Below, in pieces: positions 1 to 64,000 of a stretch of 64,000 bases of DNA; position 1 is the stretch's first letter, and every line of letters begins with the position of its first letter. A program made the translations under genes and the position numbers. Where the stretch lies: contig JAJEKV010000064.1 of the NCBI GenBank assembly GCA_021234155.1, positions 7,876,001 through 7,940,000 on the forward strand. Direction: 5' to 3'. The notes beneath the pieces are model-generated. The model had not been told where the DNA came from, made no database searches, and was given only the letters and a program-made list of their open reading frames with translations. Source of the stretch: Isoetes taiwanensis. Its lineage: Eukaryota; Streptophyta; Lycopodiopsida; Isoetales; Isoetaceae.

Positions 1-3000
1 CCTGAAAGCTGACTTGAAAACCTTTTAAAAAATTAAAAATTAACTGAATTGGATCTCAGGTTACCAAGATATGATGGTCCAAATTTCGGCTAGCTACTTC
101 TCATACATAGTATGTATTCATGGAATGGTCAATTGGAATACTCTCAATAATCATCAATAGGGAAATATAAATTACATGCCTGCTAACGGGCCAAGCTCGT
201 CCCCTTCTAAACTTTAACCCATGTCCTCATGGGTCGTTCCAAAATAAGAGACTATCCAATCGATCATAGAATTAAACCTTCATGACCAACTATATAATAA
301 CGCCAATTTATCACCATAATCATTCTTCCTTTCTTTGCTAGGTGTCATGAATATAATAATTTTTTTCCTACACAATCAACGACGTAATCAGACTTGCTTA
401 TACTTCTGCAATCTTCTTCAGACATTAAAGTCTCTATCCTAAGGAATTAAACACATCTAGACTTCCATTTTTCCATTAGAGCACTACACTTCCTTAGCTG
501 AATGGAAAGCATACATGCATTGTAACAAGTGAAATTACAAGCTTCAAACCAATCTGCAAGGAACTGCTCTTCTTCTCAACATATCATTGTTAACTACCTA
601 TACCATTAAACCATATTGGTCTTGAAGTTCTTGACAACATCAATTAAGTACCTTTTTTGAAAATAGCTCGTGTCTCATGATAAATAATCTTGGCTACTTA
701 TGCCTCTTCTGAACATCACCAAGATGCTATACATCTCACTAAATGGAGTCTATTAAGGTGACATAATAAGCTTCTTCAAAATTAACTATGTTTCATGATC
801 TGTAACATGCGTGGAATGCTTTATTTGAATTAGATAAGAAAATGCAGCTCAAAATAATTCCAAGAGGCAACCAACGCATCTCACGATTTCAGCATACCGG
901 TAGAAATATCTCACCAATAAATACTTTTCATTTGTAAATAAGTTTCTTTATATGTAGCATCTTAAGCATACAAAAAAAAAAAGGGTGCTGCGCACGGAGG
1001 GTTGCCCTCCGTGGCCTGAGGGTGAAGTGGCTTAAATCATACTTCAATTTCATGTTTTCACAATCAATCAACATTGCTACTTCAAAACAATACAATACTT
1101 GATACCATGACATTATGAAGTTTGGCCTGAAGAAATCTCTGATCCATCCAAGTTATAACATGCATGTTGGATGGACATTGGAAAAATAAAAGAACGTAGA
1201 CTGATGGCATGCAATGCTTATTGAGTCCAGTGTTTCAAAAATTATATGGACTCTATTATCTTATATGTTATACCTTCAGTGGCCATATTTATTTCTCTGT
1301 GCCATCTGTTAATGAACACTTAGTAATTTAACACTAGACCTGTCTCGGGGACCATTCCTGATCCATGGACCAGAACTGGCCCACATGACCTCTGCCACTT
1401 AAACCCACGTAACTCACGAAAGAAATTTCAATTTTATAATATACCACCGTCATTTGAGTCTTCACTTATTTCTTAATGACCTCTGAGAATTTCAAGACCA
1501 ATGGAGTCATCTATACCTTGTGCTGATTGCTCAAACATTGGAGAATTTGGCAGTTTCTGCACCAGTCCAGAACTGCCTTCTTCGATATTTCTAGCATAAA
1601 GTGACCTAAACCTTGCTAAAGTTGGAGGTATTTGCCTGTTTATCATAGAATACATTGAGTTTTATGTTCCCATATTTTCTTGCTATCATTTGAAATCGGT
1701 GGAAGCCGCCAAATCCTATTTTGGTCAAAAAAGCTGCTTGAGGTTTAAGAATTGTTACTCTCTCATTATAACAAGTTTTGATTTAATTCTTGTGGCCATG
1801 AGTTGCTAACTATACGAGCTATAGTTTCATGATTTTTTGGAGTTTAAATGTCATGTTAACCTTAACATTTACTAAAAGAACCTACTATACAGAATTCTAG
1901 ACAAAAGTATATGTTAAAATGCTCCAATAACAACCATTCATAATGCCATGTGGGCAATAAATGATGCGTTCTATTTATATCTACATAGAACATAACTTTT
2001 ATACATATAGTATAACTAGGGTGTAACCATGCAATTTTTGGAATTCAAACACGATGTACAACAGCCGGATTAACACATTAGAGCATAAAAAGTTAAGTCA
2101 CTCCATAATTATAGGTCCAAGACTCCACAATGATTAAGCTAATGATGTTTATTGATGAATTCAAGTGGATGTTGTGAAGTTTAGCCATGACAATATATAA
2201 ATAGACCACATAACAATTCATATATGCTTCTTTGCTGTGCTCCTTGTGGGTCCCATAGGCCGATTGGCCTCAGTGGACGATAAAAAATCATTCTCATTCA
2301 TTCTTTGGTTCATAGAAAGAAACACTACTTTTCCCCAAACATGCCTTTAAAATGGTTCAAAATGTAAGAAATGACATATATAGAGATCTCTTATATAGGT
2401 TGTATGGTCTCATTGAAAAAAATACCATGAAATTATTTCTTACTAGCATAAACTTCATATCTGTGTTACTGCTATAAAGCATTGTCATCCAAGTAGAATA
2501 ACATTACGTGTAAGTTATCTTTCATATCTGACTAAATATAAAATTGTTCGAACCGGAGTTATTTTTGGAATTGTCATCATTTTCAGGCAAACGTTTCCGG
2601 CGAGTGAGATGCGGGAGAGAGTGACGTGTACGTGGCCGAGGAGGGGGCGAGCGGGATCCAGCGGTAAGACTCGGCTGTTTTAGAGGTGGCTGAATTGATT
2701 TGCAGGCATGGACGGGGGAAAACGAAATAAGGGTGAGAGTTATAGTTTCGGAGTTGGTATTGGAGCTTCGGGTTAGTGCAGCAATTATATCATACATCAA
2801 ATTTTGAATTTTTATTATTTTTATTTTTTCCTTAGCTAATTTTTCTAGGTTGCCTCAGGCGAGGCCGACACGTGTGAATATTTTGAGAAACATCTTTTCT
2901 GTCTTTTTTTTTTTTTAAACTAATTTCCGTTTTCAACTGCATGTGGACTCTGACACCTGTCAATTGCTAAGCGAAATTTTTTCTTAAAGAAAGATGTCAG

Positions 3001-3108
3001 TGACGGCGATGACATCTGTCCACTTCTGCACTGGTTTAGCTCCTCGTGTTCTAGTTGTGATTTGTTTGGCGCGAGAACCAGTACCTCTGCAAGCTAGGAG
3101 CTTTAGAT
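1..3108. other. AT-rich sequence, no recognised gene
   Basis: No open frame here resembles a family I know. An A-run followed by a short GC-rich hairpin (GGAGGG..CCCTCC) lies at 970-1015. A 60-codon minus-strand frame at 1473-1655 could be an isolated exon but has no recognisable motif. A locally GC-rich patch at 2585-2720 stands out from its surroundings and could be a 5' UTR or promoter-proximal exon. None of this can be tied to a product. Confidence 0.5.
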
Positions 3109-3232
3109 ATGTTCATGTTCTTCATGATCTTCGACCGCTGCTTCTCTGGAAATGGGATTAATAGGTATCACTCAGTACCAGATAATACAGTAGTTATAAA
3201 AGTATCTTATTTATTTTTCGAGGGCAAAAGCT

Positions 3233-3400
3233 ATGGCGCCAAAGGAAGAAAAAAAAAGGAAGGTAATGTCCAAGCATCTGCCTCTGCCATCACCATTTGA
3301 AAGCAAGGCGGTGCCTTGCACGACACATAATATTGAAGCAACTAGCCATGGCAATTCTGGTGCTTTAGCATTCATTCCAAATAGTTTTACGAAACCACAG
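3233..3400 (+). CDS. possible first exon of an unidentified gene
   Basis: An open frame starts with a lysine-rich MAPKEEKKRK segment and runs about 56 codons to a plausible donor (CACAG followed by GTAGAT near 3401). The N-terminus has the look of a nuclear or nucleolar protein, but there is no domain. A second coding-like frame lies downstream at 3833-4000. The two might be exons of one plus-strand gene, but no continuous spliced frame could be built between them. I do not recognise the product, and a chance frame is possible. Confidence 0.2.
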
Positions 3401-3832
3401 GTAGATTTTGTTTTATATCTTATGTTTGAGGTATTTCGTATATACAATAGGTCAGAAACCTAGTAGATTTAAGACCGTGTGTCTTGCATGAGTTCTACTC
3501 AGGCCATAAAACACCCTCTACAGTTCTACTATCTACAAATTTGTAGCTTGCCTTCTAGGTTATACTGGCTATGGCAATTTCTTGATATATGCTTCTTGAC
3601 AGAACCTCCTGTAGCTACGGGGGAAGAGGCATACAACTCATAGTGGTTGAAGGCTCAACTGTCTTTTGGTTCTCTGTGGTGATCAAATATGTCGTCGGAC
3701 CAGGCGATATAAGTGCGGCAGCGCTTCTAGTGGTAAGAAATTAAATTTCTTAACATAAGAATGCAAACCTATATAGACAACTAACATGTCTGCATTTGAT
3801 GTTTTCAGGATGGATTTGAAACATAGTAGCCT

Positions 3833-4000
3833 ATGAGACAGGTTTGGGGTGCAAATTGGTGCCTTACTGGAGGACGTCTTGAAGCTGCATTTTCTACCAG
3901 ACTCACATCTCTGTCTATAAAGCAGATCATTACTGCACACAATGTTATACCAGTTGATTGGTCTCCAACCAATTCCTATGATACTCTGTGCAAACTTTAG
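3833..4000 (+). CDS. possible terminal exon, unidentified product
   Basis: A 55-codon open frame ends at a TAG at 3998-4000 and reads like coding sequence (mixed composition, WGANWCLTGGRLEAAFSTRL then IPVDWSPTNSYDTLC). A pyrimidine-rich tract with CAG precedes it at about 3800-3808, but the frame is not open directly from that acceptor. It may pair with the frame at 3233. The family was not recognised. Confidence 0.2.
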   Translation: MRQVWGANWCLTGGRLEAAFSTRLTSLSIKQIITAHNVIPVDWSPTNSYDTLCKL

Positions 4001-6420
4001 CTGACTATATTAGTCAATGCCTCGTTTTCATAGGCAAATGTTTCTGCAATGTATAATAATATAGCTACTACTAGCAAGCATGTGCCCGTGATACCAGACA
4101 TAAGTTTTTGCTTGGACTCTCAGGCGACTGTGCTGCTGCCCGAGCCTGATTCATGAGAAAAGGCTATTTTAATGCCAGAACTAAAGATTTGCATTATTAG
4201 ATTCTTCTGTGTCATGTGCACATGTTGGAATAATGTTAATTCTCTTGAAAAATATGCAAACATGCATATGCAACATAAGCACAAAAAATATCAGTAGCAT
4301 ACATCCAACTTGATACCAGCAAAACAGGAAAGGTTCTCATGAAAACAATCTCATGAAAAGAATAAAACTAAGATTTGAGAAAACAATGTGTACTTTTTCT
4401 AAACTGTCAAGAATAAGGAAGGTGCAAAACATGGGACTGACATGACAAAGAGAAATAATATTGAAAAAGGTGATGCTGCCTCATTGAATGAGACATTAAG
4501 AAACATCTGATCAACAGCGGTTGGAGGGTACCCTAATCTGAGAAGAATTGATAATTTGAGTGTGATTAAAGAAGACATTTTCATAACATTTCTTTTTGAT
4601 TTATTAGAATGCCAATTATCATCCAACCATGTCCTTTTAAGATCTTCTAAAACACATAGGAAACTCTCGAGGTGAATCTCGCATTTTGATTCTCGTTGTT
4701 TGATCAATCTGAGCATCATGATTTGAGATCCAATTGGAGATGTTTTCCACCGAAGTTCCAAGTTGACACAAATTCCCCCTAGTGCAATTAGAAAAGAGAG
4801 GCCGCCGTGATAAATTTCTTGCTTCTTTGAAAATATACTGTGCAAATGGCATCAGCTAGTTTCAGTCATCAAATTTAAAACCAATGAAATACTCATTTAC
4901 AAAAAGGAATACTCGCCTATTCTATACGAAATACTCATCGGAATACTCGTCTATCTACGCGCACGGGAGTAGGGAAAGATAAATGTTTGCGGCGGCCTTG
5001 GCCGCTGCAATACATTTCTTGTATATTATATTTTTTATGGATGCAAACCTTTCTTGGCAATAGAAATCTCTAGTTGCGTATTAAAGTAACATGTTATTTC
5101 TAAGATTTTAATTTATATAAGCACGCATCACTATTTATGGTCCACGAGACTAATTGTATAGAGCATATATCTCTCACTAGCCTTATCCATTTTTCTCCAT
5201 AGAATAAGTGAAAGTCCATGTAGGTTCAATTGGTCATAAATACCCTATAAATTCTCAATTGTTTGTGCTTCAACCTTATCCTTAAATTATACAAACTAAC
5301 CTAATCAATTAATTTTGTCCTATAGAGAATCATACAAGTAAACTATATGTGAAAGTTGAGATCAAAATTGAATAAGGTGGCACCATTAATAATTTTTAAA
5401 CTTTCAGTCATATGGACCAATGATGGTCTGCAACTGGACTGCAGATAGTAGTCTATCTTGATTTTTTCTAGTAAAAGTTTTTTATATATTTCCTTGGTTC
5501 TTTTTGCATTGGTTTCTTGACATGAGATATTTTGAGGATGTGATTTTGTAAAGTCACACCTTAGGGCACAAATCTGGAACAAACATGGAAGATATAATAT
5601 AATTGAGGCTATCTATTCTAGTACAGTCCTTAAGATAATGAACAACAAATATTTTTTGTGAACAAAGTGGTCCAAGAGCTACTCGTGTCCCAAAACTCAA
5701 CTTGAAATGGACTAACATAAGGATATTATCAATTTTTGAATGAACTATGGACCAGTAATGGGCAGGTACAGATATTGTTTTTGATTTTTTTTTATCATGT
5801 CTTTTGCTCTTTCCACGATCTTGTTTTAGCATTGGTTTCATATCCTTATAAACTTTCATAATGTGATTTTTTGGAGGAGAACCTAGAATCATATGTAGCA
5901 ATACTATCCATTTGTATAAATTCCCTAAAATTGAAAATAGAAGTAAAAGTCAAAACATTAAATTCAAACTCAACAAATATTTTTATAGGATGGAGGACCT
6001 CGTGAATTACTTATGTGCCAAATTTGGACTCAAAATTGATCTCCTTCTGAAAAAAGTTGTTTTTATATCACAACTGCTTTCTGGAAATCAGTATTGGTTC
6101 TCAGAAGGCAGAGGATAGTTTTGACCCTGTCATGTTTGAATTGCTCTATCTTCTTTCACAGAGTTCGGATTGAGATGTAGTTTTTTGTGCTTTGCTCTAT
6201 ATCTCGTGTAGAAAAATAACATTATAACCAAAAAAATCAAAAAAATCTTTGCATCAAGATAGTTTTACTTTGTGTGAACGTGAAGCTTTTGGTACTTGAC
6301 CCCCCGGGTTTGCTAGAGCATAACTCACAAGAATGGGAGCTGATACAATGTGAAGCATGACTGTCATATATGAACTTCTAGAAAGGGTTTGGCTAGTTTT
6401 TGTGTTCTTGATTTTATATG
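4001..6420. other. no recognised gene; degenerate repeats
   Basis: AT-rich. A minus-strand open frame near 4400-4850 shows no known domain. Between about 5340 and 6110 several stretches repeat a loose pattern (tatggaccartratgg, gcattggttc, atgtgatttt), as if a transposon-derived sequence had been duplicated and decayed. No coding call is made. Confidence 0.4.
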
Positions 6421-7001
6421 ATTTTTTTTTTGAACCTTCAAAAGGCCCTTTAATGGTCCATCATGGGACAGATCTAGTGTTAAAGAGGCTTTATCTTTTG
6501 CAAAGATGATTAAACCCAAGCTAGAAACCCCAAGTCCCAATAGCCCCAGCTGTATACTCGATCAATACAAAATAGAAAACAATGCTCAATTGATTCGGGT
6601 GTACCCTTGCAGATTGGACACAAATGACTGATATTTGGCTTGAAGAAGTGAACACGAACACTAGTCCTCAATGCTCTATGCACAATCTGCCAGAAGAGAA
6701 CCAAGGTGTATTTTGCTTCAGGAACTCTTAGTTTCCACTGTGCTAGAGGGGGAAGAGGAGGCTGCAATGTGAGATGTCTATATCAGGCCTGAACAAATTG
6801 CTTTTCCCAAGGAATATCCACTGTGATTGTCCACACATGCTCATTGGCCAAGTTGGGCTGCAAATGAATATTATATGCAACATTTTTCCATATGTAGTCA
6901 TCTAGACGTGTCAATCCATAAGTGTCCCTAAACTCCTGCCATGAGCGAAGACACCGATTGAAATACCAAGCCTCGAGGTGGACTATGCCTGCACAATCCA
7001 A
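6421..7001 (-). mobile_element. truncated LINE 3' fragment (minus strand)
   Basis: Read on the minus strand, two adjacent frames (7001-6783 and 6767-6510) give the C-terminal end of a plant L1-type ORF2. The second carries the reverse-transcriptase-associated zinc-binding region: LFWQIVHRALRTSVRV, then CPICKGTPESIEHCFLFC, which is the usual C-x2-C ... H-x4-C arrangement. An internal stop separates the frames. A T-rich run at 6421-6430 would be the A-rich 3' end of the element. No endonuclease or RT core is present, so this is a 5'-truncated dead copy. About 100 bp around its A-rich end recur in inverted orientation at 42030-42133. Confidence 0.7.
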
Positions 7002-7503
7002 GTTGTAGCTTCCAAATTCAAATCATTTGCAGAATCAAGAATCAATGCTTGCAAATAGCTATGAAAATCCTTGATTTCTAGGTCTAATTCAATTTGCAGC
7101 CTCCAGAATCGCAAATTGCAGAGTTAGAAATTTATAGGCAAATCGCGGATCATCGCTGTTGGAGGAATAAGTTTCCAATATGAAATATGAAAAATACAAA
7201 GGCATTTAATGACATATTGATTTTTACATATGCAAATACATTGACCGAGGGCATTCCATAAAATTATGAAAAGTTAGGGGTATGTGACAAAATTCATCAA
7301 CCCATAAGGGTATTTTGTAGTTATTTCCAGAATTTTCTACAAAAAACCAAAGAATCTGCAGCAATGTTCAAATTGGCTAGGATTAAAACTTCTTGGGAAA
7401 AGCATAGAGCTTCTTGCAAACATTTCTACCAGCATATGACTAACATTCAAGAGGAATTGAGGATTTTATTATGAAATGTGGCTAACAAAGCAAACCTGTT
7501 ATA

Positions 7504-7671
7504 TGATACTCATGATGCAAAAAAAAAGGCCACATTGGATGTAAAAGGGTCTCAGGCAACGTAAGATTTTTGAACGGGTCACTTGTATGATACTCATGAT
7601 GCACATAAAAAATGCGACATTTGATATAAAAGTGTCTAATGTAACGTAAGACTTTTGAATGGGTTACTTTT
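7504..7671. repeat. 84-bp tandem direct repeat, two units
   Basis: The motif TGATACTCATGATGCA starts at 7504 and again at 7588. The units share most of the following sequence, including an AACGTAAGAxTTTTGAA block. Both are AT-rich and non-coding. The repeat lies downstream of the limit dextrinase stop codon on the minus strand. Confidence 0.7.
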
Positions 7672-8180
7672 AAAAAGTGGCTTGCTTTCAGAGATATCCT
7701 ATGCAAAATCCACCTTTTTAAGAGACATTCCATGATTTATTCTCTGCATGTGGTTCTGCATGCTGCAGATTTCAAACAATCCACTAATAGATACTAGATG
7801 TCTCTAGTAGAGATATATCAAAAATGGACTTGCTTTGGGAGTACAGGACAAGCAAATTACAAACTTCCTCCTGACACTTATAAAGTGCTCCTAATTGACA
7901 ATAATAGAATGAAGATATGGACTATCACATAAAACGTTCATTCATATTGATATCAGATTTGAGATGATAGAACAAGAAAATCTCATTCATTTCCCTGGAC
8001 TTTTGATTTAGTGAGAGCTTGGATGAACAAGGCATCCAAGTTACAACTAGCATTGAATGCGCAACATCAATACCAGAATGCTTAGGTATGATGCAAAAAA
8101 AATTCTTTTTGTCGGGGGAAAAAGTTTCTGACTCCAGGAAGATCCCAAGCAGTTGAAAAATATCTTGATAAGACTTCTGC

Positions 8181-8464
8181 TTACACGGCTCTCTCTTCAA
8201 CGAAAACAGTAGTTGTTCGAGCTGGGATATGAAAAATACCACTTCCTACATCATATGTTGAAGTCTTGACATCCACTGATGTAGCCTGCATAGAATACAA
8301 AACATTAGAGGGATTGCAGAGACAGGAACTTAATAAAAAATATCATGAGGAGCTCTTTAGATACCTGAACATGATATAACTTCAGTGCAAGCCCCTTTAA
8401 ATCCATCACTTTTGCCCTAACAGAAGTAGGCCGTGCATTGAAAAGCACCACAATTTGCCGATAC
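8181..8464 (-). CDS. limit dextrinase (pullulanase-type), last two exons
   Basis: Limit dextrinase hydrolyses alpha-1,6 branch points of starch-derived dextrins in plastids. These are its 3'-terminal exons. The penultimate exon (8464-8365, 100 nt) reads YRQIVVLFNARPTSV..LKGLALKLYHVQ. It is bounded by AG at 8466-8465 and GT at 8364-8363. The final exon (8285-8181, 105 nt) reads SVDVKTSTYDVGSGIFHIPARTTTVFVEERAV and ends in TAA at 8183-8181. The IVV.FNA and IPARTT.VFVE segments match the C-terminal beta-sandwich of plant limit dextrinases. The intron between them is 79 bp. The phase from the exon at 35245 into 8464 closes exactly (AA plus G), so the 26.8 kb between them is one intron swollen by transposons. 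Both exons here are intact. Confidence 0.88.
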
Positions 8465-8615
8465 CTATCCAAATATTAGCACGATCACCAGGTATCTTAC
8501 ACAATGGAAGGGTGGAACAGAGAGGAGGCTCCCCCTTACCAATTTCCAAAACACAATGGGCAGGTCTCCCACTTGATGATGCTGCTGAGATGGATGTAGA
8601 ACATCATCATCTATC

Positions 8616-9431
8616 TTGATGAACATACTATCTTGGAACGTGAGGGGTGTAGCTTCTTCCCCATGTAAAAGGAGCAGACTATCTAATTATTTGTCTAAGT
8701 TTCCAATGGATTTTTGTTGTCTTCAAGAGCATAAGTGCCGTAAAGGTGGGGTGCAGAAGCTGGCTGCAATTGTGGGTCCTCATTACAATGTCTTAGTTGC
8801 TGCTTCTAACTCAGCTAAGGCTGGAGTTCTCACTGCTTGGAAACCTTCCCTTAATGTTACTTTTACTCAAGTAGACAGATTTGGACGGTGGATAATAGTC
8901 AAATGGATGGATAAGAGGCAAGAGTGGGGAATTGTAAATATGTATGCACCTAATCAGCCACGTCAGCGAGGCTCTCTATGGGCCACTTTACGGACTAAGA
9001 TTATGCGGCTCGGTCATAATGTAGCATGGCTACTAGTTGGTGATTTTAATATGGTTGAGTTTGAAGCAGATAGATGTGGTAGGGGTACACAGGTTGTTCA
9101 GGGATTTGAACGTGAGTAGTGGAGGCAGCTTGTGTTGGACTGCAGAATGGTAGAGGTTGACGGAGACCAGTCTTTTACGTGGTGTAATGGCTGGACTGGA
9201 CCAGGTAGAGCTTATGCTCGGCATGATCGTGGGTATTATAATGTAATAGCCGCTGGCTTACTGGGTAACTTGCAAAGGACAAATATGTTGGATAGTTCCA
9301 TATCTGATCACAATCCGCAATGGCTTTCGATCACAGCGCCAGTGCATAGACGAGCTGCAAGAACCTATTTCAAGCTTAGCACTCGATATTTGTCAGACCC
9401 AGAGTTTACTAATGGCTGCAGGCATGCCTGA
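8616..9431 (+). pseudogene. LINE ORF2, apurinic endonuclease domain (broken)
   Basis: The frame opens at an ATG at 8619 with NILSWNVRGV, the first motif of the APE-type endonuclease of plant L1 elements. LQEHKC (residue about 35), NMYAPNQP and LLVGDFNM follow in order, carrying the metal-binding Glu and the GDFN motif. A TAG at 9117-9119 ends the frame; the domain continues in frame at 9132-9431 with SFTWCNG and the terminal SDHNP motif, whose His is catalytic. The enzyme would nick target DNA to prime reverse transcription. The stop, and a further break near 9430, make this copy inactive. Confidence 0.85.
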
Positions 9432-9599
9432 TCTTCTACATTTTCTCGTCTTCGAGGTATGTCTGGGGTTGTTGATGCTTTGGCGGCAGTTAAATCCTTT
9501 GCTAAGCAGAGTGTAGAAAGGCGCAGGCAGCTAGAGGGCGGCTACTAGCTTTGTATATGGAGCTTCAAATGTGTCGTTCACAAGCCCCTTCATCAGGTA

Positions 9600-10798
9600 T
9601 TGGCAGAAATAAGAAGTATTGAGTCAATACATGCAACTCAAGCTCGCGTTAATGCTGGTTTGGATTGGTTTAAATTGGGAGATAGGTGCTCTCACTTATT
9701 CTTTAAGGCGGCAGGGAGAGGACGTGTGTCAAGCTCCATATCTTCGTTACTTCTGCCTGATGGCTCTGAAATCTCTGATGCTGTACAGTTAAAGCAGTTT
9801 CTTTTTTATCATTTCTCTGCTTTTTTTGCTGATCAGTCTCTGCCCTTCCAAGAGGATATGCAGGAGGCCGTTTTATCTAAGATCCATCCTATTATTTCCC
9901 CGCAGCAGCGTGTTCAGTTGGAATCAACTATTACTGTCGATGATTTGCATTCTGCTGTAGACTCCTTGAAGAAGAATAAGTGCCCAGGCTTGGATGGTTT
10001 TCCTGCAGAGTTTTGCCAAGCTTATTGGAATTGGCTTGGTGATGACGTCTTCAATGCTTTCTCTGAGTTTCGCCGGTTCAGGAGCTTGGATAAGATCATC
10101 AACACTGGTTGCATTTCCCTTATTCCTAAGTGCAAAGAGCCTAAAACTATCTTTGGATTGGCGCCCTATAACCTTGTTATCTATGGTGTACAAGATCTTT
10201 GCTAAGGCCTTGGCAGAGAAAGTGAGGGATATCTTAGCAGAGTCTATCTCTTTCACGCAATCAGGCTTTTTACCTAAGCGTTGTATTCTTGACAATGTGG
10301 CCGCCGCTTATGAGGGGATGTATTGGGCACGTCTTAAGGGTCAGCACATTGTATATCTCAAATTGGATTTTGCTAAAGCCTATGACAGTATAGATTGGAA
10401 TTTCCTACAAAAATGCCTTCTGACATTGGGATTTGGAGAGTTGTTTACTAGAGATGTTATGAAGCTCCATCTTTCTGCTCGGTCTACTGTGCTTTTTCAG
10501 GGAGAACCTGTTTCCTGTTGGCAGAGGAGTTCGACAAGGATGTCCCCTTTCCCCATTATTGTTCACTATTGTGGCAGAGGTATTGTCCCAGCTATTCTCT
10601 TCTATTACTCAAGATGGCGTAATTCAGGGATTGACTATGGAGGATGGTTCTCAAGAAGTGTGTAATCAGTATGCCGATGATACATTTCTCTTTCTAGTGG
10701 CTGAGGATGATAATCTTCAGAATGCTAAGCTTTTGCCGGACTCTTTCTCCCTGGCATCAGGGGTTCTTGTTGGGTGGCTAAAGTGCTCTGCTTTATGA
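9600..10798 (+). pseudogene. LINE ORF2, reverse transcriptase domain (frameshifted)
   Basis: Three overlapping frames cover the RT. The first (9600-10205) has LDWFKLGDRCSHLFFK, KNKCPGLDGFPAEFC and ISLIPK. A shift near 10150 leads to WRPITLLSMVYKIFAKALA, QSGFLPKR and YLKLDFAKAYDSIDW, which holds the first catalytic Asp. A second shift near 10530 leads to the frame with NQYADDT, the catalytic YADD box. The order matches plant L1 RTs. At least two frameshifts are needed, so the polymerase is not functional. It is flanked by the endonuclease upstream and the C-terminal region downstream. Confidence 0.9.
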
Positions 10799-10801
10799 AC
10801 T

Positions 10802-11743
10802 TTGGATGTGGATGTTCCTCCCTGTGTTTACGAATATCCATGGAAAGTGCTTCCTCAAGGGAAGGCCACTAAACTCTTGGGCATTCCTATAGGTATACAT
10901 ATCTCTACTTCAGATGCATGGGATATTATAGTGGAAGGCCTGCGTAAGCACCTTTTTTGGTGGAATACAGCTAAGCTTTCTCTGGCAGGGCGGATAGTAG
11001 TTGCTAAACAGGTTCTCAGTAATACTCATGTGTATATGGCATCTGCTGTGCTTGCCTCACAAACAAGGTTTCAAGAGGTTGTCGCAATTGTCCGTAACTT
11101 CATTTGGGCAGGTACTGAGACAGATGTAGTTGTGAAGGTCGCTTGGTCCACATGTATCAAACCAAAATTTGCGGGAGGTCTAGGTATGATTGACTTTCAT
11201 TTGCAGAGTAAAATTATGATATTTAAGTTCATTTGTCACTACTTGGTGGGTATGATACATTCGCCTGGAATGAGGTTGGTTGCGCAAGCACTTGGGCAGT
11301 GTATTCCTTTTGGGAAACCAGCACTTAGGGCAGTACTTCCTTGGTGTCTCTTTTATCAGCTTCGTCCATATCTGAATGCTTCCCCCTTCTTGAAGGAACT
11401 GCTTGATTCTTGGGAGACAGTTCGTGTGCTATTTAAGATTAATCCAGGTGTATGTCCACAGGCAGGTTCTCTGTGTTGGTGGATTCCTCTGGATAACCAC
11501 ATGCCTCTGTGTGCTACTGTACATCCATTGACTCAGCGTTGTTGGAGGCGTGCTGATATTCTCACAGTTGGTGCTTGGTATGAGGCAGGACACTTGTTTA
11601 CTTGGGATGCTTTTCAGACTAAGTTTATGCTATCTCGATGGGACAGAGCTCTGTGGCAAAAGCTGGCTGGCATTCTGCCAGACGCTCCTTCACAATCAGT
11701 TGATGTGCCTATTTGGACTGGTCCCCAAATTGTTAATGCATAA
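10802..11743 (+). pseudogene. LINE ORF2, post-RT region, cut by CACTA-1a
   Basis: An open frame of 313 codons continues ORF2 after the YADD frame. It has KLLGIPIG and LSLAGRIVVAKQVLSNTHVYMAS, typical of the region just after the RT thumb in plant LINEs, then FIWAG and KPKFAGGLGMIDF. It ends shortly before the CACTA-1a terminus at 11767. The next segment, the zinc-binding domain, resumes on the far side at about 34500 (WNKLLPPKVSTLWWQLLHRCL .. SCPNRKRQVESIETFFF). Confidence 0.85.
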
Positions 11744-11766
11744 CGTCTTGTGCATTCATTATATCA

Positions 11767-12150
11767 CACTACAAGAGAAATGTACCAATAACGTCTAGTA
11801 TAACGTCAAAAATCTTGACACAAATCAATCTCCTTAGACTCCAACAGTTGTCACATTTTTGACGCTATAGCTGACATGATCATTTGCCACAAAGTTGACG
11901 CTCGGGCGTCAAGTGTTATATCAAGATTGGGGCACATTCAGTTGCCACAATTCCTGACACAAAGGCACCTTTATAATGAAATTGCAACATCATTGCCAAC
12001 AAGTTAGTCTCAAGGTAGCATCAAAAGTTCTAAGGACACTATAACAAATATCACATTCAAATATCACCAACTTTTTCAACAATATTATAACTCAATTGCC
12101 ATAAGTGATTGTACATATTGGGGCAAACTTTCATCAAACTTGTAATGAGA
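11767..12150. repeat. CACTA-1a 5' terminal and subterminal repeats
   Basis: After the CACTACAAGAG terminus, short motifs recur in both orientations: TTGACAC, TTGTCAC, TTGACGC, TGCCACA. Such subterminal repeats bind the TnpA-class protein in En/Spm. The same stretch is essentially identical at 50476-50860. No gene was seen from 11767 to 12602. Confidence 0.7.
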
Positions 12151-12602
12151 TAATAACAACCATGTCATATACGTTTCATCAACCATTAATTAGCTACCAT
12201 CAAGCTTGTGTCTAATCCAATTTAAATATTGCATTAACTCTTGCGACTAACCTACCCCAAATATTGCATCAACTAGTGCATCATGCTTTTTGTCAAGCAA
12301 ATGTCAATCCTAGCAACAAAAAAATGATCAGGTTTTATGACAAGAAAAGAACCATTCCACAAAGCTATTTATTAATAGTGTCAACCATTATAACTCTTTT
12401 GAAATTGTATTATAATTTGTGTAATACAAAGATCACATTTCCTTATTGCGATGCGTTTGACAAGATACACGAAGTTGAGACAAAATACATCAGAAAGGTA
12501 AATATTCTTATTCATAGCAGTAAAATTTCTACAAATGAGATGCTCATATGCAAAAGGTCAAATACTCAAAAAACATGAGTAATACTCTAAGACAATCTGA
12601 TC

Positions 12603-15600
12603 TTATTCATTGGCCAAATTATCTCCATCTTGTGGATCACCAGAGGTGCCTTCAGAACCGTCATTTTTCTCTCCACTACATTCTCCCTGTTAATCACATT
12701 CACAAATGTATATCAGTGTTGGTGAAATTAAGTCAATGTTGAAATCTAGCACATTATTATACAAAACTAATCTGCCAACAAATATGACATTGGCACATTT
12801 AATACTTTAATGAGAAGATGGCCAACAATGTTAAACAGTAATTTTCAGCAAATAGTTTTATGCAATGTGATATTAAGTAGGAAAGAAAATATTAACCATT
12901 TCCTTGTCCGAATCGCTGTCAATATAGCATACTTCCTGCAGATTACAAAACTAGAGATAAGAAAGGTAATCAAAATAAAAAGTACCAATATGAAATTATG
13001 CTGCACAGAGAATACACAGCAGTAAATCTAACTAGTTCAGACTTGCTCCATCTTGCAAAAGGAGATCTAAATACTCCATGATATTTTACAAACTTCAAAA
13101 GCTTCCTACACTGCAGACATTTGGATGTTGGAAATCTGATATGGAAAAGCCAGAAAGGGAAGTTTATAGATTCAATGAAAGGGGCAAAAACATTAGTACA
13201 TTATCAGCCATAATGCTTAAATAACGAAGAACTTATCTCCAGTTATGAATTGCAAATGGAAACCAACCATTGTTGACGCTGTAATTTTTTTAATGAAATA
13301 AGTGTGCCTACCTAAAGCATCAAGCATAAAGGATGACACTTACCGCCTCAACTTCCTTGCCCTTTTTCGATTTCACCTTAAAAATTATGCCCGGACTTGT
13401 TCCTTTAATATAATCCATGGCCTTAAACTATAATTAAGACACAAAAATTAAAAAGATGAAAGGTTTGAATTTCAGCAAAATAAGAATTGAAGCAAACATT
13501 AAATCAGCAAACATAGACTAACCTTTTTTGGCACAAATCCTTTTGCTATCATTCTCTTTTTAAAAGGCAGCATATCCACCTTTCTCCAAGATTTCTTGAA
13601 GCATATCATCCGTGGGCATTGAGCCCCAATCTTGAAACTGCAATTTTCAATTTAGAAAAGAACAAAGACAAATAATCAAAGGCAATTTAGAAATCAATAC
13701 TTACAAACTTAGTTTTGATTGACATAAGTCCACCGGAACCAGTTCGCTGTCTTGTTTTCCGTTTGGCAGCAGCGTCCTTTTGACGTTGATAAATATTGTC
13801 ACAAGAATCCACAAACCTTTTCCATGACTCTTCATCGACTTGCATTGGCCTTGTTGCATTGCCAGCACGGACATTCCTTCGCAGGTTATCCCTAGTTAAA
13901 TTTTACATAGGAAAAAGTAAGTTTATTTCATATAAATAACAAGAAAAGCGTGATGTAATTCCTAACCTCCAATGTCGCCATCTCTTCTTCAAGAACCTAA
14001 TAATGTCCATCTCGCTCAATCCATCACCAAACTGCTCGCGAACATATTTCAATGTCTTTTGGAGATGGCGTGGCTTTATCTCTTTAAAATGCTTATCTAC
14101 TTCCCTGCAATACAGTTTCAAAGCATCTGCTGCTTTTTCCTCAAACTCGCGGCCAGCTTCATCTCTTAATAGCTCTCCTTTAAAAAAGCAAACCTGAAAT
14201 TCAGAAGTAATTAGCAATAGTACTTGAAGTATTAACAAAAGTAATTAGAAGTAATTACCTCAATAAATCATAGTACAAACTCACTCTAATTTTTGAACTA
14301 CCTAATAAATGAAATGAACTCCAAAACATACCTCTGAATTTGATAATCTCCGAAATTGTACATTGTACGAGAGATCAACTTCAAACTTTTCTTTATCAGC
14401 ACTGTCTTGATCAAGATCTGTGTCAGGGGAAAAGGAATCTTCATTATCGAATCCATTATCTTCTGAAGAAGACGAAGAAGCACTTAGAACAACGTGCTTG
14501 TTTAAGACAATGGATTTCCGTTTAGCTCCTTCTTTGGATGTCTCAGCGTCTGGAACATTGCATGAATTGCTTGAGCGTCGTGGATGCTTCAACCTAGAAA
14601 AGAAAGTAGGCATGTTAATAAAAACATCGCACAAGTTAAAAAAACATGTAAATAATAGTACACAAACCTTGCTGTACATAAACTAAGTAGCATCATGATG
14701 CAAATAACAGTACACAAACCTTGCTGTCCAGAACTCTCTGTCTAATACAAGATACCCTCTACATAGCATATTTGTGCAGAAAAGTTTGCTGGTTTCTAAA
14801 GAGATGCTGGATGCAAGTTATATAACAGCAGGGATAATTGAAAACATAAGCACATTAACAGCATATAGAAGAACTGCATAGCCAACCCTGTTATTGGTGC
14901 GAATCTTTTTTGAACCAATGCTGCCCTGCTCTCAACATTTCATTTTATGAGGGCATGTCAAAATGGCAGTGGCTGCTTTAGGCTTTAAAAAATTCAATAA
15001 AGATTTTACAACCATTAAGTGGCCATTGTCAGCAAAAATTCAAGGTACATAGCCTGCCAAGGCAATTGATATTAAAGAAGATGAAATATGACATTTCTAT
15101 GGAGGAGATACTAGATGCTAGAAGCCAGAAGTGCAAAATGGAGTTTTTATAGAGTTACAGCAAATTAAAAGTAAACAGAAAGCCCACTAGATGATGCAAA
15201 ATAGAAAGCCAAAAAGTTCTGGAATTTACATTAAAAAACCCACTTTATATCCTAAACAAAGAGAGTAGTGCTTCCTTGTAAACCTAATGAAAATTTAATA
15301 GGCTTACCTTTCTTTTCCTTTCTTTATCATTTCAAGGCGTTTGTTCTTTCCTCCTAAATCACCATTGTGCTTCTCAAATGGCCTAGATGAGTTGTTTGAA
15401 TCATCACTTGCAGAATTTCTTCGAATACGTTTCTCCAACTCGCTCATCAGAGCAGCCAGAACATCTTCAGGCACATTAGCAAGGTAATTTTGAAGCCTTC
15501 CTCCATTGGACTCATCCACTGAACCGTCCTTGGCCTTGCCAGATCCATCATCAGGAGACACTGAAGAAAAACAAAGAGCAATAAATATCACCGACTCAGA

Positions 15601-15653
15601 AACCCTAAATTAGAAACTTGTTCTTACTATACGAATACTTATCGCTTCGGCAT
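12603..15653 (-). CDS. TnpA-like second transposon protein of CACTA-1a
   Basis: Nine exons with consistent GT/AG borders on the minus strand: 15653-15644, 15560-15308, 14593-14332, 14193-13967, 13891-13705, 13637-13523, 13427-13344, 12935-12897, 12686-12603, about 420 codons. The start is the ATG at 15653, read more cleanly in copy 1b, where a 10-nt exon joins in phase to SPDDGSG. Features: an early amphipathic PEDVLAALMSELEKRIRR segment, a Ser/acidic stretch, an HFKEIKPRHLQKTLKYVREQFGDG segment, then WKRFVDSCDNIYQRQKDAAAKRKTRQRTGSGG, which resembles the plant Transposase_24 (PF03004) pattern. The C-terminus is acidic. In En/Spm the partner of TNP2 binds subterminal repeats. Position, orientation and the motif support that role; the family call is an inference. 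Confidence 0.65.
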
Positions 15654-15736
15654 TCTCGGCGATGGTGAACGGCTAGGAATAGCAAGCCGTGGACTCAAAT
15701 TTTGCCTCAATCGAGAACGGAGAATCCATCTTTAAG
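15561..15736. promoter_or_regulatory. compact bidirectional promoter region of CACTA-1a
   Basis: The TnpA-like start codon (15653, leftward) and the end of an apparent non-coding TNP2 exon (donor at 15737, TTTAAG followed by GTGAGT) lie only about 84 bp apart. The two transcription units are therefore head to head and probably overlap at their 5' ends. The TNP2 leader intron would run 15737-16555. No clear TATA box was placed. The equivalent in copy 1b is 54286-54455. Confidence 0.5.
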
Positions 15737-16562
15737 GTGAGTACTCGCGCCATTTCTTTCGTTAAGAAAATCTTGCATGTTTCGTCTGTTAAGAAAATCT
15801 TGCATGTTTCGTCTGCTTTTGTTTTCATCTGTTACTTATTTTTCTCTCTCCCTCCCTTTTTCCCCCTTACGCTTTGTTCTTGCCCTTTCTTTATGGATTT
15901 CACTCCTTTTTTTTCAATCATAAAAGCTCATGTTGCCCCTTTTTCTATTCACCATTTGTTTGACCCCCTTTTCCAATCGTAAAAGGCAATCGTAAAAGGC
16001 TCATGTTGCCCACTTTTTTTTGCATAAAGGGGGGGTTATTAAACATTTTGGAAGTTACTTTGAATTTTTATAGTCTCAAGTAAACTTTATTAGAAAAAGA
16101 GATATGACCGTATAAAGTTTTTGCATGCATTTAAAATTAGCTTTATATATGCCTCAACATGTTTGACATTTAGGGTAATAAGCTTTTTTTTAACCAAATA
16201 GTACATTGTCTTAACGATTTGCATGGTCCTAAGAATCTACATTGGCATTAAAATAGGGATATTAAGTCAAAATAATTTGGCTAGATTGCATATGATATTT
16301 GTGTATTTAATTGCACATTGGATCTAAGTCTAGTTTGACACATTGGTTTTAGTAGGTTAAAAACTAAATACTTGATGTACATGAACTTTTTTCCTTTTTT
16401 TTTTCCCTTTCTTTTGGTTTGTTGGAATATATGCATTTTGGGTATTATCTTTTTACTTTGCATGATATTTTTTATTTAAGGTAGAAAGATAGTTGTCCAT
16501 TGAAGTTATTGTTTGTTTTCATTTACACCATTGATGAATGTGAATTATTGAACAGGTTCAAC

Positions 16563-19500
16563 ATGTCGAGCTCGGAAAGTAGTGGCAATGCCAGGGATAG
16601 TTGCTTGCCACGTCGCATCTTGACAAAATCATCTTCTTCCTCATCACTTGAAAAGCCAACATCTTCAACATCTTCATCATCTCGCGAACCAAATAGGAAA
16701 CGAGCTAGAAGAGACCCAAACAAAGCGTTTTATCTCCATCGGGGCCGTTGTTGGTGCAACAAGTGTAAAGGCAAGACTACTCGTTCGTATCGCATTCGTC
16801 AAGAACATGAAGTAAGGTTTGGCCTCTGGCAGAGCCAGCCATGTCAACCTGATGAAGGATATGATCCCGAACATGATGAAAATGAAGTAAGTTTGTTCCT
16901 AAAATCATTATTTCTAGCATAAAATAAGAATAAAGTAGACCCCATTTCTTTTCTTTGTTTGATTCTATTCTATTTGGTCCATGTAGTCCCCAGATGAAGC
17001 ATCTAGCTCACATGACGCATTCATTGGTGAGGATGTGATTCATGATACCATCAAAAATTTCTTTCCAATAAATGAACAAGCCAATGATAGCGAAAATAAT
17101 GATGGTGCACATGCTAGCGATGTAGATGAGAACTTGTATAGGGAAAAGGCAACATATCTCCGGGATGAGGCAAGCACGCCATTATTCCCAAATGCTCGTG
17201 TTTCTCGCCTTGCCACTTGTATACTTATTCTAAATCTCCAACACAAAGTTGGTTGGAGCAACAACAGTGTCTCTGAACTTTTCAGGTACGTAAGTGCAAC
17301 TCATTGGAATGTTAAAGTCTAATGTATTTATGCTTAATAATTCCTGTTTCTGTAGTTTACTTGATAAAATATTGCCAGATGGGCATTGTCTCCCAAAATC
17401 TAGGAGGGAGGCTAGGGAGTTATTGCGTTCATTTGGACTAGAGTATAACATCGTGCATGCATGTGTTAATGATTGTGTTCTATTTCGCAAAGACTATGCA
17501 AATGATCAATCATGCCCAAAGTGTAAGGAAGCACGCTATGAGGAAGGCAGAAAGACAAAAGTGGCAAGAAAGGTATTACGTCATATGCCTATAATCCCTC
17601 GGCTTCGGCATATTTTTCGATCGCCAACGCTATCAGATTTTATGGACTATCATGTGCGACATCGTAGTACGGATGGAAAGATGAGAATCCCTGCAGATGG
17701 GGCTTTGTGGAAGCAGATAGAGGAAAAGTGGCCCATGTTTGCCTTGGAGCCACGCAACATTAGACTTGGTCTGGGGATTGATGGTCTTTGCCCTTGGGGA
17801 TCTAGGTCATCCTCTCATACATACGGTGGCCTGTTGCGCTTATAAATTATAACATCCCACCATGGATGGCTACAAAACCCTGGCCATATCATGTTGACTT
17901 TGATTATTCCAGTATGCATGTGTATATAAAACTTAATTTCTATTGCTTGTATTAAGGGAATTGGATATTACAGGAAATATAAAAAGTAAAAAATATGGAC
18001 GCCTACTTAGAACCTTTGGTGGATGAACTTGAGGTTTTGTGGAAGGGAGTGCATATGTATGACATTTCTAAAACTCCACATGACTTTACGCCCATGGGAT
18101 GTTATGCTTTACTCTTCATGATTATCCGTGTTTTACGTAAGCTTCCGGGTATGATGTACTATGTAGTGCAAAATCATAATAAACCATAGGTATTATTTGA
18201 ATTAATCTTTTGTTTTATTGTAGGTCTCAAAAACAAGTGGTGCATGTGGATGTCCTTCTTGTGGGACTAGCTTAACATCATATAGGTCAAGACATCCAAA
18301 AAAAACAGATATATATTGGACATAAAAAAGTACTTGATGAGGGTCATCCTATGCGTGGATCCGATGAGACACCAAGCCAAAGAGATGGACACCTAAGGAT
18401 TGGTTAGATGCTTGGAAGGAGATGAATCCCAATGTGGATCACTTGACTAGTTATGGAGATGCAAATGCAAATCTTCCGCCAGGAATGAAGAGGTTATCCA
18501 TATTCTATAGGTTAGAGTATTGGACTGACTTGGAGTTGGTGCATTTACTTGATCCCATGCACATCTTCAAAAATGTCGCGCATTCTCTTTGGCAGCATAT
18601 AACAGGAGAACAGGAAACATTGGCTGCTAGGATGGATCTGAAAGAGCAAAAAATCAAAAAGAAATATTGGCCCATCGAGAAGAAAGGTAAAAAATCCCTC
18701 ACATGGAAACAAGGTGCATGGGTTTTAGGGAAAAAACAAGTTGTTGAAGTGAACAAAAGGATATCAAAGGTACGCACACCAACCGGATATGGAGCCTCTT
18801 TAAAGTAAGCATTCACTAAAAAGGCCCTCATTGGATTAAAGTCCCATGATTGGCACAAGTTTCTTCAGGTATACTTTAATTCCTATACCTTATTTTCTTA
18901 TGAAAGTTTGATATTTCAACATATGTAGTTATATACTTTGTTTTTTTCCTTTTCAGCATATACTGCCATGCGTTATAGGAGACTTCTTGACTCCACAAGT
19001 AAGAAGCATTATATATCGATTGGGTAAATTTGCAAGGTGGGTCTCTTCTAAAGAAATCGAAGTGTCTGAGATATTAAATATGGAGGAGGAAGTGGTTATG
19101 TCGCTTATATATTGAAAAGAACTTCCCACTAGCTTTTTTGATCTACAGGTAACTATTAAGCAAATATTACGTAATCATGTAAATTCTTAGCAATGAAAAT
19201 TATTGTTAATGATGTAGTTACACTCACAGGTGCATCTGCTATTGCATATCCCCAATGAGATAAGGTTGGCTGGACCTGCTCCTAGTAGGTGGATGTTTTT
19301 TCTAGAGCGCTATATGAAGGTGCTCAAGGGCTTTGTCCGTCAAATGGCAAAACCAGAGGGATGCATGGCAGAAGGGCATCTTGTACAGGAAACATTGTTC
19401 CACCTAAATGATGTCACTACCTCATGTCATCCTGCTGGCCCTAAATTGTGGGAGAAAGAAGAACCTGAAGAGATCACATCAGAGGTGTTACAGGGTAATG

Positions 19501-20777
19501 GAGTAGAACGAAGTCTGAGTGATGAAATGCTTCTTGCTGTAAGCACATTTGTGATCAATAATACTGCGAGTTTACAACCATGGAGGGACTTGTTTGAAAG
19601 CGCTAAGGAAGATGCACAGAGAAGGTCAAGACGATCTATTTTGCCAAATGTTATGGATAGCGCATGGTTGTTGGCTCATATGGATGAAGCCAGAGATCGT
19701 GGCCAAGTTATTCGAGATGAGGATTATGAGATTGCCCTTGATTGTAGTAGGAAGGTAAATATTTGATGCTAATTTCATTCCTTTTGTAGAATATTATTCT
19801 TAATTATTGTTATTTTGTTCTAGGCACGACTCTACACTTCAATGTGGGCTTATGGCCAACATTTTCGCATCAACACAGTTGATAAACATAGGGTCACATT
19901 TGATTCAGGAATCAGCTCACAATTTGAACAAAAAGTCAATCTAGCAATAGGGACCGCAACCTTTTGGAAGGTAACCTTGATTACATGGGCATCCTAACGA
20001 TATCATTGAACCGATTATCGTAGCTTTCATGTAAATGTCTTGAAGGCACGATGGTTCAAAGTTGTATACAGAGGTCGTGGCAAAACAGTTAGGAGTCATC
20101 CATCAGGATTTCCAGAAGTAGATTCCTCAAAGGTATTGGCTGAGATGAACGAACCTTTTGTTTTTCCAAGTCGGTTGAGCAAATGTTTATCCATGAGAAC
20201 CCTAATGACACAAAGTGGTGGATTGTTGTACATTGTCAACCAAGGGCTCGACGCGGTGATTGATCTTTCTATAATTGAAAATAATATGGAAGAGATCTCC
20301 AGTGATGATGATGCTAATGATGGTGGAGGTGTTGCGGATACTGCAGATGATGTTGAATCGCCAAGTCTAGATGATGTAGAAGATGCTTTTAGTTTAGAAG
20401 AAAGAGAAATTTCAGAAAGCTCTTTGAACATAGAGGATGTTGGTACTTATTCAATAGAAGGTCATCTTGAAGGCGGATTTATTCCTGTTGAGGATGATGC
20501 TAATGAACATGTTCTTCTAGCACCATCAATGACACTTCCAATGAGAGATGAGGTTGATATGGAAGCAAATTGTGCGCTTCGATCTCCATTTAGTTCGCCA
20601 ATTCATCTTTGCACTCATGATGAGGATTATATTGAAGATGAAGAAGTCGCAGAACATGCACATGGTCATTCAGAAGCAGTTAGGGGTTTGGCTCTTCATT
20701 TATATCTAGACGATGATGAGATAGATGATATTGAGCATGATCTAAAGGAACAAATTGATGTGTTCACATACGATTAA
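16563..20777 (+). CDS. TNP2 transposase of CACTA-1a (with indels)
   Basis: TNP2 catalyses CACTA excision and integration. Coding exons: 16563-16886, 16987-17285, 17356-about 17910, about 17972-18140, 18222-about 18868, 18957-19151, 19231-19755 and 19824-20777. Domains in order: Ser-rich and basic N-terminus, a zinc-finger-like WCNKCKGK region, acidic linker, LATCILILNLQHKVGWSN, ILPDGHCLPKSRREARELL, HACVNDCVLF, CPKCKEARY, MPIIPRLRHIF, then LDPMHIFKNVAHSLW (transposase core), a DUF4218-like region from HILPCVIGDFLTPQ to RYMKVLKGFVRQMAKPEGCMAEG, and a DUF4216-like region (RWFKVVYRGRG). The tail is strongly acidic. Compared with copy 1b it has several small indels at CAG/CTG sites (near 17818, 17885, 18370, 18805, 19100, 20010, 20170) that break the frame; these may be sequencing errors. 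A leader intron precedes the start. Confidence 0.88.
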
Positions 20778-21090
20778 TTAACATGTTTCTATTACTATTA
20801 CTGCTATGATAAATATTAAAAGCACTGTTTCATTATTTATGGACTTTCCGAAGTCCATAATGCCTCCGAAATTGAGTCAAATTTCTAAAATATGATGGTT
20901 TTTTAAATAGAAGGACGGAATTTTTCGGGAAACATGCTGGTAGGTGATATGGCAGAAGCTTTTTCTATTAAGCCAAGGACAAGCCCGCCCAACTCGCGGT
21001 CAAGGAAAAGCGCGTCCTGTGTGTGAGGTGTTGCTAGTGAGGCTTTGTTTTGCAACTGCGGCAAAGATAGATTCATAACGGCAAAGGAGA

Positions 21091-21590
21091 ATGGTTGAAA
21101 CGAGGCGCCGGGTATGGATTCACAATGACCAAATGCAGTCCCATATCGCTGAGCGATCTTAGCCCACGCGAATCAATTGCGTGTTGAGGTGCATAATGAG
21201 ATAAATCGTAATGGAAGAAACGAAATCGGCAAGGTGTCATGAAGCTCCTCCGTGGGGATGGGTTGTTAAAGGACAACAATTATCAACTCACTAGGGTGGA
21301 GTTGGAAGCTTCCCTGATATCATTGAAACGACTTGTCTACAGGGGAGAGGCCCCGAAGAGGCTACTCAAATTAGAGGATGTTTGGCTGCACAACTCATTC
21401 AGACCATTATTTAAGAAGCTTTATAAAAAGGAGAAAAGGCAGCGTGAAGATTTGGTAACCAAGCTCATTGTCAACACTCCTCACTCGATCCTTGAATTGG
21501 ATGAATGGTCGGACCTCAGATAGCGTAAATTACATTGATGAGTTCGATCGTGGTGATCTTATTCAAGTCGAACTAGCCATTGACCAAAAC
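21091..21590 (+). CDS. CACTA-1a orphan cargo gene (about 165 codons)
   Basis: It lies about 310 bp after TNP2 on the same strand. The intact version is in copy 1b (59808-60305). Read there it is a hydrophilic, charged, probably helical protein: an early TMTEMQSHISEQILAHANQLQVEVH segment, a central VELEASLISLKRLVYRGE segment, and a basic KKLYKKEKRQREDLVTKLI segment before an acidic C-terminus. No transmembrane segment or signal peptide. The family was not recognised. In this copy changes near 21145, 21176, 21210 and 21230 shift the frame, and the stop codon (TGA in copy 1b) is altered to CCA-A near 21583. Confidence 0.5.
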
Positions 21591-22008
21591 CGCACCCGAT
21601 ATTCTCTACTTTGTATTCTCGCTTTTGTCGAACTACCTATGTCGAGGCATGTTGTTTTATTTGGTTTTATAATATGTGTATGACATCTATGTAATGCATT
21701 TCTTAATGAATGGAACCGGTTCTATCTATTTTTATGATGGAGCATAGGCCACAATCCCTAGACACCAATTTGTTTTGTGGAAATTGGGCCACCAATTTGC
21801 CCTCATATAGTCGCTTTGAACAAAGTTTAATACTAGCCTCCAAAGGAAATAGGGCGTCCGCCCAATTTCGTTAGGACTTGGCGAAAAATACAAATACAGA
21901 TCATCACAAATATAATTAATCCAACTTGAAAACTATGCGACCAAGTGTGGATGCTACCTATAACAAATCATTTCAGATATAAATTCTTATGAACTTATGA
22001 AATACATC

Positions 22009-22352
22009 TCATAGATTGTAATTATTGGTGATTTTGTCAATCTCATAAGCCGCCGCCTCCCGAACCCAAACAATATGGATAGTAACATGGTACTTTTCGC
22101 CGGGGAGTCTTTCTTGGCGACCAAGAGCTATACCATGCAGCCACGCATCAAGGGTGATCCCTTTGATAATGCATGCATGAAGGTCGCCGAAAGTCATGAG
22201 GCAAGTGAGGGTGTCCAAATGCTCGAGGTGGAGGCAATTGGGACCTCCTCAAGAACTCTAGCAGGGCTGGCGTAGACATTGCAAAGGGCTCTCGCTATGC
22301 AATCGAATGCGCAATACTTATAGCCAAGTAATTATTGATGAAGCAATCAGTA
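22009..22352 (-). CDS. small cargo gene A (minus), related to gene B
   Basis: Better read in copy 1b (60728-61072). The C-terminal half has the pattern LDxWLHGIA..P..YHVTIHIVWV....YEIDKI. Gene B, on the other strand just to the right, has the same pattern (EDWMTTVS..P..FDVIIHLIWN....YMIEKI). Both are predicted to fold with two beta strands around a Trp-flanked turn. Function unknown. Indels in this copy shorten the frame (only 22009-22218 is open). Confidence 0.45.
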
Positions 22353-22529
22353 ACATTATTGGGCGCATATACGACCGGGTAAGTATATCCAATAATTATT
22401 GTGTATAATACCAATAATAATTTTGGTTGGTATAAATATATATCAAACCAATGTTGGCCAACAAATTTGGCCTTAGTCTAACCATGTGGTCTCCCCTGTT
22501 GGTCCCGAAATGATTCCATTACGCAAGAT

Positions 22530-22725
22530 GAATCACGAAAACTTCAAGCAAAGGTCATGAAATGAAAATAGCCATGGAAGATTGGATGACCACCGTGAGT
22601 CTCAATCCTCGCCATTATCCCCGATCCCTTCGATGTTATCATCCATCCGATATGGAATAGAGAGCATCAAATGTACATGATAGAAAAGATCTCTCGGTGG
22701 TCTGCTGAAAATGACTCGTAAGAGT
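22530..22725 (+). CDS. small cargo gene B (plus), related to gene A
   Basis: Corresponds to 61237-61446 of copy 1b. The frame carries AMEDWMTTVSLNPRHYPD, then IIHLIWNREHQMYMIEKI and an acidic end. In this copy the frame is broken by extra bases near 22615 and 22705. It is divergent from gene A, with an AT-rich spacer (22380-22470) that has inverted TTGGTATA/TATCAAACCAA-like segments and could be a shared promoter. Confidence 0.4.
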
Positions 22726-23113
22726 CCCCCTAGATCAGATTGTTGTAATGTGATAGTCATGTTGTTGTAATCGATTGTCGTAATACTCTTGCTTTTGTAA
22801 TTTGTAAGGCGTTCCACTTGACTTCATGTTCAACTGCCGCGACCGATAGCCTTAAGGTTCAAATTGGGGCCAATTTCTATGAGGGAACTCTTCTAGTGCA
22901 GGAAATTTTCGACATGTATTTATTTTCTTGGTCAATGTACATAAGTTTTTTCACTCAATTTCATTATAAAACCTATATAGTGAGTAATAGGTGCGAAATT
23001 GGGCTACCAATTTGCACCCCCGTTCACTCTAAACATATACACGAGTGTCGAGATGCGAAATTGGGCGCCGCCAATTTGCACCCCCTGTGTATAGCAAAAC
23101 ACTATCCTTGTGC

Positions 23114-25190
23114 TCAAGGGTCCACCCCTTCACCGACGTTGTTGTGTGAGCAGCCGGCTTTCTTCTCCCCCGCTGTGTCAGCTTGCTTAAGGAGTTCCAT
23201 CCGAAGCGTGGAATTCTTCAAAGGGTTAGCGTGGCGTCGGAGCATCCTTCTCAATTTCCATTTCAACATCATCCTCCTTCTCATTTTTTCCTCGTCCTCC
23301 TTCTCAACTTCCTCGTCCTCCCTCAACTTCCTCGTCCCCTCCTTCTCAACTTCCTTCTCCTTTTCGACATCCTTTTCTTGCTCGATGGTAGCGGGTCCAC
23401 GCCTTGAGCTTCTTGTGTCTCCAAGACAACGTAAGGTTCTCCATCCTTGAGGAGTAGTCACAGAACTTTGAGCTACCCTCGATCACATCTTGGGTGCACA
23501 CTAATGTAGTTCCCGCCAAAGCATTAATGTTATCCTTCTTCTTTCTAAAGAAAGACATGTCCTTTGCTCCAAAACCTGCAACCTTTCTCAAATGGTCTCG
23601 TGAGAGAATCTTTAGACAACCCGAGAGTGGATTGCAACTCTTGCACCGCTTTTGTGCGGGAATGGACAAGGAGGTGGAGGAGTGGACACTACAAAGACTT
23701 GCCTTGGAGCCGCTTTTTTCTTTTTTTACCCTCTCGCTATTTTTGCAATGCACGGGCTCTCGATTTCTTCTCATCCAAAGATTACTTGAGTTGATCAAAA
23801 ATCCGAGTAAGTTTAAGCTTTATGCATATTCTCATCACTCTCAAAGGCGTGGCTTTTATACCCTTCGCACATAGCTGCATCGGGCTAAAGGATCCTCCGT
23901 GAGAAGAAATCAAGGACACCGTGATCCCTCAAGCATAAATTTCCTGGACAAGGTATGTGCATGTCTTAGAATCTAATTGATGTGGCAAAAGGGCACCCGC
24001 CTCCCCCGCCACACTCTTGTCACCCCAAGGCCGATACAACCAAGATGTTTGAAGCAAAGTACAACCGCTATAAGTGGCATTGAAAAGAAATAGACGCAGA
24101 CCACGGGTTTAAATCATATTACCGCTGCGCACTCATGATCGGGAGTTTCTTCTCTATGTCCTCCACCTCTTTCAAGTCTTTGGGGAACTTCAATACTCTT
24201 GAGGATGGTCCGCATCGTTGAAGCATAGATTCAGTCATTCATTGCGTGGGCAACCGCTTGGTCTCCGCCACATACATTACAAGAACGAGAGTCTCCGCAG
24301 CCGCGAACACGAGGGAAGGGTTTCTTTTTAGGATCATTGTACGCCCCACCCATACACGACTACCCCCGCCTATAGTCTTCATGGCGGACAAGCATTCACT
24401 CAAACGATCCGGACCGATAAAGATCGTGATCCAATATAATTGCTGGTCCGTAAGCACACCGACCGGGTCCAAGAACTTCTAAATCCTCCATGCTCCATTT
24501 CTTGATATTTCTGAAATCACATCCAACAAACCGAAAGCAGGGTATTGACCACATCAACCGACATTCCCAGAGGACCCATTACACGGTAGCATTTGAATGA
24601 TTTTGATCCCTCTTCCACCGGTCCACGCAGATACTCATTAACCTTCGTGATAAGAGCCTTTGGAAGGTTAAGCTTTTCCGCTTCCCTTTATGCTATCAAC
24701 CCAATCACCTACATCGTTGGCGAACATCAACATCAAATTCTCCGTGAATATAGGATGAATTTTCCTCAAATCGGTCATGTTGTCAACACGAAGCTTTTTC
24801 ACATCTTTGAGATATTTAAGGAGTGCACGCCGACAAAGGCCAATCTTCTTCACCGCCAAGACGGATTTTCATGACACGCCTTCCAAAGATAGTTTTGGTG
24901 GCCTTTATGTACGTGGTGGTCTGTCATAATCTCTCAAAAAGTCTTTGCGATCCATTGGATGCATGGACTTTAAAGGTCGGCACTTGTTATTCGTGAACAT
25001 TCTCAAAGCGGTCCTTTACCACTATCGCCTCACCCAATTCATCTTTTAGCTGGTCTTCATAGAATAACTGAGCCACTTGTAGGCACATATTCCAAGTTTC
25101 GTCATCCGGATACACGGTAATCGTAGTCTCGCATGCTAAGCTTCTTCAATGTTCTGCTTCGCTATAGCGAGCCAATCCTGCATGCCTTAG
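23114..25190 (-). pseudogene. methyltransferase-like cargo gene of CACTA-1a (frame-broken copy)
   Basis: Homologous to 61954-63908 of copy 1b; see that entry for domains. Segments are recognisable in several frames on the minus strand: MFTNN, MTDLRKIHPIFTENLMLMFAND (24859-24668), LDPVGVLTDQQLYW (24472-24400), PDRLSECLSAMKTIGGG and the acidic tail (23461-23250). The motif I region near 23905 reads differently from copy 1b because of indels around CTG/CAG sites. Either this copy is dead or the breaks are sequence errors. Confidence 0.5.
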
Positions 25191-25249
25191 TAAACTTAGC
25201 ACATTTGACATATACACCCTCAAAATTTAGCAATGCACAAGCTAACATG

Positions 25250-25770
25250 CAATGCACATGAGGGTTAATAAAAATGGGCGCACCAATTTCATAGACAAGG
25301 AGATGCAATTTAACATGCTATATTCACATGGGGCCAACCCAAATTGGGGCCGCCAATTTCAGAGACAAGGAGATGCAATTTGACATGCTATATTCACATG
25401 GGGCCAACCCAAATTGGGCTACCAATTTCATAGACAAGGAGATGCAATTTGACATGCTATATTCACATGGGGTTAACCCAAATTGGGCTACCAATTTCAT
25501 AGCCAAGGAGATGCAATTTAACATGCTATATTCACATGGGGCCAACCCAAATTGGGCCCGCCAATTTCATACCCAAGCGGATGCAATTTAACATGCTATA
25601 TTCACATGGGGCCAACCCAAATTGGGCGCCCAATTTCATACCCAAGCGGATGCAATTTAACATGTGTCATGTAGTATCCCTCAGATTCGAAATTGGGCCC
25701 GCCCAATTTCATAGCCAAGACGCCGCAAGAAACATGGGAGGCCTCCCAAATTGGGCGCCCAGGATGGCCA
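25250..25770. repeat. hairpin minisatellite 1 (about 70-bp units)
   Basis: Seven units, spaced roughly 70 bp, each with AAATTGGGC facing GCCAATTTC and a shared GGAGATGCAATTTRACATG filler. It lies between the methyltransferase-like and ParB-like coding segments on the minus strand, so it may be intronic or intergenic. The start of the same array is visible at the window end in copy 1b. Confidence 0.8.
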
Positions 25771-25893
25771 AGGGATTTATAAAAAAAAAAACAGATCGCA
25801 TCCACAATTAGAAATGACTTCATCAATATGCGCTATCTTGGGATAGTCCACGCTTTCCTTTCTTCTGACTTTCCATAGAATGCCCATTGATTC

Positions 25894-27147
25894 CTAAGTC
25901 AGATTTGTTCGGGCGTAGACATCCCGATGGATAGTATTCTTGGTGATATCGTTGCTCTCCGGGCTGACCTTCACATATTCAAAGAGGGAGTGAGGTTCCC
26001 CGCCAAAGACACGACATTTTCTTTTGGCGAAAGAAAAAGATAAGATCTTTCGATGAGCCCTTTCGCTGGCCATTCCAACGCCCGGTTGACAAGAATTTGG
26101 GCAACCGCAGAGGTGTGATTGCCATTTACAATCCGTAATTCTCATTGTCCAAATCGGTGGCCTTCTTCCACTTCGGTACGCGTCCCAAAGGATCGATCAA
26201 AGGGTACAACATCCGCACAAGGTGGATGCATCTGCACATTAATAAATGATTCATAGAGTGTATCAACATGTTCTGGACTGATGACCCTGCAGGTCATATT
26301 TGCAGGTGCTTGATGCATTTTGAAGATATCCACCTCTATTTCGAATTCAACACCAAGAGGATAGATCCTTTCCCTGTGCTTAATGTTGATCAATGCGCTT
26401 TGGGACAGCCACGCTTGCTTTCTTGAGTCAACGCCCCCGGAGATGTCGAAAGCACTTCACAATTTGCCTGTCGCCTTCCCCTGCGGAGCTCAGTGTCGGT
26501 CCCCACTCCCCCATCGGATGCACCTCGATGTTGATGGTGGAGTAGGGTCTCTTCTTTTCTTAGACGAGGAAGCTATTGCCTCGCGTCCGACTTCGCTTTG
26601 TTCCTTGCTTTTCCGGTGGGGACCGCCGATACCTCCTCGCGATCTAATGCTAACGTCCGCTACGTGATGTTCTTCCCATACCACCAAGAATCGCTTTTGA
26701 GTTGATGTTTTGATCTTTTCTTCTTAGGAACCTTTTCTCGATGACATGGTCTGCGGGTTTCTCTGTCCCCTTCGGTCCATCACCCTTCTTAGAAACTCCA
26801 TAACGGATCTCAACCACGCCATCATAGACCTTTGGTTGGCTCTTCCCATGATACTCTGTGTAAAGGGCCTTTGATCGATTTTGTTTGTGATCGAGTATGC
26901 ACTGTCTAACTGTATTAAATCCATCTATAATATCTCCCCGTTTGGTGAGTCCAGATCTCTCAAGGCTTTCGTAAGAAGACAGGACCCAGCCCTTGGCCTG
27001 ACACGAATGTGAAGCCTCGGTGATGCTTGCATGCATTAGCTGAGGATTGTAAGTCCCAAAGGGTAACCTGTATCCTTGAAATGACTTATCAAGCACGTCC
27101 TCTACGACAACCTCTAACTCGTTGGCAAACTCAGTGCTCACAGACAT
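25894..27147 (-). CDS. ParB-like cargo coding region (minus)
   Basis: Three frames read leftward: 27147-26650 (MSVSTEFANELEVVVEDVLDK .. YDGVVEIRYG), 26393-26142 (FEIEVDIFKMHQAPANM, VISPEHVDTLYESFINVQMHPP) and, after a TGA at about 26145 in that frame, ELRIVNGNHTSAVAQIL. The order of a hydrophobic strand, a V..L..S helix and then a (V/I)xNGNHT..A helix resembles ParB/sulfiredoxin-fold domains, whose signature is a GxHR-type motif. In bacteria and phages such domains are sometimes linked to DNA methyltransferases. The next coding on this strand is the methyltransferase-like region at 25.2-23.1 kb, so the two may be one multi-exon gene. The fold call rests on pattern only. Confidence 0.4.
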
Positions 27148-27479
27148 GTCGATTGCTATACCTGCATTCTGTGTCCTCCGAGTCCCGGGCTCAGCAAAGT
27201 ACAGGCACAGATCCTTGAGGTGATTCGTGCTAGACCTGTGGTGGATATTGCCTACCTCTATGCACCAAGTAAATTTATCTCTTTCTGGCAGCCATTAGTT
27301 CGACCCACTTCAATACCATTGAACTCAATTCCCCCTCTTGCTTTTTGTCGCAAAGAAATGCCCGTATAACGGAGGGCCGATCCTCGGTGCACGTCTTGCT
27401 TTGTTTAGTTCTTGCCATGGGTGCCGCATAACATCATTCATGAATCCCATTAGTGGTGTGTCAAAGAATTAAAAGAGCA
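27148..27479. other. cargo region without recognised gene
   Basis: Sequence between the ParB-like frame and minisatellite 2. It may contain the promoter or 5' exon of the minus-strand gene. No motif was identified. Confidence 0.4.
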
Positions 27480-28210
27480 ATTTGCCAGAGCGGAGGAGAT
27501 TACAAGACTAACCAAAGATTGCAAGAGATCCCAAATTGGGCTCCCAATTTGCGTGAGCGTGAGGAGATTACAAGAAGAGAGAAGCCCGAGGGTCCCAAAT
27601 TGGGCTTTTCCAATTTGCCGTGAGCAGGGAGGTTACAAGAAGAGAGAGGCTGAGGGTCCAAAATTGGGCGCCCGCCCAATTTGCCAGAGCAGAGGAGGTT
27701 ACAAGAAGAGAGAGGCCAGAGGGTCCCAAATTGGGCGCCCGCCCAATTTGCAGAGCAGAGGAGATTACAAGAAGAGAGAAGCCTGAGGGTCCAAAATTGG
27801 GCCGCCCAATTTGCCAGAGCAGAGGAGGTTACAAGAAGAGAGAGGCTAGAGGGTCCCAAATTGGGCGCCCCAATTTCTGAAAGCGCAGGAGATTACAAGA
27901 AGAGAGAAGCCCTCGAGGGTCCAAAATTGGGCGCCGCCAATTTGCCAGAAAGCAGGAGGTTACAAGAAGAGAGAGGCCGAGGGTCCCAAATTGGGCGCCA
28001 CCCATTTACAAAGACATGAGGTTACCTAGAAGAGAGACCTCCAAATGACTTACGAAAGCAAGAGCAGACAAATGGGCGCCCGCCCAATTTGCCCCAGCTT
28101 TGGGAGGTTAGAAAGCAGTAAGAAGGTTTAGAGCTTTGATCCGATTTGCTGATCCAAGGGACTTATGAAGCCAAGAGGAGACAAATTGGGCGGCCTTCTG
28201 TGGTAATTAG
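27480..28210. repeat. hairpin minisatellite 2 (about 65-bp units)
   Basis: Nine units with a conserved GAGATTACAAGAAGAGAGA or GAGGTTACAAGAAGAGAGA filler and the palindrome AAATTGGGCG..CGCCCAATTTG. The unit spacing is about 60-70 bp. Long open frames on both strands through this block are products of the repeat and are not genes. Confidence 0.85.
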
Positions 28211-28422
28211 AATGATCCAACGGGCCAAAGGGTTATTGGGTGCAGAGGAGACAACTTCTGAGCTACAAAGTGACAACCAAGCAGAGAGAGGTGCGCGCCA
28301 TATCATTGGGTGGACTCCTTAAGGCCAGTGGCTTATCTCCTGCACTAATGTAAAGAACTGAAGTTGAAGAAAAGAGCAGTACCTTTTCCTCCCTTCACGG
28401 GTCGACTTTCCATGAAAGCAGT

Positions 28423-28634
28423 GGCACCTGGAAGCTAGCAGTCAGCGCTTGGAAGAAATCACTTTGAACACTACAGGCGCCTGGTAGCTCGAAGTTAGCG
28501 CACTGAAGAAATCAATTTGAAAACGATAGGCGCCTGGATGCTTGGAGTAAGCGCTTGGAAGAAATCAGTGTGAACACGATAGGCGCCTGGATGCTCTGTG
28601 TCAGCGCTTCGAAGAAATCGATATGAACAGGCTC
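28423..28634. repeat. 53-bp tandem minisatellite, four units
   Basis: GGCRCCTGG starts at 28423, 28476, 28529 and 28582, each followed by an AGCGC..TGAAGAAATC block. It is unrelated to the hairpin repeats. Non-coding. Confidence 0.85.
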
Positions 28635-29400
28635 AAAGAATGCCTGAATGCGAAAAAAGGAATGGGCGGTTAGGTTTAACCGATGAGTGACAAGTGGCGC
28701 TATGCAAAAGAAGACCCTAAAAATAGACGTTTTAAGTAAATATGGACCAAAGGACGTAACAATAAAATAGACAGCTTTGCAATAAATGTGCCCGAAAAAG
28801 TAAATGCGCTTTTTTTAAATTGACATACACGTATTGAAATTTAAATTTTAAATTTTGAATTCTCACGATGCCCGCCCAATTTCAAATTTATAGTACGGTC
28901 CGCCTGGTACATTTTCAATTTCAAATTAGGGCCCCACCAATATTTGATTTACGTCCACCGTGATTTGAATTTGAATTTGAATATATATTGAACTATGGTG
29001 GGAGAATTGATTTTGAAATACTCTCGAGGAAGCCGAGCTGCTAAGCCATTTCGTTCTCTCACATTCTTGGGCAAAGAACTTCTTCAAATGGATGGCGTCA
29101 TGCGATTCACCAAAGGTAGGTTTCTTTCGGTATATAATGCTCATTCTTTGCCCGGATTGGTATAGAACATTAGTGATGATAAGATTCGACGATAAAAAGA
29201 TAATTATGAGAGATGTATGTTCGGTCCCCTCTATATTCTATCTCTGGTAGCATGGAAGCAGGGCCAAATGGGTGCCAAATGGGCTGATAGACCTCCCCGA
29301 ATATGTATCATTCCCCGGGTGCCCGCCTTTAGAAAGAGTGGCTATGTTTCATTTATGTATAGCACCTCAAAATTACTAGACCGTGGAGCCAATTTTAGCA
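28635..29400. other. cargo region without recognised gene
   Basis: Contains two further isolated GCCCAATTT/AAATTRGGGC half-hairpins (28870-28935) and AT-rich sequence. No gene was recognised. Confidence 0.4.
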
Positions 29401-30005
29401 GCTAAGAAGACCGGCAAACAGGGAGGAAATTGGGCGGTGTTCAATTTCAACTCCTCAAAGTTACTTAGACTGTGGAGCAAATTGGGCGCCCACTTTCAGC
29501 AGCCTAAGAAACATCGCATCAGGAGGAAATTACGGTGCCCAATTTCAACTCCTCAAAGTTACTATACTAGGAGCAAATTGGGCCAGCCAATTTCAAAGTA
29601 AGAACGCCGCAATGTGGGAAATAGGGCGGGTGCCCAATTTCAACTCCTCAAAGTTACTATACCAGGGAGCAAATTGGGCCACCAATTTCAGCAAAATAAG
29701 AAACATCAAAGAATGGTGGAAATTGGGCTACTGCCCAATTTCAACTTCAAAGTTACTAGATTGGAGCAAATTGGGCCAATTTGACCAAATAAGAAACATC
29801 AAGAATGGGAGGAAATTGGGATGGCCGCCCAATTTCAACTCCTCGGTTACTAGACCAGGGGAGCAAATTGGGCGCACCCAATTTGAGCAAAATAAGAAAC
29901 ATCGCATCGGAGGAAATAGGGCGGGTGCCCAATTTCACCTTTCCAATTTACGTAACAACAGGGAGAAAATTGGGCGCCCGCCCAATTTCACCATCTAAGG
30001 AGCAT
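29400..30005. repeat. hairpin minisatellite 3 (about 50-60-bp units)
   Basis: About nine units combining a CAACTCCTCAAAGTTACTA block, an AATAAGAAACATC block and the AAATTGGGC..GCCCAATTTC hairpin. The repeat pattern creates long spurious frames on both strands. It lies upstream of the DUF7869-type gene. Confidence 0.85.
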
Positions 30006-30626
30006 GTGCTGTAACTTTGCTCTTGAACTGATTCATTTTTTTTGGTGCGTGGAGGTGTACCTATTCAAAGATGGTCCGGGCGGTTGGCAAAGGGACCATG
30101 GGAGCTAGGGAGAGATGCCACTTTAAAGACATCCCGGATGGACTTGTGAGTGTGGGTGTTCTAGCCGTGTTTGAGGGGCATCATGTTCTCTCTTGACCTA
30201 CTCCGAGCAAGTACCTTAGGTGAGGCATTGGGTTCCTTCATTCTCCGGAGGGAAAGTGATGTTCATGACTCGATGTCGTGGGCGTCTTGGCCGGCATCAA
30301 AAAGACAAATGAGGGGAAGCAACAGACACCATGTCGCTAACTAGGTACACACTCATCGAGACCGACCGCGAAATTTATCACTCATGTGCTGCCATCCCCG
30401 CAAATGAAGGGATTTATATCCTTCACCGGGTCCGTGACGATGCAAGATGTGACCAGTTCTTGGGTATGAAGACCGTAGGGGTGTCTCATTCTTCGAAGGC
30501 TTTCCCCCTCGACAGAGGTGAACTTCCTGTGTCCCAAGATGTTTGACAATACCTAAAGCGGCATGCTTTTGAGGTGGAATAATGATCTAGTTAGGGTTTG
30601 TGGGGTGAAGGTGTCGGAAATTTTAA

Positions 30627-33087
30627 GTGCGGCCAAAGTGGAACAAAGATGATACTGACGCCGAGCCGGGCAGCTCGGAGATTCGTAGCATCCGCAAAGA
30701 CGAGAAGCGTAAATACACCTTCCATTCTCGTCGGCCAAAGAAAGCATCAAAGCCTCCAAAGATAGATCGGCTAACAACCAATGAAGCCATCTTGAGGTAT
30801 AGGAAGACCATGTGTTGCAAACAGAGATGTTGTGAGAAATTCAGTAGGGATCAAGCTATAAACATGCGAAAGGATTTCTTTGCCATGAAATCGAGTGACA
30901 GGACCACTTTTGTGTATGACATGTTAGGCAACAATATGAAGGGTAGAAGGGTTCATCGACTAGTCTTGCAAGGCATCGATTAATCGTGAGAGGGCTTGGT
31001 ACCTTGGTCTTGGGATTTCAAAGCCCGGGTATCCGGGTGGAAGGCGGAATTCGCTCCGGTGCTCGAAAGGCCGAGCATGGCAATTCAGGCACTATGAAAG
31101 CACGTGCGGCCACCTTGGCCTCAGAGGCTGTTTTTTCCATGTTTGTGAAGGAAAATTGTGAGTCTTTACCTCACCGTAGCAGGAGAAATGATGATGGGAT
31201 TCGAGAAAACGTGAGGAAGTTGCCTGCTATGTTTACGAAGACATGCATTCTCGAAGAGGTCAACGCTGAAGTGATGGCTCTCACAGGCAAGAAGGTATCT
31301 CTGACAGGATTTCATAGGACGTGGAGACGTAGCTTCAAGGACGTCAGTATTGCTAAGAAGAATGCGTTCTCCAAGTGTGACACTTGCGAGGTTATCCGCA
31401 TCGAAGGCTGCCAAGACCAAGGATGAGGCCGAGAGGAGAATATTGCATGATCGAGAGAAGGGCACATAGACTAGAGCAAAGAATCATGTCGCACCCAAGA
31501 TCGGTCATGGAGACTGTTATCCCACAGGCATCCTCGAGACTTTGTATGTATCATTCACGACAAAATGGATCAGGCAAAGACTATGATTCCAAAGTTGTTC
31601 GATTCCGTGAAGTCCCTTTGGAGACTAGATAAGCTAAAGACTTCATTGACAGGTGCACTTACCCACGGCCATGGGAGAGGGTGCTATGGAAATTTTGCTT
31701 TGGATCTGTGGTCAGACGACTCCAACTTCCATGTAGGTTCTTTGAATAGTATTTTGAAAAGGTTGGAGCTGCCTAATGAGTTTGCAGGAGGCCATCTTGC
31801 ACTGTCTGATCCATCAGTCCCAGATTGGGCCAGGGCCTTACGTGACACCACTGCGCTAGCGTCCAAGTTGTCGCTGTCTGGGAAGAGCATCCCCGTTGCC
31901 ATCCCTCAACCTGAGGGACCCTCATTGAAGCGTCTCCCTCGCAAATTGCTGTTGCAACTAGACAATGCATCCGGACAAAACAAAAATAGGTATGTATTCT
32001 CGTATCTTTCATACCTTGTATATCTGGGTGTTTTCGAGGAGATTGAGTTAGGGTTTATGATGCCTGGCCATACACATGACGATATAGATGCTATGTTTGG
32101 AAATTTTTCATCTACTTTGAAGAAAGCCGAAGTGCTAACCATGCCCGAGTTGTTGTATGAATTTCATACGTGTAATCTCAACACGCCAGTGCCATATGTT
32201 GTTCATAAGGTTCCAGATTGGAAAGGTTTCATAGAAGGGTATATCCCTGATGGGGAAGATAGATTGACAGGTCACACTGAGCCTCTGACCTTTTTGTTTG
32301 CTATGAATGGTGACTGGCCTGTCATGTACCATAAGGCTCGGCCCCACGCTAGTGGATTGGCTACCACCGGGTGGAATAAGAATGTGGAAAGAAGGAGAGG
32401 ATGGAAAACCCCTAATGCCATCCGAAATCCGAAGATGCTAGCACCTAAGAGCTCGGTGAAAGACATTGGTCAGCTCAAACAAGATCCATAAGCATATCCT
32501 CCATTGGGTCGCATGCTCGACGAACAAGAAGGGCACACCAGAGACGGCCAAATATACAGCACAATTTACGGCGACAATTGAATATTGGATGGGACTCTTG
32601 GAGCATCTGAGTAACATCACCAACGTGGAAGGTCCTTACGAGGACTTTTGGCCGCACAAGACTAGGCAAGATAGACTTGACGCGTGCGATGTGGTGGTCG
32701 TGGTGGAGCCAATTGCAACCATCACTCCCGCTTATGTTGGTCCATTGAAGGATAAGCCCGCATGCGCAATTCAATCCTTTCAAGGATTTGAAGAAGGGCA
32801 TGTTTGTATTGGCGCGCCCTGATGATGTCTTGTGCCCAACATGGCTAGGGTATGCTACAGAAGAACCCCAAATGGATGATAAGAAAGACAACTTCGAGAC
32901 TATCTAGGTCACTTGGTGGGAGCCTGTCCCTGTTAGGAACCAGGTGTTCCCAGCCAACTATGTCAATTGTTGGAAGAAGAGATGGAGGCCGACCACTGCT
33001 AGTGACCGCATTGAGATAGAGAGTATCGACTACGCTTGGAGTCCTTCGAATAAGAAGAAGCTACCAAACACTGTCAAGATTCTGTAA
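30627..33087 (+). CDS. DUF7869-type protein gene of CACTA-1a
   Basis: Coding segments are at 30627-30983 (KRKYTFHSRRPKK .. MCCKQRCCEKFSRDQAINMRKDFFAM, a Cys cluster usual near the N-terminus of this family), 30990-31430 (frame-shifting), 31565-32491 (308 codons) and about 32780-33087. In the 308-codon frame QLDNASGQNKNRYVFSYLSYLV (D133) and GHTHDDIDAMFGNFS (D172, D173, D175) match the hallmark DN..ENKN and HTHxDID motifs of DUF7869, a widespread family of transposon-like distribution. These acidic residues could be an RNase-H-like (DDE) site, which is an inference. The C-terminal segment (GMFVLARPDD .. VTWWEPVP) looks like a small beta domain. The TAA at 33085 belongs to the inserted TRIM, so the original C-terminus was longer. 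The start is uncertain; an upstream frame at 30331 may belong to it. Confidence 0.6.
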
Positions 33088-33830
33088 CGGGCCCATGGTA
33101 GACCGCTCGAGTATTCGAACCTTGAATGTGCCTCGTATGGCCCCGGTGACACCGCATAAATGGGTAGAAGTGACTACTCATAAACGTCTAGACGGTTTTG
33201 CCCAGTTGGCTAAGGGCATGTCGGTTAGGAATGTTACAGTTGGTATCAGAGCAGGTCTCGAGTTCGAGTCTCCATGGGTGCCTATATGCATGGGTAATTT
33301 GCAAAGACTTGGTAATCATTGTGACATGGTATAGCCTTGGATGCTCGAGGACGAGCATAGTTCTAGTGGGAAAGACTGTAAAGGGCCCATGGTAGACCGC
33401 TCGAGTATTCGAACCTTGAATGTGCCTCGTATGCCCCCAAGACACCGCATAAATGGGTAGAAGCGATTACCCATAAGCGCCTAGGACGGTTTTGCCCAGC
33501 TTGGTTAAGGGCATGTCGGTTAGGAACGCTATGCTTGGTATCGTGAGCGGTGTCTCGAAGTTCGAAGTCTCCATGGGTGCCTATATGCATGGGTAATTTG
33601 CAAAGACTTGGTAATCATAGTGATATCGTATAGCCTTGGATGCTCGAGGACGAGCATAGTTCTAGTGGGAAAGACTGTAACGGGCCCGTGGTAGACCGCT
33701 CGAGTATTCGAACCTTGAATGTGCCTGTGGGGCGTTCCGGACACCGCATAAATGGGTAGAAGTGACTACTCATAAACGCCTAGACGGTTTTGCCCGGCTT
33801 GGCTAAGGGCATGTCGGTTAGGAACGCTCT
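33083..33830 (+). mobile_element. TRIM retroelement, tandem LTR-int-LTR-int-LTR
   Basis: Three LTRs of about 155 bp (33083-33238, 33377-about 33533, 33676-33830) begin TGTAAMGGGCCC; the first ends TTACA. Two internal segments of about 140 bp start with TGGTATCAGAGC at 33241, the initiator tRNA-Met primer-binding site of plant LTR elements. They end in a purine-rich AGTGGGAAAGAC tract just before the next LTR. GATTC flanks the whole array (33078-33082 and 33831-33835), a 5-bp target duplication. No coding capacity. Arrays of this form arise by recombination between copies. The upstream GAGGACGAGCATAG phrase resembles the 3' end of plant Ty3/gypsy elements, a possible parent. Confidence 0.88.
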
Positions 33831-34224
33831 GATTCCCACACTTGTTGCGAATATATCGCTTGCACGGGATGTATGTTAGTGTTATCGAGCGTCTCTTTTA
33901 TAAAAGTCCACAATTCAAGGTATTGTCCATATTTAATGAAACCGTGCTTTTAATTGATAATTATGTGCTAGTATTGAACGTTATCTCTTTAGCATGGATA
34001 CAATTATATTGTCATTTCCACTTTTAGAACCTCTATTTTAGCAGTCCACACAATTTCATTGAAATACTAGATACAAAATTTGATGACATTTTTTCATAAG
34101 TCTTGAGAAAAGGTTAACACAACATAGTTATAACATTGCTTAAAAGTTGTAGTAATAATGTGCCTAAATTGCATTGTAAATTTGACAAAATATATATATC
34201 ATTGTTTAGATGAAAAGTTTGACA

Positions 34225-34413
34225 TTAAACTGCAATGTAAATTTGACAAAAACACGGCCATTGCCTTGATGAAATATTTGACACTACTAATTTGACGCAT
34301 TCTTGATACAACATGAGCACTTTGTGTCAAGATAGTAGCATTCGACACAAAATTGTCACTACATTTACCTCTTGACACAATTGTTGACACTATACCCCCA
34401 TCCTCTTGTAGTG
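34225..34413. repeat. CACTA-1a 3' subterminal repeats and terminus
   Basis: TTTGACA, TTGATACAA, TGTGTCAAGA, TTGACACAA and TTGTTGACAC occur closely spaced before the CTCTTGTAGTG terminus. They mirror the motifs at the 5' end and define the right boundary of the element. Confidence 0.75.
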
Positions 34414-34416
34414 TCA

Positions 34417-35123
34417 AAAGCTGGTTGATGTTGACATTGTCCCCCCTCAGACTGGTTGGCAGCTCCGCATTCCCCCTCTCAGTGGAAGCATATGTAGTCC
34501 TGGGTCTGGAATAAGTTGCTACCTCCCAAAGTTTCTACCTTATGGTGGCAACTCCTTCACAGATGTCTGCGGGTTAATGTGCTGGTTCATAAGTTTTATC
34601 CCCGCATTTCAAACTCCTGTCCCAATCGTAAGCGGCAAGTTGAGAGTATCGAAACCTTTTTTTTCTATGTGACCAAGTTCAGCTAGTTTGGTCATGGTTA
34701 CTATCTCTCTTCCATGTGGTCTTGACTAGCCAGCAGGTGCTTCTCGCCATTTATCCTTCCACTTGGAACAGCTTGAAGCAACATGCTTTCCACTTAGCTT
34801 CAGGCTGGTTGTTGTGGTCTATTTGGAAAAGAAGGTGAATGTCTATCTTCAAAGGCTTATCAATTAGTGTCGACCAACTTCTTCACGAGGTGAAAGACAG
34901 ACTGGTGAAGGCATACCTATGTTCTCAGCTTGCTCTTGAGAAAAAACATTTGATTTTTGAGGAATATTTGAGTATCTTATCTTATGCTTAGACAACTGGC
35001 TGCACTCAGTGGATTATCTTTGTCTGCTGAGATTTTATTCCTGTCTTTGCATCTATGTGTACTTCTTATGGAATATTGAATAACAGTTTGTCTTCCTTCA
35101 AAAAAAAAAAAAAAAAAAAAAAA
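34417..35123 (+). mobile_element. LINE 3' part resumed after CACTA-1a, with poly-A tail
   Basis: The sequence after the CACTA-1a target duplication encodes the LINE zinc-binding region. PPKVSTLWWQLLHRCLRVN and CPNRKR..ESIETFFFYV correspond to the zf-RVT pattern, though the second Cys of the first pair is not obvious. Stops follow. A short untranslated region ends in 24 consecutive A at 35100-35123, the expected end of a target-primed LINE insertion. Confidence 0.85.
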
Positions 35124-35244
35124 GCACGAGGATTGGTTGCTACCTCTAATTAGATTAACCATATTCATGTCTGAAGGCCTTTCATTTTGGATGTTCACGG
35201 TTACTGATAGAGATGAAAGAAACGGACACTTATTGCACACTTAC
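35124..35244. other. remaining native part of limit dextrinase intron
   Basis: Between the LINE poly-A tail and the donor site of the exon ending at 35245. With 8465-8484 on the other side it makes an intron of about 140 bp before insertion. Confidence 0.7.
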
Positions 35245-36388
35245 TTATAATCAATAGGAAGTGGGCCATGCTTGCCCTCTTCTCCATCCCGGATCCCCAT
35301 AATTATCAGTCCAGGAAGAGATTGTCGACCAGTATTATGAAATTTAAGTCGATCCTGATACATACAAACGATGAGAAGATGTCTTCAAACTGCAGATGGC
35401 AAAATGGAAAAGCATGCTCACTTCCATGTCCTGATATGTCGGGAGTTGAAACAGAGGTGATGAGAATCGTATTTTTAAAAGATCTTGCAAATTTGCAACA
35501 GATTGTAGAATATGGTGCTTTTCTGGCTTGAATGATGGATTGTCCAAGAGCTTCTCCATGCTGCAAACAACATCTTTCATATTTAATTACACAAAAAAGC
35601 AAACACACTTAAAATTAACCTTTGCTTAGTAATCTTACATGGGCCATTTTGAGCCATTTTTGCCTTTAAGAGGTAGACCAACTCCTCAATTATTTCTCGT
35701 ATGTAAAATCCAACCTAGCAATATGAACCAAAGATCAACATCTATTCAACATCATTTCAACCCTTTAAGAATTCTCCAAGATTAGACTGATACACAAGAG
35801 ATTGGACTAGTTTGTTGATGTTACTCTGACCTATGCACTTTTGCTCATTTTTATGTATTGAAACAAAGTGTTACAGGCCTGTTGAACCGATCGCCTGAAT
35901 TGTAAGAATCTCGATCAAGTGACTTAGAATGCAGCATGTCATCACCAGCATGGAAGAAGGGTATACCGTGTTTACAATACAAGTTAGATGCCAAAATATG
36001 GAAGTACTGACAGATGGAACAAAAGGAGTTTACGTGCATGCCAAGAAAACTTAGGTCTCTATATAGTACTTGACAATGCCTCCCTATTCACTCTTCAGGG
36101 GAGGATTCAATAAGCTCGGACAAACCATAGAGACTACTTTGAATATTGGAGTACCTGTCCCAGTGCCACAATGCTTGTTGCCAAGTTGTTCATTCTGCAA
36201 CGTTGATCCAGACTGACTTCATCTGTTGCCTGGAAGCCAACCTCAAGTTTAAAAACCATGGTGTTAAATTGAAATAATGTGGACATTTTCTAGTTCAAAT
36301 AAGCATCAATCAACATGTTTGAACTGCTCACCTTCATCATAATGATGTCGAAAAGTGTCTTGTTGTCATGTGCCGAGACATAATTTAC
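35245..36388 (-). CDS. limit dextrinase (pullulanase-type), central-to-C-terminal exons
   Basis: Five exon segments on the minus strand belong to the gene ending at 8181: 36388-36332 ([19 protein letters not shown]), 36229-36155 ([25 protein letters not shown]), about 35966-35878 ([26 protein letters not shown]), about 35715-35640 (LDFTYE..GVGLP) and 35560-35422 ([19 protein letters not shown]..). A further exon, 35355-35245, reads [28 protein letters not shown] is the conserved GH13_13 region with the active-site HD pair, and FFHAGD.ML.SKS is a family signature. Oddities: the GIPFF exon is preceded by AC, not AG; the LDFTYE exon needs a frameshift and contains TGA where a conserved Trp is expected. 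N-terminal exons (the gene is normally about 900 residues) were not found up to 42.1 kb. A weak candidate at about 36945-36845 (SYGELASDVQI) is uncertain. The allele may be damaged, or the sequence may hold errors. Confidence 0.85.
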
Positions 36389-38190
36389 CTGCAAATGTAA
36401 GAACACAAGCATGTAGGAATGAGGTGGACATTCTTGGCATATTAAACCTATCATATATTTTGTCTTTGCTGCACAGACAAGTCAAATCTATTATTCTTAT
36501 TGTCAGCATAATCGATATTCCTACAATTTGATGGAATCTCTATGTGGAGAAAAGGAAGATGAAATATATGGTGGTATGACATAGTAATTGTTTCTTCTTA
36601 AAAGAACAATTTGAGGTAAGGAAAAAGGAATTTGAGGTGTTAAAATGACACTAACTTAGAATTTGATAGCATCTTCGTAGACTGCAGTAATATTATTTGG
36701 CATAGATTGCAGTATTATTTTAGACCATTGTATACCATTGTGATTATCCTTTTAGCTTTCCATCCCGACCTTGTTTACGATCTTATTCGACAGCAGAATG
36801 ACACAGACAGAATGATACAGACAGAAATGATTATTACCTCAGAACATTTTTGGTTTTGCTGCTGCTGCTGCAATTTGTACATCAGATGCCAGTTCTCCAT
36901 AGCTGGAAAGTGCATCGATTTGTTGGGATTTGTTTTCATGCTAACAAAGGTGCAACAAATTGTGATGGGAAAAGAACCTGGAAATAGGAATGTTAACTGA
37001 GATTGAGATATGTAGCCAAATAATTTTAAAGTTTTCATGGCTCATCTTTGATTTCTATTCAAAACTGATCTACAGAGCTTTCCTCAAGATTTTAACGGTT
37101 TTGCCATCGCCAGTTCTCAGCCTTAACTTGCAGCTAAATATGTGAACTTACCTCAATCCTTAGCAGGATTCTTCTAGATGGCTAAACTTTCCCGTGCAAT
37201 TCGTCAAATGTTATGAGCTCAGACCAACTGTCATTCATGTTGGAAAGTTTCTGAGTTCTCTTAATGTGCGCCCTGCAGGTTGAATATAATACTTGAGTTC
37301 ACAGCAAACCAATGAATCTCCAGTATATGTAGCATAATAACAGGGGGTTTTTTTTGTATTTTTGTACAGTTTTTGCTATGGTTTTCATATGATTTGATGG
37401 GCGTATTGCGCGAGGTGTACTAATCAGTATATCTAGAGTGTTCCTAGTATTTTTTTGATTAAAAATCCATTTCTCCATGGTTTACCCCTAACTTTCCTTT
37501 GTGAAAAGTCGAGCGCATGCAAAGCTCGATTCTTCTATTCTAGGGTTTCTTTGTTCTTTTATTCATTCCTTTTTGTTTTTTCGTTCCGTCCCGTCTTTGG
37601 AATCAAGGATTCATTTGCCTATGGCGGTCATGGAAAGACAGAAGACCTTCTTCCGAATCGTGTACTAGCACCTATGACAGTCATGGAAATACAGAAGATC
37701 TTCTTCCGAATCGTGTACTGGCACAGAATCGTGTATTGTTGAAGGCATGGGCATTTCGTACCGTTTACTTGATGATTAGGTTTGAGCTTCTTTTCTCCTC
37801 TAAGTGCGCATGGCATTTTCCGTAAATTTAATTCATGCGGATGATTACGAATGCCGAAATGTTCCTCGATGCACCACCGGAAAAAGCCCCGGTTTCAAGG
37901 AAAGTAGGTGAAGAAAGAGTAATGTCTCGAAGCCATCATCGTGATAAAGCAAGAAAGAGTTTTCTCTATTGAAACAAGGCCAATTCACTATATTCCAAAC
38001 CCCGCAACAAGTGTGCGAGCTAAAACATCATTGGCGAAGTGTTCACCATTCCCGAATTGACTCAAGTTTCCATCCTCCAAAGAACAAAACTAGTAGAAAT
38101 TGAACCGTGGCATCGATCTTGTCTTGATAATTCCAAGCTCCCGGTTAATTTCCTTCCTTTGATGTTTTGGTCAATCAAAACTTGGAGTTC
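36389..38190. other. no firm gene; possible intron and upstream region of limit dextrinase
   Basis: Minus-strand candidates at about 36945-36845 and 37258-37135 have splice-like borders but carry stops and do not clearly match limit dextrinase. A 53-54-bp tandem duplication (GTCATGGAAAKACAGAAGAYC unit) lies at 37627-37730. No gene is called. Confidence 0.4.
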
Positions 38191-38197
38191 AGGACTT

Positions 38198-39240
38198 GGG
38201 TTTTCTGTGTAGTTGGAACTGGATACCGTATGTGCTTCTTGTTTGCCTTTGTCATTTTCCACAAGGCCCATTAGCAATAAGCTGAAATTCCTCTTATCTC
38301 CACAAGGCCCATTAGCAATAAGCTAAAATTCCTCTTATCTATGAATGCAAATCCAGCTTGGGAAATGGTAAGAATGATAAAGAATTTATGACAGGGAATT
38401 TTATGTAGAGTAGTTGGCATTGGTTAAGAATGATAAAGAATATAAAGAAAGGGCGGCTGAGCCCTGAGTCATGCAGTCCCTTTGAGAACATTATACTGGC
38501 ATCTGCAGTTGTGGCTTCCAATAAAACCGATATGCGACTCCACGATTACCTTTGCATTCCGACCTTATATTTGGAAGCGGTAAACTTTATATACTATGCT
38601 GCTTTAAGAAATGATGGCAAGACCAAATGATGTAATCATAATCACAGGTATGCATTTTTTAAAATGCCAGGGCTTGATTTTTTTTAATGTATGATCTCTA
38701 TTTTATTTACTTATTCTGGTTATGCATTTGCCAATTTAGTGATGTATGATCTTTGTCTCATTTTATTTGTGCTATACATTCACGAAACATGACTCTGGGC
38801 AAAGCTATTGCACATGATCTGTCTAAGAACCAATACACTATTAGCTGGTTTTCTGTGTAGTTGGAACTGGATACCGTATGTGCTTCTTGTTTGCCTTTAT
38901 CATTTTCCACAAGGCCCATTAGCAATAAGCTGAAATTCCTCTTATTTTCACAAGGCCCATTAGCAATAAGCTAAAATTCCTCTTATCTGTGAATGCAAAG
39001 GCAGTTGGGCAATGGTGAGAATGATAAGGAATTTTATGACAGGGAACTTTATGTAGAGTAGTTGGCAGTGGTTAAGAATGATAGAGAATATAAAGAAAGG
39101 GCAGCTGAGCCCTGAGTCATGAAGAATTGTTGCAGTCCCTTTGAAAACATTTGTTTGGCATCCGCAAATGTGGCTTCCAATAAAACTGATATGCAGCTCA
39201 CGGATTACCTTTACCTTACCTTTACCTTGAAGCCTACAGA
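38198..39240 (+). repeat. tandem segmental duplication (about 650-bp period)
   Basis: The stretch from GTTTTCTGTGTAGTTGGAAC (38198) through CTTCCAATAAAACCGATATG (about 38530) recurs from about 38848 to 39190 with small changes. Each unit also contains an inner repeat of CCACAAGGCCCATTAGCAATAAGCT. It lies directly upstream of the UDP-glycosyltransferase fragment, so the duplicated piece may derive from it. Confidence 0.75.
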
Positions 39241-39289
39241 CTTGGCTGTCTTCTTCTTCACTCAATCGGGAAAACTAGCAGTGATCAAT

Positions 39290-39640
39290 AAGGGATATGA
39301 AATATTGTTCTGACAAAAACATGTTCTATATTGAACTAGTAAAAACAAGGGCAATCAGAGATATTCTAATGCAGAGTTCAAGTTATTTAGAAGTGAGACC
39401 ATTATTGCCATCTTCATTTTTGGGCTTAGGAGATAATGAAGAAGAAATGAGAATATCAGACAAAAGGTACCTAGAGTGGTTAGTTAAATAAAAAACAATG
39501 TCAGTATTACATGTGTCATTTGGATCATGAGGCTATTGCGGGATTTTTAAGCCATTGTGGTTGGAATCCGACGTTCGATTCCCCAGGGGGGTTTTACCGC
39601 TTGTATATTTTTTGCGAATGTGTGTAAGAGATGCTTCTAC
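39290..39640 (+). pseudogene. UDP-glycosyltransferase pseudogene fragment
   Basis: Family 1 glycosyltransferases attach UDP-sugars to small molecules. One frame gives SSYLEVRPLLPSSFL, then EEMRISDKRYLEWLVK, a stop, and SVLHVSFGS. An overlapping frame then gives DHEAIAGFLSHCGWNPTFDSP, the PSPG-box core (HCGWN) that contacts UDP-sugar. Normally about 60-80 residues separate the VSFGS and HCGWN motifs; here they directly abut, showing an internal deletion. With the stop and the frame change this is a dead gene piece, on the opposite strand from limit dextrinase. Confidence 0.75.
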
Positions 39641-42029
39641 AATATTGTAAATGTGTTAAGATGTCCTACCATAAAAACCATGTTGTGTTCGGGCCCAAAA
39701 ATACACATTACCTCATTTAACTCATTTAATACAGTCTCTCTCATTGTTTCTAATATAATATCATTATAATTTAAACGACCTGTTTATATGCAATACCTTT
39801 TCTAAGGCGCTGAATGTGCATTGCTCTTTGGATTAGCCCAAGCTTGGGGGAGTTTGCTTTGTTAGGGACCGAAGGGCCCAAAAAAAAATTTCATATAACA
39901 AACAACACATATCTACCATTAATATTAATTAACACAAACCATTGCATTTAACACATTCAAATTAAAATCCCCCTGAAACCCCCTTTGGTTTGGGTGCATA
40001 TTCACATGGGGGGTGACTCCGGGCATCGAGAGTTGTTGGATAGGCATATTCACCCTTTATTCCTTAATCTACACCGTACATAAAATTCCTCGTTTGTGGG
40101 GTATCCATGTACAAAATTTGCTATACTGTATAACAAGATTTACATACTAGAAACTAACTCATTGCTTCATATTATCATAATCTAATAAACTAACTACGAG
40201 GTAGTATTACTTTCCTCCACGAAAAGAATCAATAATTCTATTTGAAACATTTATCACCTATAGAGTAGCTATAGCAATAATACAAATGTTCATTAGCAGA
40301 AATTTCAGAATTTTCACAAATGCAACATCACTAAGGCCTTTTATTTGTGCAAATTGGAAGCTTTGCTATTCTAACTTTGCAAAACTTGCAAGCCTGAACG
40401 TGGGGCAGAGAATGAATATAAGATGCAAAATATTAAGAGTCATTAACCTATGAAAGCAAGGTGATATAAAGCTTCAACATTTTTGAAAGTTTACCTGGAA
40501 CAACACTCTGGAATGATCCAAATGACAGATACCTTGAATTGGACCTTGAACTTTTTGTATATGCCATCTGAGCTTAAAGAATCTGAACTTTTTCTGCAGG
40601 GATTTCATTCACTAAAGCCGTTTTTGAGTTACTTTACAAAATTCAATATAATATATTGATCATAAGAAGAAGAGAATGGTACCTTTTCTTGGCAGAGCGC
40701 CTCTCCATTTGCCAACTCCAGAAACATCATGCTTCACGAATGCAACTCTAACACTATTTCATGCAGATCCTGATGTGCCCTGTTCTTCCTCGTCTTTTAA
40801 ACCAGAACAACACCAGGTTCTGAAGAAACACCACGTTTTGCTTCTGGCTCCCTGGCTCGCGGTTTTGCCAGACCTTCAATCTTTGCTTGCTTTCTTCATG
40901 GCAAATTTAGACCTTCAATCTTTGCATCCTTGCTTTATACATGATGCAAGCCGTTTGTACTCAGAACTCCAGTAATAAAGAAAAAACCAATCCATGATGC
41001 AAGCCTCTTGTACTCAGAACTCCAGTGATAAAGAAAAAACTCTACAATTTTCTTCCTAGCATACCTTCACCAAAGGGTCGGCAACGGCATATTGTTCTGG
41101 CTATCGGTTACACGGTAAGAAGATCTTTGCCCAGTAACGACGGTGACTGCCAATTTAAGGGTGTTAGCAGGTTTACAACAGTTTTCAGAATATACCAGGC
41201 ATATATCATCCTTAGAAGATGCTAAAAACCCACTCAGCGAGGGTTTGCCCCCTAGGGGCACAAATAAACAAAAAAAAAATATTTAACATGAAATGGAGAT
41301 CCTTTCGTGACAATTCTATAACCTTAACAAGCACAAGATGCCTCGATACTTGAGTGCCAAATGGTTTATCGTAAACACACCACCTCATATCTTTATAAAC
41401 TTGCCTAGCTTGCTATACATAAAACGCAAGTCAAGTTAAAGATGTATGTTACATAGATCAAGTGTATTTGACCATCAACGACAAATTTCGCATACGTATA
41501 GTTTGAAATCAAACTCAAATGTTACTGACTATGTCTATGCTTATGCATATAATGTGGCAAAACTTAAGTATAACCCAACCAAGCCTAATGCAACTTCATC
41601 CACAAAATGAATCTACCATTATCTATAAAGGATTCTATGCATTAAAATACTAAGCCCACCATGGCGACATAGATGCTCAGATCGAACTCGACATAACTCA
41701 TATGAAACTTCTTGGGTGGCCAAATCCAAAAAGTGACAAGTAGAATACATAGTTAAATCCCCCAGTCTGGATATCTCAAGGGTATAAAGCATAATTAATC
41801 AATATAGGAGAGCCTAGAATGAGTACAATCATAGTCTACAATATAGATTCTCTCAAAGAAGCCTATTTAACATATAGAATACTTATTAAATATCTTAAGC
41901 TATACAAGTAATTTCGATAGACATTGCTCACCTGCTCTCATATATCCACGCCCATTGCATAGGTTAATTTCGATTGTGTAGCGCTGACTTTTTTCCAGAC
42001 ACCAGTCAAGCTATATAAGCCCTTACCTT
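39641..42029. other. no recognised gene
   Basis: AT-rich. A 55-bp tandem repeat (CATGATGCAAGCC..TACTCAGAACTCCAG) spans about 40938-41040. A 65-codon minus-strand frame at 41261-41067 looks mildly coding but matches nothing I know. No RNA gene was seen. Confidence 0.4.
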
Positions 42030-42134
42030 ATCACTAGACCTGTCCCATGATGGACCATTAAAGGGCATTTTGAAGGTTCACAAAAAAAATCATATAAAAT
42101 CAACAACACAAAAACTAGCCAAACCCTTTCTAAG
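42030..42134. repeat. dispersed repeat, inverted copy of 6370-6490
   Basis: CTGTCCCATGATGGACCATT through AACTAGCCAAACCCTTTCT matches the reverse complement of about 6370-6480, including the central A-rich run. CACTA-2 is inserted immediately after it. Confidence 0.75.
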
Positions 42135-42680
42135 ACACTACAAGGAACAGTCGACGTTCAACGACGTCCAGACGTTGAACAATGACGTCAAGTCGTCGAA
42201 CAACGACGTCAACGTCGTTGAACAACCTTTACGTCGTTCATCGACGACGCCCAGGGCTGACGTGTCGCGACGGCCCGGCGTGGCATGGTCTTTTGCCAAG
42301 CCTGGCACGCTGCGGTGTAGACACGCCGCCACGACGCCGCTTATCGACGCCGCTGCAGACTGACCTGGCCCACCATGCCCGCGTGGGCACCTCTTTGTGG
42401 ACAAGCCGGCACGCCGGCGTGTTCGACATCGCCGCCATCGACGCCGATAAACGACGCCCCGCAAAGCCGACGTGTTTACCATGCCCGCAAAGGCACGGTC
42501 TTTGTGGACAAGCCGGCACGCCGGCCGTAATTCGACACGTCATTGTCGCCGATGAACGACGACATATAGAGCCGACGTGTCGCTACCGGCCGGCGTGGGC
42601 ATGGTGTCAGTTGCCAAAGCCGCACGCTTACGTGGCTAGACACGTCATTTAGACGTCGTTCATCGACGTTCAGCAGAGAA
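42135..42680. repeat. CACTA-2 palindromic subterminal repeats, block 1
   Basis: Many variants of ACGTCGTTGAACGACGT and its half-sites (GACGTC, CGTTCAACG, CGTCGTTCATCGACG), GC-rich against AT-rich flanks, are interleaved with GGCACGCCGGC-type palindromes. Such arrays are usually the binding sites of the TnpA-class protein. Long frames through this block in both strands (42182-42652 and 42138-42543) are repeat artefacts. Confidence 0.8.
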
Positions 42681-42859
42681 TGCATTAGTTTGTTTCAGTG
42701 CAAGGTCTGTCGGTTCGTTTAACTGATCACATCTGGCTTCTGATAATGGCAGCTGACATAACAGAAACTTGTGCTTGTTTAACATAACAGAAACAACATA
42801 CAATACAAATAACACAAATAAATAAATAAAAACTGATTGTTTCCATTCATAAAAAAAGC

Positions 42860-43198
42860 TTATACATTACTTATGTCCATCCTGAGAACGTGACAGTTTG
42901 ATGCAACCATTTGCATCATTATCTGCACCATTAACGTCGTTTTCTCTTTGTTTGGCTCGGTGAGCCATTCTACCAGTCGTTCCCCGCAGGGAACGCCAGA
43001 TGTTAGTGCAATCAGAACCTCATTTTCACTCATCTTTGCCACGGTGGTGAAGGGAGGGTTCTCAGCGGGAGAAGCAGGGGGGTTGCTGGAGGTGTCTTCC
43101 CTTGGAGGAGGAGGAGGATTACTGCTAGAAGGAACATATCGCGTGAAGGTGGTCTTTAACTGCCGGACCATTATAGCAAGATAGGCAAGAACACTCAA
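42860..43198 (-). CDS. uncertain small gene in CACTA-2
   Basis: A 112-codon minus-strand frame between the two palindrome blocks: hydrophobic start, a Pro-rich middle (SSNPPPPP..), then SENEVLIALTSGVPCGERLVEWLTEP and a VQIMMQMVASN helix. The latter part faintly recalls helical repeats near the N-terminus of NFX1-type zinc-finger proteins. This is too weak for a family call, and a chance frame is possible. Confidence 0.25.
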   Translation of the reverse strand: MSVLAYLAIMVRQLKTTFTRYVPSSSNPPPPPREDTSSNPPASPAENPPFTTVAKMSENEVLIALTSGVPCGERLVEWLTEPNKEKTTLMVQIMMQMVASNCHVLRMDISNV

Positions 43199-43246
43199 AA
43201 GATAAGAATAACAGCAGCTACTGATGGATCCACTTATAACGTGGAT

Positions 43247-43278
43247 GTAGGGTTAGGGTTAGGGTTAGGGTTAGGGTT
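43247..43278 (+). repeat. short TTAGGG-type telomere-like array
   Basis: About five GTTAGG units in a row, followed by TTCG. The unit is six bases (TTAGGG), not the seven-base TTTAGGG of most plants. It lies inside CACTA-2 between palindrome blocks, so it is interstitial and not a chromosome end. Confidence 0.85.
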
Positions 43279-43319
43279 CGTATTTGGCACCAGCACCATG
43301 CCACGACATGCATGTTGGA

Positions 43320-43615
43320 CACACAAGCACAGGTTGTCGTTTAACGATGTTATGATCATTAGACGTCGTTGAACGACGTCTTGATCATCTGACGTGGCAT
43401 CTGAGGGGGCATCTGACGCCCCCTACCTGACGTGGCATGCCTAGGTGTCAAGCCACACCAGTTAGACGTCGTTCAACGACGTCTTAGCTGGTAACTGACG
43501 TGGCATATGAGGCGGCATCCGGCGCCCGTCTTGACGTGGCATGCACGCGTCAAGCCACGTCGGCTTGGCGTCGTTGAACGACGTTGTACAGACGTCGATA
43601 AACGACGTTAAATAT
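43320..43615. repeat. CACTA-2 palindromic subterminal repeats, block 2
   Basis: Further GACGTCGTTCAACGACGTC palindromes (near 43367, 43464, 43567, 43590) alternate with CTGACGTGGCAT..GCGCC segments that repeat about every 95-100 bp. This is continuous in style with block 1. Confidence 0.8.
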
Positions 43616-43814
43616 GGCGGGAACCCGACCGGGTTATTTTTTCCATTCCATTGTTATTTTGTCTCATTGCTTTCGGTTTATTTTTGCGCCCGTGGGTCTT
43701 CATAAGGTAAGATCTCTGCTAGTTTGTTAATCTTTGTGGTTTTAGAGTTAAACACCTCCAAATGCTAATAGATTAGAAGATTGAATCTTGAAAGTATGTT
43801 AAAAACTTGAGGGA

Positions 43815-43998
43815 TGCATGATCAAGGTACGAAGCCGGCTCCATCCCGAATGGAGAAGACTAGACGTGTCGGGTTTATGCACCTCGAACGTAAGTTTCAA
43901 TCTTCATAGGTTACAAAAAGATTTGAAAGGTTATGTGAATAAGGTATCGGGTCGACTCCATTTCAAATGGAGAGGACTAGATGTATCGGGTTCGGGCA
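43815..43998 (+). repeat. direct repeat of about 120 bp, two units
   Basis: AAGGTAYSRRGYCG..CTCCAT..AATGGAGARGACTAGAYGTRTCGGGTT occurs at about 43825 and 43940. It forms a 67-codon open frame that is probably not a gene. It lies just upstream of the SET-domain gene. Confidence 0.6.
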
Positions 43999-44159
43999 CC
44001 CTTCAATCAAATGCTTTCTAAATATCATAAACGTTGTATCAATCTAAATCTTAAGAAGAAACATTTGATAAAATCTAAAAAAAAACATGGATATTTATAT
44101 TTATTATATTATTACATGGTTTTTTATTAATATTTTTATTGTTTACTAGTAAAAACAAC

Positions 44160-45488
44160 ATGGACGAACGTCAGAAGGAATTTGAACGTAAAGTGAGACA
44201 GAAAGCTTTGAGAAGGTTACATGGCGACTTAGCGCAAAAGAATGTTACCCCAACAATTGCCACAAATAGTCCAATTAGACCCAGTGGACCGAGTCTTCCT
44301 AGAGGCTTTGGTGGTGTGCATGAAATGAATGCCGCCGATGTATGTACAATAAACATGTTTCGAATGATTAGTTAACTTTATATCTTGATGTTACTTTTTT
44401 TTTTTTGCAGTTGTACTTGACAGAGCGGTTATATTGCAATTGTTCCATGTGCAAAGGACAAATAAAACGGATGAGAAAGACTGTCCTCGACCATGTTGAT
44501 AAATATGGTGAATGCCCGACAAATCCAGTGCTCTCGGACGCACATGTGGGGTATTCCAACGAGGTATAATACACGAATCTCATGAACTCGAATCAACTAC
44601 TCTCATGTACTTGAATCGACGTCTTAACTTAGTTTGCTTGTATTTTGTTAGGAAGAAATTGAGAATGAAGTGAGCTCGAAGCAATATATAGATTTTGGGG
44701 TTATGTTGTCATTGGAAGTAGATGATGTTGATACTATGAATGCGTTCATAGAAAACCCTACAAAAAGAAAGCCATCAACTTCCGCAAAGAGTATCCCATT
44801 ACGTGATAGAACTCGTCGTGCAATGGTCGTTGCCAAGATTGGAGGGAATGACAATGTTCATCAAAATTGGAATGTACTAGATCATGTAGAAGAAAATAAT
44901 CTTCCACCTTCACTAGTCCATTTGGTCCAGCCCTTTACAGACAAAGATCGTAAGAAATTCAATGCATGGCCTAGAGGCAAGCCAATTATTTATGGGGAGC
45001 AATTTACATATTGGGGTAGGCAGTACATGATTAAAAATAAATCGGGTCCCCTCTTGGCCTCGATTATATATTATGACGAATACAAAAGTCAAAGATGGTA
45101 TGACTGTTCCTTTAATGCCATATGTAGGTCCTGAATATAACTCAGACACTTGGCATAAATTGAGTAAGCATCAGTGGCGCATGCTCATCTATGGCCTAAA
45201 TTCAAATGCACGAACAATATCCAAGCCCGGTGACTCACGCAAGCTTCACATATATTGATGGTCGCCCCTCGGTTGCATGGAAACCTTGCTGCTTTTATTA
45301 ATAGCTCTATCGAGAATCCTGAAGCTACCAATTGTGAATTTGTCGAGGCAAACAAAGACCAAGAAGAATTTTTTAGGCGTAAAATTGACGGGAGATATAT
45401 CATGGTTTATGCTATAAAAACTTTGTGTATTGGTGATGAATTGTTCATTGAATATGAATACGGTAGACCAATACCGGAGGTCCTTTGA
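44160..45488 (+). CDS. SET-domain protein gene inside CACTA-2 (frame-broken)
   Basis: Exons: 44160-44339 (starts MDERQKEFERKVRQKALRRL), 44411-44563 (zinc-finger-like LYCNCSMCKGQIKRM, similar to the TNP2 N-terminal finger) and 44652-about 45488. The last exon holds an acidic linker, then TVPLMPYVGPEYNSDTWHKL, YIDGRPS, GNLAAFINSSIENPEATNCEF and VYAIKTLCIGDELFIEYEYG. The last three match the SET-domain pattern YIDG, N-x-x-FIN-S..NC and G(D/E)EL...Y, i.e. the SAM-binding and catalytic core of protein lysine methyltransferases. Two frameshifts (about 45080 and 45268) interrupt it. The TNP2-like finger joined to a SET domain suggests a chimera or capture. The stop at 45486 is followed by a TTCTCC microsatellite. 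Confidence 0.6.
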
Positions 45489-45527
45489 TGATGTACTCAA
45501 ATTACTCATATAATTTTCGTCGGAATG

Positions 45528-45615
45528 CACCCTTCTTCTTCTCCTTCTCCTTCTCCTTCTCCTTCTCCTTCTCCTTCTCCTTCCCTTCTCCTTCTCCTTC
45601 TCCTTCTCCTTCTTC
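45528..45615 (+). repeat. (TTCTCC)n microsatellite
   Basis: An imperfect run of TTCTCC/CTTCTC units. Long Arg- or Pro/Ser-repeat frames through it are artefacts. Confidence 0.9.
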
Positions 45616-48600
45616 GTACATGTTCTTGCCAAGACTACAGTCACAGTTATGCAAACAATTACATTAAAAGAACCTTGTTCAAGGCAAGATCACTTATCCC
45701 AATATCCACCCTGGATTTTTAGGCCAGGCCACATCAGGCACTCTACAAACCTTAGCCCATATAATTTACTATATTGAAAAATATCTAAAAATAAAAATCT
45801 TGAGTAAAATAATTCATATCATCATTTCCATATTAGCATATCCAATTTGTACATAACGTTTTTGAATTTGAAAGTATAAGGTGATCAATCTTACAACTAT
45901 AAACTTAAATCTTAACTTAAATCTTACAACTCTGAAGTTTTTAATTTGAAAGTATGAAGTGTAAAGTAGACTTTGAATCTTGATGTAGCATATTCCATCC
46001 TCTTCCACGTTAACGCCAACTCTAACAGCAAAATGGAGACAATTAGAGGAGAGAACCCGTACCTGCAGCCAATCAATACACAATTAGCATGATAATGGTA
46101 AATGTGCAAGGGCCAAAAGGTACATTGGGTCTCTCAGTTTATCACTGATCACCAATTGTATCCTTTTGCCCTGAGGTGACATTTAACAAGAAAAGGAATC
46201 TGGAATACGATATTTTAAATTTCCCAGTTGGTCTCAAGCATTATGATCTCAAGCATTATGGTCTCAAGCATTACCATTAGACGAGAACTAATTTCTTAGT
46301 CCCAAATCTAGCTGGCATCCTTGATAACCATAGTCAATTTCATAGCATATCTTAACATTGTAGAATCTGCGTAACATATTTAAAGTTGAATCTTTTTTCA
46401 TATATCATTCTATTACCATGTCTTTCATGCTATAGAAATTCAGATTTTAAACTCATTTCCTTATTGCTTCACATAAGATTTTAAATTCATTTCCTCATTG
46501 CTTCGCAACACAAAGTTATAACAGCATAGAGCTTTCACTATAAGCATCAAATTGGAATAAACATATAAGCATAATTTATGCTAGAACTCCAAGCATTTGC
46601 CAGGCTATTTTATAACCATATAGAATATTTATTTATCCATCATTCATTGAGCCATATTCATGAAAACATAGATCATAATGTGTTGATGTAGCAACAAATA
46701 TTATCAAGTAATCTATCTGACCTTATTTTCGTACTCCTTAAATCAAAGATTTTGCATTTGCACCATACTTTCGATGTAGCTTTAGTTTTTCTGCATCATC
46801 TTATCTTGATCTTCACTATCATGGCTGCTATTCTGTACGCTTCTATTACAGGTACAAAGTGTAGAATTGCATCACATCCAATAGAGCAGAATCCAAAATT
46901 TTAAGCTCAAACCTGAGAATTGTTTATATTCATATAAACTTTGGGCATACTGGATCGAATCTTTGAATGTAAGAACTCCATGTTCATAAGCAGCTACTTA
47001 TTGATATTTGAATTTGCATTTTCATGTCCTGATAGCACTGGATAGCAGCAGATATCTACATCACTATATTGCCCAAGCATAATATTATCTTTGGATGCAG
47101 AGATAAAAGCCAAAGCCTAGAACCGCTAATAAACTCTCTCATATGGCCTCTACACATTGCCATAACAACTTAGATCTGTATAGCAGAGCTTGCTAAGCTA
47201 GCTCCATCATCTGTATGAAAAGATGTAACTATTATTTTTAGGTATGCCCATGGAAGGGCAGAGCCATGTCCATCAAGTATGACCATCCATACAACCTAGA
47301 TATTCAAGAATCACCATGCAAGACAGATTCAAGTGCATTACATACCTTTGGGATACACATCTGTTGGCATTAAGCCTTGCATCACAGCCACAAACAAAAC
47401 ACCCAAGGCCTAGATCAAGCAAGGAACTGCTTTACGGTATGCTTTTAGAGCACAGAAGCATCCTTCATAGAATCGAAATCCTATATAGGTGTATAAGCTC
47501 CAGGCCAACCACGAATCTATGCTATCATATCTCAGATATTCACCGGCCTTCACCATTTTGTAGAGCCGATCCATAATCTTGCTGCACCAAACACGTATTC
47601 TGTGGATGAAAATGCAAGACTATGCAAGAAACAACTGTGCAATATCATTTTCTTGCTGTTGGCATGGAGCCGACATCTCCAACAAGAGGCCATTTGGGCG
47701 CCAGATGCCGCCATAGCAGATAGAAGAGCCACAAATAATATTTTGCCTAAGCATTTTTTTGCACCAACGTATGCCCTAAAGTTATTACCATTTAATTTTA
47801 ATGCACAAATTTTTTTCTTTGCAACTTTGTTGCTTCCATATATGTGCAACTTTTGGCCACTTTGCACACTTAGATCACCTTAGAGTAATATATGAAGCAA
47901 ATGAGCGCTTCCACAAAGCCCATAAGCTAGGAAAAAGTAGCATGCAATTGCATGTTGACCCACATGCCACGCATGCATTTAAATCAAATGCATGCATGCA
48001 TAGATTAAAAATAAATCCCATAAACTTTATCTTTAGTTTTATCCAACGAAAACTAGCTTATTCACCATGTTGAGCCATAATATGTCACAATGCTTTTACT
48101 TGTCTTGGCTTTTTCTTTGCCAATTTCTATCCAATGGAATTCTCTTGTAAATTGTAAATGATCACCATTAAGTGTATGCAAGTCTTCAATTCAATAGACT
48201 TGAAATAAGATCTAGCTACTTGCAATGTTATCTCCTTGTCCTTGCTTTAACATGTGTTCAAGTATAACCATTAATATTGGTACCAATTTTAAGGAACTTA
48301 AAAGACTTTGTCTTTTTCTCGCTTGGTGCACATCACCCCTTACACATTTATTGGTATAAACCATCTTCTACCATATTTGACCATTAAAAATCAAATATCT
48401 TTCCCATGTCTAAAATTTCCATTATGAGCATAAGTAGACAATTATTCTTCTTCTTCTTCAATTCAAGTCTTCAATTCAACAAACTTGAAATAACATCTAA
48501 CTATTCGCAATGTTTATCTCCATGCTTCCAACAAATAAATCCTAAAAAACTTTTTTGCAAATGATCATGTAAGTTTGCTTTGCCCCACATGGTATTATAG

Positions 48601-48689
48601 GCCAATCAAAATGCCTTACAACAAAATAAGTCAAGTCATCATATTTCTCAAAGTTATAAACCAAATAAAAGAAGATTCAAAGAGAATAT
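45616..48689. other. 3-kb AT-rich block within CACTA-2, no recognised gene
   Basis: It separates the SET-domain gene from the TNP2 exons. It contains a triple 16-bp repeat (TCTCAAGCATTATGR near 46235-46275) and several short unconvincing frames. Pyrimidine microsatellites bound both sides (45528-45615 and 48690-48728). It may be a further insertion or a long intron or spacer. Confidence 0.4.
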
Positions 48690-48740
48690 TCTTCTTCTTC
48701 TTCTTCTTCTTCTTCTTCTTCTTCTTCGAATTCTTCGAAT
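48690..48740 (+). repeat. (TTC)n microsatellite
   Basis: A run of at least 12 TTC units, followed by GAATTCTTCGAATTC, a short palindrome. Confidence 0.9.
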
Positions 48741-48916
48741 TCTTCTTCTCTTGGAATGAGATTGCACATATTGAAGATAAATGTGTATTATATCTTCAAT
48801 ATATGCTTTGATTATGACATAAAATTTTATATTTCGAAAGTTATTAGATGCTTAAAATTTAACAAACACGGTCTCAATGCATGTATCAATCACGTATATA
48901 TTTCGTTTAATCTGAC

Positions 48917-50475
48917 GTGCAAGGTAGGCAAGTGGATATGAGACCACATCCAAGCGTACTGAATTGGCGACATCAAAAGTCATTGCGGATAGCAGAATTA
49001 GAATACATTGAGCAGTATGGTACAAACATGGGCACAACGCATAATGAAGAGTACAATGATGAAGATGAACAGGAATACGATGATGAAGATGACGACAATG
49101 CCCCTGTGGACGACTTCATGGAAGTTGAGGAACCCATAGCCGACATGTTAGATGCATTTGGCCCAATCTTCGACAATGACCTAGATGACGATATAAATAC
49201 TCCTAACGATGGTCATGAAGATCACGTTTTATTGGAGGAGGCGCATAAAGCATTATATCCAGGTGCAAGCATATCTAGATTGGCGACATCTTTATTGATA
49301 TTAAACCTTCAAGCCAAATTCAAATGGAGCAATACCGATTATTACGGCTTTGTTAGAGTAAGTACAATTGCAATCACTTGACTTATTGAATTTGTAGTTG
49401 AATGTATACGTAAAGGTCTGTTTTATGCAGGTTATTGCAAGAGAAAATACTCCCACAAGGGAACACTATGCCCAAAAGTCGCAATGAAATAAAAAATATA
49501 TTGGCAGCTACTGGTTTAGGCTACCATAAGATTCACGCTTGTCCAAATGATTGCATGGTATATTATCCGAATGACATCTACAAGAACACAGAAACATGCC
49601 CTAAATGTGGTGCCTCTAGGTATAGCGCAGATGCCAAGGGAAAGACCGTCCCGATGAAGGTGGTTCGCTACTTTCCATTGATCCCTCGCATAAGGCTATT
49701 GTTTCGATGTGAATCTCTAGCTTCGCTCATGGGTTGGTGTGCCGCTAATGCGCCGAAAGTGACAATGTACTCGCCGTAGTTAGTGATCGCAAGCAATGGA
49801 AGCATATTGATGAAACATGGCCGGAATTTGGAAGAGAGCCACGAAATCTCAGATTAGGGTTGGCAACGGATGGTGTTAATCCTTATGGACGTCAATCGGC
49901 CGCGTGGTCAACTTGGCCAGTAATGTTGATCAACTATAATTTACCACCGTGGTTACTCATGAAGACTAGCCATTTAATGGTAGTACTATTAGTTCCAGGA
50001 CCGAAGAAGGGAAAAGTCTAGATCCGTGATCTCAAAATAGTTATTGATGAGCTTTTGACATTGTGGAGTGAAGGTATTGAAGTTTACGATGTCTCAAGAG
50101 AACTTCGCGGCCGAACGAAGATTTACCTTGAGAGCAATCTTAATGTGGACAACGAAATGATTGGCCTGGTTTGTATGAACTCTCTGGACTCCAAGTGTCT
50201 GGATATGCGGCATGTCACTTGTGTGGGTTTGAACAGTTGAACTCTCGCCGGTCAACGGCATTGCACAAAAATGTCTATGCAAACTTCAAGAGATATCTGC
50301 CAATGGAAAATCGACTTCGATACGTAGGTCCAAGAGAAAAACATTGCACTGAAGAGCCTCCCAAAAGGTTGACAATGAGAGATTGGGGTAACATGTGGGA
50401 TGCCGCTGAAGGAAATAAGGTTAAGGGAATGAAGTGGAAAGCATCCTTCTTCCTTCTACCCTATTGGACAGAATT
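48917..50475 (+). pseudogene. TNP2 transposase of CACTA-2, truncated by CACTA-1b
   Basis: The first recognised exon ends at about 49357 and carries an Asp/Glu-rich stretch, EEAHKALYPGASISRLATSLLILNLQAKFKWSN. Acceptor at 49430, then ILPQGNTMPKSRNEIKNILAATGLGYHKIHACPNDCMVYY, CPKCGASRYSA, VVRYFPLIPRIRLLF, and in shifted frames WPEFGREPRNLRLGLATDGVNP and INYNLPPWLLMK. The final segment, ending KASFFLLPYWTEF, is the start of the LPYW..L..RH.LD.MH region. CACTA-1b is inserted right there (target ATT at 50473-50475). The family differs clearly from the TNP2 of CACTA-1. One or two frame changes (near 49780 and 50020) also exist. Not functional in this state. Confidence 0.85.
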
Positions 50476-51312
50476 CACTACAAGAGAAATGTACCAATAA
50501 CGTCTAGTATAACGTCAAAAATCTTGACACAAATCAATCTCCTTAGACTCCAACAGTTGTCACATTTTTGACGCTATAGCTGACATGATCATTTGCCACA
50601 AAGTTGACGCTCGGGCGTCAAGTGTTATATCAAGATTGGGGCACATTCAGTTGCCACAATTCCTGACACAAAGGCACCTTTATAATGAAATTGCAACATC
50701 ATTGCCAACAAGTTAGTCTCAAGGTAGCATCAAAAGTTCTAAGGACACTATAACAAATATCACATTCAAATATCACCAACTTTTTCAACAATATTATAAC
50801 TCAATTGCCATAAGTGATTGTACATATTGGGGCAAACTTTCATCAAACTTGTAATGAGATAATAACAACCATGTCATATACGTTTCATCAACCATTAATT
50901 AGCTACCATCAAGCTTGTGTCTAATCCAATTTAAATATTGCATTAACTCTTGCGACTAACCTACCCCAAATATTGCATCAACTAGTGCATCATGCTTTTT
51001 GTCAAGCAAATGTCAATCCTAGCAACAAAAAAAATGATCAGGTTTTATGACAAGAAAAGAACCATTCCACAAAGCTATTTATTAATAGTGTCAACCATTA
51101 TAACTCTTTTGAAATTGTATTATAATTTGTGTAATACAAAGATCACATTTCCTTATTGCGATGCGTTTGACAAGATACACGAAGTTGAGACAAAATACAT
51201 CAGAAAGGTAAATATTCTTATTCATAGCAGTAAAATTTCTACAAATGAGATGCTCATATGCAAAAGGTCAAATACTCAAAAAACATGAGTAATACTCTAA
51301 GACAATCTGATC

Positions 51313-54300
51313 TTATTCATTGGCCAAATTATCTCCATCTTGTGGATCACCAGAGGTGCCTTCAGAACCGTCATTTTTCTCTCCACTACATTCTCCCTGT
51401 TAATCACATTCACAAATGTATATCAGTGTTGGTGAAATTAAGTCAATGTTGAAATCTAGCACATTATTATACAAAACTAATCTGCCAACAAATATGACAT
51501 TGGCACATTTAATACTTTAATGAGAAGATGGCCAACAATGTTAAACAGTAATTTTCAGCAAATAGTTTTATGCAATGTGATATTAAGTAGGAAAGAAAAT
51601 ATTAACCATTTCCTTGTCCGAATCGCTGTCAATATAGCATACTTCCTGCAGATTACAAAACTAGAGATAAGAAAGGTAATCAAAATAAAAAGTACCAATA
51701 TGAAATTATGCTGCACAGAGAATACACAGCAGTAAATCTAACTAGTTCAGACTTGCTCCATCTTGCAAAAGGAGATCTAAATACTCCATGATATTTTACA
51801 AACTTCAAAAGCTTCCTACACTGCAGACATTTGGATGTTGGAAATCTGATATGGAAAAGCCAGAAAGGGAAGTTTATAGATTCAATGAAAGGGGCAAAAA
51901 CATTAGTACATTATCAGCCATAATGCTTAAATAACGAAGAACTTATCTCCAGTTATGAATTGCAAATGGAAACCAACCATTGTTGATCATGAAAGCGTAA
52001 TTTTTTAATGAAATAAGTGTGCCTACCTAAAGCATCAAGCATAAAGGATGACACTTACCGCCCCAACTTCCTTGCCCTTTTTCGATTTCACCTTAAAAAT
52101 TATGCCCGGACTTGTTCCTTTAATATAATCCATGGCCTTAAACTATAATTAAGACACAAAAATTAAAAAGATGAAAGGTTTGAATTTCAAAGAAAATAAG
52201 AATTGAAGCAAACATTAAATCAGCAAACATAGACTAACCTTTTTGGCACAAATCCTTTTGCTATCGTTCTCTTTTTAAAGGCAGCATATCCACCTTTCTC
52301 CAAGATTTCTTGAAGCATATCATCTGTGGGCATTGAGCCCCAATCGAACTGCAATTTTCAATTTAGAAAAGAACAAAGACAAATAATCAAAGGCAACTTA
52401 GAAATCAATACCTACAAACTTAGTTTTGATTGACATAAGTCCACCGGAACCAGTTTGTTGTCTTGTTTTCCGTTTGGCAGCATCGTCCTTTTGACGTTGA
52501 TAAATCTTGTCACAAGAATCCACAAACCTTTTCCATGACTCTTCATCGACTTGCATTGGCCTTGTTGCATTGCGCAGGTTATCCCTAGTTAAAGTTTACA
52601 TAGGAAAAAGTAAGTTTATTTCATATAGATAACAAGAAAAGTGTGATGTAATTCCTAACCTCCAATGTCGCCATCTCTTCTTCAAGAACCTAATAATGTC
52701 TCTCGCTCAATCCATCACCAAACTGCTCGCGAATATATTTCAATGTCTTTTGGAGATGGCGTGGCTTTATCTCTTTAAAATGCTTATCTACTTCCCTGCA
52801 ATACAGTTTCAAAGCATCTGCTGCTTTTTCCTCAAACTCGTGGCCAACTTCATCTCTTAATAGCTCTCATTTAAAAAAGCAAACTTGAAATTCAGAAGTA
52901 ATTAGCAATAGTACTTGAAGTATTAACAAAAGTAATTAGAAGTAATTACCCCAATAAATCATAGTACAAACTCACTCTAATTTTGAACTACCTAATAAAT
53001 GAAATGAACTCCAAAACATACCTCTGAATTTGATAATCTCGAAATTGTACATTGTCATTAGAGATCAACTTCAAACTTTTCTTTATCAGGACTGTCTTTA
53101 TCAAGATCTGTGTCAGGGGAAAAGGAATCTTCATTATCGAATCCATTATCTTCTGAAGAAAACGAAGAAGCACTTAGAACAACGTGCTTGTTTAAGACGA
53201 TGGATTTCCTTTTAGCTCCTTCTTTCTATTCTATTCTATTCTATTCTATTCTATTCTTTGGATGTCTCAGCGTCTGGAACATTGCATGAATTGCTTGAAC
53301 GTCGTGGATGCTTCAACCTAGAAAAGAAAGTAGGCATGTTAATGAAAACATCGCACACTAAGTTAAAACATATAAATAACAGTACACAAACCTTGCGGTA
53401 CATAAACTAAGTAGCATCATGATGCAAATAACAGTACACAAATCTTGTCGTACAGAACTCTCTATCTAATACAAGATACTCTCTATATATCATATTTGTG
53501 CAGAAAAGTCAGCTGGTTTCTAAAGAGGTGCTGGATGCAAGTTATATAACAGCAGGGATAATTGAAAACATAAGCACATTAACAGCATATAGAGGAACTG
53601 TATCGCCAACCCTGTTATTGCTGCGAATCTTTTTTGAACCAATGCTGCCCTGCACTCAACATTTCATTTTGTGAGGGCATGTCAAAATGGCAATGGCTGC
53701 ATTAGGCTTTAATATATTCAATAAAGATTTTACAACCATTAAGTGGCCATTGTCAGCAAAAATTCAAGGTACATAGCCTGCCAAGGCAATTGATATTAAA
53801 GAAGACGAAATGCGACATTTCTATGGAGGAGATACTAGATGCTAGAAGCCAGAAGTGCAAAATGGAGTTTTTATAGAGTTACAGCAAATTAAAAGTAAAC
53901 AGAAAGCCCACTAGATGATGCAAAATAGAAAGCCAAAAAGTTCTGGAATTTACATTAAAAAACCCACTTTATATCCTAAACAAAGAGAGTAGTGCTTCCT
54001 TGTAAACCTAATGAAAATTTAATAGGCTTACCTTTCTTTTCCTTTCTTTATCATTTCAAGGCGTTTGTTCTTTCCTCCTAAATCACCATTGTGCTTCTCA
54101 AATGGCCTAGATGAGTTGTTTGAATCATCACTTGCAGAATTTCTTCGAATACGTTTCTCCAACTCGCTCATCAGAGCAGCCAGAACATCTTCAGGCACAT
54201 TAGCAAGGTAATTTTGAAGCCTTCCTCCATTGGACTCATCCACTGAACCGTCCTTGGCCTTGCCAGATCCATCATCAGGAGACACTGAAGAAAAACAAAG

Positions 54301-54378
54301 AGCAATAAATATCACCGACTCAGAAACCCTAAATTAGAAACTTGTTCTTACTACTTCTGAATACTTACTGCTCGGCAT
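51313..54378 (-). CDS. TnpA-like protein gene of CACTA-1b
   Basis: Same exon plan as 12603-15653. The first exon is clear here: ATG at 54378-54376, MPS plus one base, donor GTAAGT at 54368, joining in phase to 54285. A pentanucleotide expansion, six CTATT units plus four bases (about 34 nt) at 53226-53259, lies inside the third exon (TSKEGAKRKS region) and shifts the frame. Other small differences sit at 52345, 52570 and 52700. The frame in this copy is thus broken, while copy 1a has that exon intact. Confidence 0.6.
53226..53259 (+). repeat. (CTATT)6 expansion in TnpA-like exon
   Basis: Six perfect CTATT units, absent at the matching site of copy 1a (about 14530). It is not a multiple of three with the adjoining bases, so it shifts the minus-strand reading frame. 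Confidence 0.9.
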
Positions 54379-55270
54379 TCTGGCGATGGTGAACGAAGCT
54401 AGGAATAGCAAGCCGTGGACTCAGCGCAATCGAGAACGGAGAATCCATCTTTAAGGTGAGTACTCGCGCCATTTTACTGTTAAGAAAATCTTGCATGTTT
54501 CGTCTGTTAAGAAAATCTTGCATGTTTCGTCTGTTTTGTTTTCATCTGTTACTATTATTTCTCTCTCCCTCCCTTTTTTCCCCCCTTACGCTTTGTTCTT
54601 GCCCTTTCTTTATGGATTTCACTCCTTTTTTTTTCAATCATAAAAGCTCATGTTGCCCCTTTTTTTATTCACCTTTTGTTTGGCCCCCTTTTGCAATCGT
54701 AAAAAGCAATCGTAAAAGGCTCATGTTGCCCATTTTTTTTGCATAAAGGGGGGCTATTAAACGTTTTGAAAGTTACTTTGAATTTTTATAGTCTCAAGTT
54801 ACTTTGAAAAGAGATATGGCCGTATAAAGCTTTTGCATGCATTTAAAATTAGCTTTATGCCTCAATATGTTTGACATTTAGGGTAATAAGTTTTTTTTAA
54901 CCAAATAGTACATTGTCTTAATGATTTGCATGGTCCTAAGAATCTACATTGGCATTAAAATGGGGATATTAAGTCAAAATAATTTGGCTAGATTGCATAT
55001 GCTATTTGCGTATTTAATTGCACATTGGATCTAAGTCTAGTTTGACATATTGATTTTAGTAGGTTAAAAACTAGATACTTGATGTACATGAACTTTTTTC
55101 CTTCTTTTGTTTACCTTTCCTTTGGTTTGTTGGAATATATGCATTTTGGGTATTATCTTTTTACTTGGCATGATATTTTTTATTTAAGGTAGAAAAATAG
55201 TTGTCCATTGAAGTTATTGTTTGTTTTCATTTACACCATTGATGAATGTGAATTATTGAACAGGTTCAAC

Positions 55271-58200
55271 ATGTCGAGCTCGGAAAGTAGTGGCAATGCC
55301 AGGGATAGTTGCTTGCCACGTCGCATCTTAACAAAATCATCTTCTTCCTCATCATTTGAAAAGCCAACATCTTCAACATCTTCATCATCTCGCGAACCAA
55401 ATAGGAAACGAGCTAGAAGAGACCCAAACAAAGCGTTTTATCTCCATCGGGGCCGTTGTTGGTGCAACAAGTGTAAAGGCAAGACTACTCGTTCGTATCG
55501 CATTCGTCAAGAACATGAAGTAAGGTTTGGCCTCTGGCAGAGCCAGCCATGTCAACCTGATGAAGGATATGATCCCGAACATGATGAAAATGAAGTAAGT
55601 TTGTTCCTAAAATCATTATTTCTAGCATAAAATAAGAATAAAGTAGACCCCATTTCTTTTCTTTGTTTGATTCTATTCTATTTGGTCCATGTAGTCCCCA
55701 GATGAAGCATCTGGCTCACATGACGCATTCATTGGTGAGGATGTGATTCATGATACCATCAAAAATTTCTTTCCAATAAATGAACAAGCCAATGATAGCG
55801 AAAATAATGATGGTGCACATGCTAGCGATGTAGATGAGAACTTGTATAGGGAAAAGGCAACATATCTCCGGGATGAGGCAAGCACGCCATTATTCCCAAA
55901 TGCTCGTGTTTCTCGCCTTGCCACTTGTATACTTATTCTAAATCTCCAACACAAAGTTGGTTGGAGCAACAACAGTGTCTCTGAACTTTTCAGGTACGTA
56001 AGTGCAACTCATTGGAATGTTAAAGTCTAATGTATTTATGCTTAATAATTCCTTTTTCTGTAGTTTACTTGATAAAATATTGCCAGATGGGCATTGTCTC
56101 CCAAAATCTAGGAGGGAGGCTAGGGAGTTATTGCGTTCATTTGGACTAGAGTATAACATCGTGCATGCATGTGTTAATGATTGTGTTCTATTTCATAAAG
56201 ACTATGCAAATGATCAATCATGCCCAAAGTGTAAGGAAGCACGCTATGAGGAAGGCAGAAAGACAAAAGTGGCAAGAAAGGTATTACGTCATATGCCTAT
56301 AATCCCTCGGCTTCGGCATATTTTTCGATCGCCAACGCTATCAGATTTTATGGACTATCATGTGCGACATCGTAGTACGGATGGAAAGATGAGAATCCCT
56401 GCAGATGGGGCTTTGTGGAAGCAGATAGAGGAAAAGTGGCCCATGTTTGCCTTGGAGCCACGCAACATTAGACTTGGTCTGGGGATTGATGGTCTTTGCC
56501 CTTGGGGATCTAGGTCATCCTCTCATACTGTGTGGCCTGTTGCAGTTATAAATTATAACATCCCACCATGGATGGCTACAAAACCTGGCCATATCATGTT
56601 GACTTTGATTATTCCAGGTATGCATGTGTATATAAAACTTAATTTCTATTGCTTGTATTAAGTGGGAATTGGATATTACAGGGAAATATAAAGTAAAAAA
56701 TATGGACGTCTACTTAGAACCTTTGGTGGATGAACTTGAGGTTTTGTGGAAGGGAGTGCATATGTATGACATTTCTAAAACTCCACATGACTTTACGTTC
56801 CATGGGATGTTATGCTTTACTCTTCATGATTATCCGTGGTTTTCGTAAGCTTTTGGGTATGATGTACTATGTAGTGCAAAATCATAATAAACCATAGGTA
56901 TTATTTGAATTAATCTTTTGTTTTATTGTAGGTCTGCAAACAAGTGGTGCATGTGGATGTCCTTCTTGTGGGACTAGCTTAACATCATATAGGTCAAGAC
57001 ATCTGAAAAAACAGATATATATTGGACATAAAAAGTACTTGACAGAGGGTCATCCTATGCGTGGATCTGATGAGACACCGAAGCCAAAGAGATGGACACC
57101 TAAGGATTGGTTAGATGCTTGGAAGGAGATGAATCCCAATGTGGATCACTTGACTAGTTATGGAGATGCAAATGCAAATCTTCCGCCAGGAATGAAGAGG
57201 TTATCCATATTCTATAGGTTAGAGTATTGGACTGACTTGGAGTTGGTGCATTTACTTGATCCCATGCACATCTTCAAAAATGTCGCGCATTCTCTTTGGC
57301 AGCATATAACAGGAGAACAGGAAACATTGGCTGCTAGGATGGATCTGAAAGAGCAAAAAATCAAAAAGAAATATTGGCCCATCGAGAAGAAAGGTAAAAA
57401 ATCCCTCACATGGAAACAAGGTGCATGGGTTTTAGGGAAAAAACAAGTTGTTGAAGTGAACAAAAGGATATCAAAGGTACGCACACCAACTGGATATGGA
57501 GCCTCTTTGCGTAAAGCATTCACTAAAAAAGGCAGTCTCATTGGATTAAAGTCCCATGATTGGCACAAGTTTCTTCAGGTATACTTTAATTCCTATACCT
57601 TATTTTCTTATGAAAGTTTGATATTTCAACATATGTAGTTATATACTTTGTTTTTTTCCTTTTCAGCATATACTGCCATGCGTTATAGGAGACTTCTTGA
57701 CTCCACAAGTAAGAAGCATTATATATCGATTGGGTAAATTTGCAAGGTGGGTCTCTTCTAAAGAAATCGAAGTGTCTGAGATATTAAATATGGAGGAGGA
57801 AGTGGTTATGCTGCTTTGCGATATTGAAAAAGAACTTCCCACTAGCTTTTTTGATCTACAGGTAACTATTAAGCAAATATTACGTAATCATGTAAATTCT
57901 TAGCAATGAAAATTATTGTTAATGATGTAGTTACACTCACAGGTGCATCTGTTATTGCATATCCCCAATGAGATAAGGTTGGCTGGACCTGCTCCTAGTA
58001 GGTGGATGTTTTTTCTAGAGCGCTATATGAAGGTGCTCAAGGGCTTTGTCCGTCAAATGGCAAAACCAGAGGGATGCATGGCAGAAGGGCATCTTGTACA
58101 GGAAACATTGTTCCACCTAAATGATGTCACTACCTCATGTCATCCTGCTGGCCCTAAATTGTGGGAGAAAGAAGAACCTGAAGAGATCACATCAGAGGTG

Positions 58201-59493
58201 TTACAGGGTAATGGAGTAGAACGAAGTCTGAGTGATGAAATGCTTCTTGCTGTAAGCACATTTGTGATCAATAATACTGCGAGTTTACAACCATGGAGGG
58301 ACTTGTTTGAAAGCGCTAAGGAAGATGCACAGAGAAGGTCAAGACGATCTATTTTGCCAAATGTTATGGATAGCGCATGGTTGTTGGCTCATATGGATGA
58401 AGCCAGAGATCGTGGCCAAGTTATTCGAGATGAGGATTATGAGATTGCCCTTGATTGTAGTAGGAAGGTAAATATTTGATGCTAATTTCATTCCTTTTGT
58501 AGAATATTATTCTTAATTATTGTTATTTTGTTCTAGGCACGATTCTACACTTCAATGTGGGCTTATGGCCAACATTTTCGCATCAACACAGTTGATAAAC
58601 ATAGGGTCACATTTGATTCAGGAATCAGCTCACAATTTGAACAGAAAAGTCAATCTAGCAATAGGGACCGCAACCTTTTGGAAGGTAACCTTGATTACAT
58701 GGGCATCCTAACAGATATCATTGAACTGGATTATCGTAGCTTTCATGTAAATGTCTTGAAGGCACGATGGTTCAAAGTTGTATACAGAGGTCGTGGCAAA
58801 ACAGTTAGGAGTCATCCATCAGGATTTCCAGAAGTAGATTCCTCAAAGGTATTGGCTGAGATGAACGAACCTTTTGTTTTTCCAAGTCAGGTTGAGCAAA
58901 TGTTTATCCATGAGAACCCTAATGACACAAAGTGGTGGATTGTTGTACATTGTCAACCAAGGGCTCGACGTGTGATTGATCTTTCTATAATTGAAAATAA
59001 TATGGAAGAGATCTCCAGTGATGATGATGCTAATGATGGTGGAGGTGTTGCGGATACTGCAGATGATGTTGAATCGCCAAGTCTAGATGATGTAGAAGAT
59101 GCTTTTAGTTTAGAAGAAAGAGAAATTTCAGAAAGCTCTTTGAACATAGAGGATGTTGGTACTTATTCAATAGAAGGTCATCTTGAAGGCGGATTTATTC
59201 CTGTTGAGGATGATGCTAATGAACATGTTCTTCTAGCACCATCAATGACACTTCCAATGAGAGATGAGGTTGATATGGAAGCAAATTGTGCGCTTCGATC
59301 TCCATTTAGTTCGCCAATTCATCTTTGCACTCATGATGAGGATTATATTGAAGATGAAGAAGTCGCAGAACATGCACATGGTCATTCAGAAGCAGTTAGG
59401 GGTTTGGCTCTTCATTTATATCTAGACGATGATGAGATAGATGATATTGAGCATGATCTAAAGGAACAAATTGATGTGTTCACATACGATTAA
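55271..59493 (+). CDS. TNP2 transposase of CACTA-1b (near-intact)
   Basis: Exons: 55271-55594, 55695-55993, 56064-56617, 56682-about 56844, about 56932-57578, 57667-57861, 57943-58467, 58537-59493, nearly all with GT/AG borders; a leader exon ends at 55455-like position 54455. Domain order as in copy 1a: finger WCNKCKGK, HACVNDCVLF, CPKCKEARY, IIPRLRHIF, WPVAVINYNIPPWM, CGCPSCG, FYRLEYWTDLELVHLLDPMHIFKNVAHSLW, DUF4218-like, DUF4216-like (GILTDIIELDYRSFHVNVLKARWFKVVY) and an acidic tail of about 150 residues. The only doubtful junction is exon 4/5 (56844/56932), where the phase does not close cleanly. This is the best candidate for an active transposase in the window. Confidence 0.9.
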
Positions 59494-59807
59494 TTAACAT
59501 GTTTCTATTACTATTACTGCTATGATAAATATTAAAAGCACTGTTTCATTATTTATGGACTTTCCGAAAGTCCATACGTCTCCGAAATTGAGTCAAATTT
59601 CTAAAATATGATGGTTTTTTAAATAGAAGGACGGAATTTTTCGGGAAACATGCTGGTAGGTGATATGGCAGAAGCTTTTTCTATTAAGCCAAGGACAAGC
59701 CCGCCCAACTCGCGGTCAAGGAAAAGCGCGTCCTGTGTGTGAGGTGTTGCTAGTGAGGCTTTGTTTTGCAAATCTGTGCAGCATAGATTCATAACGAAGC
59801 AGTGAGA

Positions 59808-60305
59808 ATGGTTGAAACGAGGCGCCGGTATGGATTCACAATGACTGAAATGCAGTCCCATATCAGTGAGCAGATCTTAGCCCACGCGAATCAATTGCAG
59901 GTTGAGGTGCATAATGAGATAAATCAGAATGGAAGAAACGAAATCAGTGGGCAGGTCATGAAGCTCCTCCGTGGGGATGGGTTGTTAAAGGACAACAATT
60001 ATCAACTCACTAGGGTGGAGTTGGAAGCTTCCCTGATATCATTGAAACGACTTGTCTACAGGGGAGAGGCCCTGAAGAGGCTACTCAAATTAGAGGATGT
60101 TTGGCTGCACAACTCATTCAGACCATTATTTAAGAAGCTTTATAAAAAGGAGAAAAGGCAGCGTGAAGATTTGGTAACCAAGCTCATTGTCAACACTCCT
60201 CACTCGATCCTTGAATTGGATGAATGGCTGGACCTGTATAGCAGAAATTACATTGATGAGTTCGATCAGGGTGATCTTATTCAAGTCGAACTAGCCATTG
60301 ACTGA
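59808..60305 (+). CDS. orphan cargo gene of CACTA-1b, intact (165 aa)
   Basis: Continuous frame from ATG 59808 to TGA 60303-60305, about 315 bp after TNP2. Predicted soluble and highly charged, with a long helical first half (TMTEMQSHISEQILAHANQLQVEVHN), a VELEASLISLKRLVYR segment and a KKLYKKEKRQREDL basic helix. An inserted second start in frame (M two codons upstream is non-ATG) is ignored. No family recognised. Conservation in both element copies, next to the transposase, suggests a transposon function, but none can be named. Confidence 0.6.
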   Translation: MVETRRRYGFTMTEMQSHISEQILAHANQLQVEVHNEINQNGRNEISGQVMKLLRGDGLLKDNNYQLTRVELEASLISLKRLVYRGEALKRLLKLEDVWLHNSFRPLFKKLYKKEKRQREDLVTKLIVNTPHSILELDEWLDLYSRNYIDEFDQGDLIQVELAID

Positions 60306-60499
60306 AAACTGGCACCCTGATATTTTCTACTTTGTATTCTGTTTTTGTCGAACTACCTATGTCGAGGCATGTTGTTTTATTTGGTTTTATAATATGTGTA
60401 TGACATCTATGTAATGCATTTCTTAATGAATGGAACCGGTTCTATCTATTTTTATGATGGAGCATAGGCCACAATCCCTAGACACCAATTTGTTTTGTG

Positions 60500-60600
60500 G
60501 AAATTGGGCGCCCGCCCAATTTGCCCTCATAGTCGTTTGAACAAAGTTTAATACTAGCCTCCAAAGGAAATAGGGCGGCCGCCCAATTTCGTTAGACTTG
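60500..60600. repeat. two hairpin motifs (AAATTGGGCG/CGCCCAATTT)
   Basis: GAAATTGGGCGCCCGCCCAA at 60500 and AAATAGGGCGGCCGCCCAAT at 60570. The second contains GGGCGGCCGCCC, the perfect palindromic core. The same positions in copy 1a (21778 and 21845) are partly altered. Confidence 0.85.
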
Positions 60601-60727
60601 CGAGAAAATACAAATACAGACTGTCACAAATATAATTAATCCAACTTGAAAACTATGCGACCAAGTGTGGATGCTACCTATAACAGTCATTTCAGATATA
60701 AATTCTTATGAACTTATGAAATACATC

Positions 60728-61072
60728 TCATAGATTGTAATTATTGGTGATTTTGTCAATCTCATAAGCGTCGCGCTCCGGAACCCAAACAATATGGATA
60801 GTAACATGGTACTCGCCGGGGGAGTCTTTCGGTCGACCAGTAGCTATACCATGCAGCCAGGTATCAAGGGTGATCCCTTTGATAATGCATGCATGAAGGT
60901 CGTCGAAAGTCATGAGGCAAGTGAGGGTGTCCAAATGCTCTGGAGGTGGAGGCAATTGGGACCTCTGAAGAACTCTAGCAGGGCGGCGAGACATTGCAAA
61001 GGGCTCTGCTATGCAATCGAATGCGGCAATACTTATAGCCAAGTAATTATTGATGAAGCACTGTAGTAACAT
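60728..61072 (-). CDS. small cargo gene A of CACTA-1b
   Basis: Frame from ATG at 61072 to TGA at 60728-60730, about 114 codons. The N-terminal part is uncertain. The C-terminal half reads LDTWLHGIATGRPKDSPG then HVTIHIVWV....AYEIDKI. The same layout is found in gene B. It ends convergent toward hairpin repeats at 60505-60600, on the opposite strand to the neighbouring orphan gene. Function unknown. Confidence 0.5.
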   Translation of the reverse strand: MLLQCFINNYLAISIAAFDCIAEPFAMSRRPARVLQRSQLPPPPEHLDTLTCLMTFDDLHACIIKGITLDTWLHGIATGRPKDSPGEYHVTIHIVWVPERDAYEIDKITNNYNL

Positions 61073-61236
61073 TATTGGGCGTACATACGACTGGTAAGTA
61101 TATCCAATAATTATTGTGTATAATACCAATAATAATTTTGGTTGGTATAAATATATATCAAACCAATGTTGGCCAACAAATTTGGCCTTAGTCTAACCAT
61201 GTGGTCTCCTGTTGGTCCTGAGCGTGATTCCATTAC

Positions 61237-61446
61237 GTGCAAGATGAATCACGAAAACTTCAAGCGATCTTGAAAGCGAAAATAGCCATGGAAGATTGGA
61301 TGACCACTGTGAGTCTCAATCCTCGCCATTATCCTGATCCCTTCGATGTTATCATCCATCTGATATGGAATAGAGAGCATCAAATGTACATGATAGAAAA
61401 GATCTCTGGGGTGGCTGCTGAAAATGACTCAGAAGAGTCCCCCTAG
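61237..61446 (+). CDS. small cargo gene B of CACTA-1b
   Basis: Open to TAG at 61444-61446. MEDWMTTVSLNPRHYPDPF then VIIHLIWNREHQMYMIEKI and an acidic C-terminus (ENDSEESP). The first in-frame ATG is internal (61291, MEDWM), so an upstream exon or start lies to the left. It is divergent from gene A across an AT-rich spacer at about 61080-61200. Confidence 0.5.
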   Translation: MQDESRKLQAILKAKIAMEDWMTTVSLNPRHYPDPFDVIIHLIWNREHQMYMIEKISGVAAENDSEESP

Positions 61447-61579
61447 ATCAGATTGTTGTAATGTGATAGTCATGTTGTTGTAATCGGATTGTCGTAATAC
61501 TCTTGCTTTTGTAATTTGTAAGGCAGTTCCACTTGACTTCATGTTCAACCGCCGCTTTCGCGATAGCCTTTAAGGTTCA

Positions 61580-61815
61580 AATTGGGCGCCCGCCCAATTT
61601 CTATGAGGGAACTCTTCTAGTGCAGGGAAATTTTTGACATGTATTTATTTTCTTGGTCAATGTACATAAGTTTTTTCACTCAATTTCATTATAAAACCTA
61701 TATAGTGAGTAGCGATTGTGCGAAATTGGGCCCGCCCAATTTGCACCCCCCGTCTCACTCTAAACATATACCGCAGTGTCGAGATCTCGATTGAAGGCCG
61801 CCCAATTTGCACCCC
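61580..61815. repeat. hairpin motifs between gene B and the methyltransferase-like gene
   Basis: Three AAATTGGGC..GCCCAATTT motifs at about 61580, 61725 and 61795, placed between the 3' ends of two convergent genes. Matches 22860, 22995 and 23060 in copy 1a. Confidence 0.8.
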
Positions 61816-61953
61816 AATGCTAGCAAAACACTATCCTTGTGCTCAAGGGTCCACCCCTTCGGTGGCGTTGTTGTGTGAGCAGCTTTAAACTTTCTTCTCC
61901 CCCTTTTTGTGCGCTTGCTTAAGGAGTTCCATCGGCGTGGAATTCTTGATTGG

Positions 61954-63908
61954 TTAAGCGTGGCGTCGAGGAGCATCCTTCTCAATTTCCATTTCAACAT
62001 CATCCTCCTTCTCATTTTCCTCGTCCTCCTTCTCAACTTCCTCGTCCTCCTCAACTTCCTCGTCCTCCTTCTCAACTTCCTTCTCCTTTTCGACATCCTT
62101 TTCTTGCTCTGATGGTAGCGGGTCCACAGCTTGAGCTTCTTGTGTCTCCAAGACAACAGAAGGTTCTCCATCCTTGAGGAGTAGCTGCGTAAACTTTGAG
62201 CTACCCTCGATCACATCTTGGGTGCACACTAATGTAGTTCCCGCCAAAGCATTAATGTTATCCTTCTTCTTTCTAAAGAAAGACATGTCCTTTGCTCCAA
62301 AACCTGCAACCTTTCTCAAATGGTCTGTGAGAGAATCTTTAGACAACCGGAGAGTGGATTGCAACTCTTGCACCGTTTGTGCGGGGAATGGACAAGGAGG
62401 TGGAGGAGTGGACACTACAGCACTTGCCTTGGAGCCGCTTGCTTTCTTTTTACCCTCTGCTATTTTTTGCAATGCACGGGCTCTCGATTTCTTCTCATCC
62501 AGCATTACTTCGAGTTGATCAAAAATCTGAGTAAGTTTAAGCTGCATATTCTCATCACTCTCAAAGGCAGTGGCTTTATACCCTTCGCACATAGCTGCAC
62601 GGCTAAAGGATCCTCCAGAGAAGAAATCAAGGACACTGCATCCCTCAAGCATAAATTTCCGGACAAGGTATGTGCATGTCTTAGAATCTAATTGATGTGG
62701 CAAAAGGGCACCCGCGCCTCCTGCCACACTCTTGTCACCCCAAGGCCGATACAACCCGGTATCTTTGAAGCAAAGTACAACCGTTATAAGTGGCATTGAA
62801 AAGAAATAGACGCCCGGACCACGGGTTTAAATCATGTTACTGCTGCTGCACTCATGATCGGGGAGTTTCTTCTCTATGTCCTCCACTTCTTTCAAGTCTT
62901 TGTGGGAACTTCAATACTCTTGAGGATGGTCCGCATCGTTGAAGCATAGATTCGGTCATTCATTGCGGGGCAGCTTGCTTGGTCTCTGGCCACATACATT
63001 ACAAGAACGAGTCTGCAGCTCGCGAACACGAGAGGAAGGGTTTCTCTTTTTAGGATCATTATGCGCTCCCACCCATACCGACTACCCCCGCCTATAGTCT
63101 TCATGGCGGACAAGCATTCACTCAAACGATCTGGGTGATAAAGATCGTGATCCAATATAATTGCTGGTCCGTAAGCACACCGATCTGGTCCAAGAACTTC
63201 GGTAATCCTCCATGCTCCATTTCTTGATATTTCTGAAATCACATCCAACAAACCGAAAGCGAGGTATTGACCACATCAACCGACATTCCCGGAGGGGACT
63301 CCACACGGTAGCATTTGAATGATTTTGATCCCTCTTCCACCGGTCCACGCAGATACTCATTAACCTTCGGGATAAGAGCCTTTGGAAGGTTAAGCTTTTA
63401 CGCCTCCTTGCTGACTATCAACCCAATCACCTACACTGTTGGCGAACATCAACATCAAATTCTCCGTGAATATAGGATGAATTTTCCTCAAATCGGTCAT
63501 GTTGTCAACACGAAGCTTTTTCACATCTTTGAGATATTTAAGGAGTGCACGCTCGACAGTGCCAATCTTCTTCAGCTCGCCTGCACGGATTTTCATGACA
63601 CGCCTTCCAGTATAGTTTTTGGTGGCCTTTATGTACGTGGTGGCTGTCATAATCTCTGTCAAAAGTCTTTGCAGATCCATTGGATGCATGGACTTTAAAG
63701 GTCGGCACTTGTTATTCGTGAACATTCTCAGGCGGTCCTTTACCACTATCGTCTCACCCAATTCATCTTTTAGCTGGTCTTCATAGAATAACTGAGCCAC
63801 TTGTAGGCACATATTCCAAGTTTCGTCATCCAGATACACGAAGTAATCGTAGTCTCGCATGCTAAGCTTCTTCAATGTCTGCTTCGCTATAGCGAGCCAA
63901 TCCTGCAC
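61954..63908 (-). CDS. DNA-methyltransferase-like cargo gene of CACTA-1b
   Basis: Read leftward. Segment 63908-63390 (172 aa) is helical and charged: MRDYDYFVYLDDETWNMCLQVAQLFYEDQLKDELG, FTNNKCRPLKSMHPMDLQRLL, MTDLRKIHPIFTENLMLMFAN. Then 63330-62850 in mixed frames, with MSVDVVN, a PDRLSECLSAMKTIGGG helix and NDRIYASTMRTILKSIEVP. Last, a clean 280-codon frame (62796-61954): hydrophobic strand, PHQLDSKTCTYLVRKFMLEGC, then SVLDFFSGGSFSRAAMCEGY and AFESDE (residues 54-82), and a Lys/Glu-rich tail. LxDxFxGxG followed by an acidic residue about 17 positions later is SAM-binding motif I, and the preceding helix fits motif X of beta-class N4/N6 DNA methyltransferases. The catalytic (D/S)PP(Y/W) motif is not clearly visible; LDP.GVLTDQ (copy 1a) is a possible relic. 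Substrate unknown. Confidence 0.5.
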
Positions 63909-64000
63909 AGCTTAGTAAACTTAGCACATTTGACATATACAGTCTCAAAATTTAGCAATGCACAAGCTAACATGCAATGCACATGAGGGCCAGCGCAAAT
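63909..64000. other. start of minisatellite-1 region in copy 1b
   Basis: Matches about 25190-25290 of copy 1a (GCAATGCACATGAGGG), where the hairpin minisatellite begins. Cut by the window end. Confidence 0.7.

Follow-up and report, generated by a model that had tools for sequence, protein, structure and literature searches.

A transposon of Isoetes taiwanensis nested in CACTA elements encodes a methyltransferase-like protein that opens with a histone H3 tail

Introduction

Viruses and a few host proteins are known to mimic histones; viral mimics of the H3 tail such as influenza NS1 consist of a short H3-like peptide on a non-histone protein. The mimic described here differs from NS1 in that it is N-terminal, belongs to a plant transposon protein and is exact over eight residues. 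For VANC, a protein of the Arabidopsis VANDAL elements (MULE), the available part of the source describes short motifs that are repeated in the non-coding parts of the element and a model of sequence-specific anti-silencing (PMC10398659). In fungi, 784 H3-like copies, mostly truncated and mutated, are described in hAT transposons of Pseudocercospora fijiensis, and 23 of the captured H3 copies in Pyrenophora tritici-repentis are said to look functional (PMC6710886, accessible portion). Certain fungal DNA transposons, CACTA relatives included, carry an epigenetic enzyme of the TET/JBP type (PMC12730594, accessible portion), and a ParB-methylase of Bacillus cereus with nicking activity is cited in the accessible portion of PMC5512222. 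In a literature search, neither a transposon protein that keeps an H3 tail nor a paper mentioning DUF7869 was found; the fungal hAT capture of H3 was.

The present locus lies in a 64,000-nucleotide stretch of the Isoetes taiwanensis genome (the window; C1072:7876001-7940000), and the genome searched was an assembly of 1,658,258,908 bases in 1,110 contigs. Like VANC, its product is a transposon-encoded protein and short motifs are repeated through the element (PMC10398659, in part); unlike VANC, for which the available part of that source mentions neither feature, it combines an H3 tail with what is probably a methyltransferase-like fold, and DNA binding and anti-silencing are what we infer for it. 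It shares with the fungal hAT elements an H3 sequence multiplied within DNA transposons, but here only residues 1-8 are present, fused to a different protein, whereas the accessible portion of PMC6710886 describes capture of the H3 gene. As in the TET/JBP transposons, a DNA transposon carries a gene of epigenetic-enzyme type; those elements are fungal, encode another enzyme class and come with no mention of an H3 mimic in the part of PMC12730594 available. The proposed order of a ParB-looking stretch followed by a DNA methylase recalls the bacterial and phage ParB-methylase fusions (PMC5512222, in part). In contrast to those fusions, the present protein has neither a Pfam ParB or N6_N4_Mtase match nor a [DNS]PP[YFW] motif; it bears an H3 tail, and its gene has introns and is carried by a eukaryotic element.

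The element that carries the gene

In the first-pass annotation of the window, the methyltransferase-like gene was assigned to a CACTA transposon, since it is present in both CACTA copies between other element genes. This ownership is not borne out. The gene has an element of its own, whose homology limits were set by aligning the window to the copy on contig C1063 and whose ends carry the TIR AAGCACAGTTTCATTA. The TIR was found at both ends of window copy 1 (TSD TTAA) and of the copies on C1063 (CCATT, 5 bp), C908 (AGTC) and C1066 (TGCT); two pieces extracted from C1036 contained no TIR. The gene does lie between other element genes, as had been stated, but its nearest neighbours, gene B (no Pfam match) and the DUF7869 gene, both belong to the nested element. 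The DUF7869 frame is likely to be part of the transposase of that element. The features of the window are collected in Table 1.

Table 1. Coordinates of the two CACTA copies, the nested element and their genes in the window
Feature	Position	Strand	Remarks
Outer CACTA copy 1	11767..34413	+	ends CACTACAAGAG ... CTCTTGTAGTG; 3-bp TSD TCA (11764-11766 / 34414-34416)
Outer CACTA copy 2	50476..64000, on past the window to C1072:7949130	+	flanks ATT / CAA, no TSD seen
TNP2 transposase gene, CACTA copy 2	56898..59493	+	Transposase_21, DUF4218 and DUF4216 matches; DUF4216 just under cut-off
Nested element copy 1	20820..33949	+	TIR AAGCAC[TG]GTTTCATTA; 4-bp TSD TTAA (20816-20819 / 33950-33953)
Nested element copy 2	59536..64000	+	left end in window, remainder beyond
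Gene B of nested element	59808..60305	+	165 aa from ATG; 74% DNA match beside the C1063 copy
DUF7869 frame, nested element copy 1	31475..32491	+	PF25273, E 4e-41
Methyltransferase-like gene copy 1, three exons	23220..27418, low end approximate	-	many indels
Methyltransferase-like gene copy 2, exon A	62841..63902, ends approximate	-	helical part, then motif IV position; frameshifted; clean copies TSAR[FL], D[FL]R[NY]
Methyltransferase-like gene copy 2, exon B	61954..62763, start approximate	-	motif X, motif I (LDFFSGG), FESDE, acidic tail
Two of five exact palindromes AAATTGGGCG..CGCCCAATTT	60501 and 61579 (60501..61600)	.	nested element

The neighbourhood of the gene elsewhere in the genome points in the same direction. 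A DUF7869 match lies within 8 kb, always on the opposite strand, in 29 of the 104 listed places of the N-terminal exon, and TNP2 lies within 30 kb in two of them, both inside the window; since only the best-scored places are listed (104 of 2,870 candidates for the N-terminal exon, 150 of 1,833 for TNP2 and 119 of 12,999 for DUF7869), the 75 places without a DUF7869 neighbour, or the missing of a distant TNP2, may reflect that selection. In the 19 kb taken from C1063, a tblastn search with the TNP2 exons gave no TNP2 better than E 0.29, and another CACTA copy (C1071:1822412-1826091) is too short for the gene. That the gene is a normal part of CACTA's own gene set is highly improbable: both CACTA copies of the window do hold it and the composite has precise CACTA ends, yet the gene has an element with TIR and TSD elsewhere, and the remaining 102 listed places have none of the best-scored TNP2 places within 30 kb. 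Its own TIRs and TSDs, the pairing with DUF7869 and the lack of TNP2 at C1063 thus leave almost no doubt that the home of the gene is a TIR element (AAGCACAGTTTCATTA, 4-5-bp TSD) in which a DUF7869 gene lies divergently beside it, carried by CACTA as a passenger. The case is an example of a nested element that was taken for cargo of CACTA.

The right part of nested copy 1 is interrupted by repeats of about 300 bp (about 33083-33828). With no matching TSD at the second CACTA copy, the two copies need not have transposed separately. Two small frames on opposite strands at 60728-61446 (..HIVWVPERDAYEI.. and ..HLIWNREHQMYMIEKI..) look similar by eye and are possibly further genes of the nested element. 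A short palindrome at 59554-59576 (TATGGACTTTCCGAAAGTCCATA), by the TIR of nested copy 2, folds as a hairpin (z -3.4).

Gene structure and copies

Two earlier observations on the gene held: the minus-strand frame with motif I (61954-62826, 290 aa) is present with LPHQLDSKTCTYLVRKFMLEGCSVLDFFSGG..FESDE, and the window holds another copy 38.7 kb upstream. The gene consists of three coding exons, namely an N-terminal exon, exon A with the helical part and motif IV, and exon B with motifs X and I and an acidic tail; the interval 61954-63908 covers the latter two. The first exon of copy 2 lies outside the window, with its ATG at L033:2154 (window coordinate 66154), and is separated from exon A by repeats. 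The intron between exons A and B is short, as seen in an alignment of 27 copies, and has GT-AG borders in most of them; in window copy 2, the acceptor is altered. Neither window copy is intact. Frameshifts and a stop directly after MARTKQT disrupt copy 2, and copy 1, which has many indels, begins at 27418 with ATGGCAAGAACTAAACAA.., which reads MARTKQ and departs from the H3 tail afterwards.

Copies with open frames exist elsewhere in the genome, and 20 further loci were extracted. Among the best 150 of 1,811 tblastn candidates, relatives are 48-100% identical, and the recurrence of the gene in the genome is far beyond chance. Alignment of the two window copies (14530-25264 against 53254-63989) gave 181 gap openings, 65 of which fall over the exons of the gene, as against 16 in the preceding 2.8 kb; these small indels may be noise that arose in assembling repeats or modified DNA.

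A histone H3 tail at the N-terminus

The protein starts with MARTKQTAR, that is, the start methionine followed by residues 1-8 of histone H3. In open-frame copies the first exon opens with MARTKQTARVPGAGPP.. or MARTKQTARVPGPAP.., and the exact tail occurs in 14 of 25 readable copies, written in seven different codings, while 11 deviate. Residue by residue, A1 and K4 are kept in all 25 copies, R2 in 24, T3 and T6 in 23, A7 in 22, R8 in 20 and Q5 in 18. The start regions examined numbered 27, of which 7 were the best matches and 20 were picked for lower identity; two of the 27 failed the start criterion. The counts lean towards the tail because at least 4 of 9 tail matches were required of a start. 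Mean column identity in alignment A4 is 0.88 over the tail, 0.68 over the following 30 columns and 0.75 for the exon as a whole; copies that are just 48-60% identical to L092 over the exon also carry the exact tail. An N-terminal H3 tail that is kept among copies is therefore almost beyond doubt.

The same start recurs in other genes. A codon pattern for MARTKQTAR, which also admits the Ser codons AGY for the two Arg, matched 1,888 sites in the genome and its reversed control none. A search with the H3 protein returned 16 rows at 97-100% identity and 134 divergent ones (64-89%) among the best 150 of 5,124 candidates. Twenty pattern sites, chosen for differing codings and not at random from 100 listed ones, were extracted; all read MARTKQTAR, one being H3, one a member of the methyltransferase-like family (L069) and 18 other proteins. 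Seven of these 18 were followed over 5 kb. A Histone domain over the cut-off (best E 1.6e-28) was found in L083, L084, L087 and L088, on the strand of the tail and at most 1.4 kb away, never in one open frame with it; no complete histone domain was found within the 5 kb in L082, L085 and L086. In a PDB search the histone fold of L084 hit histone H3 (E 3e-21), and Retrotrans_gag was detected in L084 and L086. The four loci with a Histone domain are repeats and seem to code for H3-like proteins, as may a share of the 1,888 pattern sites; their layout is a MARTKQTAR start, a charged linker and a divergent H3 fold downstream, with a gag frame next in L084. That gypsy-type elements encode stretched H3-like histones is a strong lead only, since tail, fold and gag come together in one of the seven loci (L084) and in no single open frame.

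It is conceivable, if doubtful, that unrelated classes of transposable elements in Isoetes taiwanensis have each put the H3 tail on proteins of their own: the gypsy-type elements on H3-like histones, and the DUF7869 transposon on a sequence-targeted, methyltransferase-derived protein that would coat its own DNA and present a false H3 tail to the H3K4 machinery. If true, this would be histone mimicry by transposons on a genome scale.

The methyltransferase-like body and a second family

Exon B contains a motif X-like helix and LDFFSGG, and motif I and the acidic residue that follows are kept among copies; in place of F.G.G, most copies have FSGG[SA] in motif I. The gene had been described as DNA-methyltransferase-like. 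The methyltransferase-like motif X/I region in a transposon protein stands, the beta order (IV .. X-I) is probable, and what finds no support, besides CACTA ownership, is an ordinary active enzyme. The catalytic motif had already appeared unclear in the first-pass annotation, and a DPPY/SPPY-type motif ([DNS]PP[YFW]), sought in other copies, is absent from all 29 rows of alignment A2. At the site of motif IV, each of the 15 rows that cover it reads D[FL]R[NY], with TSAR[FL] just upstream in 12; all 15 have Arg where the last Pro would stand, and the D and R of D[FL]R[NY] are invariant in alignment A7. Ordinary catalysis is doubtful because no copy covering this site has [DNS]PP[YFW] there. TSARF is another candidate for motif IV; hhalign prefers D[FL]R[NY].

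Profile searches gave suggestive matches. By hhalign, exon B could be aligned in register to the X/I exon of the N6_N4_Mtase family described below (P 0.012 uncorrected, 65 columns, probability 3.5%), exon A with this D[LI]PY family at P 0.047 (uncorrected; probability 1.1%) and the N-terminal exon with the ParB-looking exon at P 0.38 (uncorrected; probability 0.15%). In Pfam, one exon B matches the methyltransferase family PF03602 under the cut-off (E 0.026); no match passed its cut-off, and neither N6_N4_Mtase nor ParB was detected. A profile search of the PDB placed M.RsrI at the correct position with E 0.63, behind four better unrelated rows, while single-protein PDB searches yielded no convincing match and the profile of the N-terminal exon (A4) noise only. 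AlphaFold on shallow alignments reached a mean pLDDT of 42 for the methyltransferase part (A2) and 31 for the N-terminal exon (A4) and returned no usable fold. A bPH_9 match on exon A was rejected (E 0.002-0.01, under its cut-off).

We take a GNHTT..A stretch of the protein, judged by eye, to be ParB-looking. The body that follows it is probably a DNA-methyltransferase fold in permuted order (IV .. X-I) whose motif IV is altered, D[LF]R[YN] against D[LI]PY in its relatives. The body may bind DNA and SAM and is likely not to methylate in the usual way.

The relatives are a second family in the same genome. A search for PF01555 gave 150 scored places (the best 150 of 1,444 candidates), all over the cut-off, and the six that were read belong to a family with a ParB-looking exon (YVLGGNHSFKARRQLY in L104), VVADLPYGF or IIADIPYGF in five of the six and WVLD[AN]F[SF]GSGTT in all six. 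Both L104 and L102 match N6_N4_Mtase (E 4e-18 and 6e-19, respectively). The X/I exon of L104 matches 707 phage records, those listed being mainly annotated as DNA methylase; its ParB-looking exon matched no phage record. ARTK was not found in L100, L104, L109 and L110, pieces that may stop short of the gene start. The loci L100-L105 (e.g. L104:1231-2433, minus strand) present themselves as a high-copy family with intact-looking amino-methyltransferase motifs (D[LI]PY, F.GSGTT).

Repeated motifs and a possible mechanism

The window has 48 occurrences of the 9-mer AAATTGGGC or its complement, where base shuffling predicts 0.18, and all 48 lie within the nested element. In the 19 kb from C1063, all 50 occurrences are likewise within the element. 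The motif is present in each of the 51 loci of the methyltransferase-like family that were counted (L001-L032, L034-L041, L089-L099), some of which are pieces of one and the same copy; 2 of 26 loci of other H3-tail pattern matches have it, as does 1 of 8 loci from the second methyltransferase family. The palindromes are spread through the element, introns and intergenic parts included, and are not confined to the terminal few hundred bases. It is thus as good as certain that AAATTGGGC half-sites and palindromes pervade the element and are absent from the adjoining sequence examined. The palindromes may be sites of the methyltransferase-like protein or, alternatively, of the DUF7869 protein.

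Taken as a whole, these features may best be explained by a sequence-targeted anti-silencing factor with an H3-tail mimic, a reading to which we assign a probability of roughly 0.43. The palindromes would be the address, the methyltransferase-derived body would provide DNA binding and the tail would be a handle on the H3K4 system. The protein would bind the palindromes and so coat its own element, the displayed H3 tail would be taken for a nucleosome by the writers, erasers or readers of H3K4 in the host, and the element would in this way escape silencing, which VANDAL achieves through VANC by another route. For the step of palindrome binding together with display of the tail to the H3K4 machinery of the host, our confidence is tentative and falls a little short of even. 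If the tail is functional, the element would allow a direct test, in an early vascular-plant lineage, of how transposons evade silencing linked to H3K4 and H3K9; it would also be a natural example of a DNA-targeted H3 peptide.

The evidence may also be read differently. The protein could be a regulator of transposition or expression of the TnpA kind, which would bind the palindromes for end assembly or promoter control and would use the H3 tail as a nuclear or chromatin docking peptide with no anti-silencing role. The spread of the palindromes through introns and intergenic parts and the frequent pairing with a DUF7869 gene agree with such a regulator, but motifs beyond the terminal few hundred bases, an H3 identity that is exact over eight residues in 14 copies and a K4 that never varies among the readable ones speak against it, and we hold it to be unlikely. 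Still less probable is that the tail is a functionless relic, inherited from the 5' end of a captured H3 gene. Capture of H3 genes by transposable elements is known in fungi (PMC6710886, accessible portion) and the 11 deviating copies would fit; against this, seven codings yield the same nine residues while the adjoining columns diverge, and 18 of the 20 extracted pattern sites are other, different proteins with the same start.

An active DNA amino-methyltransferase that marks the DNA of the nested element with 6mA or 4mC appears quite improbable. It would account for the kept motif I and its following acidic residue and, if the hhalign register is right, for the invariant D at the motif IV position, and the genome does contain another family that keeps D[LI]PY and scores as N6_N4_Mtase. 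The 29 rows without [DNS]PP[YFW], the Arg in place of the last Pro and the FSGG[SA] form of motif I in most copies do not suit an active enzyme. The proposed anti-silencing factor with its H3-tail mimic is the preferred and most economical of these explanations.

Further features of the window

Another CACTACAAG end was noticed at position 42136 of the window. A 105-bp inverted repeat (95%) was also noticed in the intervals 6379-6483 and 42028-42144, with 35.5 kb between its arms.
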